NCBI RefSeq assembly: GCF_038811545.1
Contig: NZ_CP133319.1
Coordinates: 3,067,516-3,131,515 of the forward strand
Reading direction: 5' to 3'
Source: Rhodoligotrophos sp. CJ14
GTDB taxonomy: Bacteria > Pseudomonadota > Alphaproteobacteria > Rhizobiales > Im1
Length of the DNA stretch: 64,000 nt
A model generated the notes under the pieces. It saw only the letters and a list, made by a program, of their open reading frames with translations. It made no database searches and was not told the DNA's origin. The position numbers and the translations under genes were made by a program. How positions within the stretch are numbered: the first letter of the stretch is position 1; each line of letters begins with the position of its first letter. Shown piece after piece: positions 1-64,000 of the stretch.

Positions 1-33
1 CCCCTCCCGGTCAAGTTTCGATTGGAACGCTCG

Positions 34-750
34 ATGAGAAAGGTCTTTCAAAACGCGGTCGAAGCACTCGCGGACATCCTGACCGACGGCATGACGATCA
101 TGTCTGGCGGCTTCGGCCTTTGCGGCATTCCCATGACTCTCATCGAGGCGATCCGCGCTTCCGGCGTGCGCGACCTCACCGTCGTTTCCAACAATGCCGG
201 CGTCGACGGCTACGGCCTCGGCATCCTGCTGGAGACGCGTCAGATCAGGAAGATGATCTCCTCTTATGTCGGCGAGAACAAGCTGTTCGCCGAGCAGTAT
301 CTTGCAGGCGATCTTGAGCTTGAATTCAATCCGCAAGGCACGCTTGCCGAGCGCATTCGCGCCGGCGGGGCGGGCATTCCCGCCTTCTTCACCCGCACCG
401 GCGTTGGCACGCTCGTGGCTGAAGGCAAGGAGGTACGCGCCTTCGGCGGGATCGACCATGTGATGGAGACCGGCCTGTTCGCGGACCTCGCCATCGTCCA
501 TGCGTACAAGGCCGACACCGAAGGCAATCTGGTGTTCCGCAAGACGGCCCGTAACTTCAATCCGGTGATGGCGACGGCCGCCCGCGTCACCGTGGCGGAG
601 GTCGAGCATCTGGTTGAAGCGGGTGAGATCGATCCCGACCATGTCCATACGCCCGGCATTTATGTGCAGCGCATCGTGCAAGTGCCGAACCCTGAAAAGC
701 GCATCGAGCAGCGCACGGTGCGCCCGGTACGCCAGACGGAAGACGCCTGA
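34..750 (+). CDS. scoA: 3-oxoacid CoA-transferase, alpha subunit
   Basis: Alpha subunit of a two-subunit family I CoA transferase that moves CoA from succinyl-CoA to a 3-oxoacid such as acetoacetate, in the cytosol. The 238-residue protein has the family's N-terminal glycine-rich signature ([16 protein letters not shown]), the segment [11 protein letters not shown] and the conserved stretch ending KTARNFNP. I start at ATG 34; an in-frame TTG at 22 lies upstream. The beta subunit gene follows one base after the stop, so the pair is an operon and probably forms an A2B2 or AB enzyme. The exact acid substrate cannot be read from the sequence. Confidence 0.9.
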
Positions 751-751
751 C

Positions 752-1396
<645 letters not shown>

Positions 1397-1439
1397 CCAG
1401 GCTGTTTGGGGAGCGAGCAACGATGCTCGCGGCGCTCGG

Positions 1440-1937
1440 CTTAGTCGTTACGCCGCCGCGCCAAACGATACGTACCTCGGCCCGGTCGCGGGCGCTGCGG
1501 TGCCCGGTCGCGAGGTTGTATTGGCCCGCTTGCTGGAGGTTTTGCTGATCGAGGCCTTGCGATCAACCACGGGACCGGCTTCGGTACCTGGCCTGCTGCG
1601 CGGACTTTGCGACGATCGGCTTGCCGTCGCGCCGCGGGAGATGCACGAACGCCCGGGCAAGAGTTGGTCAGTCATGAATCTCGCGAAGGCGGCCGCGCTT
1701 TCACGCTCGACATTTTTCGACCGGTTCCGGCGCGAAGTCGGCGTTGCGCCGATGGAATACCTCCTGGGCTGGCGCATGGCCCTGGCGAAGGACCTGCTGA
1801 GGCGGGAAAGACTCAGCGTAACCCAAGTGGCCGAACGCGTGGGTTATAGCTCGGCAAGCACGTTCAGCGTCGCGTTCTCGCGACACGCTGGAACGCCGCC
1901 AGCGTACTACGCGATGGTGTTCCACCGCGTGGTGTAG
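1440..1937 (+). pseudogene. AraC-family regulator, 5'-truncated and IS-interrupted
   Basis: C-terminal part of an AraC/XylS regulator of the cupin_6 type. The linker helix (VVLARLLEVLLIEALRS) and both helix-turn-helices are present, the second ending VGYSSASTFSVAFSRHAG. The roughly 150-residue sensory cupin domain is missing: the frame runs back into the scoB 3' end with no sensible start. The 3' end is altered by the IS inserted after 1912, so the protein would end AMVFHRVV inside the IS. Removing the IS and one target copy restores AYYARATS and a stop at 3305-3307. The junction with scoB lies somewhere in 1397-1500. Non-functional as a normal AraC protein. Confidence 0.85.
1905..1912. repeat. 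IS target-site duplication, left copy
   Basis: TACTACGC, identical to the octamer at 3284-3291. Eight bases is the usual duplication length for IS256-family elements. It lies in the penultimate codons of the AraC frame. Confidence 0.92.
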
Positions 1938-3283
1938 CTGGCGGCATTGGTGGCCGCGCTTTCCGGCTTGGCCGGGTTGATCAGCGCGCCACGGCTGGCA
2001 GGCTGATGAGGGGATCATCGCTCAACTGGCCGACGCTTTCCAGTGTCATGTAGCGGGAGCGCTGGACGGCCCACTCGTCGTTCTGTTCGAGCATGATGGC
2101 GCCGACGAGGCGAACGATGGCGTCGTCGTTGGGGAAGATGCCGACCACGTCGGTGCGCCGCTTGATCTCGCCGTTGAGACGCTCGATGGGGTTCGTCGAA
2201 TGCAGCTTCGCCCGGTGCTCCTTCGGGAAGGTCATGTAGGCGAGCACGTCGGGCTCGGCGTCATCAAGGATGGCAGCGAGCTTTGGCACCTTCGGCCGGA
2301 TCTGGTCGGCGACGGCCCGCCACTGGGCGCTGGCGGCCTCCGGTGTCTCCTGCGCGAAGGCGGTGGCGATGAAGGCGGAGACGACGCGACGACCGCTCTT
2401 GCCGGCATGGGCCAGCACGTTCCTCATGAAGTGGACGCGGCAGCGCTGCCAGGTCGCCGAGAGAACCTTGGTGACGGCGGCCTTGAGGCCTTCATGGGCG
2501 TCGGACACGACCAGCTTCACGCCGCGCAGGCCGCGGCGGGTGAGCTTGCGCAGGAACTCGGTCCAGATCGGCTCGGCCTCTGACGTGCCGACCTCCATGC
2601 CCAGCACCTCGCGCCGGCCGTCGCTGTTGACGCCGACCGCGATGATCACCGCGACCGAGACGATGCGGCCGCCACGGCGCACCTTGAGGTAGGTCGCGTC
2701 GATCCACAGATACGGCCAGTCGCCTTCGATCGGCCGTTCGAGGAAGGCCTTCACCTTGCCGTCGATCTCCTCGCACAGCCGGCTGACCTGGCTCTTCGAG
2801 ATGCCGCTCATGCCCATGGCCTTGACCAGGTCGTCGACCGAGCGCGTCGAGATGCCCTGGACATAGGCTTCCTGGATCACCGCCGTCAGCGCCTTCTCGG
2901 CCATGCGGCGCGGCTCCAGGAAGCCTGGGAAGTAGGATCCCTTCCTCAGCTTCGGGATGCGCAGCTCGACGGTGCCGGCCCGCGTCTCCCAGTCCCGGTC
3001 GCGATAGCCGTTGCGCTGGGCGGTTCGCAGTGGCGACTTCTCGCCCCAGGCGGCACCGGTTGCGGCGCCCACCTCCATCTCCATCAGCTTCTCGGCGGCA
3101 AAGCCGATCATCTCGCGCAGCAGATCGGCATCCGCGCTCTTCTCCACGAGCGCACGCAGGTTCATCATGTCGTCGGTCATCGGTGTTCCTTCCAGTGAGG
3201 ACTTGGCTTCGACAACCAGACCCTACCGGAAAGCGCCGATGACCACCGTGCTACTCAGCTACACCACGTCTAGGGACGTCACC
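1913..3283 (-). mobile_element. Complete IS256-family insertion sequence
   Basis: A 1371-bp element bounded by imperfect terminal inverted repeats of 28 bases at 1913-1940 and 3256-3283. By eye 20 of 28 positions match, with an identical inner core CGTGGTGTAGCTG. It is flanked by the 8-bp direct repeat TACTACGC and carries one intact transposase gene on the minus strand. Intact ends, intact gene and perfect target duplication suggest a recent, possibly still mobile insertion. Confidence 0.92.
1981..3180 (-). CDS. IS256-family transposase
   Basis: A 399-residue DDE transposase of the IS256/Mutator class. The conserved core includes [16 protein letters not shown] (first catalytic Asp), [15 protein letters not shown] (second Asp), the C/H motif region [11 protein letters not shown], and [23 protein letters not shown], which includes the catalytic Glu and the family signature. 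Length is normal and the frame is intact. It lies wholly inside the terminal repeats and is read opposite to the AraC fragment it interrupts. Confidence 0.96.
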
Positions 3284-3291
3284 TACTACGC
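3284..3291. repeat. IS target-site duplication, right copy
   Basis: TACTACGC, identical to 1905-1912. Immediately downstream, 3292-3307 supplies the missing last codons and stop (TAG at 3305-3307) of the interrupted AraC frame. Confidence 0.92.
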
Positions 3292-3307
3292 GCGCGCAAC
3301 CTCGTAG

Positions 3308-3756
3308 TTTTGCGGATCTTCCGTCAATGGAAAGACGGGCCTTCAACATATGATCAGCGATTCTACGGTACGGCGATTCCACGTGGTAGGACACGCGAGA
3401 GCCTGTCCCCTCGCTCAACCGCCTAGAACCCAGATATCTAAGGAGATTCTTTGTCAACTTGTGCGGTAATCGGCGGCCAAGCGGAGGCCATGAACATAGG
3501 AACTGATCACTACAACGGTGTGCCTTGGCATCGATAGGATCAGTCGTAGAAGAACCGCAGGCTGCATGCCTCATCGCACTTCCAGTCCGTGGAGTCCGGC
3601 TGTAATCTTGTTACCGTCGCGCAATGCCGGCAGCCAACGGTACGGTCGGGCATTCACGATGGGATAGCTCTCCCGGGCAAAGCCGGTCGTGTACTTCACC
3701 GCGCATGCCGATTTTCCTGTTGACCGATACCTTCAAATTATCGTAGGTTCGCAGCA
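3308..3756. other. Intergenic stretch with a possible small coding relic
   Basis: About 450 bases between the IS-split AraC tail and the first ArsR gene. I recognise no intact gene. On the minus strand, 3571-3699, a frame open from a GTG encodes 42 residues with protein-like composition (for example YPIVNARPYRWLPALRDGNK) ending at a TGA. It could be the C-terminal relic of a lost gene, but I cannot name the family. The last ~100 bases should hold the ArsR promoter; no clear sigma-70 hexamers stand out. Confidence 0.3.
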
Positions 3757-4143
3757 ATGAAAATCGATCTCGAATCCATGCAGACCGCCGCTGACGATGC
3801 CAGCGAATTGCTGAAGGCGCTCGCTAACCGGCACCGCCTCCTGATCCTGTGCCAACTCATCGAGAGCGAAAAATCAGTCGGGCAACTCGCGGAGTTCCTC
3901 GGCATTCGTGACTCGACCGTGTCTCAGCACCTGGCTTTGCTCCGCCGTGATCGACTGATTGCAGGCCGACGGGACGGCCAGACCATCTGGTATCGGATCG
4001 AGAGCGAGCCGGCCCGCAGCGTCCTGAGTGTGCTCTACAAGTCCTTTTGCGAGCCGCGGGCAGCAAAGGGAACGGCCACGCTCGCCGACGGCCCTTCTGC
4101 GGGAAATCGCGCTTCCGGGCGCAGGAAAGTCACGCAGGACTGA
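3757..4143 (+). CDS. ArsR-family regulator with BigR/SqrR-type cysteine pair
   Basis: A 128-residue winged-helix repressor. The recognition region is LGIRDSTVSQHLALLRRDRLI and the wing GRRDGQTIWYRI. Cysteines sit at residues 32 (LLILCQL) and 98 (YKSFCEP), 66 residues apart. This is the spacing of the redox pair in BigR (Cys42/Cys108) and SqrR, which form a polysulfide bridge on exposure to persulfides and then release DNA. No metal-binding ELCVCDL-type motif is present. It heads the sulfur cluster, so it probably represses DUF2892/DUF442/MBL genes. The last ~25 residues are a low-complexity tail not typical of the family. Confidence 0.85.
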   Translation: MKIDLESMQTAADDASELLKALANRHRLLILCQLIESEKSVGQLAEFLGIRDSTVSQHLALLRRDRLIAGRRDGQTIWYRIESEPARSVLSVLYKSFCEPRAAKGTATLADGPSAGNRASGRRKVTQD

Positions 4144-4208
4144 TCGGGAATGGAGGCCGAGCCGTTGTTGAACTTCTGCACGCTAATAGTTGCAGTTTTT
4201 TGCAATCG

Positions 4209-4222
4209 TTGTTGCGCAACAA
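4209..4222. promoter_or_regulatory. 14-bp palindrome, candidate ArsR/BigR operator
   Basis: TTGTTGCGCAACAA is a perfect palindrome 34 bases before the DUF2892 start, in an AT-richer stretch that also holds the repeated TTGCA/TTGCAA words. Its position between the ArsR gene and the genes it should control suggests an operator. Which ArsR protein binds is inference. Confidence 0.5.
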
Positions 4223-4256
4223 TCGGTGCGCGACCTTCAAACGAGAGGAATGAACC

Positions 4257-4463
4257 ATGACCAAAAATGTCGGAGGCATCGATCGCATCCTCAGGATCAT
4301 CGTCGGTCTGGCGCTGCTGTCGCTCATCTTTCTGCTTGACGGCAACGCACGCTGGTGGGGGCTGATCGGGCTCGTTCCGCTGCTGACGGGCCTGTTCTCG
4401 ACTTGCCCGCTCTATCCGCTCTTCGGCTTCAACACGTGCCCTCTCAAAGGGGGGCGGCAATGA
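4257..4463 (+). CDS. DUF2892 small membrane protein (YgaP-like)
   Basis: A 68-residue protein starting MTKNVGGIDRILRII, the standard opening of DUF2892 (inner membrane protein YgaP-like). Two hydrophobic segments, about residues 12-28 and 33-52, form a hairpin, followed by a cysteine-containing end STCPLYPLFGFNTCPL. In other bacteria the domain occurs alone or fused to rhodanese and accompanies sulfide/persulfide genes. Its stop overlaps the start of the DUF442 gene by four bases, giving translational coupling. Confidence 0.85.
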   Translation: MTKNVGGIDRILRIIVGLALLSLIFLLDGNARWWGLIGLVPLLTGLFSTCPLYPLFGFNTCPLKGGRQ

Positions 4464-4888
4464 AGCCTGTCCGCATCAACGACCGGCTGTCGATCTGCGA
4501 ACAGCTCAGCACCAGCGATGTCAGCGCAGCTGCCGGGTCGGGCTTTCGGGCCCTGATCAACAATCGGCCGGATGGCGAGGATTTCGGCCAGCCGCGTGCC
4601 AGCGAAATTGCCGAGGCCGCCGCGCAGGCCGGACTCTCCAGTACGCATATTCCCGTGCGCGCCGCCGAGATCAGCGAAGATGCCGTGCGGGCGTTTCAGC
4701 GTGCGCTCGCCGATAGCGGCGGCCAAGTTCTCGCCTTCTGCCGGTCCGGCACCCGTTCCTTGACACTCTGGTCCATCGGCGAGGTTCTCGACGGCCGCAT
4801 GGCGAAAGACGACGTCATCCCCTTCGGGCGGGAACGCGGCTTCGATCTGTCAGGAGCCGTTGCCTGGCTGGGAGCCCATGGCCACTAG
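4460..4888 (+). CDS. DUF442 / TIGR01244-type sulfur transferase-like protein
   Basis: A 142-residue protein of the dual-specificity-phosphatase-like fold used by TIGR01244 proteins. Diagnostic parts are FRALINNRPDGED and the P-loop FCRSGTRSLTLW with its nucleophile cysteine. In Blh of Xylella and Agrobacterium this domain is fused to an ETHE1-like persulfide dioxygenase; here it is a separate gene just before that enzyme. ATG 4460 is chosen because it overlaps the DUF2892 stop (ATGA-type coupling) and begins at the domain's normal edge. Likely role: accepting or passing sulfane sulfur during sulfide detoxification. Confidence 0.85.
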   Translation: MKPVRINDRLSICEQLSTSDVSAAAGSGFRALINNRPDGEDFGQPRASEIAEAAAQAGLSSTHIPVRAAEISEDAVRAFQRALADSGGQVLAFCRSGTRSLTLWSIGEVLDGRMAKDDVIPFGRERGFDLSGAVAWLGAHGH

Positions 4889-4937
4889 CACCGCAAATCC
4901 ATTTTCAGCAGACGAACCTTCAGAAAGGTAGCTCTTT

Positions 4938-5819
4938 ATGGCCCAGAAACCGGAAGTGACCGGCTTTTTCGACCGTCGCACGTGGTCGATCCAATATGTC
5001 GTCGCCGATCCCGAGACGAAGAAATGCGCGATCGTCGATCCCGTCTATGACTTCGACGAGAAGTCAGGCCAGACGGCCTCGACGAATGCCGACCGCATCC
5101 TCGAATTCGTGCGGGACAACGGTTACGAGGTTGAGTGGATCCTCGACACCCATCCGCATGCCGATCATTTCTCGGCTGCCGCCTACCTGAAACAGAAGAC
5201 AGGCGCACAGACCGCCATCGGCGAGAAGGTCATCGAGGTCCAGAAGCTGTGGAAGGACTTCTACAACTGGCCGGATTTCCCGGCCGACGGCTCCCAGTGG
5301 GACCGGCTCTTTGCCGACGGAGACACCTTCCGGGTCGGCAATATCGATGCCAAGGTGATGTTCTCGCCCGGCCATACGCTCGCCTCGATCACCTATGTCA
5401 TCGGCGATGCCGCCTTCGTCCATGACACGTTGTTCATGCCCGACAGCGGAACGGCGCGCGCCGACTTTCCCGGCGGCAGCGCCAAGGTGCTGTGGAAGTC
5501 GATCCAGGACATTCTGGCGCTTCCCGACGAGACCCGCATCTTCACCGGTCATGACTATCAGCCCGGCGGCCGGGAACCGCTGTGGGAGTCGACGGTCGCC
5601 GAGCAGAAGGCGAAGAACATCCACATGGCCAAGTACAAGACGGAAGAGGAGTTCGTCGCCGCGCGCGAGGCCCGCGACAGAACTCTGCCCATGCCGAAGC
5701 TGATCCTGCATTCGCTGCAGATCAACACCAGGGGTGGCCGTCTGCCCGAACCGGAAGCGAACGGCCGGCGCTATCTCAAGATCCCGCTCGATCTGTTGAC
5801 AAGCGCATCCTGGGACTGA
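4938..5819 (+). CDS. ETHE1/Blh-like persulfide dioxygenase (MBL fold)
   Basis: A 293-residue metallo-beta-lactamase-fold protein close to the C-terminal half of Blh. The metal motif is THPHADH (residues 71-77), followed by SPGHTLASITYV, DTLFMPDSGTARADFPGG and FTGHDYQPGGRE. The last is typical of persulfide dioxygenases that oxidise glutathione persulfide to sulfite with a mononuclear iron. Length matches standalone bacterial Blh/SDO proteins. It lies in the DUF2892-DUF442-MBL-bigR-yeeE order typical of BigR operons. Iron dependence and substrate are inferred from the family. Confidence 0.88.
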   Translation: MAQKPEVTGFFDRRTWSIQYVVADPETKKCAIVDPVYDFDEKSGQTASTNADRILEFVRDNGYEVEWILDTHPHADHFSAAAYLKQKTGAQTAIGEKVIEVQKLWKDFYNWPDFPADGSQWDRLFADGDTFRVGNIDAKVMFSPGHTLASITYVIGDAAFVHDTLFMPDSGTARADFPGGSAKVLWKSIQDILALPDETRIFTGHDYQPGGREPLWESTVAEQKAKNIHMAKYKTEEEFVAAREARDRTLPMPKLILHSLQINTRGGRLPEPEANGRRYLKIPLDLLTSASWD

Positions 5820-5823
5820 ACCG

Positions 5824-6165
5824 GTGATCGAAAAGCTCTCCTGCGAAGCCGCCGATCTGAAGGCCAATGTCGATGAGGCATCGGCCTTCCTGAAGAAGCT
5901 GTCCAATCCGGACCGCCTGCTGGTCTGTTGCGCTCTCGTGGAGGGCGAGCGCTCCGTGCGCGAGCTCGAGGATCTGCTTGGCATCCGCCAGCCGGGCCTC
6001 TCGCAGCAGCTCGCCGGTCTTCGCGAGGCAGGACTGATCGCCGGCCGCAAGGAGGGCAAGCATGTCTTCTATCGGCTCGCCGACGCCCGCGTCGCGGCCT
6101 TCATCCACACCATGCATCGGTTGTTCTGCCAAACCGGCACGACCAACCCACAACCACGAGACTGA
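5824..6165 (+). CDS. bigR: BigR-like persulfide-responsive ArsR repressor
   Basis: A 113-residue ArsR/SmtB protein: LSNPDRLLVCCALVEGERSV, then the recognition helix region QPGLSQQLAGLREAGLI and wing RKEGKHVFYRL. Cysteines at residues 36 and 102 are 66 apart, the spacing of the redox pair in BigR and SqrR; Cys35 and Cys7 are extra. It starts four bases after the dioxygenase stop and is followed three bases later by yeeE-type genes, so it is embedded in the operon it probably controls. It is the closer BigR match of the two ArsR genes here. Confidence 0.9.
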   Translation: MIEKLSCEAADLKANVDEASAFLKKLSNPDRLLVCCALVEGERSVRELEDLLGIRQPGLSQQLAGLREAGLIAGRKEGKHVFYRLADARVAAFIHTMHRLFCQTGTTNPQPRD

Positions 6166-6168
6166 TCG

Positions 6169-6600
6169 ATGACCGAGTTCACACCACTCGCCTCCCTTCT
6201 CGGGGGCGCTATGATCGGCCTTGCCGCCATCCTCCTTATGGCCTTTCACGGCCGCATCGCCGGCATGACCGGCATTCTCTCCGGGCTCCTTCCGCCCTTG
6301 TCGAACGACTGGGCATGGCGCGCTGCTTTCATCGCAGGGGCGATCGTGGCTCCCGCCTTGATCATCATCGTAGCCGGGGCTTCGGCCGTGCCGTTCGAAA
6401 GCCCGGTTCCTACGCCCTGGCTCATCATCGGCGGTCTCATCGTCGGCATCGGCGTCCATTTTGGCGGAGGCTGCACGTCGGGCCATGGCGTCTGCGGGCT
6501 TGCACGCCTCTCGCCGCGCTCGATCGCCGCCACCCTGATCTTCATGGCTTCGACGGCGCTCACCGTCTTCGTTGTCCGTCACCTTCTCGGAGGCTTCTGA
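6169..6600 (+). CDS. YeeE/YedE (DUF395) membrane protein, first half
   Basis: A 143-residue integral membrane protein with four hydrophobic segments. It carries the YeeE/YedE hallmark GGGCTSGHGVCGL around residue 100, whose cysteine relays thiosulfate or sulfane sulfur in the TsuA/YeeE family. In BigR operons such proteins appear as a pair of short halves (PmpA/PmpB-like) instead of the long YeeE. Its TGA shares a base with the ATG of the next gene, so the halves are coupled and likely work together in moving reduced sulfur across the inner membrane. Confidence 0.88.
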   Translation: MTEFTPLASLLGGAMIGLAAILLMAFHGRIAGMTGILSGLLPPLSNDWAWRAAFIAGAIVAPALIIIVAGASAVPFESPVPTPWLIIGGLIVGIGVHFGGGCTSGHGVCGLARLSPRSIAATLIFMASTALTVFVVRHLLGGF

Positions 6601-7043
6601 TGGCCCGAATCCTTTCCGCCCTGATTGCCGGGCTCATTCTCGGCGCCGGCATCGCCATTTCCGGCATGATCAATCCCGCCAAGGTGCTCAACTTCTTCGA
6701 CTTCGCCGGAACCTGGGACCCGTCGCTGGCCTTCGTGATGGGCGGCGCGCTCGTGGTCACCGCCATCGGCTACAGTTTCATCCTCAAGCGCCCGGCGCCG
6801 CTCTTCGACAAGACGTTCCATCTGCCGACGGCACGCAAGCTCGATCTTCCGCTTGTTGCCGGCTCGGCCGTGTTCGGCATCGGCTGGGGCATCACCGGCT
6901 TCTGTCCGGGCGGTGCCGTTCCGGCTCTCGGTCTTGGAGAGATGAGCGCCGTGATTTTCGTCGGCTCGATGCTCGCGGGCATCGTGCTGGCACGCTTCAT
7001 CCGTCGTTCGGTTACCACGCGGATGCAATCGCGCATCGCCTGA
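6600..7043 (+). CDS. YeeE/YedE (DUF395) membrane protein, second half
   Basis: A 147-residue partner of the preceding protein. It opens MARILSALIAGLILGAGI, has SGMINPAKVLNF near residue 21, and the second sulfur-handling motif GWGITGFCPGGAVPALG around residue 105. Four hydrophobic segments. The start ATG overlaps the previous stop (TGATG). Substrate direction and identity (thiosulfate import or sulfane sulfur export) cannot be decided from sequence. Confidence 0.88.
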   Translation: MARILSALIAGLILGAGIAISGMINPAKVLNFFDFAGTWDPSLAFVMGGALVVTAIGYSFILKRPAPLFDKTFHLPTARKLDLPLVAGSAVFGIGWGITGFCPGGAVPALGLGEMSAVIFVGSMLAGIVLARFIRRSVTTRMQSRIA

Positions 7044-7065
7044 GCAGGGGAAAGCAACAGGAACA

Positions 7066-8796
7066 ATGCGTCTTCCAGCCATCAGGCTCCAGCGCTACCT
7101 CCCGATCCTCGACTGGGCACGGGCCTACGACCGCGCGACACTCACCAGTGATGTTGTTGCCGCGATCATCGTGACGATCATGTTGATCCCGCAGTCGTTG
7201 GCTTATGCAATGCTCGCCGGCCTGCCGCCCGAAGTCGGCCTCTATGCCTCGATCCTGCCGCTCGTGGCCTATGCGCTGTTCGGCACCAGCCGCACGCTCG
7301 CAGTCGGCCCGGTAGCAGTCGTTTCCCTGATGACGGCCTCTGCCGTTGGCCAGATCGCCGTACAGGGGACGGCCGACTACCTTACGGCGGCGATCGTGCT
7401 GGCGCTGTTGTCGGGCGTCATGCTCGTGCTGATGGGGCTGTTGCGGCTCGGCTTCCTCGCCAACTTCCTCAGCCATCCGGTGATTTCCGGCTTCATCACC
7501 GCCTCCGGCATCCTGATCGCTGCCAGTCAGCTGAAACACATCCTTGGTGTTGCGGCCGGCGGCGACACGCTCCTCGAGATGATCATCGCGCTTGCCGGGC
7601 TGGCCGCTGAGATCAATCCCTACACCGTCGCCGTCGGCGTCGGCGCACTGGCCTTTCTCTACTTCGCGCGCACCCGCCTCAAACCTCTGCTGATCGGCAT
7701 CGGCGTCGCGAAGCGCGCAGCCGACCTTGCGACCAAGACGGCGCCGATCCTTGCCGTAGCCGTCACCATCCTTCTCGCCGTCGCCCTCGACCTCGCCGCG
7801 AAGGGCGTGCCGCTTGTCGGTTCGATCCCGCAGGGCCTGCCGGCACTCGGCTTCCCCCAGGTTTCTTTCGAGCTGATCATGACGCTTGCCGCGCCGGCCT
7901 TTCTGATCAGCATCATCGGCTTCGTCGAATCCGTCTCCGTTGCCCAGACGCTCGCCTCGAAGCGCCGGCAGAGGATCGTCCCGGACCAGGAACTGATCGG
8001 GCTCGGCGCGGCCAACATCGCCGCCGGCCTCTCATCCGGCTATCCGGTGACCGGCGGCTTCGCCCGCTCCGTCGTCAATTTCGATGCCGGCGCCGAGACC
8101 CCTGCGGCCGGCGTCTTCACGGCTGTCGGCATCGCCTTCGCCACACTCTTCCTCACCCCGCTGCTCACCAGCCTGCCGCAGGCGACGCTGGCCGCAACCA
8201 TCATCGTCGCGGTGCTGTCGCTCGTCGACTTCAAGGCGATCCGCCATGTCTTCCACTATTCGAAGGCCGACTTCTCCGCCATGGCCGCGACGATCATCGT
8301 CACGCTGCTCTGGGGGGTGGAGCCGGGTGTCGTCGCCGGCGTGGCACTCTCGCTGTTTCTCCACCTCTACCGCACCAGCAAACCGCATATGGCGATCATC
8401 GGCCAGGTGCCGGGCACCGAGCACTTTCGCAACGTCGAGCGACACCAGGTTCTGACCGATCCGCAGATACTGTCGATCCGCGTCGACGAAAGCCTTTATT
8501 TCGCCAACAGCCGCTATCTCGAGGATCGTATTGCCGAACTCGTTGCGCAAAGGCCGGACGTCCGCCACGTCGTGCTGATGTGTTCCGCCGTCAACGCCAT
8601 CGACGCCAGCGCGCTGGAAAGCCTGGAGGAGATCAACCACCGACTCAGGGACGCCGATGTCACCTTCCATCTGACCGAAGTGAAAGGCCCGGTAATGGAC
8701 CGGCTGAAGCGGGCCGACTTCCTTGACCACCTGACCGGCAGGGTCTTCCTCAGCCAGTTCGAGGCCATAAGTGCGATCCGTAGCGCAAATCCGTGA
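7066..8796 (+). CDS. SulP-family sulfate/anion transporter with STAS domain
   Basis: A 576-residue SLC26/SulP permease. Opening RYLPILDWARAYDRATLTSDVVAA leads to the conserved LIPQSLAYAMLAGLPPEVGLY and PVAVVSLMTASA, then about 12-14 membrane segments. A cytoplasmic STAS domain covers roughly residues 455-560 (ILSIRVDESLYFANSRYLED). It starts 22 bases after the yeeE pair. In this context it probably moves sulfate or sulfite, the products of persulfide oxidation, but SulP proteins also carry bicarbonate and other anions. Confidence 0.9.
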   Translation: MRLPAIRLQRYLPILDWARAYDRATLTSDVVAAIIVTIMLIPQSLAYAMLAGLPPEVGLYASILPLVAYALFGTSRTLAVGPVAVVSLMTASAVGQIAVQGTADYLTAAIVLALLSGVMLVLMGLLRLGFLANFLSHPVISGFITASGILIAASQLKHILGVAAGGDTLLEMIIALAGLAAEINPYTVAVGVGALAFLYFARTRLKPLLIGIGVAKRAADLATKTAPILAVAVTILLAVALDLAAKGVPLVGSIPQGLPALGFPQVSFELIMTLAAPAFLISIIGFVESVSVAQTLASKRRQRIVPDQELIGLGAANIAAGLSSGYPVTGGFARSVVNFDAGAETPAAGVFTAVGIAFATLFLTPLLTSLPQATLAATIIVAVLSLVDFKAIRHVFHYSKADFSAMAATIIVTLLWGVEPGVVAGVALSLFLHLYRTSKPHMAIIGQVPGTEHFRNVERHQVLTDPQILSIRVDESLYFANSRYLEDRIAELVAQRPDVRHVVLMCSAVNAIDASALESLEEINHRLRDADVTFHLTEVKGPVMDRLKRADFLDHLTGRVFLSQFEAISAIRSANP

Positions 8797-8958
8797 CCCT
8801 CACTCGCTCCGCGGCTTTATCCCGAACCCGGCCGCGCGCTGCGACGGCGATGCATTCGACGGACATGCCCAGCGCAGTCACGTGCCGGTGCTGGTTGACG
8901 TTATAGCACCCTGGCGCGGCCCGTGCCGCGTGATGGTCTGCGCACGGAACCGAGATTG

Positions 8959-8975
8959 CCCGCCTCTCAGGCGGG
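8959..8975 (+). terminator. Hairpin after the sulfur operon
   Basis: CCCGCC-TCTCA-GGCGGG, a 6-bp GC stem 160 bases downstream of the SulP stop. No run of T follows, so intrinsic termination is uncertain. The surrounding 8797-9060 holds no recognisable gene. Confidence 0.35.
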
Positions 8976-9060
8976 ATGGCAGCCGCATGGCGCGTCGCCA
9001 GTGCGCCGCCGACCCATAGCGGCCAATAGACCACTTATCCAACGGGGGAGGACTACGACA

Positions 9061-9130
9061 ATGAAAAGACGAGATTTCCTTTTGGCCGGCGGGGCATTTG
9101 CTCTTGTCGGTCTTCCAGCACAACGGGCAT
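9061..9130 (+). pseudogene. Orphan twin-arginine-type leader, gene truncated
   Basis: ATG 9061 opens a leader of the Tat type (MKRRDFLLAGGAFALVGL, then an AQRASA cleavage-like end) with a purine-rich GGGGGAGGA ribosome site upstream. After about 24 residues the sequence becomes the antisense of a P-type ATPase fragment and stops at 9156. The mature protein has been lost by a deletion or recombination near 9121-9135. What was exported cannot be known from the leader alone. Confidence 0.6.
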
Positions 9131-10038
9131 CCGCCGCACGCCGATGGCGAGCGTGATCGTGATGACGGCGGGCAACCCCTCCGGCACCACGCCGACGGCG
9201 AGGGCGACGACCGCAATCAGCGCCTCTTGCCAGACGAAGCCGCGCACCTCGACCGCGAACCGGAACAAAAGCAGCGCCGCCGCGATGGCGATGAAGGTGA
9301 AGCGGCGGCCGAAACGGTTGATCTGCCGCAGCAGCGGCGTGGCCAGCTCCTCGACGCTGCCGACCAGGGTGCTGATCTTGCCGATCTGTGTGGCGGCGCC
9401 GGTGGCGATCACCACCCCGGTGCCCTGTCCGGCCGCCACCATCGCTCCGAATAAGCCATGGAGGTGCGGTCGCCCAGCTCCGCGTCGGCCGGCGCGGGCC
9501 CTTCGGCCTTGGCGCTGGCGACGGATTCGCCGGTCAGGGCCGCCTCTTCAAGGAGCAGACCCCGTGCGCGCAGAAGCCGCAGGTCCGCCGGCACGCGGTC
9601 GCCGGCCTCCAGCAGCACGACGTCGCCCGGCACGAGCTCGGCGGCGGGCACACTCTGGCGCCGCCCGGCCCGCAGGACATGCGCCCGCGGCGAGATCATC
9701 TTGCGGATCGCGGCAAGCGCGTCCTCGGCCTTGCCCTCCTGAACGAAGCCCACGATGGCGTTGATCAGCACCACGGCGACGATGACGCCGGCATCGACGA
9801 AGTGTCCGAGGGCCCAGGCCGCGCCCGCGCCCGCGAGCAAGAAATAGATCAGCGCGCTGTTGAACTGGGCCAGGAAACGAAAGACGGGATGGCGCCCGGT
9901 CGGCGGCGGGAGGGCATTCGGCCCATGCTTCCGAAGGCGCTGCGCAGCCTCCTGCGCCGACAGGCCGGAAGGGTACGAGCCGAGCGCGGAGACCACCTCC
10001 TCCGCCGGCAGGGCATGCGATCGCTGCGCCATATCCAT
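9110..10038 (-). pseudogene. P-type cation ATPase (P2-type) fragment, frameshifted
   Basis: N-terminal third of a P2-type ATPase (calcium/PMA-like). Its parts are a cation-ATPase N-domain (SGLSAQEAAQRLRKHGPNAL), M1-M2, an actuator domain with LVPGDVVLLEAGDRVPADL and the TGES motif (EEAALTGESVASA), then M3-M4 with VALAVGVVPEGLPAVI. A one-base loss near 9444-9452 shifts frame after RTSMAYS. The gene ends at GVRRM, before the DKTGT phosphorylation site, where it abuts the orphan Tat leader. With no catalytic Asp it cannot pump. ATG 10038 or 10032 is the likely old start. Confidence 0.85.
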
Positions 10039-10202
10039 CGAAATGCAGTTTCTCCTTCGCGTGTTCGGCGGCAAGCGCGCGCAGCCTGCCCCTCGTCAGA
10101 CGCGATCTGCGGCCCGCAACCTTCGAACTCACCCTGGCACGCAGGCGGCGGTCTCGATATCCGACGATCGCCAGAGCCACGCCGGCCGATGATCCGGTCC
10201 GT

Positions 10203-11729
10203 TCACCCGGCCAGGCTTTGCGCGCTGACGGAGGCCGGTTCGGATTGCATGCTGCCGCACTCGCGCAGTTTCGCGTGCCAGGAGAGCGCTTCCTCGATGA
10301 CATGCGGAGTGTGGCCGCCGCGGGCAAGCGCGCGTCGATAATAGTCGGAGAGTGCGTCGCGATAGGCCGGATGTGCGCAGTTCGCAATGATCAAACGGGC
10401 GCGTTCGCGTGGCGCCAGCCCCCGCAGATCTGCAAGACCGATCTCGGTTACCACCAGGTCGACATCATGTTCGGTGTGATCGACATGACTCACCATCGGC
10501 ACCACGCTCGACACGAAACCATCCTTGGCCGTCGACTTGGTGACGAACACCGACAGGTAGGCGTTGCGCGCGAAATCGCCGGAGCCGCCAATGCCGTTCA
10601 TCATATGCGTGCCGCCGACATGGGTCGAATTGATGTTGCCGTAGATGTCGAACTCCAGCGCGGTGTTGATGCCGATAATGCCGAGCCGGCGCACGACTTC
10701 CGGATGATTGCTGATTTCCTGCGGCCGCAGGATCAGCCGCTGCTTGTACCGGGGCAATTCCGGCAGCACGACCTGGTATTTCGCCGCCGAGAGCGTGATG
10801 GACGAGCCGGAGGCGAAATCGAGCTTGCCGGCATCGAACAGATCGAAGGTCGAATCCTGCAGCACCTCGGAATACATGGTGAGATTGTGGAAGGGCGTGT
10901 CGATCAGCCCGTGCAGCACCGCATTCGCAATGGTGCCGATGCCGGCCTGCAACGGTTGCAGGCGCTCTGTGAGCCGGCCCTTCTTCACCTCGTGCAGGAA
11001 GAACTCCGTCAGGTGCCCGGCGATCGCGCGCGTCTCAGCGTCGGGCGGCAGCACGCTCGAGGAACTGTCGAGCTTCGTCGTGATGACGATGGCCGCGATC
11101 TTTCCCGGGTCGACGGGAATGAAGGGCAGTCCGATCCGGCTTTGCGGCGCGACGATCGGAATCGGCTCGCGGGCAGGCCTGTGCGTGGGGATGTAGATGT
11201 CGTGGAGACCTTCGAGCGCGGCGGGCTGGGAGAGGTTGATCTCGACGATGACCTTCTCGGCGAGAATGGCGAAGCTCGCCGAGTTGCCGACCGACGTCGT
11301 CGGCACGATGCCGCCCTCTTCGGCAATGGCCACAGCTTCGATCACCGCGATGTCGACCGGGCCCATCTGGCGGCTGCGCAGCAGCTCGACGGTCTCCGAC
11401 AGGTGCTGGTCGATAAACATCACCTCGCCGTTGTTGATCGCCTTGCGCAATGCAGGGTCCGACTGGAACGGCAGGCGGCGGGCGAGAACATGAGCCTCCG
11501 CCAGCGTCTTGTCGAGGTCGTTGCCGAGTGACGCACCGGTGATCAGGGTGATCTTCAGCGGCTCGGTTCGCGCGCGCTCGGCGAGCGCCATCGGCACCGC
11601 CTTGGCCTCGCCGGCGCGGGTGAAGCCGCTTATGCCGACCGTCATGCCGTCCTTGATCAGGCGCGCGGCTTCCTCCGCGCTGACCACCAGATCCCGAAGG
11701 TCGGAACGGCGTACCCGATCCTGATGCAT
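10203..11729 (-). CDS. Acetyl-CoA hydrolase/transferase (succinyl-CoA:acetate CoA-transferase type)
   Basis: A 508-residue cytosolic class I CoA transferase of the Ach1/AarC/ScpC family. Features: GMTVGISGFTRAGEAKAVP near the N-terminus, EGGIVPTTSVGNS, GIGTIANAVLHGL, then ALEFDIYGNINSTHVGGT, whose glutamate aligns with the catalytic residue, and GIGGSGDFARNAYLS. It probably transfers CoA between succinyl-CoA or another acyl-CoA and acetate. ATG 11729 has a GGGGGAAA ribosome site; the open frame extends upstream without homology. Same strand as the SDR upstream, 185 bases away, so possibly a second promoter. Confidence 0.9.
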   Translation of the reverse strand: MHQDRVRRSDLRDLVVSAEEAARLIKDGMTVGISGFTRAGEAKAVPMALAERARTEPLKITLITGASLGNDLDKTLAEAHVLARRLPFQSDPALRKAINNGEVMFIDQHLSETVELLRSRQMGPVDIAVIEAVAIAEEGGIVPTTSVGNSASFAILAEKVIVEINLSQPAALEGLHDIYIPTHRPAREPIPIVAPQSRIGLPFIPVDPGKIAAIVITTKLDSSSSVLPPDAETRAIAGHLTEFFLHEVKKGRLTERLQPLQAGIGTIANAVLHGLIDTPFHNLTMYSEVLQDSTFDLFDAGKLDFASGSSITLSAAKYQVVLPELPRYKQRLILRPQEISNHPEVVRRLGIIGINTALEFDIYGNINSTHVGGTHMMNGIGGSGDFARNAYLSVFVTKSTAKDGFVSSVVPMVSHVDHTEHDVDLVVTEIGLADLRGLAPRERARLIIANCAHPAYRDALSDYYRRALARGGHTPHVIEEALSWHAKLRECGSMQSEPASVSAQSLAG

Positions 11730-11914
11730 GCGTGTTTCCCCCGCTTGTCGCCGTCGGTCCTGGCCGCCCCAGGCAACAGCTGCTTGTCGTTCTCGCGGGC
11801 CAGCCGCACTGGCTGACCCGCTTCGCGCTACCGGCAATGCTTCGATTGCCTGGCGTCATCATTCCTGCGCGTATCCTCCATCCCAGTGGCAGCGCGCATC
11901 CGGGCCTGTCTTTC

Positions 11915-12694
11915 TCACTGGGCCGTATAGCCGCCGTCAATCACAAGTTCCGAGCCCGTCACGAACTTCGACTCGTCGGATGCGAGGTAGAGGATTCCAT
12001 AGGCGATGTCGTTCGGCTCGCCTACGTGGCCGATCGGGTGCAGCGCGTCGAGCGCCTTGCGTCCCTCGTCCGCCTCCCCATCCTCACTTACCAAAGTGTC
12101 CACCAGCGGCGTCCAAATGTAGCCCGGGTGGACCGAGTTCACGCGGATATTGAGCTTCTCCTTGGCGCAGTAGAGAGCCACAGACTTGGTGTAGAGCCGG
12201 ACACCGCCCTTCGAGGCATTATAGACGCCGAGCAGCGGATCGCCGACGAGCCCGAGGATCGAGGAGAGATTGATGATCGAGCCGCCTGGGCGGGGATCAT
12301 TCCGCTTCATCGCGAGTATCGCGTGCTTCGTCCCCAGATAGACACCGTCGAGGTTGATGCTCATCAGCTTGCGCCAGTCTTCATAGGTCTGCTCGTCGGG
12401 CGGGCAGGATTTGGCGATGCCGGCATTGTTGACGACGATGTCGACGCGACCAAAGCGATTGATCGTCGCCTCCACCGCCGCTTCCCACGCGCTTTCATCC
12501 GTCACGTCATGGTGAACAAACAAGGCGTCGCCGCCGGCATCGCGGATGCCCTTGGCCACCTGCTCTCCTTCCGCATCCTTGATGTCGGTGATCGACACCT
12601 TCGCCCCCTCGCGCGCCAGCAACTCGACCGTCGCCCTGCCGATACCCTGAGCCGCACCCGTGACGATGGCGACCTTTCCTTCAACACGTCCCAT
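11915..12694 (-). CDS. Short-chain dehydrogenase/reductase
   Basis: A 259-residue classical SDR: TGAAQGIG cofactor loop (residues 12-19), Asp in SITDIKDAEG suggesting NAD preference, NNAG, catalytic Ser in INLSSILG and YNASKGG (Tyr/Lys). It most resembles R-specific alcohol / 3-hydroxyacid or cyclohexanol dehydrogenases. With the CoA-transferase downstream it could serve hydroxyacid or alcohol catabolism; the substrate is not readable. A TTGAT-N4-GTCAA FNR-like box lies 57 bases upstream of the ATG. Confidence 0.88.
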   Translation of the reverse strand: MGRVEGKVAIVTGAAQGIGRATVELLAREGAKVSITDIKDAEGEQVAKGIRDAGGDALFVHHDVTDESAWEAAVEATINRFGRVDIVVNNAGIAKSCPPDEQTYEDWRKLMSINLDGVYLGTKHAILAMKRNDPRPGGSIINLSSILGLVGDPLLGVYNASKGGVRLYTKSVALYCAKEKLNIRVNSVHPGYIWTPLVDTLVSEDGEADEGRKALDALHPIGHVGEPNDIAYGILYLASDESKFVTGSELVIDGGYTAQ

Positions 12695-12750
12695 GACAAT
12701 TTCCTTTCCACGATGCCTTTTGAATATTCGCTGTTGCTTGGCAAACCACT

Positions 12751-12764
12751 TTGATCCCGGTCAA
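12751..12764. promoter_or_regulatory. FNR/FixK-like box upstream of the SDR gene
   Basis: TTGATCCCGGTCAA, one mismatch from TTGAT-N4-ATCAA. Located 57 bases before the SDR ATG on the minus strand. It would fit low-oxygen control, which matches the bd oxidase genes nearby. Confidence 0.5.
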
Positions 12765-12767
12765 TCG

Positions 12768-13007
12768 CTATCGTACGGGCTCCAGCATGATCTTCTTCAG
12801 AATCCTGCGCACGAGCGGCGCGACCACCAGCACGCTCGGGAAGGCGATCACCCAGGACGAGAAATAGGCCCGCACCCAGAAGGAGACGAGCTCGGCCGAC
12901 CAGCCGACCGCGAGCGCCGTGGATATCCCCGAGATGATGAAGGTCTGTATCCCGGAGAGCAGCAGCGCGAAGGCCAGATTTTCGTATTTCCTCGGCAGGA
13001 ACGCCAT
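12768..13007 (-). CDS. DUF2798 small membrane protein
   Basis: A 79-residue protein from MAFLPRKYENLAFALLLSG with two hydrophobic helices (about 10-28 and 42-62), matching DUF2798 in length and layout. Function is unknown for the family. I start at 13007; the open frame reaches 13061 but the added 18 residues do not look like this family. It is divergent from the GbsR-type regulator, with about 210 bases between. Confidence 0.7.
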   Translation of the reverse strand: MAFLPRKYENLAFALLLSGIQTFIISGISTALAVGWSAELVSFWVRAYFSSWVIAFPSVLVVAPLVRRILKKIMLEPVR

Positions 13008-13183
13008 TCCAACAACCATGATGCAGACGGACTTTGCCTCAAAATATACGATACTGCGCAAATGCGTAGAAACGAATAATTCGCATCACCGTCATTGAGG
13101 GCGTCGATCAGGCGCACTGTCCGCGGTTCACGACGAACAAGTGTATCTTCGCACTTGCGTAGGTACGTCATCGCGCGTATAGG

Positions 13184-13205
13184 AGTTTCAGAAATTTTTG
13201 AAACT
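13184..13205. promoter_or_regulatory. Inverted repeat, candidate operator of the GbsR-type regulator
   Basis: AGTTTCA-N8-TGAAACT, a perfect 7-bp inverted repeat 15 bases before the regulator's ATG. The position suits autorepression of the gbsR-like/cydDC operon. Confidence 0.6.
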
Positions 13206-13220
13206 TCAGGATACGCGAGT

Positions 13221-13793
13221 ATGAACCTTCCGCCACTCGTCCAGGCCTTCGTGCTGCATTTCGGCGAAATGGGCAGCCGCTGGGGCATCAACCGCACCGT
13301 CGGCCAGATCTATGCGCTTCTCTATGTCTCGCCCGAACCGCTCTGTGCCGACCAGATCGTCGAGGCGCTCGGCATTTCGCGCTCCAACGTGTCGATGAGC
13401 CTGCGCGAGTTGCAGGGGTGGGACCTCGTCGTGCTCAAGCACCTGCCCGACGATCGACGCGACTTCTTCACCACGCCGGACGACGTCTGGCAGATTCTTC
13501 GCACCCTCGCCGAGGAGCGGAAAAAGCGCGAGATCGACCCGACGCTCTCGGTCCTGCGCGAAATCCTCATGCAGCAGCCGGGCAACGAGAATGAGCGCTT
13601 CGCGCAGCAGCGCATGGCCGAGATGCACGGCCTGATCGAGCGTCTGACCAATTGGTACGACGATGTCAAGCGGCTAGAAACCGACCGCCTCGCAACGCTT
13701 CTGAGCCTCGGTTCCAAAGTGACGAAGCTTCTGGAGACCAAGGACAAGATCGTCTCCATCGGCCGCAAGAAGCCGCGCTCCGGGGAGACGTGA
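13221..13793 (+). CDS. GbsR/MarR-type transcriptional regulator
   Basis: A 190-residue winged-helix regulator of the GbsR subfamily. MGSRWGINRTVGQIYALLYVS is the family hallmark, and the DNA-binding part is EALGISRSNVSMSLRELQGWDLV. Residues 100-190 form long helices likely used to dimerise. ATG 13221 is chosen because the family begins there. It overlaps the likely cydD start region, so it heads the cydDC-cydABX cluster. In some proteobacteria such regulators accompany cytochrome bd genes. The inverted repeat at 13184-13205 is its probable operator; the ligand is unknown. Confidence 0.85.
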   Translation: MNLPPLVQAFVLHFGEMGSRWGINRTVGQIYALLYVSPEPLCADQIVEALGISRSNVSMSLRELQGWDLVVLKHLPDDRRDFFTTPDDVWQILRTLAEERKKREIDPTLSVLREILMQQPGNENERFAQQRMAEMHGLIERLTNWYDDVKRLETDRLATLLSLGSKVTKLLETKDKIVSIGRKKPRSGET

Positions 13794-13795
13794 TC

Positions 13796-15577
13796 GTGAT
13801 CGGGGCGGGCACCATCAACATGCGATCGGGTTCGGGAACGCCGCCGGCGGCGTCCTGCCCCTCCGCCAGTGCCCGCACCGGATCGACGTCTCTTGCTGAT
13901 GAGGGTCTCTCGGACGACAGACCGAAACGGTCTGCGCGGACGCTTTTGGGACCGGCGCTTCAGGTCGCCGCCTCGCTGCTCTGGATACCGCAGGCCGCGC
14001 TCATCAGCCTGTCGGTCGGCGACATTGCCGCCGGTGGCGACATCGACGCCGTGCTCATCAATGCGGGAGGCGTTCTGGCGCTCGGCATCGTCAGGGCCGT
14101 GGTCGACGCGCTCGGCGGCCGGGTCGCCTATCGCCAGGCGCGGGCGCTCCTGTCCCATCATCGTCGCGACGCGCTCGCGACGCTGGCCGCGCGCTCGCCG
14201 CTCGATGCCGGGCGCCCGGGATCCGGGCTGGCCGCAAGCACGCTCGGCGAGCAGGCCGAGGCGATCGTTCCCTATCTTGCGCGTTTCCAGCCGGCGCGCC
14301 TGCGGGCGAGCATCGTTCCCCTTGCGATCCTTGGCTGCGTCTTCGTCTGGTCATGGGTGGCCGCTCTCGTCCTCCTCATCGCCGCGCCGCTGATCCCGAT
14401 CTTCATGGCGCTCATCGGATGGCGCGCCAAAGCAGCCTCCGAGGCGCAGCTTGTCGAATTGGGCGGCATGAATGCCTTTCTGCTCGACAGGCTGCGCGGC
14501 CTGGCGACGATCCGTTCGCTCGATGCCGTCGATCTGACGGCCAATCGGCTGAGAACCGACGCCGAGAGCCTGCGCACCCGCACCATGGCGGTGCTGCGCA
14601 TCGCCTTTCTGTCTTCGGCCGTGCTCGAGCTCTTCGCCGCGCTCGGCGTCGCCATGGTCGCCGTCTATGTCGGTTTCCATCTTCTCGGCCAGCTTCCCTT
14701 CGGCGCATGGGGCAGCAAGCTTTCGCTGAGCGAAGGCCTGTTCATCCTGCTGCTGGCGCCCGCCTTCTTCGAGCCCTTGCGCGACCTCTCCGCCGTCTGG
14801 CATGACCGCGCTGCCGGCGAGGCCGCGCTCGAAGCCCTGCAGCGCCTCGCCCAGAAAGGCGAACGGCTTCCCGGCGCCGCTGACGGGGCGTCGGCGGACA
14901 AGCCATCCTCGCTGGCGCCGCTTTCGGTGCGCGTCGAGAACCTCCGTTTCCGTCATGCCGGACAGCGCGCGCCGGTCTTCGATGGTTTCGGGCTCACGGT
15001 CGCGGCGGGAGAACATGTCGCACTGCTCGGGCCCAGCGGAACGGGAAAATCGACACTGCTTGCGCTGCTTGCCGGTCTCTCCCTTCCCGAAAGCGGGCGC
15101 ATCGTCATCGCTGGAGAGACGCTGACGGACCGCAATGCCTCGCTATTGCGCCGCCGCATTGCCTGGATCGGCCAGACACCGCATGTCTTCGCCGGCACGC
15201 TCGCCGGCAATGTCTCCCTCGGTCGGTCCGACGTCGGCAGGGCAGCCATCCAGAGCGCGCTGCAAAGCGTCGGTCTCGAAGAGGTTGCGGCCAGGAGAGG
15301 GGCCGTTCCGGTCGGCGAGAACGGGGTCGGGCTTTCGGGCGGCGAGGCTTCCCGCCTGGCGCTCGCGCGCGTGGCCGTGGCCCCGCAGACTGGGCTGGTC
15401 CTCGTCGACGAGCCCACCGCCCATCTCGACACCAGGACCGCAGCGGCGATCGCCGATGCGTTGATTGCGCTTGCCCGTGGCCGCACGCTGATCGTGGCCA
15501 CCCATGATCCGGTGCTCGCGGCGCGCATGGACCGGATCGTGCGCCTGGCGCCTTCGCCGCTGGAGGACGCCGCATGA
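13796..15577 (+). CDS. cydD: Thiol exporter ABC transporter, CydD subunit
   Basis: Membrane-ATPase half-transporter of the CydDC heterodimer, which exports or cycles cysteine/glutathione and is needed to assemble cytochrome bd. Membrane domain to about residue 345, then the ATPase domain: Walker A GPSGTGKST, signature LSGGEASRLALAR, Walker B LVLVDEPTAHLD, and the H-loop THDP. The start is uncertain. GTG 13796 has a GGGGAG site eight bases upstream; GTG 13790 overlaps the regulator stop, and ATG 13820 is also possible. The N-terminal ~45 residues are low-complexity. It overlaps cydC by four bases. Confidence 0.9.
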   Translation: MIGAGTINMRSGSGTPPAASCPSASARTGSTSLADEGLSDDRPKRSARTLLGPALQVAASLLWIPQAALISLSVGDIAAGGDIDAVLINAGGVLALGIVRAVVDALGGRVAYRQARALLSHHRRDALATLAARSPLDAGRPGSGLAASTLGEQAEAIVPYLARFQPARLRASIVPLAILGCVFVWSWVAALVLLIAAPLIPIFMALIGWRAKAASEAQLVELGGMNAFLLDRLRGLATIRSLDAVDLTANRLRTDAESLRTRTMAVLRIAFLSSAVLELFAALGVAMVAVYVGFHLLGQLPFGAWGSKLSLSEGLFILLLAPAFFEPLRDLSAVWHDRAAGEAALEALQRLAQKGERLPGAADGASADKPSSLAPLSVRVENLRFRHAGQRAPVFDGFGLTVAAGEHVALLGPSGTGKSTLLALLAGLSLPESGRIVIAGETLTDRNASLLRRRIAWIGQTPHVFAGTLAGNVSLGRSDVGRAAIQSALQSVGLEEVAARRGAVPVGENGVGLSGGEASRLALARVAVAPQTGLVLVDEPTAHLDTRTAAAIADALIALARGRTLIVATHDPVLAARMDRIVRLAPSPLEDAA

Positions 15578-17265
15578 TCGCTCGTGCACGCCAGTTACTT
15601 CCGGTCGCGCGGCTGTTCCTCACCGGCAACCGCCCCATGCTGCTCTCCGGACTGTTGCTTTCGGCGGCGACGGCGCTTTCCGGCGTGGCGCTCCTCGGCC
15701 TTTCCGGCTGGTTCATCACCGCGACAGCCATCGCGGGTCTGTCCGTTGCGACCGCGCTCGCCTTCGACGTGTTTGCGCCGTCCGCGGGCATCCGCTTCCT
15801 GGCGCTGGCGCGCACGGCCGCCCGCTACGGCGAGCGGTTGACCACGCATGACGCCACGCTCGGCGTTCTCGCCGAACTGCGCGAGCGCCTGTTCCGGGGA
15901 TGGGCAAGAGCAGGGGTGGCGGGCGAACTCGCCAAGCGTCCCGCCCGTCTTCTCTTCCGCCTCACGCTCGACATCGACTCGCTCGACTCGCTCTATCTGC
16001 GGGTCGCCGTCCCGATCGCCGCCGCGCTCGCCGTGGCGCTGACGAGTGGTGTCGCCCTGGCGCTGGTGCATCCCGTGCTCGGCGCGGTGACCGCCATCTT
16101 TCTGGTTGTCGTCGGGACGGGCATCCCGATCGCAGCGGCGGTGGCTGCGAGGCGGCCGGCCCGGCGCAGGGCCTATGCCCTGGAGATCCTGCGCTCGCGG
16201 GTCATCGACCTCATCGCCGGCCAGACCGAATGGATCATGGCCGGGCAGCTCGCCGATCGCCAAGGCGAGCTCGGCGCCGTAGACCGCTACCTGTCGGACA
16301 GTGACGACGCACTGAACCGCATCGAAACGATGACCAGCATCGCCTTCGGCGCTGCCGGCGCGCTTCTCCTGTCGGCCGTCCTCGTGGCCATGGGGCTTCT
16401 GGCCGGACAAGGCATGTTCGCCGCGCCGGTCGCCGCCCTCGCTCTCCTCATAGCCCTGGCCGCGCTCGATCCCTTTGCGGCGCTGCGGCGCGGATCCGTC
16501 GAACTCGGCCGCACGCTGCTTGCGGTACGGCGGATCGCACCGCGTCTGGAGGCGGCGGCGCCGGCACCCGGTATCGCACCGCCGCCACCGGGTATCGCCG
16601 CGTGCCTTGCCGATGTCACCGTCAGGCATTCCGGCGCGAGAGCCCCGATCCTCCATGCGATCTCGCTTTCAATACGGGCTGGCGAGCGTGTCGCCGTGAT
16701 CGGCCCGAGCGGAGCCGGCAAGTCGACGCTGCTTGCCCTCATCGCGGGCGAGATCGGCGCCGAGACGGGGCAGGTCGCATGCCGCTCCGCCACGCTCTTC
16801 ACCCAGCGGACCGAACTGTTCCAGGATTGCCTACGCGACAATCTGCGCCTTGCCGACCCACAAGCCGACGACCGCCGTCTTTGGGAGGCGCTGGACGCCG
16901 CCGGGCTGCGCCGCGATGTCGACGCCATGGCGCACGGTCTGGACACGCGCCTCGGGGAAGGAGGGTACGGCCTTTCCGGAGGACAGGCGCGCCGGCTCGC
17001 ACTCGCCCGTCTCCTCCTTCGTGACACGCCGCTCTGGCTGCTCGACGAGCCGACGGAAGGTCTCGATGGGGCGACGGCGCGCGACGTGCTGGCGCGCATC
17101 ATGGCGCGCGCCGCAGGCCGCACGATCGTCGTGGCGACGCATATCCGGCGCGAGGCCGAAAACGCCGACCGACTGGTCATCCTGAACAAGGGAACCATCA
17201 CCGCCGTCATCGGGCGTGGCGAGCCCGGCTTCGTGGCCGCACTCGCCGCGCTGCGACCCGACTGA
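15574..17265 (+). CDS. cydC: Thiol exporter ABC transporter, CydC subunit
   Basis: A 563-residue partner of CydD. Six membrane helices in residues 15-320 with the conserved GLSGWFITATAIAG, then the ATPase: Walker A GPSGAGKSTLL, signature YGLSGGQARRLALARLLL, Walker B LWLLDEPTEGLD. The ATGA overlap with cydD implies coupled translation. With cydD it would keep the periplasm suitably reduced for haem insertion into the bd oxidase encoded next. Eighty bases separate it from cydA, enough for an internal promoter. Confidence 0.93.
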   Translation: MIARARQLLPVARLFLTGNRPMLLSGLLLSAATALSGVALLGLSGWFITATAIAGLSVATALAFDVFAPSAGIRFLALARTAARYGERLTTHDATLGVLAELRERLFRGWARAGVAGELAKRPARLLFRLTLDIDSLDSLYLRVAVPIAAALAVALTSGVALALVHPVLGAVTAIFLVVVGTGIPIAAAVAARRPARRRAYALEILRSRVIDLIAGQTEWIMAGQLADRQGELGAVDRYLSDSDDALNRIETMTSIAFGAAGALLLSAVLVAMGLLAGQGMFAAPVAALALLIALAALDPFAALRRGSVELGRTLLAVRRIAPRLEAAAPAPGIAPPPPGIAACLADVTVRHSGARAPILHAISLSIRAGERVAVIGPSGAGKSTLLALIAGEIGAETGQVACRSATLFTQRTELFQDCLRDNLRLADPQADDRRLWEALDAAGLRRDVDAMAHGLDTRLGEGGYGLSGGQARRLALARLLLRDTPLWLLDEPTEGLDGATARDVLARIMARAAGRTIVVATHIRREAENADRLVILNKGTITAVIGRGEPGFVAALAALRPD

Positions 17266-17345
17266 CGGCGCTCAACCGCAATCAGGCGCTACCTCTGGCG
17301 TGACGCCGTAATGACAAGGAGGCCGGACGAAGCCGGACCAAGTCA

Positions 17346-18923
17346 ATGGAACTCGATATTGTTGATCTTTCGCGGCTGCAATTCGCCATAACCGCGCTCT
17401 ACCACTTCCTGTTCGTGCCGCTGACGCTCGGCCTCTCCGTGCTGCTGGCCATCATGGAGACGGTCTATGTCATGACCGGCCGGCCGATCTGGCGACAGAT
17501 GACGAAATTCTGGGGCACGTTGTTCGGCATCAACTTCGTCCTCGGCGTCGCCACCGGCATCGTCATGGAATTCCAGTTCGGCATGAACTGGAGCTACTAC
17601 AGCCACTATGTCGGGGACATCTTCGGCGCGCCGCTGGCGATCGAGGGTCTGATGGCCTTCTTCCTCGAGGCGACCTTCGTCGGCCTGTTCTTCTTCGGCT
17701 GGGACAAGCTCTCCAAGGTCGGTCATCTCGTGGCGACCTGGGCGGTGGCGCTCGGCTCCAACCTTTCGGCGCTGTGGATCCTCGTCGCCAACGGCTGGAT
17801 GCAGAACCCGGCCGGCTCCGTCTTCAATCCCGAAACAATGCGCATGGAGGTTAGCGACTTCTATGCCGTGCTGCTCAACCCGGTGGCGCAGGCGAAGTTC
17901 GTCCATACGGTCTCGGCAGGCTATGTCACCGCCGCGGTGTTCGTGCTCGGCGTTTCGGCCTGGTACGCGCTCAAGGGCCGTCATGCGGAACTCGCGAAAC
18001 GCTCTATGACGGTTGCTGCCTCCTTCGGCCTTGCGGCTGCCCTGTCCGTCGTCGTGCTCGGTGACGAAAGCGGTTATCTGTCGACCGAGCACCAGAAGAT
18101 GAAGCTCGCGGCCATCGAGGGCATGTGGGAAACCGAACCGGCTCCCGCCGCCTTCACGCTCCTCGGCTTGCCCGATCAGCAATCCCGCGAGACCCATTAC
18201 GCAGTCAAGATTCCCTGGGTCATGGGCCTGATCGGAACGCGCTCTCTCACGACCGAAATCCCGGGCATCGAGGAGCTCGTGGTCCATGCCGAAAGCCGCA
18301 TCCGCCGGGGAATCGCCGCCTTCGACGCGCTCCAGCAGATTCGGGAAGCCGGAGGCCCGAACGCCGTCGCTGCGGACGTTCGCGCGGCCTTCGAGGACAA
18401 CGGCCAGCATCTCGGCTACGCCTTGCTGCTCAAGCGGTACGTCGACGATCCGCGCCAGGCGAGCGACGCGCAGATCGCGCAGGCGGCATGGGATACGGTG
18501 CCGCACGTGCCGTCCCTGTTCTGGTCGTTCCGCATCATGGTCGGGCTGGGCTTCTTCTTCATCGCTTTGATGGCCCTGTTCTTCTATCTCTCGGCAAGAC
18601 GCAGGCTCGACCGCTATCCCCTGCTGCTGCGTCTCGCGGTCTTTTCCATCCCGCTGCCGTGGATCGCAGCCGAGCTCGGATGGGTCGTCGCCGAGTTCGG
18701 TCGCCAGCCCTGGATCATCGAAGGTGTGCTTCCCACCGCCGCCGCGGTCTCGAATCTCGGGGCCGCGACGCTGCTCGTCACCATCGCCGGCTTCGTGCTG
18801 ATCTACACGGTCCTGTTCGTCATCGAGATGGCCCTGATGATCCGGGCGATCCGCAAGGGACCCGAGCCCGACGACGAGGCCGAGGCCGAACTCGTTTCCC
18901 CGTCCCTTGTCGCCGCGGAGTGA
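17346..18923 (+). CDS. cydA: Cytochrome bd ubiquinol oxidase, subunit I
   Basis: A 525-residue quinol oxidase subunit carrying haems b558, b595 and d. Opening [20 protein letters not shown] includes the distal haem His20; GWMQNPAG, the [10 protein letters not shown] histidine region, and [16 protein letters not shown] at the start of the quinol loop. The Q-loop is long, as in E. coli CydA rather than the short CIO type. Cytochrome bd resists sulfide and nitric oxide, which fits the surrounding sulfide-detoxification genes. Confidence 0.96.
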
Positions 18924-18928
18924 ACATC

Positions 18929-20086
18929 ATGATCCTGCATCAATTCATCGACTACGAAATGCTCCGCGTCGTCTGGTGGCTGCTGCTCGGCGTGCTCCTG
19001 ATCGGTTTCGCCGTGATGGACGGCTTCGACCTTGGTACCGCCACGCTGCTGCCCTTCGTCGCCAGGAGTGATGTGGAGCGGCGCGTCGTCATCAACGCGG
19101 TCGGGCCGGTCTGGGAAGGCAACCAGGTCTGGCTGATCCTCGGCGGCGGCGCCATCTTCGCCGCCTGGCCGCCGCTCTATGCGGTGTCCTTCTCCGGCTT
19201 CTACCTGGCCATGTTCGCCATCCTCTTCGCGCTGATCCTGCGCCCGGTCGGTTTCAAATACCGTTCCAAGCGCGACAGCGCGGCCTGGCGCTCGGCCTGG
19301 GACTGGGCCCTCTTCATAGGCGGTTTCGTGCCGGCGCTCGTCATGGGCGTGGCAGTCGGCAATGTGCTGCAGGGCGTGCCGTTCCGTTTCGGCGACGATC
19401 TGCGCATCTATTATGAGGGCACGACGCTGTTCGAACTGCTCAATCCGTTCGGATTGCTGGCCGGGCTTGTCTCGGTCGCCATGCTCGTCATGCATGGGGC
19501 GGCCTGGCTCATCCTGAAAAGCGAGGGTCCCGTCGCCGAGCGCGCGCGACGCTGGGGAAGCATCGCCGCCATCGTGACGATCGCCCTGTTCGCGCTCGGC
19601 GGCGTCTGGCTCTGGCTCGGCATCGACGGCTATCGGATCGCCAGCGAAGTCACCACGACCGGTGCGTCCAACCCGCTGCGCAAAACCGTCGAGCAGGCGC
19701 CAGGCGTCTGGTTTGAGAACTATGGCGCGCATGCGTGGATGACGATCGCTCCCGCGCTCGGCTTCCTCGGCGCGGCGGGGGGCTACGCCTTCATGCGCGC
19801 GCGCCGGGAAATCCCGGCACTGCTCTCCACCTCGATCTCCATCCTCGGCATCATCTCGACGGTGGGATTGTCGATGTTCCCGTTCATCCTTCCGTCCTCC
19901 CTCGACCCCCGGTCGAGCCTGACGGTCTGGGATGCCTCCTCGAGCCATCTCACGCTCTTCATCATGCTGGTCGTGACCGTCGTCTTCGTGCCGATCATCG
20001 TCGCCTATACCGCGTGGGTCTATCGCGTCCTGTGGGGCAAGGTGGACGAGAAGGGCATCCGCGAAGGAAACGGTCACGCCTATTGA
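18929..20086 (+). CDS. cydB: Cytochrome bd ubiquinol oxidase, subunit II
   Basis: A 385-residue membrane subunit. Opening ends with [14 protein letters not shown], then [19 protein letters not shown] and the C-terminal [16 protein letters not shown], all CydB hallmarks, with eight to nine membrane helices. It starts five bases after cydA. It stabilises CydA and its haems and shares the proton path. Frame and length are intact. Confidence 0.96.
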
Positions 20087-20103
20087 CGGAAAGGATAGTT
20101 GCA

Positions 20104-20250
20104 ATGTGGTATTTCGCCTGGCTTCTCGGCCTGCCGCTGGCGGCGGCGTTCGCCGTCCTCAATGCGATGTGGTACGAGCTCATGGACGACACGGCGAAGA
20201 AGCCGACGCAGCCGCTGCCCGCGGCCGGACACGCCCGCCCGGACCGGTGA
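20104..20250 (+). CDS. cydX: Cytochrome bd small subunit CydX
   Basis: A 48-residue protein beginning MWYFAWLLGLPLAAAFAVLN, the CydX/CbdX signature, with one transmembrane helix and the conserved MWYELMDD after it. Small subunits of this kind stabilise the haem groups of CydAB. A GGAAAGGA ribosome site lies just upstream, and the gene follows cydB by 17 bases. Confidence 0.93.
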   Translation: MWYFAWLLGLPLAAAFAVLNAMWYELMDDTAKKPTQPLPAAGHARPDR

Positions 20251-20257
20251 GCCCCGG

Positions 20258-20279
20258 GACGTCACCTTTCGGTGGCGTC
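20258..20279 (+). terminator. Hairpin after cydX
   Basis: GACGTCACC-TTTC-GGTGGCGTC, a 9-bp stem with one G-T pair, eight bases after the cydX stop. It lies between convergent cydX and the LysR-type gene. No strong T-run follows. Confidence 0.5.
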
Positions 20280-20380
20280 TTGGCGTCTTCCAGCGGCGGC
20301 AGTCGCTTTGCCATGCCGCAGCGGCGATGGTTCAGCGGCGCATGCCAAGGGCGGATGCCATGCCGCGTGGCGGCCTCGCT

Positions 20381-21334
20381 TCACCCCTGCTGGCCTTTGG
20401 CCCAGGTCTGGATGAGCCGTCCCAGGGCACGAAACTCCTCGCCGCGCATCGATTGCCTGCGCCAGCACAGGCCGATCTCCCGGGCATTGGCCTGGTCCGA
20501 CAGCGGCCGCGTCACCACCGGGCTGCCTTTGAGAATGCCCGCGGACAGCGCGCTTTCGGGAAGCAGGGTCGCTCCCATCCCCTCGGCGACCATAGCGACC
20601 AGCGTGTGCAGGCTGGTCGCCGAAAAGGTCGTCTGCATCCGTCGGGGAGCCGCCTCCAGGAACGGCAATGCATGGCTGTGAAGGCACTGATCCTTCTCCA
20701 GGAGCAGAAGCGGCTCGCCGTTGAGGTTATCCTCGCTCAGACATTGCGCATCGGCGAGCGAATGCTGAGGGCTGCAGGCGAACCAGTAGGGATCCTTGAA
20801 CAGGGCCATCGTCTCGAAGCCGCCCACGTCATAGGGGAAGGCCATGAGCAGCAGATCGAGCCGGCCCGCCGCCAGCCGCTCGAGCAGAGCCCCCGTCTTG
20901 TCCTCCCGCAGCACCAGCCTCAGCTCCGGATATCGCCCGCTGATGTAGGGCAGGAGCCTCGGAAGAAGAAACGGCCCGATCGTCGGGATCACCCCGAGGG
21001 CGAGCTGACCGGTCAAAGGCAGGGCTGCCCTCGCACCCATCTCGATGAGCGCCTCGGCCTCCTGGAGAAGATGGCGCGCCCGCTCGGCGATCTGGAGACC
21101 GGCCGGTGTGATGAAGACGGTCCGCTTCGTGCGCTCGGCCAGCGTGACGCCGAGCACGGCTTCGAGTTCCCTGATGCCAACGCTGAGCGTCGACTGGGTC
21201 ACCCCGCATGCATCCGCCGCCCGTCCGAAATGGCTGTGATCCGCCAGGGCGACGAGATAGCGCAGCTGCCTCAGATTCGGGAGCGGCTTCACCGGCAATC
21301 GTTTCCTTCGATAACTGAAGCCAGAATAATTCAT
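20381..21334 (-). CDS. OxyR-like LysR regulator lacking the second redox cysteine
   Basis: A 317-residue LysR-type regulator aligning with OxyR throughout. DNA-binding part: LRQLRYLVALADHSHFGRAADACGVTQ. Effector domain contains LLLLEKDQCLHSHALPFLEA and ATSLHTLVAMVAEGMGATLLP. Cys217 matches the peroxidatic Cys199 of E. coli OxyR, but the Cys208 position is Leu226. It is divergent from a persulfide-dioxygenase-like gene followed by a peroxiredoxin, so it probably activates those in response to peroxide or persulfide. The 63-base gap should hold both promoters. Start at ATG 21334; a much longer open frame upstream is antisense to the next gene. Confidence 0.85.
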   Translation of the reverse strand: MNYSGFSYRRKRLPVKPLPNLRQLRYLVALADHSHFGRAADACGVTQSTLSVGIRELEAVLGVTLAERTKRTVFITPAGLQIAERARHLLQEAEALIEMGARAALPLTGQLALGVIPTIGPFLLPRLLPYISGRYPELRLVLREDKTGALLERLAAGRLDLLLMAFPYDVGGFETMALFKDPYWFACSPQHSLADAQCLSEDNLNGEPLLLLEKDQCLHSHALPFLEAAPRRMQTTFSATSLHTLVAMVAEGMGATLLPESALSAGILKGSPVVTRPLSDQANAREIGLCWRRQSMRGEEFRALGRLIQTWAKGQQG

Positions 21335-21397
21335 TTCTACGAACTTACGCAATATCGTATATGAGGCGCAGAGCAATATTCGAAGGAGGATCATCTG

Positions 21398-22300
21398 ATG
21401 GGCCCGAAGCCAGCTTCCTATCCAGTCGATCTCTCGGTCAGTCCAGACGTAACGCCGTTTTTCGACGAGGCGACCAACACCATCAGCTACGTCGTCAAGG
21501 ACCCGGCCTCCAAGGCGTGCGCCATTGTCGATTCGGTGATGGACATCGACTACGCCGCCGGCCGGATCGCCTACGAGTCCGCCGATGAGATAATCGACTT
21601 CGTCACCAGGAATGGATTGACCGTCGAGTGGCTGATCGAGACGCACGTCCACGCCGACCATCTTTCGGCCGCGCCCTACATCCAGGCGAAGCTCGGCGGC
21701 AAGCTGGGCATCGGCGACCGCATCACCATCGTCCAGGACACCTTCGGCAAGATCTTCAACGAAGGCACCGAGTTTCAGCGGGACGGCAGCCAGTTCGACC
21801 GGCTGTTCCAGGACGGCGACACCTACACGATCGGGACGATGAATGCGTTCGCCATGCACACGCCCGGCCACACGCCCGCATGCATGACCCATGTCGTCGG
21901 CAATGCCGCCTTCGTGGGCGACACCCTGTTCATGCCCGACAGCGGAACGGCTCGCGCCGATTTCCCGGGTGGGGATGCACACGAACTCTATCGCTCCATC
22001 AAGAAGGTGCTCGCCCTTCCTCCTGAGATGCGCCTGTTCATGTGCCACGACTATGGTGCCGACGGCCGGCGGGAAATCCGATGGGAAACCACGGTCGGTG
22101 AGGAGCGCGCGCACAACAAGCACGCGCGCGACGGCATCAGCGAAGACGAGTTCGTCGCCATGCGGACGGCCCGCGACGCGACCCTCGCCATGCCCAAGCT
22201 CATCATTCCGTCGATCCAGGTGAACATGAAGGCCGGCGAACTGCCTGCGCCCGATGCCAGCGGCAAGCGCTTCCTCAAGGTTCCCATCGACGCTCTCTGA
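21398..22300 (+). CDS. Second ETHE1/Blh-like persulfide dioxygenase (MBL fold)
   Basis: A 300-residue paralogue of the protein at 4938-5819. It carries THVHADH (residues 82-88), TPGHTPACMTHV, the shared DTLFMPDSGTARADFPGG and CHDYGADGRREI. An AAGGAGGA ribosome site precedes ATG 21398. It is divergent from the one-cysteine OxyR-like gene and followed by a peroxiredoxin, so this copy seems tied to peroxide/persulfide stress rather than BigR. Glutathione persulfide as substrate is a family-based inference. Confidence 0.87.
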   Translation: MGPKPASYPVDLSVSPDVTPFFDEATNTISYVVKDPASKACAIVDSVMDIDYAAGRIAYESADEIIDFVTRNGLTVEWLIETHVHADHLSAAPYIQAKLGGKLGIGDRITIVQDTFGKIFNEGTEFQRDGSQFDRLFQDGDTYTIGTMNAFAMHTPGHTPACMTHVVGNAAFVGDTLFMPDSGTARADFPGGDAHELYRSIKKVLALPPEMRLFMCHDYGADGRREIRWETTVGEERAHNKHARDGISEDEFVAMRTARDATLAMPKLIIPSIQVNMKAGELPAPDASGKRFLKVPIDAL

Positions 22301-22364
22301 CTGCCGGATATCCGCAGCAGAATCACCCCGCACCCCGCTCAACCACAACGAAAAGGACAACCCT

Positions 22365-23099
22365 ATGAGCTGCTCCGATACCAGACCCCAGCCGACGCCG
22401 ACGGCCAGCGAGAGCCCGGCGCCAAGCGCCGCCACTTCGTCGTACGCATCGACCGAGCCAACCGGCTCCGCGGCCATGCCCCGCATCAACGAACCGGCGC
22501 CAGCCTTCAAGGCCAACACGACGCATGGCGAGCGCTCGCTTGCGGACTATAAAGGGCGCTGGCTCGTGCTGTTCTCCCACCCGGCCGATTTCACGCCTGT
22601 GTGCACCACCGAGTTCATCGGCTTCGCCAAGGCTGCCAACGCGTTCAAGGCGCTCGATTGCGAATTGCTCGGTCTCTCCATCGACAGCATCTTCTCGCAT
22701 CTAGCCTGGGTCAGGAACATCAAGGAGAAGTTCGAGGTCGATATCCCGTTCCCGATCATCGAGGATCTGTCGATGACGGTCGCCAGGGCCTACGGCATGA
22801 TCCATCCGGGCGCCTCCGACACCTCCGCCGTGCGCGCGACCTTCATCATCGATCCCAATGGCATCCTGAGGGCCATGGTCTACTACCCGATGACCAACGG
22901 CCGCAGCGTCGCGGAGATCCTCCGCCTCGTGAAAGCGCTCCGCACCAGCGATGCCCATTCCGTCGCCACCCCGGAGGCCTGGCAGCCCGGCGAGAAGGTT
23001 CTGGTCGGTGCACCGAAGACCGTCGAGGCCTGCGAGAGCCGCATGAAGGACGGCCTCGAGACGACAGACTGGTACTTCTCCATGAAGTCCGTCGCCTGA
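22365..23099 (+). CDS. 1-Cys peroxiredoxin (Prx6 type)
   Basis: A 244-residue peroxiredoxin. Peroxidatic cysteine in FSHPADFTPVCTTEF, then GLSIDSIFSHLAWVRNI and IPFPIIEDLSMTVARAYGM, and a short C-terminal arm ending TTDWYFSMKSVA. No resolving cysteine is obvious, as in Prx6. The first ~37 residues are Ser/Thr/Pro-rich and absent from most relatives; translation from Met38 (MPRINEPAPAF) would give the usual length. It lies 64 bases after the dioxygenase gene, probably co-transcribed under the OxyR-like regulator. Confidence 0.9.
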   Translation: MSCSDTRPQPTPTASESPAPSAATSSYASTEPTGSAAMPRINEPAPAFKANTTHGERSLADYKGRWLVLFSHPADFTPVCTTEFIGFAKAANAFKALDCELLGLSIDSIFSHLAWVRNIKEKFEVDIPFPIIEDLSMTVARAYGMIHPGASDTSAVRATFIIDPNGILRAMVYYPMTNGRSVAEILRLVKALRTSDAHSVATPEAWQPGEKVLVGAPKTVEACESRMKDGLETTDWYFSMKSVA

Positions 23100-23109
23100 C
23101 AATCAGCTT

Positions 23110-23136
23110 CGGGACGTTCCCCAAAGGGACGTCCCG
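23110..23136 (+). terminator. Hairpin after the peroxiredoxin gene
   Basis: CGGGACGT-N11-ACGTCCCG, an 8-bp stem whose loop contains a further CCC/GGG pairing, 11 bases after the stop. Followed by ATTGTTG rather than a pure T-run. 23137-23372 holds no recognisable gene. Confidence 0.5.
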
Positions 23137-23372
23137 ACATTGTTGCCTCCGGCGACAAGAGCGGCCTCGACGGGGCGGAAGCCCGCAAGGACGGATGCGG
23201 CCGAAGAAATGGGCCGACGCGCGAGAAGCATCGCGCCGAAGCGAGCATCGGTCTCTCACCGGGCGAGCTCATCACGAAAAGCAACCTCGGAGGCTGAAGC
23301 GCTTGCTTGCCCCGTCAATGGCCGAACGGCGCCGATTCAATTGAGATGTTCAACGAGCGAGTGTAGCCGCAT

Positions 23373-23810
23373 ATGTCTGTCACAACCGATCGCAATATCG
23401 TTCATATAGAGGAGAGTGGTCACGGCCCCTACGGTCAGTTCGTCAGCATCGGTCACCATGTCCTCGGCGCGGACGAGCCGCAGGCGCTTGGTGGCGAGGA
23501 CACCGGCCCTGATCCCTTCGAGTTCGTCATGGCCGGTCTTGGCGCCTGCACGGCCATGACCATCCGCATGTACGCGAGCAGAAAGAACTGGCCGCTTGAA
23601 AACGTCCAGGTATCCGTCCAGCACGTGCGCGCCACGGGCGTCTCTTCAGATACCAGGCCGCACGCCATGGAACGACGCATCGTGCTCGTCGGTCCGCTCA
23701 CCGACGAGCAGCGCGACGCCCTCATCAAAATAGCGCAAAAGTGCCCGGTCGGTCTCGCCCTCGAGGCCGGGATCGAGGTGCTCACGGTCGAGGCGAGCGG
23801 AGTGAGTTGA
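23373..23810 (+). CDS. OsmC-family hydroperoxide reductase-like protein
   Basis: A 145-residue OsmC/Ohr-fold protein. The first conserved cysteine is in GLGACTAMTIRMYASRK and the second in KIAQKCPVGLAL, the pair that reduces organic hydroperoxides. DPFEFVMAGLGAC is the usual lead-in. It belongs to the YhfA-like OsmC group rather than Ohr itself. It follows the peroxiredoxin and shares its probable role in thiol-based peroxide defence. The 272-base gap suggests its own promoter. Confidence 0.87.
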   Translation: MSVTTDRNIVHIEESGHGPYGQFVSIGHHVLGADEPQALGGEDTGPDPFEFVMAGLGACTAMTIRMYASRKNWPLENVQVSVQHVRATGVSSDTRPHAMERRIVLVGPLTDEQRDALIKIAQKCPVGLALEAGIEVLTVEASGVS

Positions 23811-23857
23811 ACGGTCTCTACCAAGGCGAATTCAGGGCTCTTCTCGACCGCGCCAAC

Positions 23858-24336
23858 CTACCGCTCCATAGTTGCACGATCGGCGTTCGTGTCGAAGACG
23901 CCATGGGGTGGGGCAAGCAGCAGCGACGGCCCATTCAGGTCGAACACCTTCGCCATCCCCGCCGCATCCGTGCTGACCCACTCTCAGGCAATCAAGCGTG
24001 GCCATTTTCATCTCGGTTCGGCGATGCTGGCGCAGCATGTAGCCGGAGAACACCCAGCCGCTGACCGCATCGGCACCACGGTAGACGACCGTGTCGACGA
24101 AGTTCTTAGTCTTGTATTTGTCGGCTGTCGGCACCGAAATTAAAAGGCATCTCGCGACCGGGGCGCACAAGCGCGTATTCTCCGACGTGCGGATAACCAT
24201 GCCTATGCCTGCCCCCGATGGTGATAGGTGAGCGCCGAACTCCGCCTACAGTCGCCATCCGCCCCCGGGACCACCATAGGAACCGTTGTAGTAGATCAGA
24301 TGGCGGATGCTGTCGGGATAGAGCGAGGCATGGTGG
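23858..24336 (-). pseudogene. Cluster of gene relics, including an Npt-like MFS fragment
   Basis: The 686 bases between osmC and the next LysR gene hold no intact gene, but three minus-strand fragments read like real protein ends. 23858-23970: a C-terminus ending GVFDTNADRATMER, family unknown. 24002-24200: GEYALVRPGREMPF, then after a frameshift near 24140 DKYKTKNFVDTVVYRGADAV. These resemble the conserved loop of NTP/NDP-exchange-like MFS carriers (Npt1/Npt2). 24247-24336: a C-terminus ending YYNGSYGGPGGGWRL. The fragments do not connect in one frame. Confidence 0.5.
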
Positions 24337-24496
24337 TCGAGTCACTGCGACCCCGTCGTCCAGCCACGCCATCATGCCGCCTATCCCCTCGGCATGATTG
24401 CGCTGTGTCGACGGTCGCCGGGTTTGGTAGATCTTCTCAGAAGAAGAGCTGTGATTTGGCAATGTCTCGGCAATGCGGCGCGTCATAGAGCCTCGA

Positions 24497-25477
24497 CTAC
24501 CGGTCTGCGCGGGTTTGCTTGGCCAGTTCGCGTGCAAAGCTGATCAGGCGCTGCAGGCTCGGATTGTCATTTGCAGGAGACCAGACGGCGCTGAAAGGAA
24601 CAATATCCGCCTCTGCGCTAAGAGGGACCAGGCTGAGGTCACGGATGGTCACCCCCCTCCAAGCCTCGACGACCGGCGTTATTCCTTTGCCCATGGCGAC
24701 CATATGCATCAAGGTCTCCTGATGCACATCGTGATATTCAACCATCGGATAGGTGCTGTAGTCACAGATTCTCCGCACGATGTAGTCACGGATTTCCGGT
24801 CCGGGACCAAATCGGGATACGATGAACACTTCATCGACCAACTGCGACCAATCGAGCTTCTCGAGCCGGGACAATGGATGGGACCGAGGCAGGGCGATAT
24901 GGACCCGCTCTCGCCAGAGCTCCACCGTATTGCACCCCTTCACCTCGCCGTTGCCCGTAAAAAATCCCACGTCGAGCTGATGGGCGCGAATGGTGCGAAT
25001 ATGGTCCTGACGCCCGCCATCACGAATATCGAGCCGGACTCCAGCGTGCGCAGCCTCGTATCTACATAGGAGCTCCCGCAGAAATCCTCCGGCGAGCGTC
25101 GTGATCACCCCGACCCGCAGCCTGCCGGTCTCCACACGCCCCGCAGCTTCCGCGCACTGGATGGCCTGCCAGATCTGTCGAATCGCCGGGACCGCTTGCT
25201 CAATGAACTGCCGGCCTGCTTCGGTCAGCCGAGTGCCAAACTGGCCACGCTCGAACAGTCCGACACCTGTTCGATTCTCGAAATCTCGTATAGCTTTGCT
25301 GACACTAGACGGTTCCACACCCAGAAGATCCGCCGCGCCCCGAATGCTCGTGCTCTCTGCGGCGGCCAAGACATATCTTATTTGCCTGAAGTCAAAGTCT
25401 TTGGCCTTGCCAAAATGATCTGACGACGTCGCTTCTCGCGGATGCTTTCCTTTCGACATTCCGCCCCTTCCGGACAT
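24497..25477 (-). CDS. LysR-family regulator
   Basis: A 326-residue LysR-type regulator. Winged helix at residues 28-87 (IRYVLAAAESTSIRGAADLL, then VEPSSVSKAIRDFENRTGVG), followed by the periplasmic-binding-fold effector domain (GRLRVGVITTLAGG onward). The N-terminal ~20 residues are extra and basic. No metabolic partner gene is adjacent: upstream is the sensor kinase 3' end, downstream the relics. Its target cannot be inferred. Confidence 0.85.
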   Translation of the reverse strand: MSGRGGMSKGKHPREATSSDHFGKAKDFDFRQIRYVLAAAESTSIRGAADLLGVEPSSVSKAIRDFENRTGVGLFERGQFGTRLTEAGRQFIEQAVPAIRQIWQAIQCAEAAGRVETGRLRVGVITTLAGGFLRELLCRYEAAHAGVRLDIRDGGRQDHIRTIRAHQLDVGFFTGNGEVKGCNTVELWRERVHIALPRSHPLSRLEKLDWSQLVDEVFIVSRFGPGPEIRDYIVRRICDYSTYPMVEYHDVHQETLMHMVAMGKGITPVVEAWRGVTIRDLSLVPLSAEADIVPFSAVWSPANDNPSLQRLISFARELAKQTRADR

Positions 25478-25621
25478 TTCCTACACGCGGGCGAGCTGAC
25501 CTTTCGTCGTTAGAATCGGCCGCACAAGCAATGCGCCATTTGCCCTTACAGTCCTCTTCTCGGGCTGGGTGCCGCAGGTCCGGGCCGTGGCGTAGGCTGT
25601 AGTCAGAAGCTGTACCTTCTA

Positions 25622-27028
25622 CTACGAGCAGCTGATTGCTCTGTTCTCGGCGCGATCGGGATCGGCGCGGGGCGCTCGCGACAGCATGGCTTTGCTGAAT
25701 TGCAGCTCCGCGCGAAGACCGCCCTCGGAACGGTTCCCGAGACTGACATTCCCGCCGAGGCGCTTCGCCGCCAGCTCGGCAATCGCGAGCCCGAGACCGC
25801 TTCCCATCGCTGTCTTGTTGCGGCCGCGGTAGAACCTTTCGCAAACCTTGGGCAACTCGTCTTCGGGGATTCCGGGGCCGTTGTCTTCAATGGTCACCGC
25901 GACGGCGTCGCCATCGATCCTCACTCCGCAACGGACGACGCCGTCGTTGCGGGAATGCAGCACGGCATTTTCCATGAGGTTGCGCACCGCCAGCATGAAC
26001 AGCGACGCGTCGAGCTGAAGATAGATATCGTTCAGCTTGGCGTCGATCTCGATCGGCACCGCGTCCGAGTAGTGTTGGCGGATGTCGTCGACGAGCTGGC
26101 CGACCAGCTTGCCCAGGTTGACGCGACGACCGTCGGCATCGGCTTCGCCCCGCTCGGCATTCGTCAGGTCGGTGAGCTGACGCATCAGCCGAGAGGTCCG
26201 GTCCACTCCGACCACAATCTGGCGCAGCGCGTTGCGCCGAATGTCGGGATCGTCGCTACCCAGCGCGACCTGCGCCTGGGTTTTGAGTCCCGCAACCGGC
26301 GTGCGCAGTTCATGCGCCGCGAAAGCCGTGAAGTCGCGCTCGCGCTCGCGGGCCGCATGGACGCGTCCGAACAGCCCGTTGAGCGAGCGGATGACGGGCT
26401 TGATCTCGGAGGGCGTGTCCACGTCCGGCAGCGCGCTCAGATCGGACGCCGGACGTGTCTCCAACGCATGAGCCATCTTGTTGAGAGGCCCGAGGCCTTT
26501 CCTGACGCTCAGCCATATCAGCCCGGCCAGGATCGGCAGGATCAGCAGTGCCGGAAGGGCCAGGCCCCGGATGACATCGGCGACCAGCCGGTCGCGAACG
26601 CGCATATTGTCCCCGACGAGAACGCGCATGCCCAGATCGGCGTTGACCACGGCATAGACGCGCCAGGTCTCTCCATCGATGAGCGTCTCCGAAAAGCCAT
26701 CCTTGGCATCGGATAGGGGAGTCGCCGGCGCTGCGTCCGAACGGCCGACCAGGGTCCCGTCCAGCGCCCAGATCTGACACGAAAGCTGGCGATCGTAGGA
26801 GGCATGCATGGTTGGCTCGATGGCCGGAATCTGCGCTGCGCGCATCGGATCGATCTCCTGGCTGGTGATCAGCGAGCTCACCATGCGCGCCGCCTCGATC
26901 AGCCGGGCGTCGAGAACCCGCTCCACCTCAGCGCGGGTGCTGAGATAGATCCAGGCGATAGCCGACATCCACACCACGCCGGTGGTGATCATCAGGATCA
27001 GGAAGAGCCGGCTCCGGATCGACGTCAC
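25622..27028 (-). CDS. Sensor histidine kinase (QseC/PmrB type)
   Basis: A 468-residue inner-membrane kinase. Membrane helices at about 7-29 and 155-174 enclose a periplasmic sensor of ~125 residues containing one cysteine (Cys84). HAMP linker follows, then the H-box FAAHELRTPVAGLKTQA with His239, N-box NLMENAVLHS, G-boxes DNGPGIPEDELP and GSGLGLAIAELAA. It begins with GTG overlapping the response-regulator stop by four bases. Neighbouring Dsb genes and the boxes shared across this region suggest it senses a periplasmic redox, metal or sulfur signal; that is inference. Confidence 0.92.
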   Translation of the reverse strand: MTSIRSRLFLILMITTGVVWMSAIAWIYLSTRAEVERVLDARLIEAARMVSSLITSQEIDPMRAAQIPAIEPTMHASYDRQLSCQIWALDGTLVGRSDAAPATPLSDAKDGFSETLIDGETWRVYAVVNADLGMRVLVGDNMRVRDRLVADVIRGLALPALLILPILAGLIWLSVRKGLGPLNKMAHALETRPASDLSALPDVDTPSEIKPVIRSLNGLFGRVHAARERERDFTAFAAHELRTPVAGLKTQAQVALGSDDPDIRRNALRQIVVGVDRTSRLMRQLTDLTNAERGEADADGRRVNLGKLVGQLVDDIRQHYSDAVPIEIDAKLNDIYLQLDASLFMLAVRNLMENAVLHSRNDGVVRCGVRIDGDAVAVTIEDNGPGIPEDELPKVCERFYRGRNKTAMGSGLGLAIAELAAKRLGGNVSLGNRSEGGLRAELQFSKAMLSRAPRADPDRAENRAISCS

Positions 27029-27690
27029 GCGGTCGCCTCCGCCAGCTTGTAGCCGACGCCGCGCACCGTCTCGATGACGCCCGGGCCGAGCTTCTGCCTC
27101 AGATTGTGGATGTGCACTTCGATCGTGTTGCTTTCGATATCCTCTTGCCAGCCATAGAGCCGGTCCTCGAGCTGCGACTTCGACAGGATTTGGCCGGGCC
27201 GATCCATCAGCGCATGCAGGATGGAGAACTCGCGGCGCGAAAGACGAACCGCCTCACCGCTCTTTGAGACCGCCATCGTCGCGGGATCGAGGCGCAGATC
27301 GCGCCAGATGCGGCAGGCGGACGTGCCGCCGTTGCCGCGTCGCGTCAGCGCCCTCAGCCGGGCGGCTACCTCGTTCAGATCGAAGGGCTTCCCCAGATAG
27401 TCGTCCGCGCCGGCGTCGAGGCCGGCGATCCGGTCGGGCACGCTGTCCCGCGCCGTCAGAAGAAGGACCGGCGTTCCAACCTGCCGCCCTCGCAATTCGT
27501 CCAGTACGCCGAGCCCCGAGCCGTCAGGGAGCATCAGGTCGAGAACGACCGCGTCAAAGGCCGAGATTCTTAGTGCAGCCGAGGCATCGGCGCAGGTGGA
27601 GACTGCGTCGACCGTGAAGCCGGCCAGGCCCAGCCCGACCTGCAGGCCGTTCAGCAGCACCGCGTCATCTTCGACGACCAAAACCCTCAT
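27025..27690 (-). CDS. OmpR/PhoB-type response regulator (QseB/PmrA-like)
   Basis: A 221-residue regulator. Receiver domain with the acidic pair in VVEDDAVLL, phosphoacceptor Asp51 (VVLDLMLPDGSGLG), Thr in LLLTARD and Lys101 (LGKPFDL). The C-terminal winged helix contains RLSRREFSILHALMDRPGQI and SNTIEVHIHNLRQKLG. It is the closest in style to QseB/PmrA, whose known box is YTTAAK-N5-YTTAAK. Five such boxes occur nearby, one 48 bases before this ATG, so autoregulation and local control of the Dsb and tsdA/cbb3 genes are likely. Confidence 0.93.
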   Translation of the reverse strand: MRVLVVEDDAVLLNGLQVGLGLAGFTVDAVSTCADASAALRISAFDAVVLDLMLPDGSGLGVLDELRGRQVGTPVLLLTARDSVPDRIAGLDAGADDYLGKPFDLNEVAARLRALTRRGNGGTSACRIWRDLRLDPATMAVSKSGEAVRLSRREFSILHALMDRPGQILSKSQLEDRLYGWQEDIESNTIEVHIHNLRQKLGPGVIETVRGVGYKLAEATA

Positions 27691-27738
27691 GACAACTTTA
27701 CTCAGCTTCCGTCAGAACAGTCGCAATCGGGTGCCGAC

Positions 27739-27755
27739 CTTAAGCCAGCCTTAAG
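27739..27755. promoter_or_regulatory. PmrA/QseB-like box 1 (between the regulator and dsbA)
   Basis: CTTAAGCCAGCCTTAAG: two CTTAAG half-sites 11 bases apart. It lies 48 bases before the response-regulator ATG and 70 before the divergent dsbA-like ATG. Confidence 0.75.
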
Positions 27756-27825
27756 GTGGCAGGCGTGGATCCCGGCTCCAGGCGGTATGCCGCCTGTCCC
27801 TCTCACGATCGAAAGGAGATTCCGT

Positions 27826-28464
27826 ATGCCAGCTCTCACGCGTCGCGGCGCCATGGTCGCCATGGGAGGCGCGGCTCTCGCAGTGCCTCTCATGCAACGC
27901 TCCGCCCTCGCGCAACACGCCGACGTTTCGAAGGAAATGATTCTCAATGACCCCGCGGCCCCGGTTTCCGGAGACCCCCGCGGCGACCTGACGATCGTGG
28001 CCTTCCTCGACTACAACTGCCCCTACTGCAAGAAGTCCGCGCCCGACCTTGCTCGCGTCGTGAAGGAAGACGGCAAGATCCGCCTCGTCTACAAGGATTG
28101 GCCGGTGATCCGGCCGACCTCGATCGATGGCGCGACCATGGCGCTCGCCGCCAAATATCAGGGCAAATACGAGGTTGCGCACCACGCGCTGATGGGCATT
28201 CCCGGGGTCGGCGTCCCAAGGGAGAAAATGCGCGAAGGTCTGGAGGCCGCGGGCATCGACATGCGCCGCCTCGACGCGGACATGACAGCCAAGGCAGCTG
28301 AAATCGACGCCATCATCAAGCGCAACATGGCGCAGGCCGATGCCATCGGTTTCTCGGGCACGCCAGCCTACCTCATTGGGCCCTTCCAGACTTCGACCCT
28401 GGACTATCAAGGCTTCAAACTGGCTGTGGCGGACGCGCGAAAGCGGCAGGCAGAGGGACAGTGA
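27826..28464 (+). CDS. DsbA-family periplasmic thiol oxidoreductase
   Basis: A 212-residue exported thioredoxin-fold protein. The leader has TRRGAM and a hydrophobic stretch ending SALA, compatible with Sec or Tat export. Active site FLDYNCPYCKK (Cys65/Cys68) and cis-proline loop GFSGTPAYLIG. It resembles the DsbA-like/BdbD and ScsC groups rather than E. coli DsbA (CPHC). ATG 27826 follows a GAAAGGAGAT site. Divergent from the two-component genes with box 1 between them, so it is a probable direct target. Confidence 0.9.
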   Translation: MPALTRRGAMVAMGGAALAVPLMQRSALAQHADVSKEMILNDPAAPVSGDPRGDLTIVAFLDYNCPYCKKSAPDLARVVKEDGKIRLVYKDWPVIRPTSIDGATMALAAKYQGKYEVAHHALMGIPGVGVPREKMREGLEAAGIDMRRLDADMTAKAAEIDAIIKRNMAQADAIGFSGTPAYLIGPFQTSTLDYQGFKLAVADARKRQAEGQ

Positions 28465-28489
28465 GACGAACACGTGCTCACCACCCCCG

Positions 28490-28860
28490 CTCGCGATGTT
28501 TGCTGTCGATCCTGCTGCCTTTGATCTTGCCGATCGCGACGGTCAGCGGGCACGAGCCATAGCCGTCATAGGCCTTCGGAAACGACTTGCCATCGCAGGC
28601 GGACAGGAGGTTGGCCACCACGGAAGACTGAAGCCGCACGGCTGCAGCCGTCTGGGCATTTGCCGTCGAGACCGCATCCCTGCCCGGCTGGTACGAATGC
28701 GTCTCCGAGGGCTCCGCGACGGCGATGTCGAGATCACGCCTCGGTCGCTTGAACTCGCAACGGCTATACCGGCGGCTCCTCCACCGACGATGATGATGTG
28801 GTGCTTGAGCTGCAGCGCCTTCGGCTCCTGCGGATGCACGGCAGCTTCCATTGAATTTTC
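28490..28860 (-). pseudogene. sqr: Sulfide:quinone oxidoreductase relic
   Basis: Shattered remains of an SQR. The FAD-binding start HHIIIVGGGAAGIAVASS is followed, after a frameshift near 28750, by RRDLDIAVAEPSETHSYQPG. A large internal deletion then removes the catalytic cysteine region, and the reading joins the C-terminal part AQTAAAVRLQ ... FPKAYDGYGSCPLTVAIGKI. The rest of the C-terminus is lost near 28520. Sequence order and strand fit one ancestral gene divergent from the DUF442 gene. It implies this cluster once oxidised sulfide directly. Confidence 0.8.
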
Positions 28861-28933
28861 CCATTTTCAGATCGTTACTTCTGATTTTATGTAACTGTGT
28901 AATCCATGTCGACAATAGTCAAGCAGGCATCCC

Positions 28934-29377
28934 ATGGAGCTCATTCCGGTCACAGAGAAGTTTTCCGTCGCGGGGCAACTTCAGCCCGACGATTTCGCTA
29001 AGTTGCGTCGCCTCGGGTTCAGGAGCGTCATCAACAATCGTCCCGACGGCGAGGACCCGTCACAGCCGGGAACCGATGTGGAAGAAGCGGCGGCCAGGGC
29101 GGCCGGTCTCGACTACGTGTTCATCCCCGTCACCAGCACCTTGATGACGGCGGACGATGCTCGCCGTTTCGCCGAAGCCATCGTCGCGTCGGACGGCCCC
29201 GTCCTGGCGCATTGCCATTCCGGCGCGCGTTCCTTCTACATGTGGGTGCTGGCCGGCGACGCGGACGTTCCGGGATTCAAGAATGACAAGTTCGTCGCCA
29301 CGGCGAGCGGGACCGCACCGGACCACGCCCAAGTCCGGATCGCTGTGAGTCGAGGTCCAGCCAAACCAACGATGTAG
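28934..29377 (+). CDS. DUF442 / TIGR01244-type sulfur transferase-like protein, second copy
   Basis: A 147-residue paralogue of the 4460-4888 protein: FRSVINNRPDGEDPSQPG and P-loop AHCHSGARSFYMW with both the leading His and the nucleophile Cys, a more canonical CX5R loop than the first copy. The last ~35 residues (after VPGFKNDKF) do not resemble the family and may be read-through from a rearranged junction. ATG 28934 lies 75 bases from the SQR relic, suggesting a former divergent sqr/DUF442 pair. Confidence 0.75.
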   Translation: MELIPVTEKFSVAGQLQPDDFAKLRRLGFRSVINNRPDGEDPSQPGTDVEEAAARAAGLDYVFIPVTSTLMTADDARRFAEAIVASDGPVLAHCHSGARSFYMWVLAGDADVPGFKNDKFVATASGTAPDHAQVRIAVSRGPAKPTM

Positions 29378-29606
29378 GGTTTCTTCGATCCTCGCACTTG
29401 AGGCCGTCCGGTGCGTCGCCGGCGATCCGGCGATCAGATCATGCGCCATCATCGATCCGGTCCTCGCCTGCGCCGAGAAGCCCGGAGCTGCCAGGACCGA
29501 ACACGCCGACGGGATCCTCGCCAATTCGTCGAGCAGGTCCTGATGGTTGAATGTATTTTCGACACCCAACCGCGCACGGCGTCCACCTGCGGAGGCCGCC
29601 GTCTCT

Positions 29607-29623
29607 CCTAATGCTGTCTTAAG
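29607..29623. promoter_or_regulatory. PmrA/QseB-like box 2 (before the dsbG-like gene)
   Basis: CCTAATGCTGTCTTAAG: a degenerate first half (CCTAAT) and a perfect second half CTTAAG with N5 spacing, 50 bases before the lipoprotein start. The preceding 29378-29606 shows no gene I recognise. Confidence 0.55.
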
Positions 29624-29673
29624 CTGGCAGGGAGAGGACGCCAACGTTCTGAGTTTTGCACGCGACGGTCTCA

Positions 29674-30471
29674 ATGGGCATGATCGAATTGAAGAAGCTT
29701 CTGCTCGCTGCCGCTTTCGCAGCGAGCCTCGCAGGCTGCAATGACGACAGCGGCACGGCCTCGGCAGATGCTGGCCGTGAGGGGGAGGCGGTCTTGCAGG
29801 CTCTCGAGGAACGGGGCCTGGCCGTCCACGGTCCTCTCGATGTCCCGGGAGGATTGAGCGCATTCGCCGCGAGCTCGGGCACGCAGCCGGTGGCCATCTA
29901 TGTCATGCCGGACTCCAACTACGCGCTGATCGGCGCGCTGATCGATGCGCGCGGCAGTTCCGTCGCTGACGCCGAGTTAAATCGGGTGGCGAGCGAACCG
30001 ATCGAGCGCGAGGCTTGGGCAGCGCTCGAGGCCGCGGCCTGGGTTCAGGACGGAAACCCCAATGCGGAGCGCGTCGTCTATGTGTTCACCGATGCGAACT
30101 GCCCGTACTGTAACCAGCTATGGCGCTCGGCGCGTCCATGGGTGGAGGCCGGCAAGATCCAGCTACGTCATATCATGGTCGGCGTGATCCGCGCCGATTC
30201 TGCCGGGAAGGCGGCCGCGATCCTGGAAGCATCCGATCAGCAGGCCGCGCTCACTCAGAATGAACTGAACCATGCCAGCGGCGGCATCGCCCCTCTTGCG
30301 ACCATATCCGCCGACACCAACGCCAAACTCAACAGCAATGTCGAGTTGATGAGGCGGCTGGGCTTCAGCGGCACGCCGGGGCTCGTTTCCAGAGGCAGCG
30401 ACGGTTCCCTCAACGTGCAGGCCGGCGCCCCCCGGGGAACCGCCCTCGAGACCGTGTTCGGGCCGCTTTAG
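29674..30471 (+). CDS. DsbG/DsbC-like lipoprotein thiol isomerase
   Basis: A 265-residue protein with a lipoprotein leader (LLLAAAFAASLAGC), then a dimerisation-like N-domain and a thioredoxin fold with VVYVFTDANCPYCNQLW. The cis-proline loop is FSGTPGLVSRG. It matches DsbG/DsbC architecture: a periplasmic disulfide isomerase or sulfenic-acid reductase, here membrane-anchored by lipid. Start is uncertain: ATG 29674 or 29680 (MIELKK). Box 2 lies upstream and dsbD, its usual reductant, is the next gene. Confidence 0.87.
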   Translation: MGMIELKKLLLAAAFAASLAGCNDDSGTASADAGREGEAVLQALEERGLAVHGPLDVPGGLSAFAASSGTQPVAIYVMPDSNYALIGALIDARGSSVADAELNRVASEPIEREAWAALEAAAWVQDGNPNAERVVYVFTDANCPYCNQLWRSARPWVEAGKIQLRHIMVGVIRADSAGKAAAILEASDQQAALTQNELNHASGGIAPLATISADTNAKLNSNVELMRRLGFSGTPGLVSRGSDGSLNVQAGAPRGTALETVFGPL

Positions 30472-30516
30472 GCCGTATCGGTCGCCGTCGTGCGGCGTCA
30501 GCAGAGCCGCGCACCT

Positions 30517-30533
30517 CTTAAGCCTGCCTTAAG
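30517..30533. promoter_or_regulatory. PmrA/QseB-like box 3 (before dsbD)
   Basis: CTTAAGCCTGCCTTAAG, perfect two half-sites with N5, 44 bases before the dsbD ATG. Confidence 0.78.
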
Positions 30534-30577
30534 CTGCCGATCAGACCTCTCCCGCCCGTGTCACATGAAGCGGGAGC

Positions 30578-32437
30578 ATGCCGTTGCCTTCGAGAACTAT
30601 CTGGTCCGTCCTTGTCGCGGTGCTGATGATTGCGATTGCCGCGATATCCACGCCGGCATCTGCGCAGGTGACGTCCACGGGAGGGATGCCGCTCCCCGTC
30701 GATCAGGCGTTCCAGCTCTCTGCGACGCGCGAAGGCGACGAGGGCGTCCGGCTGCAATGGACGATCGCGTCAGGCTACTACCTCTATCATGATAAATTCG
30801 GCGTCACGCAGGGCGCGTCCGACCTCGCGATGCCCGAACTCCAGGGCAACGGTCAAAGCAAAGACGATCCGACATTCGGCCCATCCACCGTCTTCCATGA
30901 CCACGTCGCCGCCGTGGTTCCTCTCGGAGCCTCGGCATCCGGCCCGCTCGAAGTCCACTATCAGGGATGTCAGGACAACGGCATCTGCTACCCGCCGATC
31001 GTCCGACATGTCGATGTCACGACGCTCGCCGTGACCGATCCGCAGCAACGCGCACCGGCAACCCAGGCTCATGAATGGACAGCTCCCATTTCGGGGGCGC
31101 CGGCGCTAGCGAGCGGCGTCACCATCGCGGCGGATAATGGCGGCTTGATCGGCTCGCTGCTCAAAGACGGCGGCGTCGCGATGGTGCTGGCAAGCTTCCT
31201 GATGTTCGGCGTGCTGCTCGCCTTCACCCCTTGCGTGTTCCCGATGTACCCGATCCTCGCCGGAGCGATCGCGCGTCAGGGCGACTCGGTCACAGCGGTC
31301 AGGGGGTTCAACCTGTCGCTCGCCTATGTCTTGGCCATGGCGACCGCCTTCGGGCTCCTCGGCGTGGTCGCCGCCTGGTCGGGCCAGAACCTGCAGATGG
31401 CGCTTCAGTCTCCGCTCGCCATCGGCGCCGTCTCGATCCTGTTCGTCATCCTCGCCCTGTCCATGTTTGGCCTGTTCGAATTGCAGCTGCCATCGGCCTG
31501 GGTGAACGCCATCGGCCGTATCGGACAGGGTGATCGCGGGTCGCTGGCCTCGGCCGCACTGCTTGGCTTCACCTCCGCGCTGATCGTCGGACCGTGCGTC
31601 ACCGCACCGCTCGCCGGTGCGCTGATCTATATCGCGCAGACCGGCGACGTGGCGCTTGGCGCCGCATCGCTCTTCGCGCTCGGCCTCGGCAAGGGCATTC
31701 CGCTGATTGCCTTCGGCACGCTCGGTCCGAAAGCCTTGCCCAAGGCCGGGGCGTGGATGACCTCGGTGCGCCAGGCGTTCGGCTTCGTGTTCGTGGCCAC
31801 CGCGATCTGGATGGTCTCGCGCCTCATCCCCGCCGAGGCCGCTCTTGCGCTCTGGGCCCTCTTTGCCATTGGTCTTGCGGTGTGGCTCGGAGCCTTCGAT
31901 TCGCTCGGGCCCGACGCACCAGGGCGACGCCGGACCGCCAAGGCCGCCGGCATCGCCGCAGCCCTCTACGGCATCGTGCTCGCGGTCGGCGCCGCCAGCG
32001 GGGCCAATGACCCTTTCCGTCCCCTGAGCAACCTCACCGCGAACACGAGGGGCGGCGCCGGTTCTGCGCAAGCGCTGGCTTTCCGAAACGCGGCGACCCC
32101 GGCCGAGCTGCGAACCGGGCTTGCCGCAGGCAACGGCAAGCCCAGCCTCCTCTATGTCACGGCCGACTGGTGCATCACCTGCGCGGTCATCGATCGCAGC
32201 ATTCTTTCCGATCCCGCCGTCCAGTCCACGCTCGCCCGCTTCAATCTCATCAAGCTCGACGTCAGCGCCAACACGCCCGACCAGCGCCAGATCATGCAGA
32301 GCCTTCAGGTCGTCGGTCCACCGACGATGATCTTCGTCGGTCCCGAGGGACAGGAGGCAACGGGAACCCGCCTCGTCGGCGACGTGACCAAGGCGACCTT
32401 GTGGGCCTCGGTCGAGCGTACGGGCCTGGTCCAATGA
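30578..32437 (+). CDS. dsbD: Thiol:disulfide interchange protein DsbD
   Basis: A 619-residue three-domain electron relay carrying reductant from cytosolic thioredoxin to periplasmic thiols. Signal peptide to about residue 29; alpha domain with YQGCQDNGICYPP; eight-helix beta domain with TPCVFPMYPILAGAI and GPCVTAPLAGALIY; C-terminal gamma thioredoxin domain with VTADWCITCAVID. All six redox cysteines appear present. It should reduce the DsbG-like and TlpA-like proteins encoded on either side. It overlaps the next gene by four bases. Confidence 0.95.
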   Translation: MPLPSRTIWSVLVAVLMIAIAAISTPASAQVTSTGGMPLPVDQAFQLSATREGDEGVRLQWTIASGYYLYHDKFGVTQGASDLAMPELQGNGQSKDDPTFGPSTVFHDHVAAVVPLGASASGPLEVHYQGCQDNGICYPPIVRHVDVTTLAVTDPQQRAPATQAHEWTAPISGAPALASGVTIAADNGGLIGSLLKDGGVAMVLASFLMFGVLLAFTPCVFPMYPILAGAIARQGDSVTAVRGFNLSLAYVLAMATAFGLLGVVAAWSGQNLQMALQSPLAIGAVSILFVILALSMFGLFELQLPSAWVNAIGRIGQGDRGSLASAALLGFTSALIVGPCVTAPLAGALIYIAQTGDVALGAASLFALGLGKGIPLIAFGTLGPKALPKAGAWMTSVRQAFGFVFVATAIWMVSRLIPAEAALALWALFAIGLAVWLGAFDSLGPDAPGRRRTAKAAGIAAALYGIVLAVGAASGANDPFRPLSNLTANTRGGAGSAQALAFRNAATPAELRTGLAAGNGKPSLLYVTADWCITCAVIDRSILSDPAVQSTLARFNLIKLDVSANTPDQRQIMQSLQVVGPPTMIFVGPEGQEATGTRLVGDVTKATLWASVERTGLVQ

Positions 32438-33237
32438 ACGCCATCAGCATCGGCCCGTTCGTCTTCGCCGCGGCGCAGTTCGCGGCCATTCTCGGCATTT
32501 TCGCCTTCACGATCACAACGTCGATCCTGGCACGCCGCGTCGACCCGCTGATCGGCCGCTGGTCGACATGGGCGTTGATCGGCGGCCTGATCGCGGCGCG
32601 GCTCGGGCATGTCGGCCTGCATTGGCAAAGCTTCATCGCAGAGCCGTGGCGAGTGATCGCATTCTGGCAAGGCGGCTTCGAGCCGGTCGCCGGTCTGATC
32701 GGCGTCGCCATCATCAGCGCTTTCTTCATTCGTTCCCTCAAGACCGGTGCGGCAGCCGCAGGCGCGCTTGGCCTCAGCCTTGTCGTCTGGATCGGCGTCA
32801 CGCAACTCACCCAGGCGACTCTCGGCCAGCCTGCGCCGACCGTCGCCCTGCAACAGATCGACGGCCCGCCGCTTGCCGTTAGCGACGTCGCCGGCAAGCC
32901 GGCCGTTATCAATCTCTGGGCGAGCTGGTGCCCGCCCTGCCGCAGGGAAATGCCATTGCTTGCCGAGATCGCCGCAAGCAGGGACGACGTCGCCTTCCTC
33001 TTCGTCAATCAGGGCGAAGGCTCGGACACGATCCGCTCCTATCTCGCATCCGAGAATCTCAAGCTCGATCGCGTACTGCTCGATCAGTCGATGCAGATCC
33101 CGCGGCACTACGGGACGATGGGGCTTCCCATCACCCTTTTCCTCAGAGCCGACGGAACCCTCGCGTCCATGCATATGGGCGAAATCTCCCGGGAAGCCCT
33201 TAACGCCAATATCGAGAAAATGACGGGTCCGACATGA
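32434..33237 (+). CDS. TlpA-like membrane-anchored thioredoxin
   Basis: A 267-residue protein with four to five N-terminal membrane helices (residues 5-130), a layout like the Lgt-like/TlpA fusions seen next to dsbD, then a periplasmic TlpA/ResA domain with NLWASWCPPCRREMP and cis-proline MGLPITLFL. TlpA-type proteins reduce cytochrome c haem-binding cysteines or the copper chaperones of cytochrome oxidases. Several c-type cytochromes and a cbb3-type oxidase are encoded 3-10 kb downstream. ATGA overlap with dsbD makes it the natural electron acceptor of DsbD. Confidence 0.9.
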   Translation: MNAISIGPFVFAAAQFAAILGIFAFTITTSILARRVDPLIGRWSTWALIGGLIAARLGHVGLHWQSFIAEPWRVIAFWQGGFEPVAGLIGVAIISAFFIRSLKTGAAAAGALGLSLVVWIGVTQLTQATLGQPAPTVALQQIDGPPLAVSDVAGKPAVINLWASWCPPCRREMPLLAEIAASRDDVAFLFVNQGEGSDTIRSYLASENLKLDRVLLDQSMQIPRHYGTMGLPITLFLRADGTLASMHMGEISREALNANIEKMTGPT

Positions 33238-33344
33238 CGCCGGTGGTTCCGATGCAAATCGCGGCCGGTCCGCTGCCCTTCACCCCCAAAGTTGAACCAT
33301 CCGCCTTCCTCGATCCGGGCGCGGCCAACGATGCGTAACGACCA

Positions 33345-33956
33345 ATGATTTCGTCTAGGAAAAGCGGCGCGTTCTTCACCCTGCTGGTCAGCCTCGTTGT
33401 GGCCGGTTGCACCACGACGACATCCACATCTGTCACCCAGGCGCGCGATCGCTCACAACCCGCCGCTGGGATCGAGGCTTCCAGGGTCGATCCGAAGAAC
33501 CGGCGACAACAGGTGGACTATCGCACGCCGCATGCCCCGGGAACGATCATCGTCGATACGACAAATCGCTTCATCTATCTGGTGCAGGAAAACGGAAAGG
33601 CGATGCGTTACGGGGTCGGCGTCGGTCGCGAAGGACTCGCGTTCACAGGCACGGCCAATATTGGTCTCAAGCGCGAATGGCCGCGCTGGACGCCGACACC
33701 CAACATGATCGCTCGCGAGCCCGAACGATATGCGCGCTGGGCCGCCGGGATGGAGGGCGGACCGAACAATCCTCTCGGCGCGCGGGCGCTCTACCTTTAC
33801 AAGGACGGTAAGGACACGCTGTTTCGCATCCACGGCACCAATGAGCCGCACACCATCGGCCATGCCGTCTCGTCCGGCTGCATCCGCATGTTGAATCAGG
33901 ACGTCATCGACCTCTATCGTCGCGTCCCGGCAGGATCGAAAGTCGTTGTGCTGTAG
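33345..33956 (+). CDS. L,D-transpeptidase (YkuD) lipoprotein
   Basis: A 203-residue lipoprotein: leader LLVSLVVAGC, then a YkuD domain with GTIIVDTTNRFIYLV, RIHGTNEPHTIGHAVSSGCIRM (catalytic His and Cys in the SSGCIRM motif). It would form 3-3 peptidoglycan cross-links or attach envelope proteins. Its catalytic cysteine must stay reduced in the periplasm; in E. coli, DsbG protects the single cysteine of the L,D-transpeptidases YbiS, ErfK and YnhG. That gives a concrete reason for sitting beside dsbG and dsbD. Confidence 0.92.
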   Translation: MISSRKSGAFFTLLVSLVVAGCTTTTSTSVTQARDRSQPAAGIEASRVDPKNRRQQVDYRTPHAPGTIIVDTTNRFIYLVQENGKAMRYGVGVGREGLAFTGTANIGLKREWPRWTPTPNMIAREPERYARWAAGMEGGPNNPLGARALYLYKDGKDTLFRIHGTNEPHTIGHAVSSGCIRMLNQDVIDLYRRVPAGSKVVVL

Positions 33957-34025
33957 CCGCGTTGGCATAGTCAATCATTTGGAACGGACGCCTCCCATTC
34001 CAACGATCCGGAGGCCTTCAAAGCA

Positions 34026-34682
34026 ATGGGGTTTCGTAAAATGGAGATCAATTGGGACAGCAGATTCGAACGTGAGGACTATCTCTTCGGGACCGAGCCA
34101 AACGCTTTTCTTGCCTCGCAGGCCTTCCGGCTGCAACCTGGAATGAAGGCGCTTGCGGTCGCCGACGGAGAGGGGCGCAACGGCGTCTGGCTCGCCGAGC
34201 GCGGGCTCGACGTCGTTTCGTTCGATGCCTCAACGGTCGCGCTTGCAAAGGCGCGGGACCTCGCCCGCCGACGCGACGTGACCTTGCAGACCGTGCATTC
34301 CGATCTTGCCAAGTGGGAGTGGGAACCCGAAACCTACGACGTCGTCGCCGCGATCTTCGTGCAGTTCGCACCGCCCGATTTGCGCAAGACGATGTTTGAA
34401 GGCTTCCACACATGCCTGAAGCCTGGCGGAATTCTGATCATGCAGGGATATCGCGTCGAACAGCTTCGCTACGGCACCGGTGGCCCGCCGCACGCCGATC
34501 ATCTCTACACGAAGGATATGCTGATCCGGTCATTCGGACATTGGGAAATCCGATACCTTCAGGAGCATGACAGCGTGATCGAGGAAGGAGCCGGGCATTC
34601 CGGCATATCGGCCCTGATCGATCTCGTTGCCGAAAAGGCAAGACATGATGTCCTGCCGCTCCCCTCATTGAAGGCCGCGTAG
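34026..34682 (+). CDS. Class I SAM-dependent methyltransferase (TehB-like)
   Basis: A 218-residue cytosolic methyltransferase. Opening INWDSRFEREDYLFGTEPN, SAM-binding motif I as ALAVADGEGRNGVWLAERG, motif II FDASTVALAKAR, and DVVAAIFVQFAPPDLRK. The short form and N-terminal pattern resemble TehB/thiopurine-type enzymes that methylate metalloids or thiols. A GGAGG site precedes ATG 34026; ATG 34041 is possible. The substrate is unknown. Its place among thiol genes makes a sulfur or metalloid substrate plausible. Confidence 0.82.
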   Translation: MGFRKMEINWDSRFEREDYLFGTEPNAFLASQAFRLQPGMKALAVADGEGRNGVWLAERGLDVVSFDASTVALAKARDLARRRDVTLQTVHSDLAKWEWEPETYDVVAAIFVQFAPPDLRKTMFEGFHTCLKPGGILIMQGYRVEQLRYGTGGPPHADHLYTKDMLIRSFGHWEIRYLQEHDSVIEEGAGHSGISALIDLVAEKARHDVLPLPSLKAA

Positions 34683-34736
34683 ACGGATTGCATAGCGATG
34701 TCGTAGCTCGTGACGTCATCGCGCATCGGGCGCCAC

Positions 34737-35480
34737 CTAGCCAACCGCCAGATACGACATCATTGGGTCGGGGATGACGACGATCGGGCTGCCATCGCGA
34801 ACCTCGTCATGGAGATGGATGACATCCTGATTGAGCAGCCGGATGCAGCCGGACGAGACGGCATGGCCGATCGAAAAGGCCTCAGGCGTGCCGTGCAGCC
34901 GATAGAGCGTGTCGCGCCCGCCTTCATGAATGTAAAGCGCGCGCGAGCCAAGCGGGTTGTTGAGTCCGGGGTCCATTCCGCCATTTGCGATGCTGTACGG
35001 CTCCAGCTCGGGCTGGCGGGCGACCATGCTGTCGGGCGGCGTCCAACGCGGCCATTTGCGCTTATAGGCGACGATCGCGCGCCCCGACCATGCAAAGCCT
35101 TCGCGGCCGACGCCGATGCCATAACGCGTCGCGCGGCCCTCCGGCTTCACATGGTAGAGGTACTTGCCAGGCGTATCGACGATCAGCGTTCCTGGCCCCT
35201 CCTCTGTCGGATAGTCGACCTCCGTCCGCCAGAAGCGGCGATCGACCTGGGAGACGTCGACCTCGGGAATGGGGAACGGCTCGTTCGGCATCGCCGTATA
35301 CATCAGCGGAACCGCGGGTTCCGGCTCGACCTTGACAACTGGCGCCATCATCGGGACCGGCTGGCGTGTCGATACGCAGCCCGCCAGTGTAAAGGCGCTG
35401 GCGCCGACCAGAAATGCGCGCCGTGCCAGCGGCCTGGAAAGTGTCGTTTTACTCAATTGTCTCTCAGCCTTCCGAATCAT
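34737..35480 (-). CDS. L,D-transpeptidase (YkuD) lipoprotein, second copy
   Basis: A 247-residue paralogue of the 33345 protein on the opposite strand. The leader combines a twin-arginine-like RRAFLVG with a lipobox ASAFTLAGC. YkuD domain: GTLIVDTPGKYLYHV, RLHGTPEAFSIGHAVSSGCIRLLNQDV. The two copies share WPRWTPP/WPRWTPT and NNPLGSRALYI/NNPLGARALYL blocks, so they are diverged duplicates. Its start is 32 bases from box 4, which it shares with the divergent thioredoxin-like gene. Confidence 0.9.
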   Translation of the reverse strand: MIRKAERQLSKTTLSRPLARRAFLVGASAFTLAGCVSTRQPVPMMAPVVKVEPEPAVPLMYTAMPNEPFPIPEVDVSQVDRRFWRTEVDYPTEEGPGTLIVDTPGKYLYHVKPEGRATRYGIGVGREGFAWSGRAIVAYKRKWPRWTPPDSMVARQPELEPYSIANGGMDPGLNNPLGSRALYIHEGGRDTLYRLHGTPEAFSIGHAVSSGCIRLLNQDVIHLHDEVRDGSPIVVIPDPMMSYLAVG

Positions 35481-35512
35481 TCCGGTTCAGAACGCTCAAA
35501 CGTCAGGGCCAC

Positions 35513-35529
35513 CTTAAGCCTGCCTTAAG
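35513..35529. promoter_or_regulatory. PmrA/QseB-like box 4 (divergent promoter)
   Basis: CTTAAGCCTGCCTTAAG, identical to box 3, 32 bases before the second L,D-transpeptidase start and 40 bases before the thioredoxin-like gene at 35570. Confidence 0.78.
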
Positions 35530-35569
35530 ACGGGAACTCACCGTTGCCTCGAACAACGGAGAGCCACAG

Positions 35570-36097
35570 ATGCTGATTTCGACCTGGAAGCTGGCAGACA
35601 TTCACCGGAACGATCAGGGCGCGGGTGCCTGCGGTCATCGTCCGTCCCGGTCCGCGATCGTCGCAACGCGGCGTCAGCTCCTGATCGGAGCTCTCAGCGT
35701 CGCGGCCGCTACCAGCCTTGCCGTTCCTGCCGGGGCCGCGGTCCTGACCGTCACCAACCTCGACCAATACCGAGGCGGTCTTGCACGCCTCGCTCCGCGC
35801 TACCGGACCGCGCTCGTCGACATTGGCGCGGAATGGTGCGCCTTCTGCAAGACCATTGATCAGAAGATCCTCCCGGACCCCGGCGTCCGGCGAGCCATGG
35901 AGCGAATTGCGCTGATCAAGGTCGACGTGACCAGAATGGGCCAGTCCAGCCGCGAGCTCCTTCGATACCTGCGCGCCGACGGGCCCCCAACGCTCTTCGT
36001 CGTGCAGACTGCGAGCGGACGTGAATTCTCAGGCACGCGATCCGTCGGAGCCTTTCGAGCGAGTGACCTCGTCCGGCGCCTGCGCCCGTTCGCCTGA
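35570..36097 (+). CDS. Exported thioredoxin-like protein (DsbD-gamma-like)
   Basis: A 175-residue protein with a long N-terminus ending in a twin-arginine-type leader (TRRQLLIGALSVAAATSLAV) and cleavage-like AGA. The thioredoxin domain carries DIGAEWCAFCKTIDQKIL and the cis-proline segment DGPPTLFVVQTASG, closest to the DsbD gamma domain and thioredoxin_7 proteins. Likely a periplasmic reductase fed by DsbD. Start ATG 35570 is preceded by GGAGAG. Box 4 upstream ties it to the two-component regulon. Confidence 0.85.
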   Translation: MLISTWKLADIHRNDQGAGACGHRPSRSAIVATRRQLLIGALSVAAATSLAVPAGAAVLTVTNLDQYRGGLARLAPRYRTALVDIGAEWCAFCKTIDQKILPDPGVRRAMERIALIKVDVTRMGQSSRELLRYLRADGPPTLFVVQTASGREFSGTRSVGAFRASDLVRRLRPFA

Positions 36098-36128
36098 CAT
36101 CGATACCGGTTTCAAGACATGCGGGAGC

Positions 36129-36142
36129 TTGATTGAGATCAA
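36129..36142. promoter_or_regulatory. FNR/FixK-type box upstream of the cytochrome/tsdA operon
   Basis: TTGATTGAGATCAA, a perfect TTGAT-N4-ATCAA palindrome, 46 bases before the triheme cytochrome start. Matches low-oxygen activation by an FNR/FixK/ANR protein. Confidence 0.8.
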
Positions 36143-36175
36143 CGCGTGCGTTGGGTCGCTCATGATACTTACATA

Positions 36176-36190
36176 ATTACTGAAAGTAAT
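36176..36190. promoter_or_regulatory. Inverted repeat overlapping a start codon
   Basis: ATTAC-TGAAA-GTAAT, a perfect 5-bp inverted repeat whose right arm includes the A and T of ATG 36189. It could be a repressor site or an mRNA hairpin hiding the start. If translation really begins at GTG 36201, it is simply in the leader. Confidence 0.4.
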
Positions 36191-37541
36191 GGGGCGGATC
36201 GTGAAACTGTTCATCAAGCTGGCGCTATTCGCGATCTGCGGACTTGGAATCTCCTATGCCTTCGCGATTTCCACCCCCTATTGGTTCAAGCCGAAGGCCG
36301 AGGCGCATGTCGACGTCACCGATGCCGCCCTGATCCGCCAGGGCGCGTATCTCGCGCGCGCAGGCGACTGCATCGCTTGCCACACCGCCCCTGGCGGCAA
36401 ACCCTTCGCCGGCGGCCTCGGCATGCAGACGCCGATGGGCACGATATATTCGACCAACATCACGCCCGATGCTCAAACGGGTATCGGCGGCTACAGCTAC
36501 GGCGACTTCGAGCGGGCCGTACGAAAAGGCATCCGGCCCGACGGCACGCACCTCTACCCCGCCATGCCCTACGTCTCCTATGCTGTCGTCAAGGACGAGG
36601 ACATCAAGGCGCTCTACGCCTACTTCATGTCGAGCGTCGAAGGGGTCCGGCAGGACAACCAGCCGACCACCATGCCTTGGCCGCTCAGCATGCGCTGGCC
36701 GCTTGCCTGGTGGCAGCTCATATTCGCCCAGCCCCGCGACTTTGCCGCGACGACCACCGATCCGCAGCTCGTGCGCGGCGCCTATCTTGTCGAGGGCCTC
36801 GCCCATTGCGGCGCCTGCCATACGCCACGCGGCATCGCGTTTCAGGAAACGGCCCTCGCCGATGGCCCGAACAGCCGATTTCTGTCGGGCTCCGTCCTGG
36901 AGGGCTGGTACGCCAAGAACCTTCGCGATGAAGACACTGGCCTGTCGACCTGGACGGTCGATGAGATCGTCGATTTCCTGAAGACTGGCCGCAATGCCAA
37001 GACGGCGGCCTTCGGCTCGATGTCCGATGTCGTTGAGCATTCCACCCAGTATCTTGCGGCCGACGACCTGACGGCGATCGCCACCTACCTCAAATCGCTG
37101 AACGCCCGCGACGGACGCAGCCCGACATGGCAGCCGAAGGAGGATCTCACCACCGCGGCCCTCAAGGCCGGCGATTTCAGCGCCCCCGGCGCCATGTCCT
37201 ACGTCGAGCACTGCGCGACCTGCCACCGGATGGACGGCAAGGGCGCGCCGCGCATCTATCCGGCGCTCGCCGGAAACTCGATGGTCTTTGCCGATGATCC
37301 AAGCTCCCTCATCCAGGTGACGCTTGCCGGCGGGCGCATGCCCCGCACCCCGCATGACACCATGGCCTTCACCATGCCCGGCTTCGCTCACCTGACGAAC
37401 CGCGAGGTCGCGGCGATGCTGAACTTCATCCGCAATGGCTGGGGCAATCACGGCAGCGAGATCACCGAGGCCGACATCTCGCGCATGCGTCATGAGATCG
37501 CGCGAAAGCCGAAGCACTACGTACCGGGAGAACAAGAATGA
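36189..37541 (+). CDS. Triheme c-type cytochrome (dehydrogenase cytochrome-subunit type)
   Basis: A 450-residue membrane-anchored cytochrome with one N-terminal helix (about 7-27) and three haem sites: GDCIACHTAPGG, AHCGACHTPRG and EHCATCHRMDGKG. The domain order is that of the cytochrome subunits of alcohol, gluconate and aldehyde dehydrogenases (AdhB-like), but no flavin or PQQ dehydrogenase is adjacent. Here it probably passes electrons between TsdA or quinol and the oxidase. ATG 36189 has a weak ribosome site; GTG 36201 (preceded by GGGGCGG) is an alternative. It overlaps the next gene by four bases. Confidence 0.88.
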   Translation: MGRIVKLFIKLALFAICGLGISYAFAISTPYWFKPKAEAHVDVTDAALIRQGAYLARAGDCIACHTAPGGKPFAGGLGMQTPMGTIYSTNITPDAQTGIGGYSYGDFERAVRKGIRPDGTHLYPAMPYVSYAVVKDEDIKALYAYFMSSVEGVRQDNQPTTMPWPLSMRWPLAWWQLIFAQPRDFAATTTDPQLVRGAYLVEGLAHCGACHTPRGIAFQETALADGPNSRFLSGSVLEGWYAKNLRDEDTGLSTWTVDEIVDFLKTGRNAKTAAFGSMSDVVEHSTQYLAADDLTAIATYLKSLNARDGRSPTWQPKEDLTTAALKAGDFSAPGAMSYVEHCATCHRMDGKGAPRIYPALAGNSMVFADDPSSLIQVTLAGGRMPRTPHDTMAFTMPGFAHLTNREVAAMLNFIRNGWGNHGSEITEADISRMRHEIARKPKHYVPGEQE

Positions 37542-38449
37542 CCAACCGCTCCCTCATCTTGACCGGGATCGCGATCGTGGCGATCACCGCAGCGGCCGGC
37601 ATATTTGCGCTAACGCACCAGCGCACGCTGGATGCCCCGGTTAACGACGCAATCGCGATCCTGGACGCTACCGGCGCCCGCATCGGCGACTATCGCATTC
37701 CGCCGGACAGTTCGATCGCGCAAGAGCCGAATGCGGTTGCCATCATGCTTGGCAAGCGGCTGCTGAACGAAACCGCGCGCCTGCTTCCCATCAATGTCGG
37801 CAACGGGCTCAACTGCAACTCCTGCCACATGGCTCAAGGCAAGCTCTCCGACGCCAACACCTACATCAATACAAGCAATTTCTATCCCGCCGTCATGCCC
37901 CGCGCCGGGCGCGCGGTCGATCTCGTCACGCGCATCAACGGCTGCTTCCAGCGATCGATGAACGGCAAGCCTCTCGCAGAGGACAGCTCCGAAATGCAGG
38001 CAATGGTCGCCTATATGGACTGGTTGCGGCAGGACGTGGCCAAAGGCGCCAGGGTTGCGGTCCGCAACGCCGGGCCGATCGACGACACCCTGATACCGGA
38101 TCCCGAGAGAGGCCAGGCGATCTACGCCGCCCAGTGCGCCTCATGCCATGGCGCCAATGGGCAGGGCATGAAAGACCAGTCCGGCAACTATATCTTCCCG
38201 CCGCTCTGGGGTGACGAATCGTTCAATATCGGCGCCGGCATGGCGAGAACTTACAAGGCGGCGCAGTTCGTCAAATATGCGATGCCGCCGGCCATGAACC
38301 TGATACCACCGCTCGGAACGGGCGGCGTCCTCTCCGATCAGGATGCCGTCGATGTTTCGGAATACTTCACCCACATGCCCCGTCCCGATTTCGCCGGAAA
38401 AGTGCACGACTGGCCCACAGGCAACAAGCCGAAGGACGCGCGTTATTAG
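37538..38449 (+). CDS. tsdA: TsdA-type thiosulfate dehydrogenase (diheme cytochrome c)
   Basis: A 303-residue periplasmic or anchored diheme cytochrome. Haem 1 site LNCNSCHMAQG (Cys93/Cys96/His97), haem 2 site AQCASCHGANG (Cys200/Cys203/His204). The diagnostic TsdA segment DLVTRINGCFQRSMNGKPL carries Cys136, which matches the unusual axial cysteine ligand of the active-site haem. TsdA joins two thiosulfates to tetrathionate, releasing two electrons. It is translationally coupled to the triheme cytochrome and lies just before the cbb3-like oxidase genes. Confidence 0.9.
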   Translation: MTNRSLILTGIAIVAITAAAGIFALTHQRTLDAPVNDAIAILDATGARIGDYRIPPDSSIAQEPNAVAIMLGKRLLNETARLLPINVGNGLNCNSCHMAQGKLSDANTYINTSNFYPAVMPRAGRAVDLVTRINGCFQRSMNGKPLAEDSSEMQAMVAYMDWLRQDVAKGARVAVRNAGPIDDTLIPDPERGQAIYAAQCASCHGANGQGMKDQSGNYIFPPLWGDESFNIGAGMARTYKAAQFVKYAMPPAMNLIPPLGTGGVLSDQDAVDVSEYFTHMPRPDFAGKVHDWPTGNKPKDARY

Positions 38450-38480
38450 AACATGTCTTTTTCAAGGCTGAACCTGGTTT

Positions 38481-38497
38481 CTTAAGGTTGCCTTAAG
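38481..38497. promoter_or_regulatory. PmrA/QseB-like box 5 (before the cbb3-like operon)
   Basis: CTTAAGGTTGCCTTAAG: perfect CTTAAG half-sites with N5, 70 bases before the ccoN-like ATG and 32 after the tsdA stop. Confidence 0.78.
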
Positions 38498-38567
38498 CTT
38501 GGTTTCCGAGCGCTGACCCCATGCGCCTGCCGCAAGAGCCAGGCCGCAAAGGGGGAGGGGTTAGCGC

Positions 38568-40139
38568 ATGGTGACGATGGGACTGTTGTTGGCGTTGAGC
38601 TTCGCCGTGTCGCTGCTCGCGCTCGCGTTCCTGATCTGGGCGATCAGCAACAAGCAGATCAAGCTCGACCAGCAAGACGCCAAGGTGATCTTCGCCGCGG
38701 GCGACGAGAACCACCTCGACAGCCCCGACGCCGAGCAATCACCCGCCAGGCGACATTACTTCGACACCGTCACCACCGGCATCGACCACATCTCCATGAG
38801 GCCGGCGGCCGTCCTTCTCGTCGCGGCCACCCTATGGCTGCTCGTCGGTTCGGCCTTCGGCCTCATCGCCTCGCTGAAGCTGCATTGGCCGGACTGGCTT
38901 TCCGCCTACGCACCGCTCACCTTCGGCCGCGTCCGCACGCTACACCTCAACCTTGTCATCTACGGGTGGCTGTCGCAGGCCGGCATCGCCGCGATGATCT
39001 GGATTTTGCCGCGCATCTTCCACACGCCGCTGCGCGCGCCCCGGATGCCGATCATCGGAGCGGTCCTCTGGAACATCGCCGTGGCGCTGGGAGCCGTCGC
39101 GATCGCCAACGGCTGGACGGATGGCGAGGAGTGGCTGGAAATTCCCTGGCAGCTCGACATGCTGCTGGCGCTGGCCGGCGTCTTCTTCGTCATCCCGCTG
39201 GTGAAGACGACGCTCGCCCGGGAGGTCCACCACATCTATGTGAGCGGCTGGTACTTCCTCGCGGGAATCCTCTGGTTCCCCTGTCTCTTCGTCATTGCAA
39301 ACCTGCCCATCCATTCGGGCGTCGAAGAGGCCACGGTGAACTGGTGGTTCGCTCACAATGTGCTGGGCCTCTGGCTGACGCCGCTCGGCGTGGGAACAGC
39401 CTACTACTTCATTCCGAAAATCATCGGCAAACCGATCTATTCCTATTCCGTCTCACTGCTTGGATTCTGGGGCCTCGCACTCTTCTACAGCCAGGTGGGC
39501 ATCCATCATCTGATCGGCGGACCGGTGCCGACCTGGGTCGTGACGCTCTCCATCGTTCATTCGGTGATGATGTTCATCCCGGTGATCGCGGTGGCCATCA
39601 ACCAGCATGTCACGGTCGCCCGCAATCTCTGGGCCCTGAAAGAATCGCTGCCGTTGCGTTTCATATCCTTCGGCGCCGTCATGTATACGCTGGCCTCGTT
39701 CCAGGGTTCGATCGAGGCGCTGCGCTCGGTCAACACGGTCACGCATTTCACGCACTATACGGTCGGGCACGCCCATCTCGGAGCCTACGCCTTCGTGACG
39801 ATCGTCATGTTCGGCGCGGCCTATCACATGCTGCCGCGCATGACCGGCCGGGCCTTCCTGTGGCCGGCTCTGATCAACGCGCATTTCTGGCTGATCGTCG
39901 TCGGCTTCGCGATCTACTTCTTCGGGCTTTCGATCGGCGGCGTGCTGCAGGGCCTCGCCATGCTCGATGCGACACGCCCGTTCTCTGACAGCGTCATCCT
40001 CACGATCCCTTATCTCGAGGCGCGCAGTCTCGGCGGCAGCCTTATGACGCTTGGCCACATCCTCTTCGCCGTCAATGTCGCCGCCATCCTCATTCCGCGC
40101 CGGGCATCGGCGGCCGCACGCGTGGTGCCCGCCGAATGA
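38568..40139 (+). CDS. ccoN: cbb3-type oxidase catalytic subunit with N-terminal CcoS-like segment
   Basis: A 523-residue haem-copper oxidase subunit I. Residues 1-50 (LALSFAVSLLALAFLIWAI then NKQIKLDQQDAKVIF) look like CcoS/FixS, normally a separate assembly protein. The CcoN domain follows: LHLNLVIYGWLSQ, the CuB region NWWFAHNVLGLWLTPLG, YYFIPKIIGKPIYSYS (cross-linked Tyr), GIHHLIGGPVPTW, and HYTVGHAHLGAYAF for the haem ligands. It is diverged from classical CcoN, so haem type and pumping are inferred. A GGGGGAGGGG site precedes ATG 38568. It overlaps ccoO by four bases. Confidence 0.88.
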   Translation: MVTMGLLLALSFAVSLLALAFLIWAISNKQIKLDQQDAKVIFAAGDENHLDSPDAEQSPARRHYFDTVTTGIDHISMRPAAVLLVAATLWLLVGSAFGLIASLKLHWPDWLSAYAPLTFGRVRTLHLNLVIYGWLSQAGIAAMIWILPRIFHTPLRAPRMPIIGAVLWNIAVALGAVAIANGWTDGEEWLEIPWQLDMLLALAGVFFVIPLVKTTLAREVHHIYVSGWYFLAGILWFPCLFVIANLPIHSGVEEATVNWWFAHNVLGLWLTPLGVGTAYYFIPKIIGKPIYSYSVSLLGFWGLALFYSQVGIHHLIGGPVPTWVVTLSIVHSVMMFIPVIAVAINQHVTVARNLWALKESLPLRFISFGAVMYTLASFQGSIEALRSVNTVTHFTHYTVGHAHLGAYAFVTIVMFGAAYHMLPRMTGRAFLWPALINAHFWLIVVGFAIYFFGLSIGGVLQGLAMLDATRPFSDSVILTIPYLEARSLGGSLMTLGHILFAVNVAAILIPRRASAAARVVPAE

Positions 40140-40756
40140 ACCGCTATCTTCCCCTTTCGATCATCGCGCTCGGCATCCTGGCTTTCGCAACCTTGCTGCT
40201 TGTCATCGCGCCGGGCATCCAGATCGGCCGTCACGACGCTCCGCCTGGTCTGGAGCCCTATACCGAGCAGCAATTGCGCGGCCGCCAGGTCTACGTGTCG
40301 CTCGGCTGCGTCTACTGTCACAGCCAGCAACCGCGATCGCCCGACCAGGCGCCCGACGGCGCACGGGGCTGGGGACGTCCGGCCATTGCCGCGGATTACA
40401 CCTACGATGCGCCCCATCAGCTCGGGACAATGCGCACCGGACCCGATCTCCTGAACGTCGGCGCAAGACTGCCGTCACGGGACTGGCACCTGGCCCATCT
40501 CTATCAGCCGCGCGCCATCTTCGACTGGAGCATCATGCCGGCCTATCCTTTCCTCTTCGAGGTCAAGGGTGCCCCCGATCCCGGCGACGTTGTCGTCTCC
40601 ATGCCTTCCGGCTTTGGGCCCGAAGCAGGCGTTATCGTCGCCAAGCAGGACGCGCTTGATCTCACCGCCTACCTGCTGTCCCTCGACCGTACCTATCCGG
40701 CGCCCGCCGACGCCATTCGCGACGATGGCTACCGCCGTCCGGAGGGCACGCCATGA
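40136..40756 (+). CDS. ccoO: cbb3-type oxidase mono-haem subunit II
   Basis: A 206-residue membrane-anchored cytochrome c: N-terminal helix residues 5-26, haem site YVSLGCVYCHSQQPR, then RTGPDLLNVGAR and DWSIMPAYPFLFE with the likely axial Met, all as in CcoO/FixO. Four-base overlaps at both ends show tight coupling. It delivers electrons to the CcoN-like subunit. Length is near the CcoO norm. Confidence 0.93.
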   Translation: MNRYLPLSIIALGILAFATLLLVIAPGIQIGRHDAPPGLEPYTEQQLRGRQVYVSLGCVYCHSQQPRSPDQAPDGARGWGRPAIAADYTYDAPHQLGTMRTGPDLLNVGARLPSRDWHLAHLYQPRAIFDWSIMPAYPFLFEVKGAPDPGDVVVSMPSGFGPEAGVIVAKQDALDLTAYLLSLDRTYPAPADAIRDDGYRRPEGTP

Positions 40757-42000
40757 CCGCTGACAAAAAGCAGGAAGCGGAGCGCTCTTCTCGCATCGAC
40801 GAAACCTTCGAGCCCTACGAACTGCACGGCAAGATGCCATGGCCGCTGATCGCGTTCGCCGTCGGACTCGGTCTCTGGGGCGTTGCCACGCTGTTCGAGA
40901 CGCGAGAGGACGTTGTTGGCGCTCAGGCGGAGCGCGTCGCTCGAAGCCATACGGAAACCGGCGTGGCGACTGAACCCGGCGCGCCGCTCTTCCTCGCCCG
41001 GTGCTCGACATGTCATCAGCCGGACGGCTTGGGCGTGCGCGGCGCCATCCCTCCGCTTGCCGGCTCTGCCTTCGTCGCTCACGGGCCGGAGCTTGTCGCA
41101 ACGATCCTGCTGCGCGGCATTGATGGACCGATCCGTGTTGGCGACCATGTCTTCAACGGGCACATGCCGAGCTTCTCCAGTGTGCTCGCGGATGTCGAAA
41201 TCGGCGAGCTCGCAACCTATGTCGCACGTCGCTTCGGCACGTCGTCCGACAGTCTCAACGCTCCGGATGTGGCCATGCTGCGCGATCGTGTCGCCGGCAG
41301 CGGCAGCTTCAAGGGCGGGGCCGAGATTGCGTCGTCCACCGACCTCGATCTGGGCCATCAGCCGGCCTTCGTCCCTGCGACCGCCGTGTCGCTCACCCCG
41401 GAAGTGTCCGCGCTGGTCTTCACCGGCCGCGGCGAGCAATGGGCTTGCGCAAGCTGTCACGGCGATCTCGGCCAGGGCAAGGAGAATACCCCGCGCCTCG
41501 CCGGCCTTTCCGCCGATTACATCGTCAAGCAGCTCGGCGACTTCGCGGCGGGCCGTCGCCTCAACGAATCCATGCGGTTGATCGTGGCCTCGCTGTCCGA
41601 TGAGGAAAAGCGCCAGCTCGGCGACTATTACGCCGCGCTACGCGTGCCATCGAACGCCCGGCCCGATCTCGGCGGGAGCCTCGCGCGCGGCGAGGCTCTC
41701 GCGCTTCATGGCGACTGGAGCCGCAACGTCCCGGCCTGCTTCTCCTGTCATGGGCCCTCCGGCTTCGGCGTCGCACCCGAATTCCCGCCGATCGCCGCCC
41801 AGCATGCCGCCTACACCGCGAGCCAGCTTGCGGCATGGGCCGGGGGCCGTCGCAACAATTCTCCGCTCGATCTGATGGGGCGGATCTCACGCGAACTCAG
41901 CGACGCCGATCGAAGGGCCGTGGCCGACTACCTCGCCTCCCTCCCTCCAGTGCCAGCAGGAGACGACACCCAGATCGCGGAAATCGGAGAACATCCATGA
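40753..42000 (+). CDS. Triheme c-type cytochrome in the CcoP position
   Basis: A 415-residue anchored cytochrome in the place of CcoP. An N-terminal cytosolic segment with HGKMPWPLIAFAVGLGLWGVA gives one helix, and three haem sites follow: ARCSTCHQPDG, WACASCHGDLG and PACFSCHGPSG. The two distal domains resemble cytochrome c4 (GRGEQWACASCHGDLGQGKE). CcoP normally has two haems and two helices; this is a substitute, perhaps a fusion of a mono-haem and a c4-type diheme cytochrome. It is coupled on both sides by ATGA overlaps. Confidence 0.85.
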   Translation: MTADKKQEAERSSRIDETFEPYELHGKMPWPLIAFAVGLGLWGVATLFETREDVVGAQAERVARSHTETGVATEPGAPLFLARCSTCHQPDGLGVRGAIPPLAGSAFVAHGPELVATILLRGIDGPIRVGDHVFNGHMPSFSSVLADVEIGELATYVARRFGTSSDSLNAPDVAMLRDRVAGSGSFKGGAEIASSTDLDLGHQPAFVPATAVSLTPEVSALVFTGRGEQWACASCHGDLGQGKENTPRLAGLSADYIVKQLGDFAAGRRLNESMRLIVASLSDEEKRQLGDYYAALRVPSNARPDLGGSLARGEALALHGDWSRNVPACFSCHGPSGFGVAPEFPPIAAQHAAYTASQLAAWAGGRRNNSPLDLMGRISRELSDADRRAVADYLASLPPVPAGDDTQIAEIGEHP

Positions 42001-43031
42001 CAGAGCCTGCGGAGAGCCTTGCCGCCAAACCAGCCGATCCTCAGAGAGGGCGGATTGCACGATGGTGGATCCACGCAGCCGGCGCTGGCATCATCGCCGC
42101 CGCCCTGGGAGCGCTCGCCTACGAAAGCGGCATCATCCCAGGACGACAAACGTCGCAGCAAGTCGCCGGGCCTGCCACGGCTGGCTTCTTCCAGCCTCCG
42201 GCCGACGACCAGATTCCCGACGACGAGTTCGGCGCCGCCATCCGTCGGGGGCAGGCGATCTTCATGAACACCTCGACCAATGCATCCCAATATGTGGGCA
42301 ACGGCCTGTCCTGTTCGAACTGCCATCTCGGCGCCGGCCGCCAGCCATTCTCCGCCCCGATGTGGGCTGCCTGGGGCCAGTATCCCCGCTACCGGTCGAA
42401 GAACAACCAGATCAACACGATGGAAGATCGCGTGCAAGGGTGCTTCACCTTCTCCATGAACGCCCAACACTCGGTTGCCGGTGGGCCTCCGCCGCATGGC
42501 GATGACATCTATCGCGATCTTCAAAGCTACTTCTACTGGCTTGCCAGCGGCGCCCCCAACAACGAGCTGATGAGCGGCGCCGGATTTGGCAGAGTGGCCA
42601 GGACCGAGCTCGGCTACTCTCCCGAGCGCGGCGCCCAAGTGTTCGCGGCCAACTGCGCCGTCTGCCACGGTGCCGAGGGTCAGGGCCAGATGGACATCAA
42701 CGATCGCTATGTCTTTCCGCCGCTCTGGGGTCCGAATTCCTACAATTGGGGTGCCGGCATGGCCCGCATCGACACGGCTGCGGCCTTCATCAAGCACAAC
42801 ATGCCATTGTCCCAGCCCGGCCGGCTGACCGATCAGGAGGCGTGGGACGTCGCCGCCTATATCAACAGCTTCGAGCGTCCGAAGGATGCGAGACAGCAGG
42901 GGCGCACGATCGAGGAAACGCGCCGACTCTACCACGATGGCGATGAGATCTATTACGGACAGGTCGTCAACGGCGTGCTTCTGGGCGTCGGCACCCCCGA
43001 TCCGGTGCGGCCGGTCGGCGCCGTGGACTGA
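41997..43031 (+). CDS. Second TsdA-like diheme cytochrome c
   Basis: A 344-residue paralogue of TsdA: N-terminal helix about residues 26-42, haem 1 LSCSNCHLGAG (Cys106/Cys109/His110), DRVQGCFTFSMNAQ with Cys149 at the position of the TsdA cysteine ligand, and haem 2 ANCAVCHGAEGQG (Cys220/Cys223/His224). It is larger than the first copy and embedded in the oxidase operon, so it may act as thiosulfate dehydrogenase, tetrathionate reductase or as the dedicated electron donor to the oxidase. ATG 41997 overlaps the previous stop. Confidence 0.85.
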   Translation: MTEPAESLAAKPADPQRGRIARWWIHAAGAGIIAAALGALAYESGIIPGRQTSQQVAGPATAGFFQPPADDQIPDDEFGAAIRRGQAIFMNTSTNASQYVGNGLSCSNCHLGAGRQPFSAPMWAAWGQYPRYRSKNNQINTMEDRVQGCFTFSMNAQHSVAGGPPPHGDDIYRDLQSYFYWLASGAPNNELMSGAGFGRVARTELGYSPERGAQVFAANCAVCHGAEGQGQMDINDRYVFPPLWGPNSYNWGAGMARIDTAAAFIKHNMPLSQPGRLTDQEAWDVAAYINSFERPKDARQQGRTIEETRRLYHDGDEIYYGQVVNGVLLGVGTPDPVRPVGAVD

Positions 43032-43036
43032 CCGCC

Positions 43037-45196
43037 ATGCGCCGGCTCGTCGCGGTCGAGGGCATGGCATGCGGCGGCTGCGCGCGCGGGCTGGAAAAGC
43101 GTCTCAGCCAACTCGAAGGCGTCAACAGCGTCGGCGTCCACCATCTGACCGCATCCATGCTGGTCGATTGGGACGAGGCGAGGACATCGATCGCCAAGAT
43201 CGCGTCCGTCGTCTCGAGCGCCGGGTATGCCCTGGTCGACCGGCATCAGCCCGACGAACTATCGGCAATGCTTTCTGGAGATATTCGCCGGCTGAGCCTT
43301 CGCCTTGCCGTCGCCGTGATGGCAGGGATGTGGTCGATGGCGCTCGCCGTCGTACTCTACGTCTCCGACATCGATGCGACAGTCGCCTGGTGGATCGCGC
43401 TCGCCTCCGGCGTCCTGGCGCTGCCGGTCCTGCTCTGGGCGGGAGCTGGCATCTTCTGGATGGCCTTCCGATCAGTCCGACTGCGTACGCCCACCATGGA
43501 TCTGCTGATCGCCTTGGGCGCCGGCGGCGCATTTGCTCTCTCTCTGGTGTCACTCGCGTCCGGATCATCGCATGTCTATTTCGACACCGCGACAATGCTG
43601 ATCACGCTTCTCCTTCTCGGGCGTCTCGTCGATCTGATCACCAGGCGCAGCGCAATCGATGCGTTGAAGGCTCTCGAAGAGGCTTCCGTGGAGACGGCCG
43701 TAAGACGCACCGCTTCGGGGAACAAAGTTGTCCCATGCAGTGAGGTCGAGATCGGCGATCGGGTCGTCATCGACGCCGGCGCGGCGATCAGTGTCGACGG
43801 GATCATCCAGGAGGGCCGGAGCCTCATCAACCGCGCGGTCCTGACAGGTGAAAGCCATCCGCTTCCGGTCGGCGCCGGGCAACGCGTCGAGGCGGGCGCG
43901 ATCAATCTCGAAAGGCGCCTCATCGTTTCGATCGACCGTGCCCATGGAGATCGCGACCTTGATCGTATGGGCGGCGCGATCATGCTGGAGCTTGCCCGGC
44001 GCGGCACGCTCGCCTCACGCGCCGACCGTCTCGCCGGCGTGCTGAGCTGGGGAATCCCGGGATTGGCGCTGCTCACTGCGGTCACGCTGCCGCTCGCAGG
44101 GGTCGCGGGAGCAGACGCCATTCTGAGGGGGCTGACGGTGCTTGCCGCAGCCTGCCCGTGCGCTTTGTCGATCGCCGCGCCGCTTGCACAGGCGCGCGCG
44201 GCCGGCATCGCGGCGAGACTCGGCCTGCGGCTCCGGGATCCTGTCGCTTTTGAATCGCTCGCCCAGCCGGCAACAGCCATCTTCGACAAGACGGGTACTC
44301 TGACCACAGGCCTCCCCTCAGTGGTTGAGGTCGCTGCTGCCAAGGGCTGGAGCAAAGACGATGTGCTGCGGCTTGCTGCAATTGCCGAAACCGGGATCGA
44401 TCATCCTCTGGCGCGGGCGATCGTCGCACGACACGGCCGTGAAGAAGGCGCGGGCGGGACGCGGCGGGAACGCAGCGCCGAGGCAAGGGATCGCGACGGT
44501 CGTTGCATCAGCGTCTATGGAATCGATCGCGACGACGGCATGACCTCGCTTGCCGTGAGCCTCGACGATGTCGTCATCGGCTCCCTCGGCCTCGCCGATG
44601 CTCCCACCGGCCAAGCGCGCGGGACCGTCGACCGGTTCCGGGAGATGGGTATCGACATGTGGATTGCGTCCGGAGACGGCGGCGGTCCGACGTTGCGGGT
44701 CGCGAAGGCTCTCGGTATTCCCGCGCCCCGCGTCCGTTACGGCTGCACGCCGGCAGACAAGGTCGAGCTCGTGAAAGCCGCAACCGCTCCTGTTCTCTTC
44801 GTCGGGGATGGCGTTAACGACGCTCCGGCGCTCGCCGCCGCCGATTGCGGCATTTCCGTTGCCGGTGCCCATAGCGCCGCTGCGCGAACCGCGGACGTGG
44901 TCATCGTCAAAGGCGGCATCGATCAGCTCGTGTCTGCGATCGCGCTTGCCCGTCGCACGGTATCAATCACCCGACAAAACCTGGGCCTCGCCATCGTCTA
45001 CAACCTGTTGGCCGTTCCGTTGGCAATTGCAGGCACGCTGTCTCCTTCCCTGGCGGCGCTCGCCATGCTCGCGAGTTCGTCGTCGGTCGCGTTCAACAGC
45101 TTGCGCTTAGAACTATCAGGAACGTCCGCCGTGCCGGCAAAAGCGGCGCCCCAGTCCGCAGAACTCTGCGACGAGCCGTTGGTTAGGCGCGGTTAG
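43037..45196 (+). CDS. ccoI: Copper-exporting P1B ATPase of the CcoI/FixI type
   Basis: A 719-residue copper pump. N-terminal metal-binding domain VEGMACGGCARGLEKRL (Cys12/Cys15), TGES actuator motif (RAVLTGESHPLP), membrane metal site AAACPCALSIAAP, phosphorylation site FDKTGTLTTG, IDHPLARAIV, and VGDGVNDAPAL. CcoI-type pumps supply copper to CuB of cbb3 oxidases from the periplasmic side. Its location five bases after the last oxidase-operon gene supports that role over general copper efflux. The C-terminal ~30 residues are a variable tail. Confidence 0.92.
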   Translation: MRRLVAVEGMACGGCARGLEKRLSQLEGVNSVGVHHLTASMLVDWDEARTSIAKIASVVSSAGYALVDRHQPDELSAMLSGDIRRLSLRLAVAVMAGMWSMALAVVLYVSDIDATVAWWIALASGVLALPVLLWAGAGIFWMAFRSVRLRTPTMDLLIALGAGGAFALSLVSLASGSSHVYFDTATMLITLLLLGRLVDLITRRSAIDALKALEEASVETAVRRTASGNKVVPCSEVEIGDRVVIDAGAAISVDGIIQEGRSLINRAVLTGESHPLPVGAGQRVEAGAINLERRLIVSIDRAHGDRDLDRMGGAIMLELARRGTLASRADRLAGVLSWGIPGLALLTAVTLPLAGVAGADAILRGLTVLAAACPCALSIAAPLAQARAAGIAARLGLRLRDPVAFESLAQPATAIFDKTGTLTTGLPSVVEVAAAKGWSKDDVLRLAAIAETGIDHPLARAIVARHGREEGAGGTRRERSAEARDRDGRCISVYGIDRDDGMTSLAVSLDDVVIGSLGLADAPTGQARGTVDRFREMGIDMWIASGDGGGPTLRVAKALGIPAPRVRYGCTPADKVELVKAATAPVLFVGDGVNDAPALAAADCGISVAGAHSAAARTADVVIVKGGIDQLVSAIALARRTVSITRQNLGLAIVYNLLAVPLAIAGTLSPSLAALAMLASSSSVAFNSLRLELSGTSAVPAKAAPQSAELCDEPLVRRG

Positions 45197-45349
45197 AGTG
45201 CCGCTTCGTGGGCGGCCTGCGAATAGAGCTTCGTCACCGACAAGATGCGAGATACTCGGTTCCAATCTTCGCGAAGATCGCCAGCCGACGTACCCAGGAC
45301 GAGCAGGTGAGCCCGCAAGCTTAAGAGCCGGTCAAGGATCGATGATCCG

Positions 45350-45745
45350 TCAACGCAGTCGCGCGAAGTTGGCGGCGCCCTCGATCACATGCTCTCGTTT
45401 CTGACTCGCTTCCGGCCGCGTCATCTTGAGAAGCATTTGTTCAGGATTGCCGGCGCCGAATACCGCCTCGATGCTGCGCACGCACAAAACAACGGGTTCG
45501 CCGGCAAGGCTGTAATAGACCTGCTTGGCCTGACGACGCGTCGTGACCAGCTCAGCCTTGCGGAGCTCGGCGAGCTGCTGGCTGAGCGCTGGCTGCCCGA
45601 TGCCGGTTGCCGCGTCCATTTCCGTCACCGACTTTTCCCCTTCGAGGAGAAGGGACAGGATCATCAACCGTTGCGATTGCGCGAACTTGCGCAGCTTGTC
45701 GGCCGCGGCCTCGGCTTGCGCCCGGGACTGCCATAGCGCCTTCAT
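45350..45745 (-). CDS. ArsR-family regulator without the BigR cysteine pair
   Basis: A 131-residue winged-helix repressor: FAQSQRLMILSLLLEGEKSV, recognition region GIGQPALSQQLAELRKAELV and wing TTRRQAKQVYYSLAG. It clearly belongs with the two BigR-like genes, but the redox positions are Ser31 and Gly97 and the only cysteine is Cys88. It therefore cannot form the same polysulfide bridge. It overlaps the peroxiredoxin gene by four bases as the second gene of that operon. The signal it senses is unknown. Confidence 0.85.
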   Translation of the reverse strand: MKALWQSRAQAEAAADKLRKFAQSQRLMILSLLLEGEKSVTEMDAATGIGQPALSQQLAELRKAELVTTRRQAKQVYYSLAGEPVVLCVRSIEAVFGAGNPEQMLLKMTRPEASQKREHVIEGAANFARLR

Positions 45746-46362
45746 CCATCTCTCCGGCAGAACCAGTCGGATTCGTGCTGCGCCTTTTCATCGGCCGGCA
45801 GGAGAAGCGGCTGCCCCGGCTGCCAATCAGCCGGAGCAAGCTTCTCGCCGGAATGGGTGGCCTGCAGCGCCGCCACCATCCGCAGCATCTCGTCGACCGA
45901 ACGTCCGATGGTCAGCGGATAGTGCGTGATCGCCCGGATGACGCCCTCCGGGTCGATGAAGTAACTCGCCCGAACTCCCGCGCTGTTCTCCGCCGTCTCG
46001 TCGATCATACCGTAGGTGCGACCGACGAGCATGGACGGGTCCTCGATCACCGGAAACGGGATTTCCACCGAAAAGAGCTCACGTATGGAGCGGGCCCAGG
46101 CGAGATGCGCATAGAGGCTGTCGACCGACAGACCGAGAAGTGCGCAATCGAGCGCAGCGAAACGATCGTGCGCTTTGGCGAGCGCCACGAACTCTGTGGT
46201 GCAGACCGGCGTGAAGTCCGCCGGGTGCGCAAAGAACACCAGCCACCGGCCCTTGTAGTCGGAAAGCCGGATCGGACCTTGGGTGGAACGGGCCTCGAAA
46301 TCAGGAGCGGCGTCGCCCATACGCAGGGTCGGGGGAGGTATGCGGATCGATACGTCGTTCAT
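45742..46362 (-). CDS. 1-Cys peroxiredoxin (Prx6 type), second copy
   Basis: A 206-residue peroxiredoxin: FFAHPADFTPVCTTEFVA with the peroxidatic Cys, GLSVDSLYAHLAWARSI and IPFPVIEDPSMLVGRTYGM. It ends ESDWFCRRDG, so an extra C-terminal cysteine sits where the first copy has Tyr. It is of normal length, without the Ser/Pro-rich N-terminus of the other copy. It precedes the ArsR gene in a two-gene operon, suggesting ArsR autoregulation. Confidence 0.9.
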   Translation of the reverse strand: MNDVSIRIPPPTLRMGDAAPDFEARSTQGPIRLSDYKGRWLVFFAHPADFTPVCTTEFVALAKAHDRFAALDCALLGLSVDSLYAHLAWARSIRELFSVEIPFPVIEDPSMLVGRTYGMIDETAENSAGVRASYFIDPEGVIRAITHYPLTIGRSVDEMLRMVAALQATHSGEKLAPADWQPGQPLLLPADEKAQHESDWFCRRDG

Positions 46363-46561
46363 CGAAGCCGTGGTCTCGAAAGCGTCACTTACGTGTTTGT
46401 CGTATGGCGCGCCGCCTGACGCAATACGATTACACAGTTACATGGTTAGTTGAATAGATAAAAAAGGCGGCGACGCGACCGGCTTCGAAACCCGAGAACG
46501 GCCGGTTCCGACCCGGACCAAACTGGGCAACCTCCTTCGACCCAGGCCTTCTATACGGCCC

Positions 46562-46650
46562 GTCCACGCGGTCCTCGCCGCCTACCTCGCCACGGCTTTC
46601 GTCGTCGGAGGGGTTGGCTTCCAATGTCGTCTCAAGGACCGGACCAATTC
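46562..46650 (+). pseudogene. CydA/CioA-like relic
   Basis: A short frame reads VHAVLAAYLATAFVVGGVGF, close to the conserved helix around residue 190 of cytochrome bd subunit I, then degenerates. No further homologous sequence flanks it. It is a scrap of a second bd-type oxidase gene. Confidence 0.5.
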
Positions 46651-46688
46651 CGGTGCGCAACACGCTTGAACGTTGCCCGCCAGAGCAT

Positions 46689-47010
46689 CTACGCTGCTAC
46701 CCGGAACAGCGCGTACAATCGGCCGCCGGAGGCCCCGATGACCTTTATCTGCTTGGCAATTTCGGGCACGTCGGTTGGCCTCATGGGGCGGCCTTCGTGG
46801 GACCGCAAGTAAAGATGGTTGCGCCCTCCCGCAACCATCGCTACCAGCTGGCTTCGGCAACGTCGGTCGCCTTGGACAGGACGGCCTCCAAGCGATCGGC
46901 AATGATTCCGCACTCTGGAACCGCCAGCCCAAGTGTAGCAGGCATCTGCGATTCGATGAGCAGATCGTGCCTTCTTCGATCGAAGGAGCCAGTGGTCGTG
47001 TCCTGCAGAC
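46689..47010 (-). pseudogene. Frameshifted relic of an unidentified small gene
   Basis: On the minus strand, LLIESQMPATLGLAVPECGI ... AVLSKATDVAEA changes frame and continues as NHLYLRSHEGRPMRPTDVPE ... GGRLYALFRVAA, ending at a stop at 46689. Composition is protein-like and the two parts follow in order, so this was probably one gene. I do not recognise the family. The rest of the 818 bases between the peroxiredoxin gene and the tRNA shows nothing else. Confidence 0.4.
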
Positions 47011-47133
47011 AGCGGATCGTCTTGCCGAGAAGGCGTGGTGGGCGCCAAAACTACGCTGCCATATCCGAAAACGCCCATTCTCGTGCTTACATACTGCTTA
47101 CACATAGCGGTCGCACAGGCCGTGTAAGCAAAA

Positions 47134-47150
47134 AGCGCCCCAAGGGCGCT
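47134..47150 (-). terminator. Intrinsic terminator of tRNA-Gly
   Basis: On the minus strand, AGCGCCC-TTG-GGGCGCT followed by TTTTTG, a 7-bp GC stem and T-run about 30 bases after the tRNA 3' end. Confidence 0.85.
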
Positions 47151-47180
47151 CTTTAAGCATTTGACTTTCTTGAAGAAAAC

Positions 47181-47255
47181 TGGAGCGGGCGAAGGGATTC
47201 GAACCCTCGACCCCAACCTTGGCAAGGTTGTGCTCTACCCCTGAGCTACGCCCGC
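47181..47255 (-). tRNA. tRNA-Gly (GCC)
   Basis: A 75-nt tRNA with encoded CCA. Acceptor stem GCGGGCG pairs with CGCCCGC, D-loop segment AGCTCAGGGGTAGAGC, anticodon stem-loop CAACCTTGCCAAGGTTG giving anticodon GCC, and T-arm GAGGGTTCGAATCCCTT. The 3' end faces the accessory genes to the left, so this is the likely attachment site of the region ending here. No duplicated 3' tRNA segment was seen elsewhere in the window. Confidence 0.97.
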
Positions 47256-47408
47256 ATAGGTAAGGTTGAAGCGCCAGAGCGCGTCAACGGCCGTCTTATT
47301 GCGCAAAGCCGGGACAAATGCAATAGACCTTCGCGAAGTTTTCACCTGCTTCGAGCCGCAGGCCGGTTTGCCGCTGAAAATGGCGCTCCGGCGAAGGGAC
47401 ATATCTGC

Positions 47409-47912
47409 ATGGAACACAGTCTCGTTGCCAGCCGCGATAATCTCTTCCACCGCTTTGCCGAGCTTGGAATCGCGGTCTCAACCAAGGAGCACCCCCCGGT
47501 TTTCACGGTGGAGGAAGCGCGGGCGCTGCGTGGCGCCATTCCCGGCGGTCATTGCAAGAACCTGTTTCTGAAGGACAAGAAGGGCGCGATATGGCTGATC
47601 GTTGCGCTTGAGGACACCGCCATTGACTTAAAGAGCCTGCCCGCCAAAATCGGCTCCGGGCGGCTGTCCTTTGGGTCCGCCGAGCTCATGCAACAGCTTC
47701 TTGGTGTCGAGCCGGGCTCGGTGACCCCCTTCGGGCTGATCAATGATCACGAGCGCCGGGTGAATGTCGTGCTCGAGGAGCAGATGATGCGCCACGAGCT
47801 TCTGAATTACCACCCGCTCTCAAACAATGCCACGACCACGATCCGCTCCGCAGACCTCTTGCGCTTCATCGACGCCTGTGGACATCAGCCCAAGATCGTA
47901 CCCTTGGCCTAG
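47409..47912 (+). CDS. YbaK/ProX-type aminoacyl-tRNA deacylase
   Basis: A 167-residue protein of the prolyl-tRNA synthetase-associated (YbaK/EbsC, PrdX) family, which hydrolyses mischarged Ala-tRNA(Pro) in trans. Visible family parts: STKEHPPVFTVEEARALRG, CKNLFLKDKKG with the conserved lysine, SFGSAELMQQLLGVEPGSVTPFGL and NNATTTIRSADLLRFI. First protein gene on the core side of the tRNA. Length is standard. Confidence 0.92.
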   Translation: MEHSLVASRDNLFHRFAELGIAVSTKEHPPVFTVEEARALRGAIPGGHCKNLFLKDKKGAIWLIVALEDTAIDLKSLPAKIGSGRLSFGSAELMQQLLGVEPGSVTPFGLINDHERRVNVVLEEQMMRHELLNYHPLSNNATTTIRSADLLRFIDACGHQPKIVPLA

Positions 47913-48078
47913 CTTTGCCCGAGTTTGCCCGGCAAGCCTGCGGTGGAGGATGCGGTCCGAGGATTGTAATTCAAGTGTGAGGCGGCCATTTTAGGGCTGG
48001 AACCGAAGATCGCTGCGGCGGCCGCTCCACATCTCGTGGATGCTGCAACCGCTCTGCAAACCTATCCCAGGACGTGCG

Positions 48079-48999
48079 ATGGACACACAGATTATCGGCG
48101 GTAACAACACCACGCCAACCGCGGACCTCATCAAGGATTCCGATACCGCGCAATTCATGACCGATGTGATCGACGCGTCCCGCCAGGTGCCGGTCATCGT
48201 CGATTTCTGGGCGACCTGGTGCGGTCCCTGCCGTCAGCTTGGCCCGGCCCTGGAAAAGGCGGTGCTCGCTGCCAAGGGCAAGGTGCGCCTGGTCAAGATC
48301 GATGTCGATAAGAATCAGCAGCTTGCCGCGCAGATGCGCATCCAATCGATCCCGGCGGTCTATGCATTCGTCAACGGTCAGCCGGTCGATGGCTTCCTTG
48401 GTGCCCTGCCGGAAAGCCAAATCAAGGCTTTCATCGACAGACTCACCGCCGGTGTGGGCGGTGCGGCCGATCAGGAGATCGAGGCCTTGCTGGCCGCGGC
48501 GGATGATGCGATGCGGCTCAATAATCCGGGCGGGGCGATCGAGGCTTATGCCCAGGTTCTGCAATATGACCCCGAGAATGTGGCGGCGCTTGCCGGCATT
48601 GCCCGCTGTCAGCTCGAGCTTGGTGATCCCGAGGCTGCGGCTGCGACATTGGATATGGTGCCCGCCGACAAGCAATCCGATCCTGCGATTGTCAGTGCCA
48701 GGGCGGCATTGGAGCTCGCTGCAAACCCGGTCGACACCTCTGAAATCGATCGGCTCGAAGCAGCTGTGGCGAGGGATGGCGCTGATCATCAAAGCCGGTT
48801 CGACCTCGCATTGGCGCTCAATGGCGCGGGCCGGCGTGCGGAGGCGCTCGATCATCTGCTTGCCATTGTTCGCGCCGATCGAACGTGGAATGAAGATGCA
48901 GCCCGCAAGCAGGTCCTCAAGCTGTTCGAGGCCTGGGGGCCGAAGGATGAGCTGACGATTTCCGGCCGGCGGAAGCTGTCCTCCATTCTGTTCTCATAG
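48079..48999 (+). CDS. CnoX/YbbN-like thioredoxin with TPR domain
   Basis: A 306-residue cytosolic protein: thioredoxin domain with VDFWATWCGPCRQLGP and cis-proline QSIPAVYAFV, then a tetratricopeptide-rich C-terminal half (from about residue 145). This is the YbbN/CnoX architecture, a holdase that hands clients to GroEL/DnaK. The alphaproteobacterial form keeps the CGPC site, unlike E. coli. ATG 48079 is chosen as the domain edge. It lies 15 bases before the LON-domain gene. Confidence 0.92.
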   Translation: MDTQIIGGNNTTPTADLIKDSDTAQFMTDVIDASRQVPVIVDFWATWCGPCRQLGPALEKAVLAAKGKVRLVKIDVDKNQQLAAQMRIQSIPAVYAFVNGQPVDGFLGALPESQIKAFIDRLTAGVGGAADQEIEALLAAADDAMRLNNPGGAIEAYAQVLQYDPENVAALAGIARCQLELGDPEAAAATLDMVPADKQSDPAIVSARAALELAANPVDTSEIDRLEAAVARDGADHQSRFDLALALNGAGRRAEALDHLLAIVRADRTWNEDAARKQVLKLFEAWGPKDELTISGRRKLSSILFS

Positions 49000-49014
49000 G
49001 CTCGGGGCATCCCG

Positions 49015-49704
49015 ATGGCCGCCTTTGCCGGACGCCAGTCGATCAGCGATTTGCCCAAGCGGCTTGCGATCTTTCCGCTTGGGGGCGTGCTGCTCCTGCC
49101 CAGGAGCGAATTGCCGCTCAATATCTTCGAGCCGCGCTACCTTCGCATGGTGGGCGATGCCATGAAGGCTGAGCGGATGATCGGAATGGTGCAACCGGAC
49201 ACGGAGGAGGGTCTTGAGCTCGAGAAAGACCCGGCAGCACGACCAAGCGTCTATTCCATCGGTTGCGCCGGACGGATCACGTCATTTTCCGAAACTGCCG
49301 ATGGACGCATGCTCATCGTGCTGACGGGTGTGTGCCGCTTTCGCATTGTCGAGGAGCTTCCCCCGGGCGATCTGCCATACCGGGTGATTGTTCCCGACTA
49401 TAGCGCCTTCGCCGCCGATCTTGATGCGGAGAGCGGGGCCATCTTGTCGGACAGGCGGGGATTGCTGAGAAATTTCGACGAGATCTTTGCGGCCCACGGT
49501 CTGCGGGCGGATTGGTCCGATGCAGAGGGCGCAACCGATGAAGCACTGATCAATGCGCTGGCCATGGTCAGCCCCTATAGTCCCCAGGAGAAGCAGGCCT
49601 TGCTGGAGGCTGTCGATCTCAGGACCCGGGCCGAGGTGCTTCGCGCATTGACGGATATCGCCTTGGCTGAGAAGAAAGGCGGAATTCCGCCGGTAATACA
49701 ATGA
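49015..49704 (+). CDS. LON N-terminal-domain substrate-binding protein
   Basis: A 229-residue protein made of a LON substrate-binding (PUA-like) domain only: LAIFPLGGVLLLPRSELPLNIFEPRYL, GMVQPDTEEG, GRITSFSETADGRMLIVLTG. No ATPase or protease domain follows. Such proteins are common in alphaproteobacteria beside thioredoxin and Trm112 genes; their role is not established. It is in an operon with the flanking genes. Confidence 0.9.
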   Translation: MAAFAGRQSISDLPKRLAIFPLGGVLLLPRSELPLNIFEPRYLRMVGDAMKAERMIGMVQPDTEEGLELEKDPAARPSVYSIGCAGRITSFSETADGRMLIVLTGVCRFRIVEELPPGDLPYRVIVPDYSAFAADLDAESGAILSDRRGLLRNFDEIFAAHGLRADWSDAEGATDEALINALAMVSPYSPQEKQALLEAVDLRTRAEVLRALTDIALAEKKGGIPPVIQ

Positions 49705-49717
49705 GGACGAGTAATCG

Positions 49718-49972
49718 ATGAGCGCGAATGATCTGCCAGAGCCCTCTTCGGGATCCCGCGAGGCACAGACACCGCGGCAGACCGCGCATGGCATCGATCC
49801 CAAGCTCCTGGAGATCCTGGTCTGCCCGCTGACCAAGACCGTGCTCATCTATGATCGCGACCGGCAGGAGCTGATCTCCAAGGCAGCGGGCCTTGCCTAT
49901 CCAATCCGAGATGGCATTCCGATCATGCTGCCTGATGAGGCCAGGGAATTGAGCAATGCCGAACGGGACTGA
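49718..49972 (+). CDS. Trm112-family protein
   Basis: An 84-residue protein with the Trm112/UPF0434 core [42 protein letters not shown], roughly residues 31-73. Only the first of the zinc-type cysteines remains, as in most bacterial members. The N-terminal 25 residues are variable. Bacterial members are of uncertain function, possibly methyltransferase partners. It overlaps the next gene by 17 bases. Confidence 0.88.
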
Positions 49973-50330
49973 CGAGGACAGGCCCTGGCCGGAAGAGCTG
50001 AGATTGCGGCCCGGTGGCCAGGCGCTTGCCGTCCTCTTCGATAATGGCGAAACCTTCGAGTTTCCGGCGGAGTTCCTGCGGGTTGAAAGCCCCAGCGCCG
50101 AAGTGAAGGGCCACGGCAAGGGGCAGGAGATCACCGTTCCCGGCAAGCGCAATGTGAGGATCACTCAGATCGAGCCGGTCGGGAATTATGCGGTGCGGCT
50201 CGTCTTCAGTGACGGCCATATGACCGGCCTGTTCTCCTGGAGCTATCTCCTCGAGATCGGCAGAAAGCAATCGTCCCTTTGGCAGGCCTATCTTGAACGC
50301 CTCCGCCAGCAGGGCCTGAGCCGCGATTAG
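49956..50330 (+). CDS. DUF971 domain protein
   Basis: A 124-residue protein with the DUF971 / gamma-butyrobetaine hydroxylase N-terminal-like fold: [61 protein letters not shown]. The domain has been linked to Fe-S/ApbC-type partners; role not proven. It overlaps the Trm112-like gene and converges on ubiH. Confidence 0.88.
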
Positions 50331-50363
50331 AGGTTCTCGTTTTCTCCAGAAACGCGAATCGCT

Positions 50364-51617
50364 TTACAGCGGCTTCCCCGCCATGAGCCTCGGGAGCCCT
50401 TGTTCGACACCCGCGGCCTGCTGCATGAAAAAGCCTTTGAGCGGCAGAGCCCGATCAACGGCAGCAAGGCCAAAGTCGCGCAGCCGGCGCAGCACCGGAT
50501 TGTCGTTGGAAAACAGCCGGTTGAGCCCATCGGTGACGAGTGCAACCTTGGTTGCATCATAGCGCCGCCAACGTTGATAGCGTTCGAGCACGATGGGCGC
50601 GCCAATATCCTGTCCCAAGCGTGCGGCATCGATGAGCGTCTCGCTCAAGGCCGCGATGTCGCGCAGGCCCAGATTGAAGCCCAGCCCCGCAATGGGATGG
50701 AGCACGTGGCCGGCATCACCGACCAGGGCAAGCCTGCGCCCGACATAATCGACGGCAAGCTGCAGCGAGAGGGGGTAGGCGCGACGGGGACCGGCGAGAC
50801 GAATTGCTCCTAGCCGATCACCCATGCGCCGCATCATCTCGCTCACGAACTCGTCCTCGTTGAGACCGAGGAGGCGCTTGGCTTCGGCTTCCGTCTCAGT
50901 CCAGACAAGGGAGGCTTGCTGACCTGGCAGGGGCAGGATCGCAAACGGCCCGGCCGGGAGAAAATGCTCAACCGCCACGCCCTCATGTGGCCGCTCGTGG
51001 GCGATGGTGGTCACCAAGCCATATTGCCCATAAGGCCAGCCGACCGTCTTGATGCCGGCCCGCTGCCGCGTCGGGGAATCGCGCCCGTCCGCAGCAATCA
51101 CCAGAGGTGCTGCGATCTCCTTGCCTTGCGCGAGAACCAGCCGTGCTATGGCACCGCCGGCGTCCAGGTCGATCACCTCTTCGCCCGAAAGCACCTCGAT
51201 CGTCTCTGATGCCGCGACAGCTTGCTCGAAAGCCCCGTAGAGAAAGCGGCTTTCGATGATGGAGGCGGAGGCCTCCTGACCTTGCCCGTCGAAGCGCAGC
51301 AGGACCGGCGATCGCGGCCGATCAAGCTTGCCGTCGCTCACCTCGATGCGGAGGACCGGCTGCGCCTTTGTGGCAATATCGGGCCAGATCCCGAGGCTGG
51401 TCAGCATGCGGCGCGACGTGGAAGTGATGGCGAAAGCTCGACCATCACTCTCGACATCGCCATTCGTGTTCGGCTCGGAGCGGTTGCGCCGTGGCTGGCT
51501 GTCGACCAGCGCAACCCGCATGGGCGAGCGCGCATGCCGGCCAGCCAATGCGACCGCCATTGTCATGCCGACGAATCCTCCGCCGACTATGATGGCATCA
51601 AAGCGGTGAGGGCTCAT
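50364..51617 (-). CDS. UbiH/UbiF/COQ6-family FAD monooxygenase
   Basis: A 417-residue flavoprotein hydroxylase of ubiquinone biosynthesis. FAD-binding IIVGGGFVGMTMAVALAG at the N-terminus, the DG motif AADGRDSPTRQRAGI, and the GD motif LVGDAGHVLHPIAGLGFNLGLRD. Which ring position (C1, C5 or C6) it hydroxylates cannot be told, since alphaproteobacterial members such as UbiL and UbiH differ in specificity. It is convergent with the DUF971 gene and divergent from tesB. Confidence 0.9.
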   Translation of the reverse strand: MSPHRFDAIIVGGGFVGMTMAVALAGRHARSPMRVALVDSQPRRNRSEPNTNGDVESDGRAFAITSTSRRMLTSLGIWPDIATKAQPVLRIEVSDGKLDRPRSPVLLRFDGQGQEASASIIESRFLYGAFEQAVAASETIEVLSGEEVIDLDAGGAIARLVLAQGKEIAAPLVIAADGRDSPTRQRAGIKTVGWPYGQYGLVTTIAHERPHEGVAVEHFLPAGPFAILPLPGQQASLVWTETEAEAKRLLGLNEDEFVSEMMRRMGDRLGAIRLAGPRRAYPLSLQLAVDYVGRRLALVGDAGHVLHPIAGLGFNLGLRDIAALSETLIDAARLGQDIGAPIVLERYQRWRRYDATKVALVTDGLNRLFSNDNPVLRRLRDFGLAAVDRALPLKGFFMQQAAGVEQGLPRLMAGKPL

Positions 51618-51813
51618 TGTGGTTTCACCAACCCTGCCTCTGTATCGTCAGTTTGTGATGTGGACATCATTCTGGACCAAACTCCATGGGCGCACGTTAA
51701 CATAGAGCCCGCCTTTTGACGCGGGCGGCAAGGCGCCTGCCATGGTATTGATTGGGCAGAACTTGCTTTCAAACCGCTGCTCGCCGCAGCCAGAATTTGC
51801 AACGGAATTGCTA

Positions 51814-52680
51814 ATGTCGAACGCCATTACGGAGCTTATGCGGATCCTCGACCTCGAACCGCTGGAGCAAAATCTCTTTCGCGGCATTAGCCCCAAGGTT
51901 GGATGGCAGCGGGTTTTCGGCGGCCAGGTGATCGGCCAGGCCCTGGTGGCGGCGCTGAGAACCGTCGACCCGGAACGGCCGGCCCACTCGCTTCATGGCT
52001 ATTTCATGCGGCCTGGCGATCCCAAGGTTCCGATCATCTATGAGGTCCACCGGGATCGGGACGGCAACAGCTTCTCCACGAGACGCGTGGTCGCCATTCA
52101 GCATGGCGAGCCTATTTTCAGCATGGCGGCGTCGTTTCAGCGGGAAGAGGTGGGGCTCGAGCATCAATTTCCTATGCCCGACGTGCCCGCCCCGGAGAGC
52201 CTGCCGAGCGAGAGCGATGTGCTGAAACAATATCGTGATCACATCCCTGACAATATGCGCCAGTATTTCGAGCGGGAGCGGCCGATCGAACTGCGCCCTG
52301 TGGACTTCCGGCACTATCTTTCGCCACAGCCATTGGCGCCGGAACAGTTCATCTGGATCAGAGCGACGGCGCCGCTGCCGGATGATCGTGCGCTTCATCA
52401 ATGCGTTCTTGCCTATGCGTCGGACATGACCCTCCTCGACACCTCGCTCCTGCCGCATGGGCGCTCGCTGTTCGATCCGGACATGATGATGGCGAGCCTT
52501 GATCATGCACTGTGGTTTCACCGTCCATTTCGGGCCGATGAGTGGCTGCTTTATGCCCAGGACACGCCGACAGCCATGGGCGGCCGCGGCTTCAACCGAG
52601 GCAGCATCTTCACCCGCAACGGATCCCTTGTTGCTTCCGTTGCCCAGGAAGGCCTTATCCGTGTCAGAAAGCCCAAATAA
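51814..52680 (+). CDS. tesB: Acyl-CoA thioesterase II
   Basis: A 288-residue double-hotdog thioesterase: LFRGISPKVGWQRVFGGQVIGQAL, SLHGYFMRPGDPKVPIIYEV, and the second hotdog with ATAPLPDDRALHQCVLAYASDMTLLDT and the catalytic region MMASLDHALWFHRPFRADEWLLY. It hydrolyses medium and long acyl-CoAs. ATG 51814 is chosen over the upstream frame start because the family begins at MSNAITEL. Confidence 0.95.
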   Translation: MSNAITELMRILDLEPLEQNLFRGISPKVGWQRVFGGQVIGQALVAALRTVDPERPAHSLHGYFMRPGDPKVPIIYEVHRDRDGNSFSTRRVVAIQHGEPIFSMAASFQREEVGLEHQFPMPDVPAPESLPSESDVLKQYRDHIPDNMRQYFERERPIELRPVDFRHYLSPQPLAPEQFIWIRATAPLPDDRALHQCVLAYASDMTLLDTSLLPHGRSLFDPDMMMASLDHALWFHRPFRADEWLLYAQDTPTAMGGRGFNRGSIFTRNGSLVASVAQEGLIRVRKPK

Positions 52681-52796
52681 CGGCCCCGATGGACCACCCT
52701 GCCCGTGGGGGCAGCTGGACGAGCACTGTCCCCGCGCTGTCATTCTTCACCATTACCTAAGACCCGTTTGACCTAGCTCCGCCAAGGAGGAGTAAA

Positions 52797-55700
52797 ATGC
52801 ACGCCCAAGAGAAGCTCCGCCGGATCATCGATGCGGCCGTACCCTCGCTCTCCCAGAGCGAGGCCGGGCCAAGGGAGCGTGCATTCGCCGAAATTCTCTT
52901 CGGCCATGCAGTGCCAGAGGATCTGGCGCTCTATAGTCCCGAGGATCTTCAAGCCATTGCCCGTAGGGCATTGGCCTTTCTATCGGAGCGGACCCCAGGC
53001 CGCTGCAAGATCGACATCTATAATCCCGAATGCGTTGGAACGAGCCGCCTGAAGGATGTCACCGTCATCGAGATCGCGAATGACGACATGCCTTTCCTGC
53101 TCGATTCCGCCCTCGGCGTGCTGAATGAGCGCGGCATTGCCATCGAGCTCGTGCTGCATCCTATCCTGGCGGTCGAGCGCACGCGGTCCGGCAGCCTGAC
53201 CAATTTCTCAGAAAGCGGCACCGCGCCCATGCGCATGCCGCGCGAAAGCCTCATTCATTTCCATGTGTCGCGGCTGAGCAGCCCGGAGGCGATGGACGCG
53301 CTCAGCGCCGAGCTCAAGCGCGCCTTTGCCGACACGCGGACGGTGGTGCTCGACTGGGAGCGCATGCGTGATCGCGTGGCGGATCTCATCGAGGATTATC
53401 AAACGAACCCGCCGCCGATTCCCCTCGAAGATCTCTCTGAATCCATCCAATTCCTGCAATGGCTGCTCGATGGCCATTTCACTTTCCTTGGCCTCAAGGA
53501 ATTCCATTTTAAGAATGGCGATAGCGCAGGGCAGCTCGAACCTGCGGACACGCCCGGTCTTGGCCTGCTCCGCGCCCCGGATGCGCGGGTCCTGCGCAAG
53601 GGCGAAGAGCTGGTCCATGTGACCCCGGAGGTGATGCAGTGGCTCTCCGAGCCCGACCCGCTCATCATCACCAAGGCCAATGTTCGCTCGACCGTCCACC
53701 GCCGCATCTATCTCGATTATGTCGGCGTGAAGCTGTTCACGACCCTTGGCGAGCTGGCCGGCGAGCTTCGGATCGTCGGCCTGTTTACATCGGCGGCATA
53801 TACCGGAAGCGCTCGGTCGGTTCCGATCATCCGCCGCAAAGTGGCTCAGGTGTTCGCCCATTCGGGCTTTGATGAGGACAGCCACAGCGGCAAGGCGCTG
53901 CTGCATATTCTTGAGACCTTCCCACGGGATGAGCTCTTCCAAGCCGATGTGGACACGCTCGAGGATATTTCGACTGGTATTCTGCAGCTGGAGGAGCGGC
54001 CGCGAACGCGTCTCTTCGTGCGAAAGGACAAGTTCAACCGCTTCATCGCAGCTCTCGTCTTCGTTCCGCGCGACCGCTTCAGCACGGATGTGCGCATTCG
54101 GATCGGTGAGCTGCTGGCCAAAGCCTATCACGGGCATGTCTCGGCCTTTTATCCGTATTTCACCGATTCCGCACTGGTCCGCGTCTACTTCATCATTGGC
54201 CGGCGCGAGGGCGAGATCCCGGATGTGAATGTCGGGGAACTCGAGGCGGCGGCCTCCGAGATCGTGCGGACCTGGGATGATCGTTTTGCGGATGCCCTCA
54301 ACGGCCGCGTCGAGCCCGATCTTGCCCGTAAGCTTCTCGAAAACTACCGGCACCGCTTCTCAGCGGGCTATCGTGATGCCTATCCACCGGCGCGGGCGGT
54401 GGACGATATTCTGCGCATCGAGGAGTTGCGCGATGCCGGCGATATCGCCCTTAGCCTATACCGCGAGGATCGGGACGAGAGCCATACGGTTCGCCTGAAG
54501 CTTTACCATCTGGGCGAGCCCATTCCCTTGAGCGACCGGCTGCCGATCCTGTCCAATATGGGCTTCCGCTCGATCAATGAGCGTACCTATCGGATCGAGC
54601 GTGCGGCAGGCGATATGGTGGTGCTGCATGAGGTCAAGCTGCAGACCACCGACAATGCGCCGGTCGACCTCAATGCCCTCCGTGACAAGATCATCGAGGG
54701 ATTTCTCGCGGTCTGGGACGTTGAAGCCGAGAATGATGCCTATAACGGCCTCATCGTGCGGAAGGGACTGGCCTGGCGGGATGCCGCGCTTCTGCGGGCC
54801 ATGGGCAAGTATCTCTGGCAGGCAGGTGCAACCTTCGCCGATGGGTATATGGCAGCGACACTCAACAAATATGCCGATATCGCGGAACGGCTCGTGCGGC
54901 TGTTTTATGTGCGCTTCGACCCGGCCTTCCACGCGCCGACCGGCGAGGGCCACCCGAACCAGCCGGAAGCCCAGACGTTGCTGAAGGAAATCGACGATGC
55001 GCTCGCCGCGGTGCCGAGCCTGGATGAGGACCGGATCATCCGGGGATTCAGCAATCTCATCCAGGCCATTACCCGCACCAATTTCTTCCAGCGCGATGTG
55101 GCCGGCAATCCGCGGCACACCATCAGCTTCAAGATCAACTCGAAGCTGGTGACCGGGCTGCCCGAACCCAGGCCTTTCGCCGAAATTTTCGTCTATGCTC
55201 CTGATATGGAAGGCGTCCACCTGCGCGGCGGCCGGATCTCCCGCGGCGGCATCCGCTGGTCTGACCGACCTACCGATTTCCGCACCGAGATTTTGGGGCT
55301 TCTCAAGGCGCAGAATGTCAAGAACGCCGTTATTGTGCCGGTTGGCGCCAAGGGCGGCTTTGTCTGCAAGCGCATGCCCAGTGATGCAAGCCGCGAGCAG
55401 ATCCAGGCGGAAGGGATACGCTGCTATAAGCTGCTGATCTCGAGCCTGCTCGATCTCACCGATAATCTCACCGCGCAAGGCCTCGTTCATCCCGCAGACA
55501 CCGTGCGCCATGACGACACGGACCCCTATCTCGTGGTTGCCGCGGACAAGGGCACGGCCACCTTCTCGGACATTGCCAACGGTCTGTCCGAGGAGCGCGG
55601 CTTCTGGCTCGGCGATGCCTTCGCTTCGGGGGGCTCTGCGGGCTATGACCACAAGAAGATGGGGATCACCGCGCGTGGTGCCTGGGAGGCGGTGAAGCGT

Positions 55701-57632
55701 CATTTCCGGGAAATGGATATCGATATCCAGAACCAGCCATTCACGGCGATTGGCGTGGGCGACATGTCGGGCGACGTCTTCGGCAACGGGATGCTTTTGT
55801 CGAAAACGACCAAGCTTCTTGCGGCATTCGATCACCGGGATATCTTCATCGATCCCGACCCTGATCCGGAGACGAGCTGGGCCGAGCGGGCGCGGCTGTT
55901 TGCTTTGCCTCGCTCGTCCTGGCAGGACTATTCGAAGGAGCTCATCTCTAAGGGAGGCGGCGTGTTCAGCCGCCAGGCAAAGGTTGTGCCGCTGAGCGAG
56001 GAGATCCGCGCATTGACGGGTCTTGAAGCGACACAAGTCTCCCCGGCGGAGCTCATTAAGGCTCTGCTCAAGGCGAAGGTCGACCTGATCTGGTTCGGCG
56101 GGATCGGAACCTATGTCCGGGCGAGCGACGAGAATGATGTCGAGGTCGGTGATCGTGCAAATGACAGTTTGAGGGTCGCGGCATCGGAGCTCTCCGCAAA
56201 GGTCATCGGCGAGGGCGCCAATCTCGGCGTCACACAGCGCGGACGGATCGAGTTCGCGTTGAATGGCGGGCGGATCAACACCGACGCGGTGGACAATTCG
56301 GCCGGCGTGAACTCATCCGACTACGAGGTGAATATCAAGATCGCGCTCGGGGCGGCGGAGGTGCGGGGCAAGATCGATCGTCCCTCGCGCAACCAGCTTC
56401 TCGCCGCGATGACTGACGACGTCGCCCAACACGTCTTGCGCAACAACTATTTGCAGACGCTCTGCCTGACATTGGCCCAGAGCCGCAACGTCGAGGAGCT
56501 CAGCTTCCACATCCGCATGATGCGGACCCTGGAGCGGCAAGGGCTTCTCGACCGCGCCTTGGAATATCTCCCGGATGATCGCGCTCTACGTGCCCGACAA
56601 GCCCAGTCCCAGGGGCTCACCCGTCCGGAACTTGCGGTATTGATGGCCTATGCCAAGATCGTGCTGTTCGATCAGATCCTCGACAGCAACATCCCGGATG
56701 ATCCCTATCTTGCGCGGGAACTGCACCGGTATTTCCCGTCACAGCTTTGCGAGAAGATCGAGCCGGAGGTGAATGGCCATAGGCTCCGTCGGGAGATCAT
56801 CTCGACGATGCTGGCCAATAGCATAATCAACCGCGGGGGACCGGCTTTCGTCTCGCGCCTGCGCGATGAGACCGGTGCGTCAGTGGAGGCGATCGTTACG
56901 GCTTATGCGGCCGCACGCGACAGCTTCGGCTTCATCGAGCTCAACGAGCTCATCGACAACCTGGATAATAAGATCGAGACCAGCCTCCAAACGGAACTCT
57001 ATCACGAGCTCCAGCAGCTGATGAGGCTGCAAACCATGTGGTTCCTGCGCAATGAAACGGCGCACGGCCGCCTGGAGGCGCTCGTTTCGCACTATAGAGC
57101 CGGGCTTGCGGCGATCGCAGCGGCGCTTCCGGCCGCATTGCCGCAAGCAACGCGGAACGACTGGGATGCTTATATCGGCCGCCTGATTGAGGCGGGTGTT
57201 CCAGAGGAGACAGCGCGCAAGCTGTGCTGCGCGCGCTATCTCTATCGGGGCGCGGACATCGTCGCGGTCGCCACGCGCGCCGATGTGGCTGTGACGGATG
57301 CCACGGAGATTTTCTTCACCGTCGGCCATGGCCTTCATATCGACGATCTGTTGCGCAGCGCCTCGACCATTCACGTCAGCGATTATTATGACCGGCTGGC
57401 GGTGAACAGGACCATAGACTCTATCTTCGCGACCCATCGGGACCTCGTTGCGGATATCCTGCAGAAACACGGCGCCGACGGTTGGGAGGATTGGGAAAAG
57501 GCCAATGCGGAGACGATCGAACCTGCGATCGCCAGTATCCTCGAAACATTATCGGCAGGAGATCTGACGGTCGCGCGATTGGCGGTGCTGGCCAGCCTGC
57601 TGCAGGACACCCGATCCGCAGCCCAGTCGTAA
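52797..57632 (+). CDS. gdhB: NAD-dependent glutamate dehydrogenase (large, ~180 kDa class)
   Basis: A 1611-residue enzyme converting glutamate to 2-oxoglutarate. N-terminal ~700 residues hold the ACT-like regulatory domains of the L-180 class; the catalytic part contains RGGRISRGGIRWSDRPTDFRT-type sequence, NAVIVPVGAKGGFVCKRMP, and GVGDMSGDVFGNGMLLS with the NAD-binding region after it. A helical C-terminal domain follows. An AAGGAGGAG ribosome site precedes the ATG. It feeds amino-acid carbon into the TCA cycle. Intact and of normal length. Confidence 0.96.
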   Translation: MHAQEKLRRIIDAAVPSLSQSEAGPRERAFAEILFGHAVPEDLALYSPEDLQAIARRALAFLSERTPGRCKIDIYNPECVGTSRLKDVTVIEIANDDMPFLLDSALGVLNERGIAIELVLHPILAVERTRSGSLTNFSESGTAPMRMPRESLIHFHVSRLSSPEAMDALSAELKRAFADTRTVVLDWERMRDRVADLIEDYQTNPPPIPLEDLSESIQFLQWLLDGHFTFLGLKEFHFKNGDSAGQLEPADTPGLGLLRAPDARVLRKGEELVHVTPEVMQWLSEPDPLIITKANVRSTVHRRIYLDYVGVKLFTTLGELAGELRIVGLFTSAAYTGSARSVPIIRRKVAQVFAHSGFDEDSHSGKALLHILETFPRDELFQADVDTLEDISTGILQLEERPRTRLFVRKDKFNRFIAALVFVPRDRFSTDVRIRIGELLAKAYHGHVSAFYPYFTDSALVRVYFIIGRREGEIPDVNVGELEAAASEIVRTWDDRFADALNGRVEPDLARKLLENYRHRFSAGYRDAYPPARAVDDILRIEELRDAGDIALSLYREDRDESHTVRLKLYHLGEPIPLSDRLPILSNMGFRSINERTYRIERAAGDMVVLHEVKLQTTDNAPVDLNALRDKIIEGFLAVWDVEAENDAYNGLIVRKGLAWRDAALLRAMGKYLWQAGATFADGYMAATLNKYADIAERLVRLFYVRFDPAFHAPTGEGHPNQPEAQTLLKEIDDALAAVPSLDEDRIIRGFSNLIQAITRTNFFQRDVAGNPRHTISFKINSKLVTGLPEPRPFAEIFVYAPDMEGVHLRGGRISRGGIRWSDRPTDFRTEILGLLKAQNVKNAVIVPVGAKGGFVCKRMPSDASREQIQAEGIRCYKLLISSLLDLTDNLTAQGLVHPADTVRHDDTDPYLVVAADKGTATFSDIANGLSEERGFWLGDAFASGGSAGYDHKKMGITARGAWEAVKRHFREMDIDIQNQPFTAIGVGDMSGDVFGNGMLLSKTTKLLAAFDHRDIFIDPDPDPETSWAERARLFALPRSSWQDYSKELISKGGGVFSRQAKVVPLSEEIRALTGLEATQVSPAELIKALLKAKVDLIWFGGIGTYVRASDENDVEVGDRANDSLRVAASELSAKVIGEGANLGVTQRGRIEFALNGGRINTDAVDNSAGVNSSDYEVNIKIALGAAEVRGKIDRPSRNQLLAAMTDDVAQHVLRNNYLQTLCLTLAQSRNVEELSFHIRMMRTLERQGLLDRALEYLPDDRALRARQAQSQGLTRPELAVLMAYAKIVLFDQILDSNIPDDPYLARELHRYFPSQLCEKIEPEVNGHRLRREIISTMLANSIINRGGPAFVSRLRDETGASVEAIVTAYAAARDSFGFIELNELIDNLDNKIETSLQTELYHELQQLMRLQTMWFLRNETAHGRLEALVSHYRAGLAAIAAALPAALPQATRNDWDAYIGRLIEAGVPEETARKLCCARYLYRGADIVAVATRADVAVTDATEIFFTVGHGLHIDDLLRSASTIHVSDYYDRLAVNRTIDSIFATHRDLVADILQKHGADGWEDWEKANAETIEPAIASILETLSAGDLTVARLAVLASLLQDTRSAAQS

Positions 57633-57650
57633 GCTGATCGCATAGAGCTC

Positions 57651-57687
57651 GAGCGGTTTCGCTTCTCTTTCACAGGCGAAACCGCTC
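57651..57687 (+). terminator. Long inverted repeat after the glutamate dehydrogenase gene
   Basis: GAGCGGTTTCGC-N13-GCGAAACCGCTC, a perfect 12-bp inverted repeat 19 bases after the stop, followed by AAAG rather than T. It may be a terminator or a REP-like element. Confidence 0.65.
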
Positions 57688-57988
57688 AAAGCCTTTGCTT
57701 GGCCTGGTATCTCACGCGACCGCTATCCTATTCGCCCGAAAATGCTCGAAGTCTCGGGTCCATTCGTGGATGAGCTCCCATGAATGATTCTGTGTGCGAC
57801 TCGTATACACCTATAGCGTGTAGTAACCGAATGTGTGTAACTTATTGTTGTGTGTTGCCGCTATACAAGTTAGGTCACGGCGTGGCCGTTTGTGGACGGC
57901 CGGACATACGGCTCGGCTGCATCCCGGAGAACCCCCGCGGATCCTCGGAAATGTTGCCCCGGAACGTCGTCCTCTGGAGGGTACGTGA
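57688..57988. other. Intergenic region upstream of the APC permease
   Basis: About 300 bases without a recognisable gene. The middle (57785-57870) is clearly richer in A and T than its surroundings and is the likely permease promoter region. A GGAGGG ribosome site sits at 57976-57981. No operator or riboswitch was identified. Confidence 0.5.
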
Positions 57989-59653
57989 ATGGTTTCAGAT
58001 CCCGGTGTTCTCAACGACGCTGCTTTTTCCCGCAGAGTTCAAGGCCAGACCCAGAAATTGAAGCGGGAGGCCGGCGTCATTGGGCTGCTCTATGCCGGAG
58101 TGGGTGGAATGATAGGCTTTGGCTGGCTGTTTGGGCCTCTCAGTGCCGCACAACAAGCTGGTCCGCTGAGCATTGCCGCGTGGATCATTGGTGGCGTCGC
58201 TGTTCTGATGTTGGCGCTCGTCTATGCTGAACTGGCAACGATGTTTCCGCGAAGCGGTGCGCTGGTGCATATGAGCCATTTGAGCCACGGCAGGCTCGTC
58301 GGCCGCATTTGGGGATGGATCCTCATTCTCGCCTACATCACCATCGCCCCTGTAGAGGCCATCGCCATACTGAGCTACTCGGAAGCCTACCTTCCGGGGC
58401 TCATCGACCCGGTCACAACCACATTGACGCCCAAAGGCATTGTTGCCGCCATCGTTCTCCTCGCACTCATGGTCGGCCTCAATTTCCTTGCGATCAGGCA
58501 TGTGCTCAACATGAACAGCACGGCGACATGGTGGAAATTGGCAGTGCCAATTGGCACCATCATTGTGCTCTTGAGCGCCTCATATCATCCCGAGAATTTT
58601 ACCGTGGTCCATCCGGCCGCAACCTGGGATGGCGTGTTCACCGCTGTTTCGACGGCTGGGATCTTCTTCAGCCTGTTCGGCTTCAGACAGGCCATCGATC
58701 TTGCGGGTGAGACGAAGAATCCTGGCCGATATTTGCCCGTCGCCGTGATTGGTACCGTCGTGATCGGCACGGTTCTCTATGTCGCCCTGCAGTTTGCGTT
58801 CATCGCCGCGCTTGATCCCACCATGGTCAAGGAGCAAGGCTGGGCGGCACTGCATTTCGACCATCTGACCGGCCCATTTGCGGCCCTGACCCTGGCGGTC
58901 GGAGCCACATGGTGGGCGGTGATCCTATATTCAGATGCAATCGTCTCCCCTGCAGCGTGTGGCTTCATCTATACGACTACCGCTTCCCGGATTCTCATGG
59001 CGACGGGTGAGACGGGCGACCTTCCAAGGGCCCTGAGTCGTGTCAATCGGTTCGGCGTACCCTGGCTGGCGCTTCTGATGACCTTCGGCCTGGGAGCCCT
59101 GTTCTTCTTTCCGTTCCCGTCATGGCACAAGCTCGTCGGCTATATTTCGTCGATCACCGTACTGTCTTACGGAATCGGGCCGATCCTGCTGCTCCGGCTG
59201 CGCATGTCGATGCCTGAGGCTCCGCGAGCCTTTGCTCTGTGGGGCGCCTGGATCATCGCGCCACTGGCGTTCATATCCTCAAACTTCATCATCTTCTGGG
59301 CCGGCTTCGAGACCGTGAACTTCCTGTTCATGCTGCTGGGCGTGTTCTTTCTCGCCTATCTCGTCTATTTCTTCTTCATCACCGATGACCGGTCGGAGGA
59401 TCTCGATTGGCAGCACGCTCTGTGGCTGTTGCCCTATTTCGGGGGCATGTGGCTGATCAGTGCGATTGGACCGGTTGATCTCGGTGGCAGTGGCATGGTC
59501 TCGTTCATGACCGGTGTGGTCTTGGTCAGCCTGCTGAGCCTTCTGGTACTGGTTCTGGCCTTGGCCAATACTCTGCCGGAGACCCGGATGCGTGAGGAGA
59601 TGAAGATGGTTGTAGGCGAGTCCGCAGCCACGGACCCGCACATTGTGTCCTGA
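57989..59653 (+). CDS. APC-superfamily amino acid/amine permease
   Basis: A 554-residue permease with about 12-14 membrane helices. The first helix has GVIGLLYAGVGGMIGFGWLFGP, the unwound GxG region that binds the substrate amino group; later LFGFRQAIDLAGETKNPGR matches the conserved intracellular loop of the family. Closest in style to bacterial APC proteins of the YhdG/AAT type. The substrate is not readable. It stands alone, with its own promoter. Confidence 0.88.
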   Translation: MVSDPGVLNDAAFSRRVQGQTQKLKREAGVIGLLYAGVGGMIGFGWLFGPLSAAQQAGPLSIAAWIIGGVAVLMLALVYAELATMFPRSGALVHMSHLSHGRLVGRIWGWILILAYITIAPVEAIAILSYSEAYLPGLIDPVTTTLTPKGIVAAIVLLALMVGLNFLAIRHVLNMNSTATWWKLAVPIGTIIVLLSASYHPENFTVVHPAATWDGVFTAVSTAGIFFSLFGFRQAIDLAGETKNPGRYLPVAVIGTVVIGTVLYVALQFAFIAALDPTMVKEQGWAALHFDHLTGPFAALTLAVGATWWAVILYSDAIVSPAACGFIYTTTASRILMATGETGDLPRALSRVNRFGVPWLALLMTFGLGALFFFPFPSWHKLVGYISSITVLSYGIGPILLLRLRMSMPEAPRAFALWGAWIIAPLAFISSNFIIFWAGFETVNFLFMLLGVFFLAYLVYFFFITDDRSEDLDWQHALWLLPYFGGMWLISAIGPVDLGGSGMVSFMTGVVLVSLLSLLVLVLALANTLPETRMREEMKMVVGESAATDPHIVS

Positions 59654-59697
59654 TCCGGGCGGGCCCCATGGGGCGATTACGGCACGCGCGACCGAGA

Positions 59698-60474
59698 TCA
59701 GAACTCGTGTCCGAAGAGCGAGAGCTCACCCGGATACCAGCTCTCAACAAGGGCGCGTGTGCGGTTGTTGTAGTAGGAGCGATAGGCTCGCGAGCTCTCG
59801 GGTCGCACACCTCGCTTGGCGAAGGGCATCTGCGCAGGCTGGGGCAATCCCAGAGTGCGCATGACCGTTTTCAGGTCAGTCGCGAGCGTCTCATAATTGC
59901 CGATGAAGTCGACCGCCACCTTCCCGTCGATCGTATAGATCTGATAATTGTCGACCTTGGCCCGGTGCGATCGGTGAAGGAAGGTCGGAAAGTCCGGCCA
60001 GCGGCGCGCGCTCTTCGGTGTCTTCGTCCGGTAATGGTACCAGGACACCTGGCGATCATAGATATTCCGGTCGAAGCTGAACTTGTAATAGCTGCGCCAG
60101 ATTTTCTCCCCGACATATTCCCGGATGTCCTCAGCCCGGATGTGGTCGTGGAAGTCCACCCATTTCCATCCCTCTATGGGGTAGAACTCATGGATGAGAG
60201 GACGCGGATCCAGGGCCAAGATTGGCCGAAGATGATTGCGTGCACGATGCCCGACGCGCCGGGTGAGTTCCGTCGGCGTGAGCGGTGTGATGATGTCATC
60301 GTCCCCGCAATGAGGAAACAGAACCAGCTCGATGCTGGTGCTGGCGGTCTTCCGTGTCTTGAGGAATATGAACCGATGTTTGTGTGACAGAATCACGGCG
60401 CGGCCATCCGAGTGATGGCAGGAAAATGACACATTTTTAACTTTTAATCGCAACAGAATTGCAAGTCGAGGCAT
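59698..60474 (-). CDS. Sulfotransferase-family protein
   Basis: About 258 residues. HRFIFLKTRKTASTSIELVL is a 5'-phosphosulfate-binding loop of the membrane-type sulfotransferases (2-O type), and KFSFDRNIYDRQVSWYHY resembles the 3'-phosphate-binding region. PAPS would be the donor and a polysaccharide or lipid the acceptor. ATG 60474 is used; GTG 60486 is in frame upstream. The upstream DNA (60420-60470) is strikingly AT-rich for this genome, which may mark an acquired gene. Confidence 0.72.
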   Translation of the reverse strand: MPRLAILLRLKVKNVSFSCHHSDGRAVILSHKHRFIFLKTRKTASTSIELVLFPHCGDDDIITPLTPTELTRRVGHRARNHLRPILALDPRPLIHEFYPIEGWKWVDFHDHIRAEDIREYVGEKIWRSYYKFSFDRNIYDRQVSWYHYRTKTPKSARRWPDFPTFLHRSHRAKVDNYQIYTIDGKVAVDFIGNYETLATDLKTVMRTLGLPQPAQMPFAKRGVRPESSRAYRSYYNNRTRALVESWYPGELSLFGHEF

Positions 60475-60647
60475 AAAACTCCGCACACGTGCAAAAGATT
60501 GCGATGGAGGCCACCATTCACGATGAGTGATGGCGGGAGGCAGTCGCAGTCAGTCAGTCTGAGTGCTCTCGGGCGGTGCCCTATACCGGCGTGCGCCGCC
60601 TGCTGATCCGCACAGGCCGAGCGGAGTCTTTTCGCCGTCAGAGTGGC

Positions 60648-62006
60648 TCACACGACTTCGGTTGACGGGTTTCGGCTCAGATCGGCCAGCACCCGAAGGG
60701 CGCGCTCCAGGCTCGATCTCTGCGCGGGGGCCATCAGGCAGAGCCTGACGCCTCCGGATTTGTCCCCGCCGACCGCGACTGCATCGGGAGGCGTGACGCG
60801 AACCCCGCGCTCTAGCGCGCGCCGCGCCAATTTTTCCGCTGCGGCCGTGGCCATCGGAAGCCATATATGTGGCGATCCCTCGGGCATCGGCAGGACCTTC
60901 AAGCCAAGCACCTTGCTGGCGAGCCCAATCCGATATTCCGCTTCCGAGCGAAGAATGTCTCTGGCCTTCAAGTGAACCCCGGCCTCGATGAGCGCGCGGG
61001 CGATCTCGACATCCAAAGGCGAGCTGCCCCATGTCTCCGCGCGGATGCGCGCTGCAATCGCCGACCGACGCTCGCGCGGCGGGATCAGCACGCCCACACG
61101 AATCAATGGCGTGAGAGATTTTGAAAGGCCGTTCAGATAGTAAACCCGTTCAGCATCCATTTCGTGGAAGGTCTTGCTCTTCGACTGTGCATAGATGCTG
61201 TAGATATCGTCCTCGATGATATAGGCATCATATCGCCTGCAGATATCGAGAACGTCTTGCCGCCTGTCCGCTCCCATCTCGAAGCCGAACGGATTTTGAC
61301 AAACCGGCGTGAGATAGATGGCCTTGCAGTTGGTCTCCTTGAGCATGCTCTCGAGCTCGGCCGGGATCATGCCCTGATCATCATGGTCAACTGCACAGAG
61401 TGAAAGACCGAGATTTCTGGCAGCGGCGATCGCCCCGGAGAATGTCGCAGCCTCGGTTGCGATCATCTTGGTGATGCTGCTCAGGTCCGCCATGGCCAGA
61501 TGAATGGCATGCTGCCCGCCAATGCTGATCAGCATGTCGTCGGGATCGGCAGTGAGCCTCGTTGCTGCCAGCCACGCCGCGAGACCGTCCCGTTGAGAGC
61601 GGCCGCCGCCTGGCTCGGGATAACCGCCATTGGGAACACCACCCAAGCGCCCCGCCGCAATGCTGCTGGCCGAACGGAACGTGGCTTCATCGATGACGGG
61701 TAGGGGGGCATTGAAGCTGAGATCGACCGGTTCATCGTCAGGCGTCACCGGCAGATTGACGAAAGTGCCGCGACCGGTTTCACCGCGCAGCACGCCGCGC
61801 CTTTCAAGAAGATCGATCGCCTTGGTCACCGTCCCGATCGCCACATTGGCGCCCCGGGCGATCTCGCGATGGGTGGGAAGCCGGTCGCCGCGGCAATACC
61901 GGCCTGAAGCGATCAGGTGCTGGACCGCGTCGGCAAGTCTTTCATGAAGCGGACCTTTTCCGTCGGGCAGCGAGAGTTGAATTGTGTCGTGATCAGCCAC
62001 GCCCAT
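60648..62006 (-). CDS. MocR-family regulator (GntR-aminotransferase fusion)
   Basis: A 452-residue fusion. The N-terminal GntR winged helix (LIASGRYCRGDRLPTHREIARGANVAIGTVTKAIDLLERRGVL) is followed by a fold-type I aminotransferase domain with LTPVCQNPFGFEMG and YYLNGLSKSLTPLIRVG, whose lysine would bind PLP. It is divergent from the M20 amidohydrolase, and the RidA and amino-acid oxidoreductase genes follow it. It probably regulates these genes in response to an amino compound. ATG 62006 fits the family; the upstream frame is antisense to the 62144 gene. Confidence 0.9.
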   Translation of the reverse strand: MGVADHDTIQLSLPDGKGPLHERLADAVQHLIASGRYCRGDRLPTHREIARGANVAIGTVTKAIDLLERRGVLRGETGRGTFVNLPVTPDDEPVDLSFNAPLPVIDEATFRSASSIAAGRLGGVPNGGYPEPGGGRSQRDGLAAWLAATRLTADPDDMLISIGGQHAIHLAMADLSSITKMIATEAATFSGAIAAARNLGLSLCAVDHDDQGMIPAELESMLKETNCKAIYLTPVCQNPFGFEMGADRRQDVLDICRRYDAYIIEDDIYSIYAQSKSKTFHEMDAERVYYLNGLSKSLTPLIRVGVLIPPRERRSAIAARIRAETWGSSPLDVEIARALIEAGVHLKARDILRSEAEYRIGLASKVLGLKVLPMPEGSPHIWLPMATAAAEKLARRALERGVRVTPPDAVAVGGDKSGGVRLCLMAPAQRSSLERALRVLADLSRNPSTEVV

Positions 62007-62143
62007 CTCCGGTGAACAGTTGGCGAATTGTATCACCAAACCGGGTGGCCCCACCACCCGAGTGGGGCACCAGCCCGACTTCCCCTTTGACGCCGGCGAA
62101 AAATGGCGGAATGCTGGCACCGATTTGAGAGGTGAGCGTTCCA

Positions 62144-63343
62144 ATGCCGATAAAGCCTGAAATTGCTGATTTTGAAGCGGAAATGCGGGCCTGGCGCCGC
62201 GACCTGCATACCCATCCCGAGCTGGGCTTCGAGGAAGAGCGAACCAGCGCGTTCGTTGCACGGCAGCTCAGGGCGTTCGGCCTCGACGAGGTGGTGGAAC
62301 GCATTGGTGGCACCGGCGTGGTTGGCGTATTGCACGGGCGCGGTGGAGCCGGCGACAATAGCGGCCCGAGAATTGGCCTTCGCGCCGATATGGACGCCCT
62401 TCCGATCGAGGAGGAGAACGAGTTTTCATATCGCTCCCAGGTTCCCGGCAAGATGCACGCTTGCGGCCATGACGGCCACACGACGATGCTGTTGGGCGCG
62501 GCCAAATACCTGGCCAGCCATCGCAATTTCCGCGGCACTGTCCATTTCATCTTTCAGCCGGCGGAAGAAGGTCTCGGCGGTGCCCAGCGCATGCTGGATG
62601 ACGGGCTGTTCGAGCGCTTTCCCTGCGATGGCGTCTACGGCCTGCACAATTGGCCGCAGCTGCCCGCCGGCACTTTCGCCGTAAGGGCAGGACCGGCAAT
62701 GGCCGCAGCTGACCGATTTGACGTGACTGTGACGGGCCGCGGCGCGCATGGCGCCATGCCGCATCTTTCGATCGACCCCCTGCTGGCAGCGGTGGATATG
62801 GTAAGCGCGCTGCAATCCGTGGTCAGCCGCAATGTCGATCCCCTCGACAGCGCCGTGGTGAGCATCACTCAGATCCATAGCGGCACAACGCACAATATCA
62901 TCCCGGCGGAAGCTCGGTTCGGCGGTACGGCACGCTCGTTCCGGCCCGAGACCCGCGACTTCCTCGAGCGCCGGATCCGCGAGATCGTGACTGGGATTGC
63001 TGAGGCCCACGGCACCACCGCCACGGTCAGTTTTATCAGGCAGATGTCGGCCACGATCAACAGCCCGCAGCAGACGGAATGGGCGAGAGCGGTTGCCGCT
63101 GATCTGGTGGGAGGCGAGGCTGTTCGCACCGACATACCGCCATCCATGGGTGCTGAGGATTTCGGCGAGATGCTCCTGCAGGTTCCCGGCAACTACATTT
63201 GGTTGGGCCAAGGCAAGGGACCGGGTACGCCCATGCTGCATACGTCTAAATATGACTTCAATGACGAGGTGTTGACCCTCGGTGCATCCTATTGGGCAGC
63301 TCTGGTGGAAACCCTGGCCCCATTGCGGCTCACGCCGGGCTGA
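62144..63343 (+). CDS. M20-family amidohydrolase
   Basis: A 399-residue zinc hydrolase of the M20D (aminoacylase/hippurate hydrolase/IAA-amino-acid hydrolase) group. WRRDLHTHPELGFEEERTS near the N-terminus, the metal ligands in GLRADMDALPI and HACGHDGHTTMLLGAA, FQPAEEGLGGAQRML with the catalytic Glu, and PSMGAEDFGEML at the end. It releases an amino acid from an N-acyl derivative. ATG 62144 has a GAGAGGTGAG site; GTG 62132 is an alternative. The MocR regulator is divergent. Confidence 0.93.
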   Translation: MPIKPEIADFEAEMRAWRRDLHTHPELGFEEERTSAFVARQLRAFGLDEVVERIGGTGVVGVLHGRGGAGDNSGPRIGLRADMDALPIEEENEFSYRSQVPGKMHACGHDGHTTMLLGAAKYLASHRNFRGTVHFIFQPAEEGLGGAQRMLDDGLFERFPCDGVYGLHNWPQLPAGTFAVRAGPAMAAADRFDVTVTGRGAHGAMPHLSIDPLLAAVDMVSALQSVVSRNVDPLDSAVVSITQIHSGTTHNIIPAEARFGGTARSFRPETRDFLERRIREIVTGIAEAHGTTATVSFIRQMSATINSPQQTEWARAVAADLVGGEAVRTDIPPSMGAEDFGEMLLQVPGNYIWLGQGKGPGTPMLHTSKYDFNDEVLTLGASYWAALVETLAPLRLTPG

Positions 63344-63397
63344 GCTCAGCATCTCCCCTCGCGGCCTTGGATCTGCGGGGGGCGTATTTACTCGGCC

Positions 63398-63413
63398 ATA
63401 TGATATAACATAT
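63398..63413. promoter_or_regulatory. AT-rich inverted repeat before ridA
   Basis: ATATG-ATATAA-CATAT, a 5-bp inverted repeat with an AT spacer, 38 bases before the RidA ATG. It could be a promoter element or a MocR operator. Confidence 0.35.
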
Positions 63414-63451
63414 AACCAACGGGTAACGCGTCAAAGCGGGGAAGGATTGCT

Positions 63452-63802
63452 ATGGAAGACATCAAGCGCACGGGCCGGATGGCCATAGGCCATAAGGCGG
63501 TCGAGCATCAGGGCGTGGTTTACGTCGGCGGGCTCATCGCCACCGATCTCACGGCCGATATGAAGGGTCAGACGAAACAGATCACCGAAAAGATTGATGC
63601 GGTTCTCGCCGAACACGGCACATCCAAGGACAAGTTGCTCTCGGCCACGATTTTCGTGACGGACTTGAGCCTGCGGCCCAAGATGAACGAGGCCTGGGCA
63701 GAGTGGCTTTCCCCTGAGAACCTGCCGGCCCGTGCGACGATCGGTGTGGCAGATCTCGGGCCGAATGTGCTGATCGAAGTCACCGCGGTCGCCGCGAAAT
63801 AA
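63452..63802 (+). CDS. RidA-family enamine/imine deaminase
   Basis: A 116-residue RidA/YjgF protein: GRMAIGHKAVEHQGVVYVGG, ILATDL-type core (LIATDLTADMKGQTKQI), ATIFVTDLSLRPKMNEAWAEW and ENLPARATIGVADLG, whose arginine binds the substrate carboxylate. It hydrolyses reactive 2-aminoacrylate or imines produced by amino-acid oxidation, fitting the oxidoreductase that follows. Confidence 0.93.
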   Translation: MEDIKRTGRMAIGHKAVEHQGVVYVGGLIATDLTADMKGQTKQITEKIDAVLAEHGTSKDKLLSATIFVTDLSLRPKMNEAWAEWLSPENLPARATIGVADLGPNVLIEVTAVAAK

Positions 63803-63821
63803 GCACCGGAGGGGCGGCTCG

Positions 63822-64000
63822 ATGAGCCAGGGGGGCATCAGCCCGGAACGCCCGGTTGTCGTGATCGGGGCGGGAATTGTTGGTGTGTGCTGCGCGGCCT
63901 ATTTGGTCCGCGAAGGCTTGCCCGTCGTGTTGACCGATCGGCGCGGGCCCGGCGAGATGACCTCCTTCGGCAATCTCGGCGGCATTCAGAACCTTGCGGC
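63822..64000 (+). CDS. FAD-dependent oxidoreductase (DadA-like), cut by window end
   Basis: Only the first 59 residues are in the window. VVVIGAGIVGVCCAAYLVREGLPV is a Rossmann FAD-binding start and SFGNLGGIQ is the DadA/glycine-oxidase-type continuation. Likely oxidises a D-amino acid or amine to an imine, which the RidA protein encoded just before would hydrolyse. An GGAGGGG site precedes ATG 63822. The function is provisional until the rest is seen. Confidence 0.8.
   Translation, partial: MSQGGISPERPVVVIGAGIVGVCCAAYLVREGLPVVLTDRRGPGEMTSFGNLGGIQNLA

Follow-up and report, generated by a model that had tools for sequence, protein, structure and literature searches.

A conserved CTTAAG-N5-CTTAAG box marks a probable PmrA/QseB-like regulon of periplasmic thiol and L,D-transpeptidase genes

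Boxes of the form CTTAAG-N5-CTTAAG form a real regulon, because comparison across relatives bears them out, and the PmrA/QseB-like pair encoded beside them very probably controls the boxed promoters as one set. Its widespread core appears to consist of the kinase, the regulator, DsbD/TlpA/DsbA-like enzymes and cysteine-dependent L,D-transpeptidases. Box conservation, the target set, co-occurrence of the kinase, the DNA-contact residues and a periplasmic kinase cysteine, Cys84, are seen directly by comparison. On balance, we favor a reading in which the regulator activates thiol machinery and single-cysteine L,D-transpeptidases, with the kinase sensing thiol damage via Cys84. We found no description of this regulon in the open-access literature. 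The features of the window, that is, the whole 64,000-nucleotide stretch that we analyzed, are collected in Table 1.

Table 1. Boxes and genes of the putative regulon, in window coordinates.
Feature	Position	Strand	Assignment, location or basis
Box 1	27739..27755		Between regulator and dsbA-like gene; exact; CTTAAGCCAGCCTTAAG
Box 2, weak	29607..29623		Before dsbG; CCTAATGCTGTCTTAAG
Box 3	30517..30533		Before dsbD; exact; CTTAAGCCTGCCTTAAG
Box 4	35513..35529		Between L,D-transpeptidase and thioredoxin-like gene; exact; CTTAAGCCTGCCTTAAG
Box 5	38481..38497		Before ccoN-like gene; exact; CTTAAGGTTGCCTTAAG
Sensor histidine kinase, QseC-like	25622..27028	-	2CSK_N sensor domain, periplasmic Cys84; Pfam, NCBIfam
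OmpR-family response regulator, PmrA/BasR-like	27025..27690	-	Pfam, PDB, contact residues
DsbA-like/ScsC-like periplasmic thiol oxidoreductase	27826..28464	+	Pfam DSBA; PDB 3gyk, 4gxz; CPYC
DsbG	29674..30471	+	NCBIfam DsbG member, 284.6 bits (cut-off 124); CPYC
DsbD	30578..32437	+	NCBIfam DsbD, 509.6 bits (cut-off 330); Pfam
TlpA-like thiol reductase	32437..33237	+	N-terminal Lgt-like part; Pfam AhpC-TSA/Redoxin, LGT; CPPC
L,D-transpeptidase (YkuD)	33345..33956	+	Pfam; cysteines 22 and 179
Methyltransferase-domain protein, perhaps same operon	34041..34682	+	Pfam
Second L,D-transpeptidase (YkuD), divergent from box 4	34737..35480	-	Pfam; ldtB type; cysteines 35, 212
Thioredoxin-like protein, DsbD C-terminal-domain-like	35570..36097	+	Pfam Thioredoxin_7; NCBIfam DsbD positions 452-570; CAFC
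Three-haem cytochrome c	36189..37541	+	Pfam; three CxxCH
TsdA-like thiosulfate dehydrogenase 1	37538..38449	+	PDB 4wqd/4wq7/4v2k, E 1.6e-47 to 2.1e-47
CcoN-like oxidase subunit I	38568..40139	+	PDB cbb3 CcoN 3mk7, E 4.2e-67; ccoN 275.2 bits
CcoO-like subunit	40136..40756	+	Pfam FixO
Three-haem cytochrome c, second	40753..42000	+	Pfam; three CxxCH
TsdA-like thiosulfate dehydrogenase 2	41997..43031	+	PDB 5lo9, E 1.2e-84; 4v2k, E 3.1e-49
Heavy-metal (perhaps copper) P-type ATPase	43037..45196	+	CcoI-like by position; Pfam; TIGR01525

A sequence-only reading had placed five boxes in the window. All five positions are right and four are exact copies, but the one before dsbG is weak, with two mismatches to CTTAAG-N5-CTTAAG and one to YTTAAK-N5-YTTAAK. 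At one mismatch or fewer, the window holds nine matches on both strands, where dinucleotide shuffles average 0.22; CTTAAG is self-palindromic, which doubles two-strand counts. A genome scan found the exact pattern four times in 4.81 Mb, each time in the window, and three one-mismatch sites outside it. With up to two mismatches, the extended motif CTTAAG-NCNGN-CTTAAG has eight genomic sites (five in the window); the weak box is not significant alone because the reversed control pattern exceeds this with 12. It is backed by synteny, since 8 of 11 dsbG genes are boxed. A further two-mismatch site lies at 45320. Box and start codon are separated by 48 bases for the regulator, 70 for dsbA, 50 for dsbG, 44 for dsbD, 40 for the thioredoxin-like gene and 70 for the ccoN-like gene; the 40 to 70 bases originally claimed thus hold for all but the divergent L,D-transpeptidase gene, at 32.

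As a test of a box regulon, we considered the spacer upstream of the targets, and it is fixed at N5: in 60 non-redundant dsbD loci, 92 boxes have a spacer of 5 and none has any other spacer from 0 to 20, and seven control hexamers at N5 gave no match. The 30 carrier genomes contain 109 exact boxes, compared with 11 for the reversed pattern; in the class sample, only 25 of 288 other genomes have one, at 27 sites. The box at dsbD is kept down to 43% protein identity. A gene counted as boxed when a box with one mismatch or none lay within 300 bp upstream. By this measure 71 of 83 dsbD genes are boxed directly and the remaining 12 via a boxed upstream gene, so that all 83 stand behind a box. Boxes also precede response regulator genes (74/90), ldtB (42/52), trx (10/13), dsbA (38/97) and ldtA (13/56); tlpA (0/58), mtase (0/16) and ccoO (0/21) have none of their own. 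Many dsbA and ldtA genes, and some regulator genes, are without their own box; membership of a boxed operon was followed for dsbD. Ten scanned targets have no homologue in the window; three are other YkuD proteins and seven belong to unrelated families. Two genomes (G018 and G084) have the system with one-mismatch boxes and no exact box, and in three relatives (L101, L103 and L107) boxed L,D-transpeptidase genes lie on contigs apart from the dsbD loci. Boxes, regulator, kinase and targets co-occur across many rearranged loci, the conservation that the first reading had proposed to look for. The co-occurrence and the contact residues described below argue for its claim that the adjacent pair runs these promoters as one set, although not always as one local cluster.

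The pair has the parts of an OmpR/PhoB-type two-component system: a receiver and winged helix, with a HisKA/HATPase kinase adjoining (Pfam). All 50 regulators compared keep the phosphorylatable Asp of the DLMLPDG motif. The top PDB matches of the window regulator are BasR/PmrA (8jo2 and 4s04). PmrA contacts bases through T187, N188, V192, H195, N196 and R210 (PMC4660055), where the window regulator has S, N, V, H, N and R; five of six are identical and T187 to Ser is conservative. These residues point to PmrA-type DNA recognition, with position 196 variable in relatives (His in 28 of the 50 regulators, Asn in only 15). The pair does not qualify as a PmrAB orthologue, with scores below the equivalog cut-offs for PmrA (227.7 bits against 330) and PmrB (135.1 against 314). 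The same holds for QseBC (QseB, 208.4 against 345; QseC, 265.4 against 475), with QseC the best NCBIfam match of the kinase and its nearest relative by PDB as well.

Cys84 occurs in 46 of 46 aligned kinase rows and in none of 44 control rows (0/20, with one gap, 0/21 and 0/3). We also searched from the kinase alone: each of the 37 close kinases that we fetched carries Cys84 and has an exact box in its vicinity, while no such box accompanies two divergent ones. G084, also recovered, has Cys84, tlpA and dsbA-like neighbors and a one-mismatch box. Cys84 may be the switch of the system. Its conservation alone is no proof of sensing, because it is one of 71 equally invariant residues in the kinase set, and it may have a structural or metal-binding role.

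The main targets are thiol-related. DsbD has its expected domains and six cysteines as three pairs (131, 137, 219, 340, 532 and 535). For an Scs system, defined by ScsC-like and TlpA-like proteins, an ScsB transporter of its own and a copper phenotype, the picture is mixed: a structure matched by the DsbA-like protein, 4gxz, is titled 'Suppression of copper sensitivity protein' (ScsC), yet the transporter passes the DsbD cut-off. The L,D-transpeptidase at 33345..33956 has one cysteine besides that of its lipobox-like N-terminus, and exactly one cysteine follows residue 40 in 31 of 32 ldtA and 20 of 22 ldtB relatives. According to a review passage on E. coli DsbG, that enzyme prefers single-Cys transpeptidases and appears to shield proteins with a single Cys against sulfenylation (PMC3526765). 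Only 10 of 94 loci have dsbG, which provides the key link to the transpeptidases, in the cluster.

The cbb3-like/tsdA operon appears to be an accessory target, conserved where present, a respiratory part added in a minority of loci. All eight copies of ccoN related to that of the window, this one included, are boxed; none of 12 canonical ccoN genes is. What it encodes falls short of a cbb3 oxidase: the CcoN-like protein is below the ccoN cut-off (583 bits), and the third gene, a three-haem cytochrome, scores 47.1 for ccoP against 180. The ATPase scores 393 bits for TIGR01525 (cut-off 346) and 368 for the copper subfamily TIGR01511, below 397. Each of the two TsdA-like proteins has a match among solved TsdA structures and carries two CxxCH haems with a Cys between them (Cys136 and Cys149), which we take to be the haem ligand. 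In contrast to the proposed coupling of thiol repair to thiosulfate-fed respiration, the program is not centered on thiosulfate respiration.

How might the system work? The regulator would bind the boxes head-to-tail, just upstream of its genes. It most likely switches on its own operon together with the DsbA/DsbG/DsbD/TlpA machinery and the single-cysteine L,D-transpeptidases; in the window genome and some others it would also govern the TsdA/cbb3-like electron-transfer operon. Activation is assumed from PmrA, because no -10 element stands out downstream of the boxes, just an A in 59% of 220 sites (box position 29). Periplasmic thiol damage is most likely sensed by the kinase through Cys84, its sole conserved periplasmic cysteine. 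Oxidation or other modification of this residue would increase phosphorylation of the regulator, and reductases fed by DsbD, once induced, would return the cysteines of the transpeptidases, and perhaps Cys84 as well, to working order, closing a feedback loop. Binding, activation, signal and loop are what we infer. More tentatively, this could be a dedicated periplasmic thiol-redox two-component system in which Cys84 is itself a client of the induced DsbD-fed reductases; such a closed loop might read single-cysteine redox state and protect both the L,D-transpeptidases at their catalytic cysteine and TsdA at its cysteine-ligated haem.

Alternatively, the system could answer to copper, with Cys84 binding Cu(I) or being oxidized by copper, and an Scs-like tolerance guarding copper-sensitive thiols, including L,D-transpeptidases, and supplying a copper oxidase. 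Copper inhibits L,D-transpeptidases. The heavy-metal ATPase ends the last operon, and the DsbA-like protein matches ScsC, which contributes to copper resistance in Proteus in a passage of PMC5524982. We think this unlikely: Cys84 is joined by no invariant His or Met among kinase residues 33-155, a slender basis for a copper site, and only 20 of 94 loci include a ccoI-like ATPase gene, which is never boxed itself (0/21).

An ordinary PmrA/QseB-type envelope sensor of cationic peptide, metal or acid, with a structural Cys84 and the Dsb/L,D-transpeptidase set merely a present output, strikes us as quite unlikely. Both proteins do fall in the PmrA/QseC superfamily, and two QseBC-like pairs (L185 and L186) have an exact box, Ile or Phe at position 84 and no dsb homologues across the 9-11 kb examined. 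However, Cys84 sets the Dsb-linked kinases apart from every control row seen, and the main target set is thiol-related. It is distinctly improbable that sulfane sulfur persulfidates Cys84 and the regulon handles polysulfide damage and thiosulfate use. Two TsdA-like enzymes in box operons, Blh-type dioxygenase and sulfurtransferase pieces nearby (21398-22300 and 28934-29377) and a TsdA-regulator-Dsb arrangement recurring on Paracoccus plasmids would suit such a role, but blh-type genes are unboxed in 18 of 18 cases and TsdA genes are few (6 tsdA1 and 8 tsdA2 genes in 111 loci). That an AT-rich palindrome has clustered by chance or through repeats, the boxes not being operators, has a negligible probability: two-mismatch genome sites are indeed at control level, but the spacer test, the placement before first genes and the conservation at dsbD contradict it.

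L,D-transpeptidases make alternative, beta-lactam-tolerant cell-wall cross-links. To our knowledge, both their regulation and two-component sensing of the periplasmic thiol state in bacteria are poorly known. With a defined box, a defined set of targets and one residue as candidate sensor, both questions can be tested directly in laboratory alphaproteobacteria such as Chelatococcus or Paracoccus versutus.

Among known systems, PmrAB (BasRS) of enterics shares the regulator fold, most contact residues and a box of two half-sites. Its targets are in lipid A modification, whereas those of the window are Dsb and L,D-transpeptidase genes, and the window proteins score under the PmrA and PmrB cut-offs. 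The Klebsiella pneumoniae PmrA box, as given in a passage of PMC3973317, has half-sites CTTAAT and CCTAAG bound head to tail. QseBC has the nearest kinase, with the same 2CSK_N sensor, but the window pair is under its cut-offs too and Cys84 is absent from control 2CSK_N kinases. Cpx of E. coli, which controls the L,D-transpeptidase gene ldtD (PMC4791840), and CenKR of Rhodobacter sphaeroides, which raises the L,D-transpeptidase gene RSP_1199 and is predicted to act directly on dsbC and msrA (PMC9275681), are likewise two-component envelope stress systems with such a gene under control. They have other regulators, other motifs and wider target sets, and the passages concerned do not mention a DsbD-DsbA-L,D-transpeptidase cluster or a cysteine sensor. 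The two TsdA-like proteins resemble TsdA and TsdBA of known structure, but their genes lie behind the box of the Dsb regulator, next to those of either a CcoN/CcoO-like oxidase or a three-haem cytochrome. Finally, the window has the DsbD-, ScsC/DsbA- and TlpA-type parts of the ScsABCD and DsbD-DsbG-TlpA reducing pathways, and it resembles the DsbG pathway of E. coli, in which DsbG appears to guard single-cysteine transpeptidases (PMC3526765). What sets the window apart is that one regulon, defined by its boxes, unites such parts with transpeptidase genes and a dedicated two-component system.

All five box positions given by the sequence-only reading are correct: four are exact matches to CTTAAG-N5-CTTAAG and one is a weak variant. 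In a whole-genome scan the exact pattern occurs four times in the single-contig host genome of 4,813,108 bases, each time inside one 10.8 kb part of the window. A regulon spread across the host genome is not supported; outside the cluster there are just three one-mismatch sites. According to a mechanical ORF list, one of these (L007) lies within an ORF and another (L001) 54 bases ahead of an ORF dissimilar to window proteins; the third (L008) falls between two ORFs with their 3' ends toward the site, 123 and 109 bases away. The three 3-kb stretches around these sites contain no homologues of 18 window query proteins. We did not find a recognisable -10 element downstream of the boxes. At box position 29, 12 bases past the box, 59% of 220 sites have an A, which is possibly part of a degenerate -10 element.

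Chance clustering of the boxes is rejected by the window and genome counts, a spacer test, counts in carrier genomes, and the placement of boxes relative to genes. A DsbD query against a reference genome collection identified 160 loci encoding a relative; the best 80 of the 160 were kept, and removal of near-copies at 90% dsbD DNA identity left 60. In these 60 loci spacer 5 accounts for all 92 exact boxes, with zero at every other length between 0 and 20, and seven other palindromic hexamers at spacer 5 gave no matches. As a single hexamer, GAATTC is found 294 times versus 255 for CTTAAG, a count that includes the boxes. Thirty whole carrier genomes (two loci in one genome counting as one genome) contain 109 exact boxes versus 11 matches to the reversed pattern; one of the 30 lacks the exact box. 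In an even sample of the class comprising 289 genomes, an exact match occurs in 25 of the 288 besides the host (27 sites altogether).

The genes behind the boxes were tabulated in 111 loci, obtained from 120 entries merged by overlap. Duplicate genes were removed (ccoN from 9 to 8, canonical ccoN from 13 to 12, tlpA from 59 to 58, ccoO from 22 to 21), and genes less than 350 bases from a locus end were left out, for example dsbD of L037, L050 and L089. CTTAAG reads the same on both strands, so that a single box can serve two divergent genes; the 172 exact boxes yield 254 box-gene orientations. Each of the 12 dsbD genes without a box of its own lies downstream of a boxed dsbA, dsbG or trx on the same strand. 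Boxed transpeptidase genes also occur away from the contigs of the dsbD loci (L101, L103 and L107).

Features of the window and, for gene families, genes with a box (at most one mismatch, at most 300 bases upstream) in the 111 loci
Feature	Window position	Box upstream
Exact boxes (start)	27739, 30517, 35513, 38481	
Weak box (start)	29607	
Kinase, QseC-like	25622-27028	
Regulator gene, PmrA/BasR-like	27025-27690	74/90
dsbD		71/83
ldtB-type		42/52
Thioredoxin-like		10/13
dsbG		8/11
dsbA-like		38/97
ldtA-type		13/56
ccoN related to the window's		8/8 (window copy counted)
Canonical ccoN (<40% identical)		0/12
tlpA (usually operon-internal)		0/58
Methyltransferase (usually operon-internal)		0/16
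ccoO (usually operon-internal)		0/21
Oxidase genes	38568-43031	
Blh-like parts	21398-22300, 28934-29377	
TlpA-like reductase	32437-33237	

Canonical ccoN genes lie unboxed near the kinase in L048, L049, L052, L056, L058, L059, L061, L066, L070 and L072; by record title, these ten loci belong to the Brucella/Ochrobactrum group, a Rhizobiales bacterium and Paenochrobactrum. In the window, the CcoN/CcoO-like oxidase is followed by genes for a three-haem cytochrome and a TsdA nearest TsdBA, not CcoP, and is possibly thiosulfate-fed. Two further genes, about 6.6 kb apart, score below the cut-off of the bifunctional Blh model NF040641, one matching its dioxygenase part and the other its sulfurtransferase part. 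The N-terminal stretch of the TlpA-like reductase matches Lgt (Pfam PF01790, residues 2-101, E 1.2e-6) and may be an unusual membrane anchor or a fusion.

Some box targets have no window homologue. Ten of these, mainly long ones, were scanned for domains: three are other kinds of YkuD protein, one of them with scaffold and peptidoglycan-binding domains, and seven belong to unrelated families, among them a LysR regulator, an MFS transporter and an asparagine synthase. Some of the seven may be false targets. Boxes ahead of YkuD proteins unlike the window's two (L086:18361, L098:3114 and L104:13890) suggest repeated recruitment of YkuD enzymes. Neighbourhood clustering also returned several clusters, each of 16-22 loci, that have no window homologue and are taken, from their coordinates, for antisense frames.

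The solved structures nearest to the regulator are those of BasR/PmrA; the window pair falls short of both the QseBC and the PmrAB cut-offs. Six residues contact bases in the Klebsiella PmrA-DNA complex, as described in PMC4660055, and the regulator is identical at five of them, with Ser in place of Thr187; position 196 varies in relatives. In Klebsiella the box consists of half-sites CTTAAT and CCTAAG, to which PmrA binds head to tail (PMC3973317); it resembles both the window's boxes and its weak site. The periplasmic part of the kinase has a single cysteine, Cys84. This residue is present in 46 of 46 kinase rows, including the window and its identical copy L017, and in none of the control sets of 20 (one row being a gap), 21 and 3 rows. 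Control rows leave out the window's own kinase and that of G084, a class-sample locus with Cys84 that was counted as a member; the 3-row set consists of the divergent kinases L256 and L257 and a second, divergent kinase in L248. A structure prediction that used the window kinase and those of 35 loci (36 sequences; mean pLDDT 78.8, pTM 0.48) places Cys84 within the first strand of the sensor part, residues 83-88. The top Foldseek matches listed are mostly histidine-kinase cores and give little information on the sensor.

A search starting from the kinase found the same association. Querying 247 genomes from another family with only the kinase turned up 50 places, spread over 47 genomes; 40 were fetched, and the ten left out are in genomes already represented by a DsbD locus. 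The 40 regions comprise 37 close kinases, the two divergent kinases, and L255, a fragment that lacks the sensor domain; some of the 37 are in genomes or contigs common to the DsbD set. Cys84 is present in all 37 kinases, which are of at least 43% identity, and one or more exact boxes lie near each of them. By our count, 32 of these kinases neighbour an L,D-transpeptidase gene and 31 a dsbA, dsbD or dsbG gene, and every one has one or both. No box was found in the fetched regions of the two divergent kinases, which have Tyr84, or of the fragment. L255 spans 17 kb without any box and is perhaps a decayed copy of the system. The G084 kinase (44% identity) has the regulator, tlpA, a dsbA-like gene and a one-mismatch box as neighbours. 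In the 9-11 kb read for two box-bearing QseBC-like pairs, whose kinases have Ile or Phe at position 84, there is no dsb homologue.

Proteins of L017 (Chelatococcus caeni DSM 103737) are 99-100% identical to those of the window for the genes it contains, which makes the host probably a Chelatococcus. The sample contains two congeners and another member of the family, none of which has an exact box, and the two 2CSK_N kinases found in one congener (L156 and L160) have Tyr at position 84; the system is thus not general in the genus. Gene order and box spacing agree across L019, L020, L021, L022 and L024, and their percent identities to the window are nearly equal. Their records, four of them metagenome bins, are named Bradyrhizobiaceae, Rhizobiales, Shinella, Tardiphaga and Rhodospirillales; the pattern suggests recent transfer. 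A plasmid-borne copy of the whole locus is rejected, as no plasmid record covers 80% of the query. Six plasmid records match, and the three that were read are related versions. On plasmids of Paracoccus versutus and P. aminovorans the regulator pair, the Dsb genes and both genes of tsdA type are present, and exact boxes precede dsbD and ccoN; the start of the first tsdA operon is outside the stretch read, and an L,D-transpeptidase was found in P. aminovorans only. In the compact form on a Limimaricola plasmid, the annotated products are L,D-transpeptidase, kinase, regulator, DsbD, TlpA, L,D-transpeptidase and DsbA; dsbD follows an exact box there, and the kinase contains the cysteine.

Judged from sequence, this is very probably a real regulon. 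E. coli DsbG is reported in a review to prefer transpeptidases with an essential single cysteine as partners, and it appears to shield single-cysteine proteins from sulfenylation (PMC3526765, citing Depuydt 2009). Each of the window's two transpeptidases has one cysteine besides one near the N-terminus (a lipobox by eye), and most relatives have one cysteine after residue 40. Given these single cysteines and the role of DsbG, the regulon would unite clients with the system that repairs them and with a sensor whose periplasmic part has a single cysteine. In our preferred reading the kinase would sense thiol damage via Cys84, a step to which we give an even chance; on this signal the regulator would activate the repair genes and transpeptidases, activation being, by analogy with PmrA, likelier by a good margin than repression. 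Copper and reactive sulfur are both serious alternatives as the signal.

We found no description of this regulon in the open-access literature of PubMed Central, where some searches were aimed at PmrA or DsbG. Its parts are of known kinds: a PmrA-type box and regulator, a QseC-type kinase, DsbD/DsbG/ScsC/TlpA, and TsdA. E. coli Cpx controls the transpeptidase gene ldtD (PMC4791840), and CenKR of Rhodobacter sphaeroides raises a transpeptidase gene and has dsbC and msrA as predicted direct targets (PMC9275681). Cpx and CenKR are functional cousins of the window system rather than members of it.
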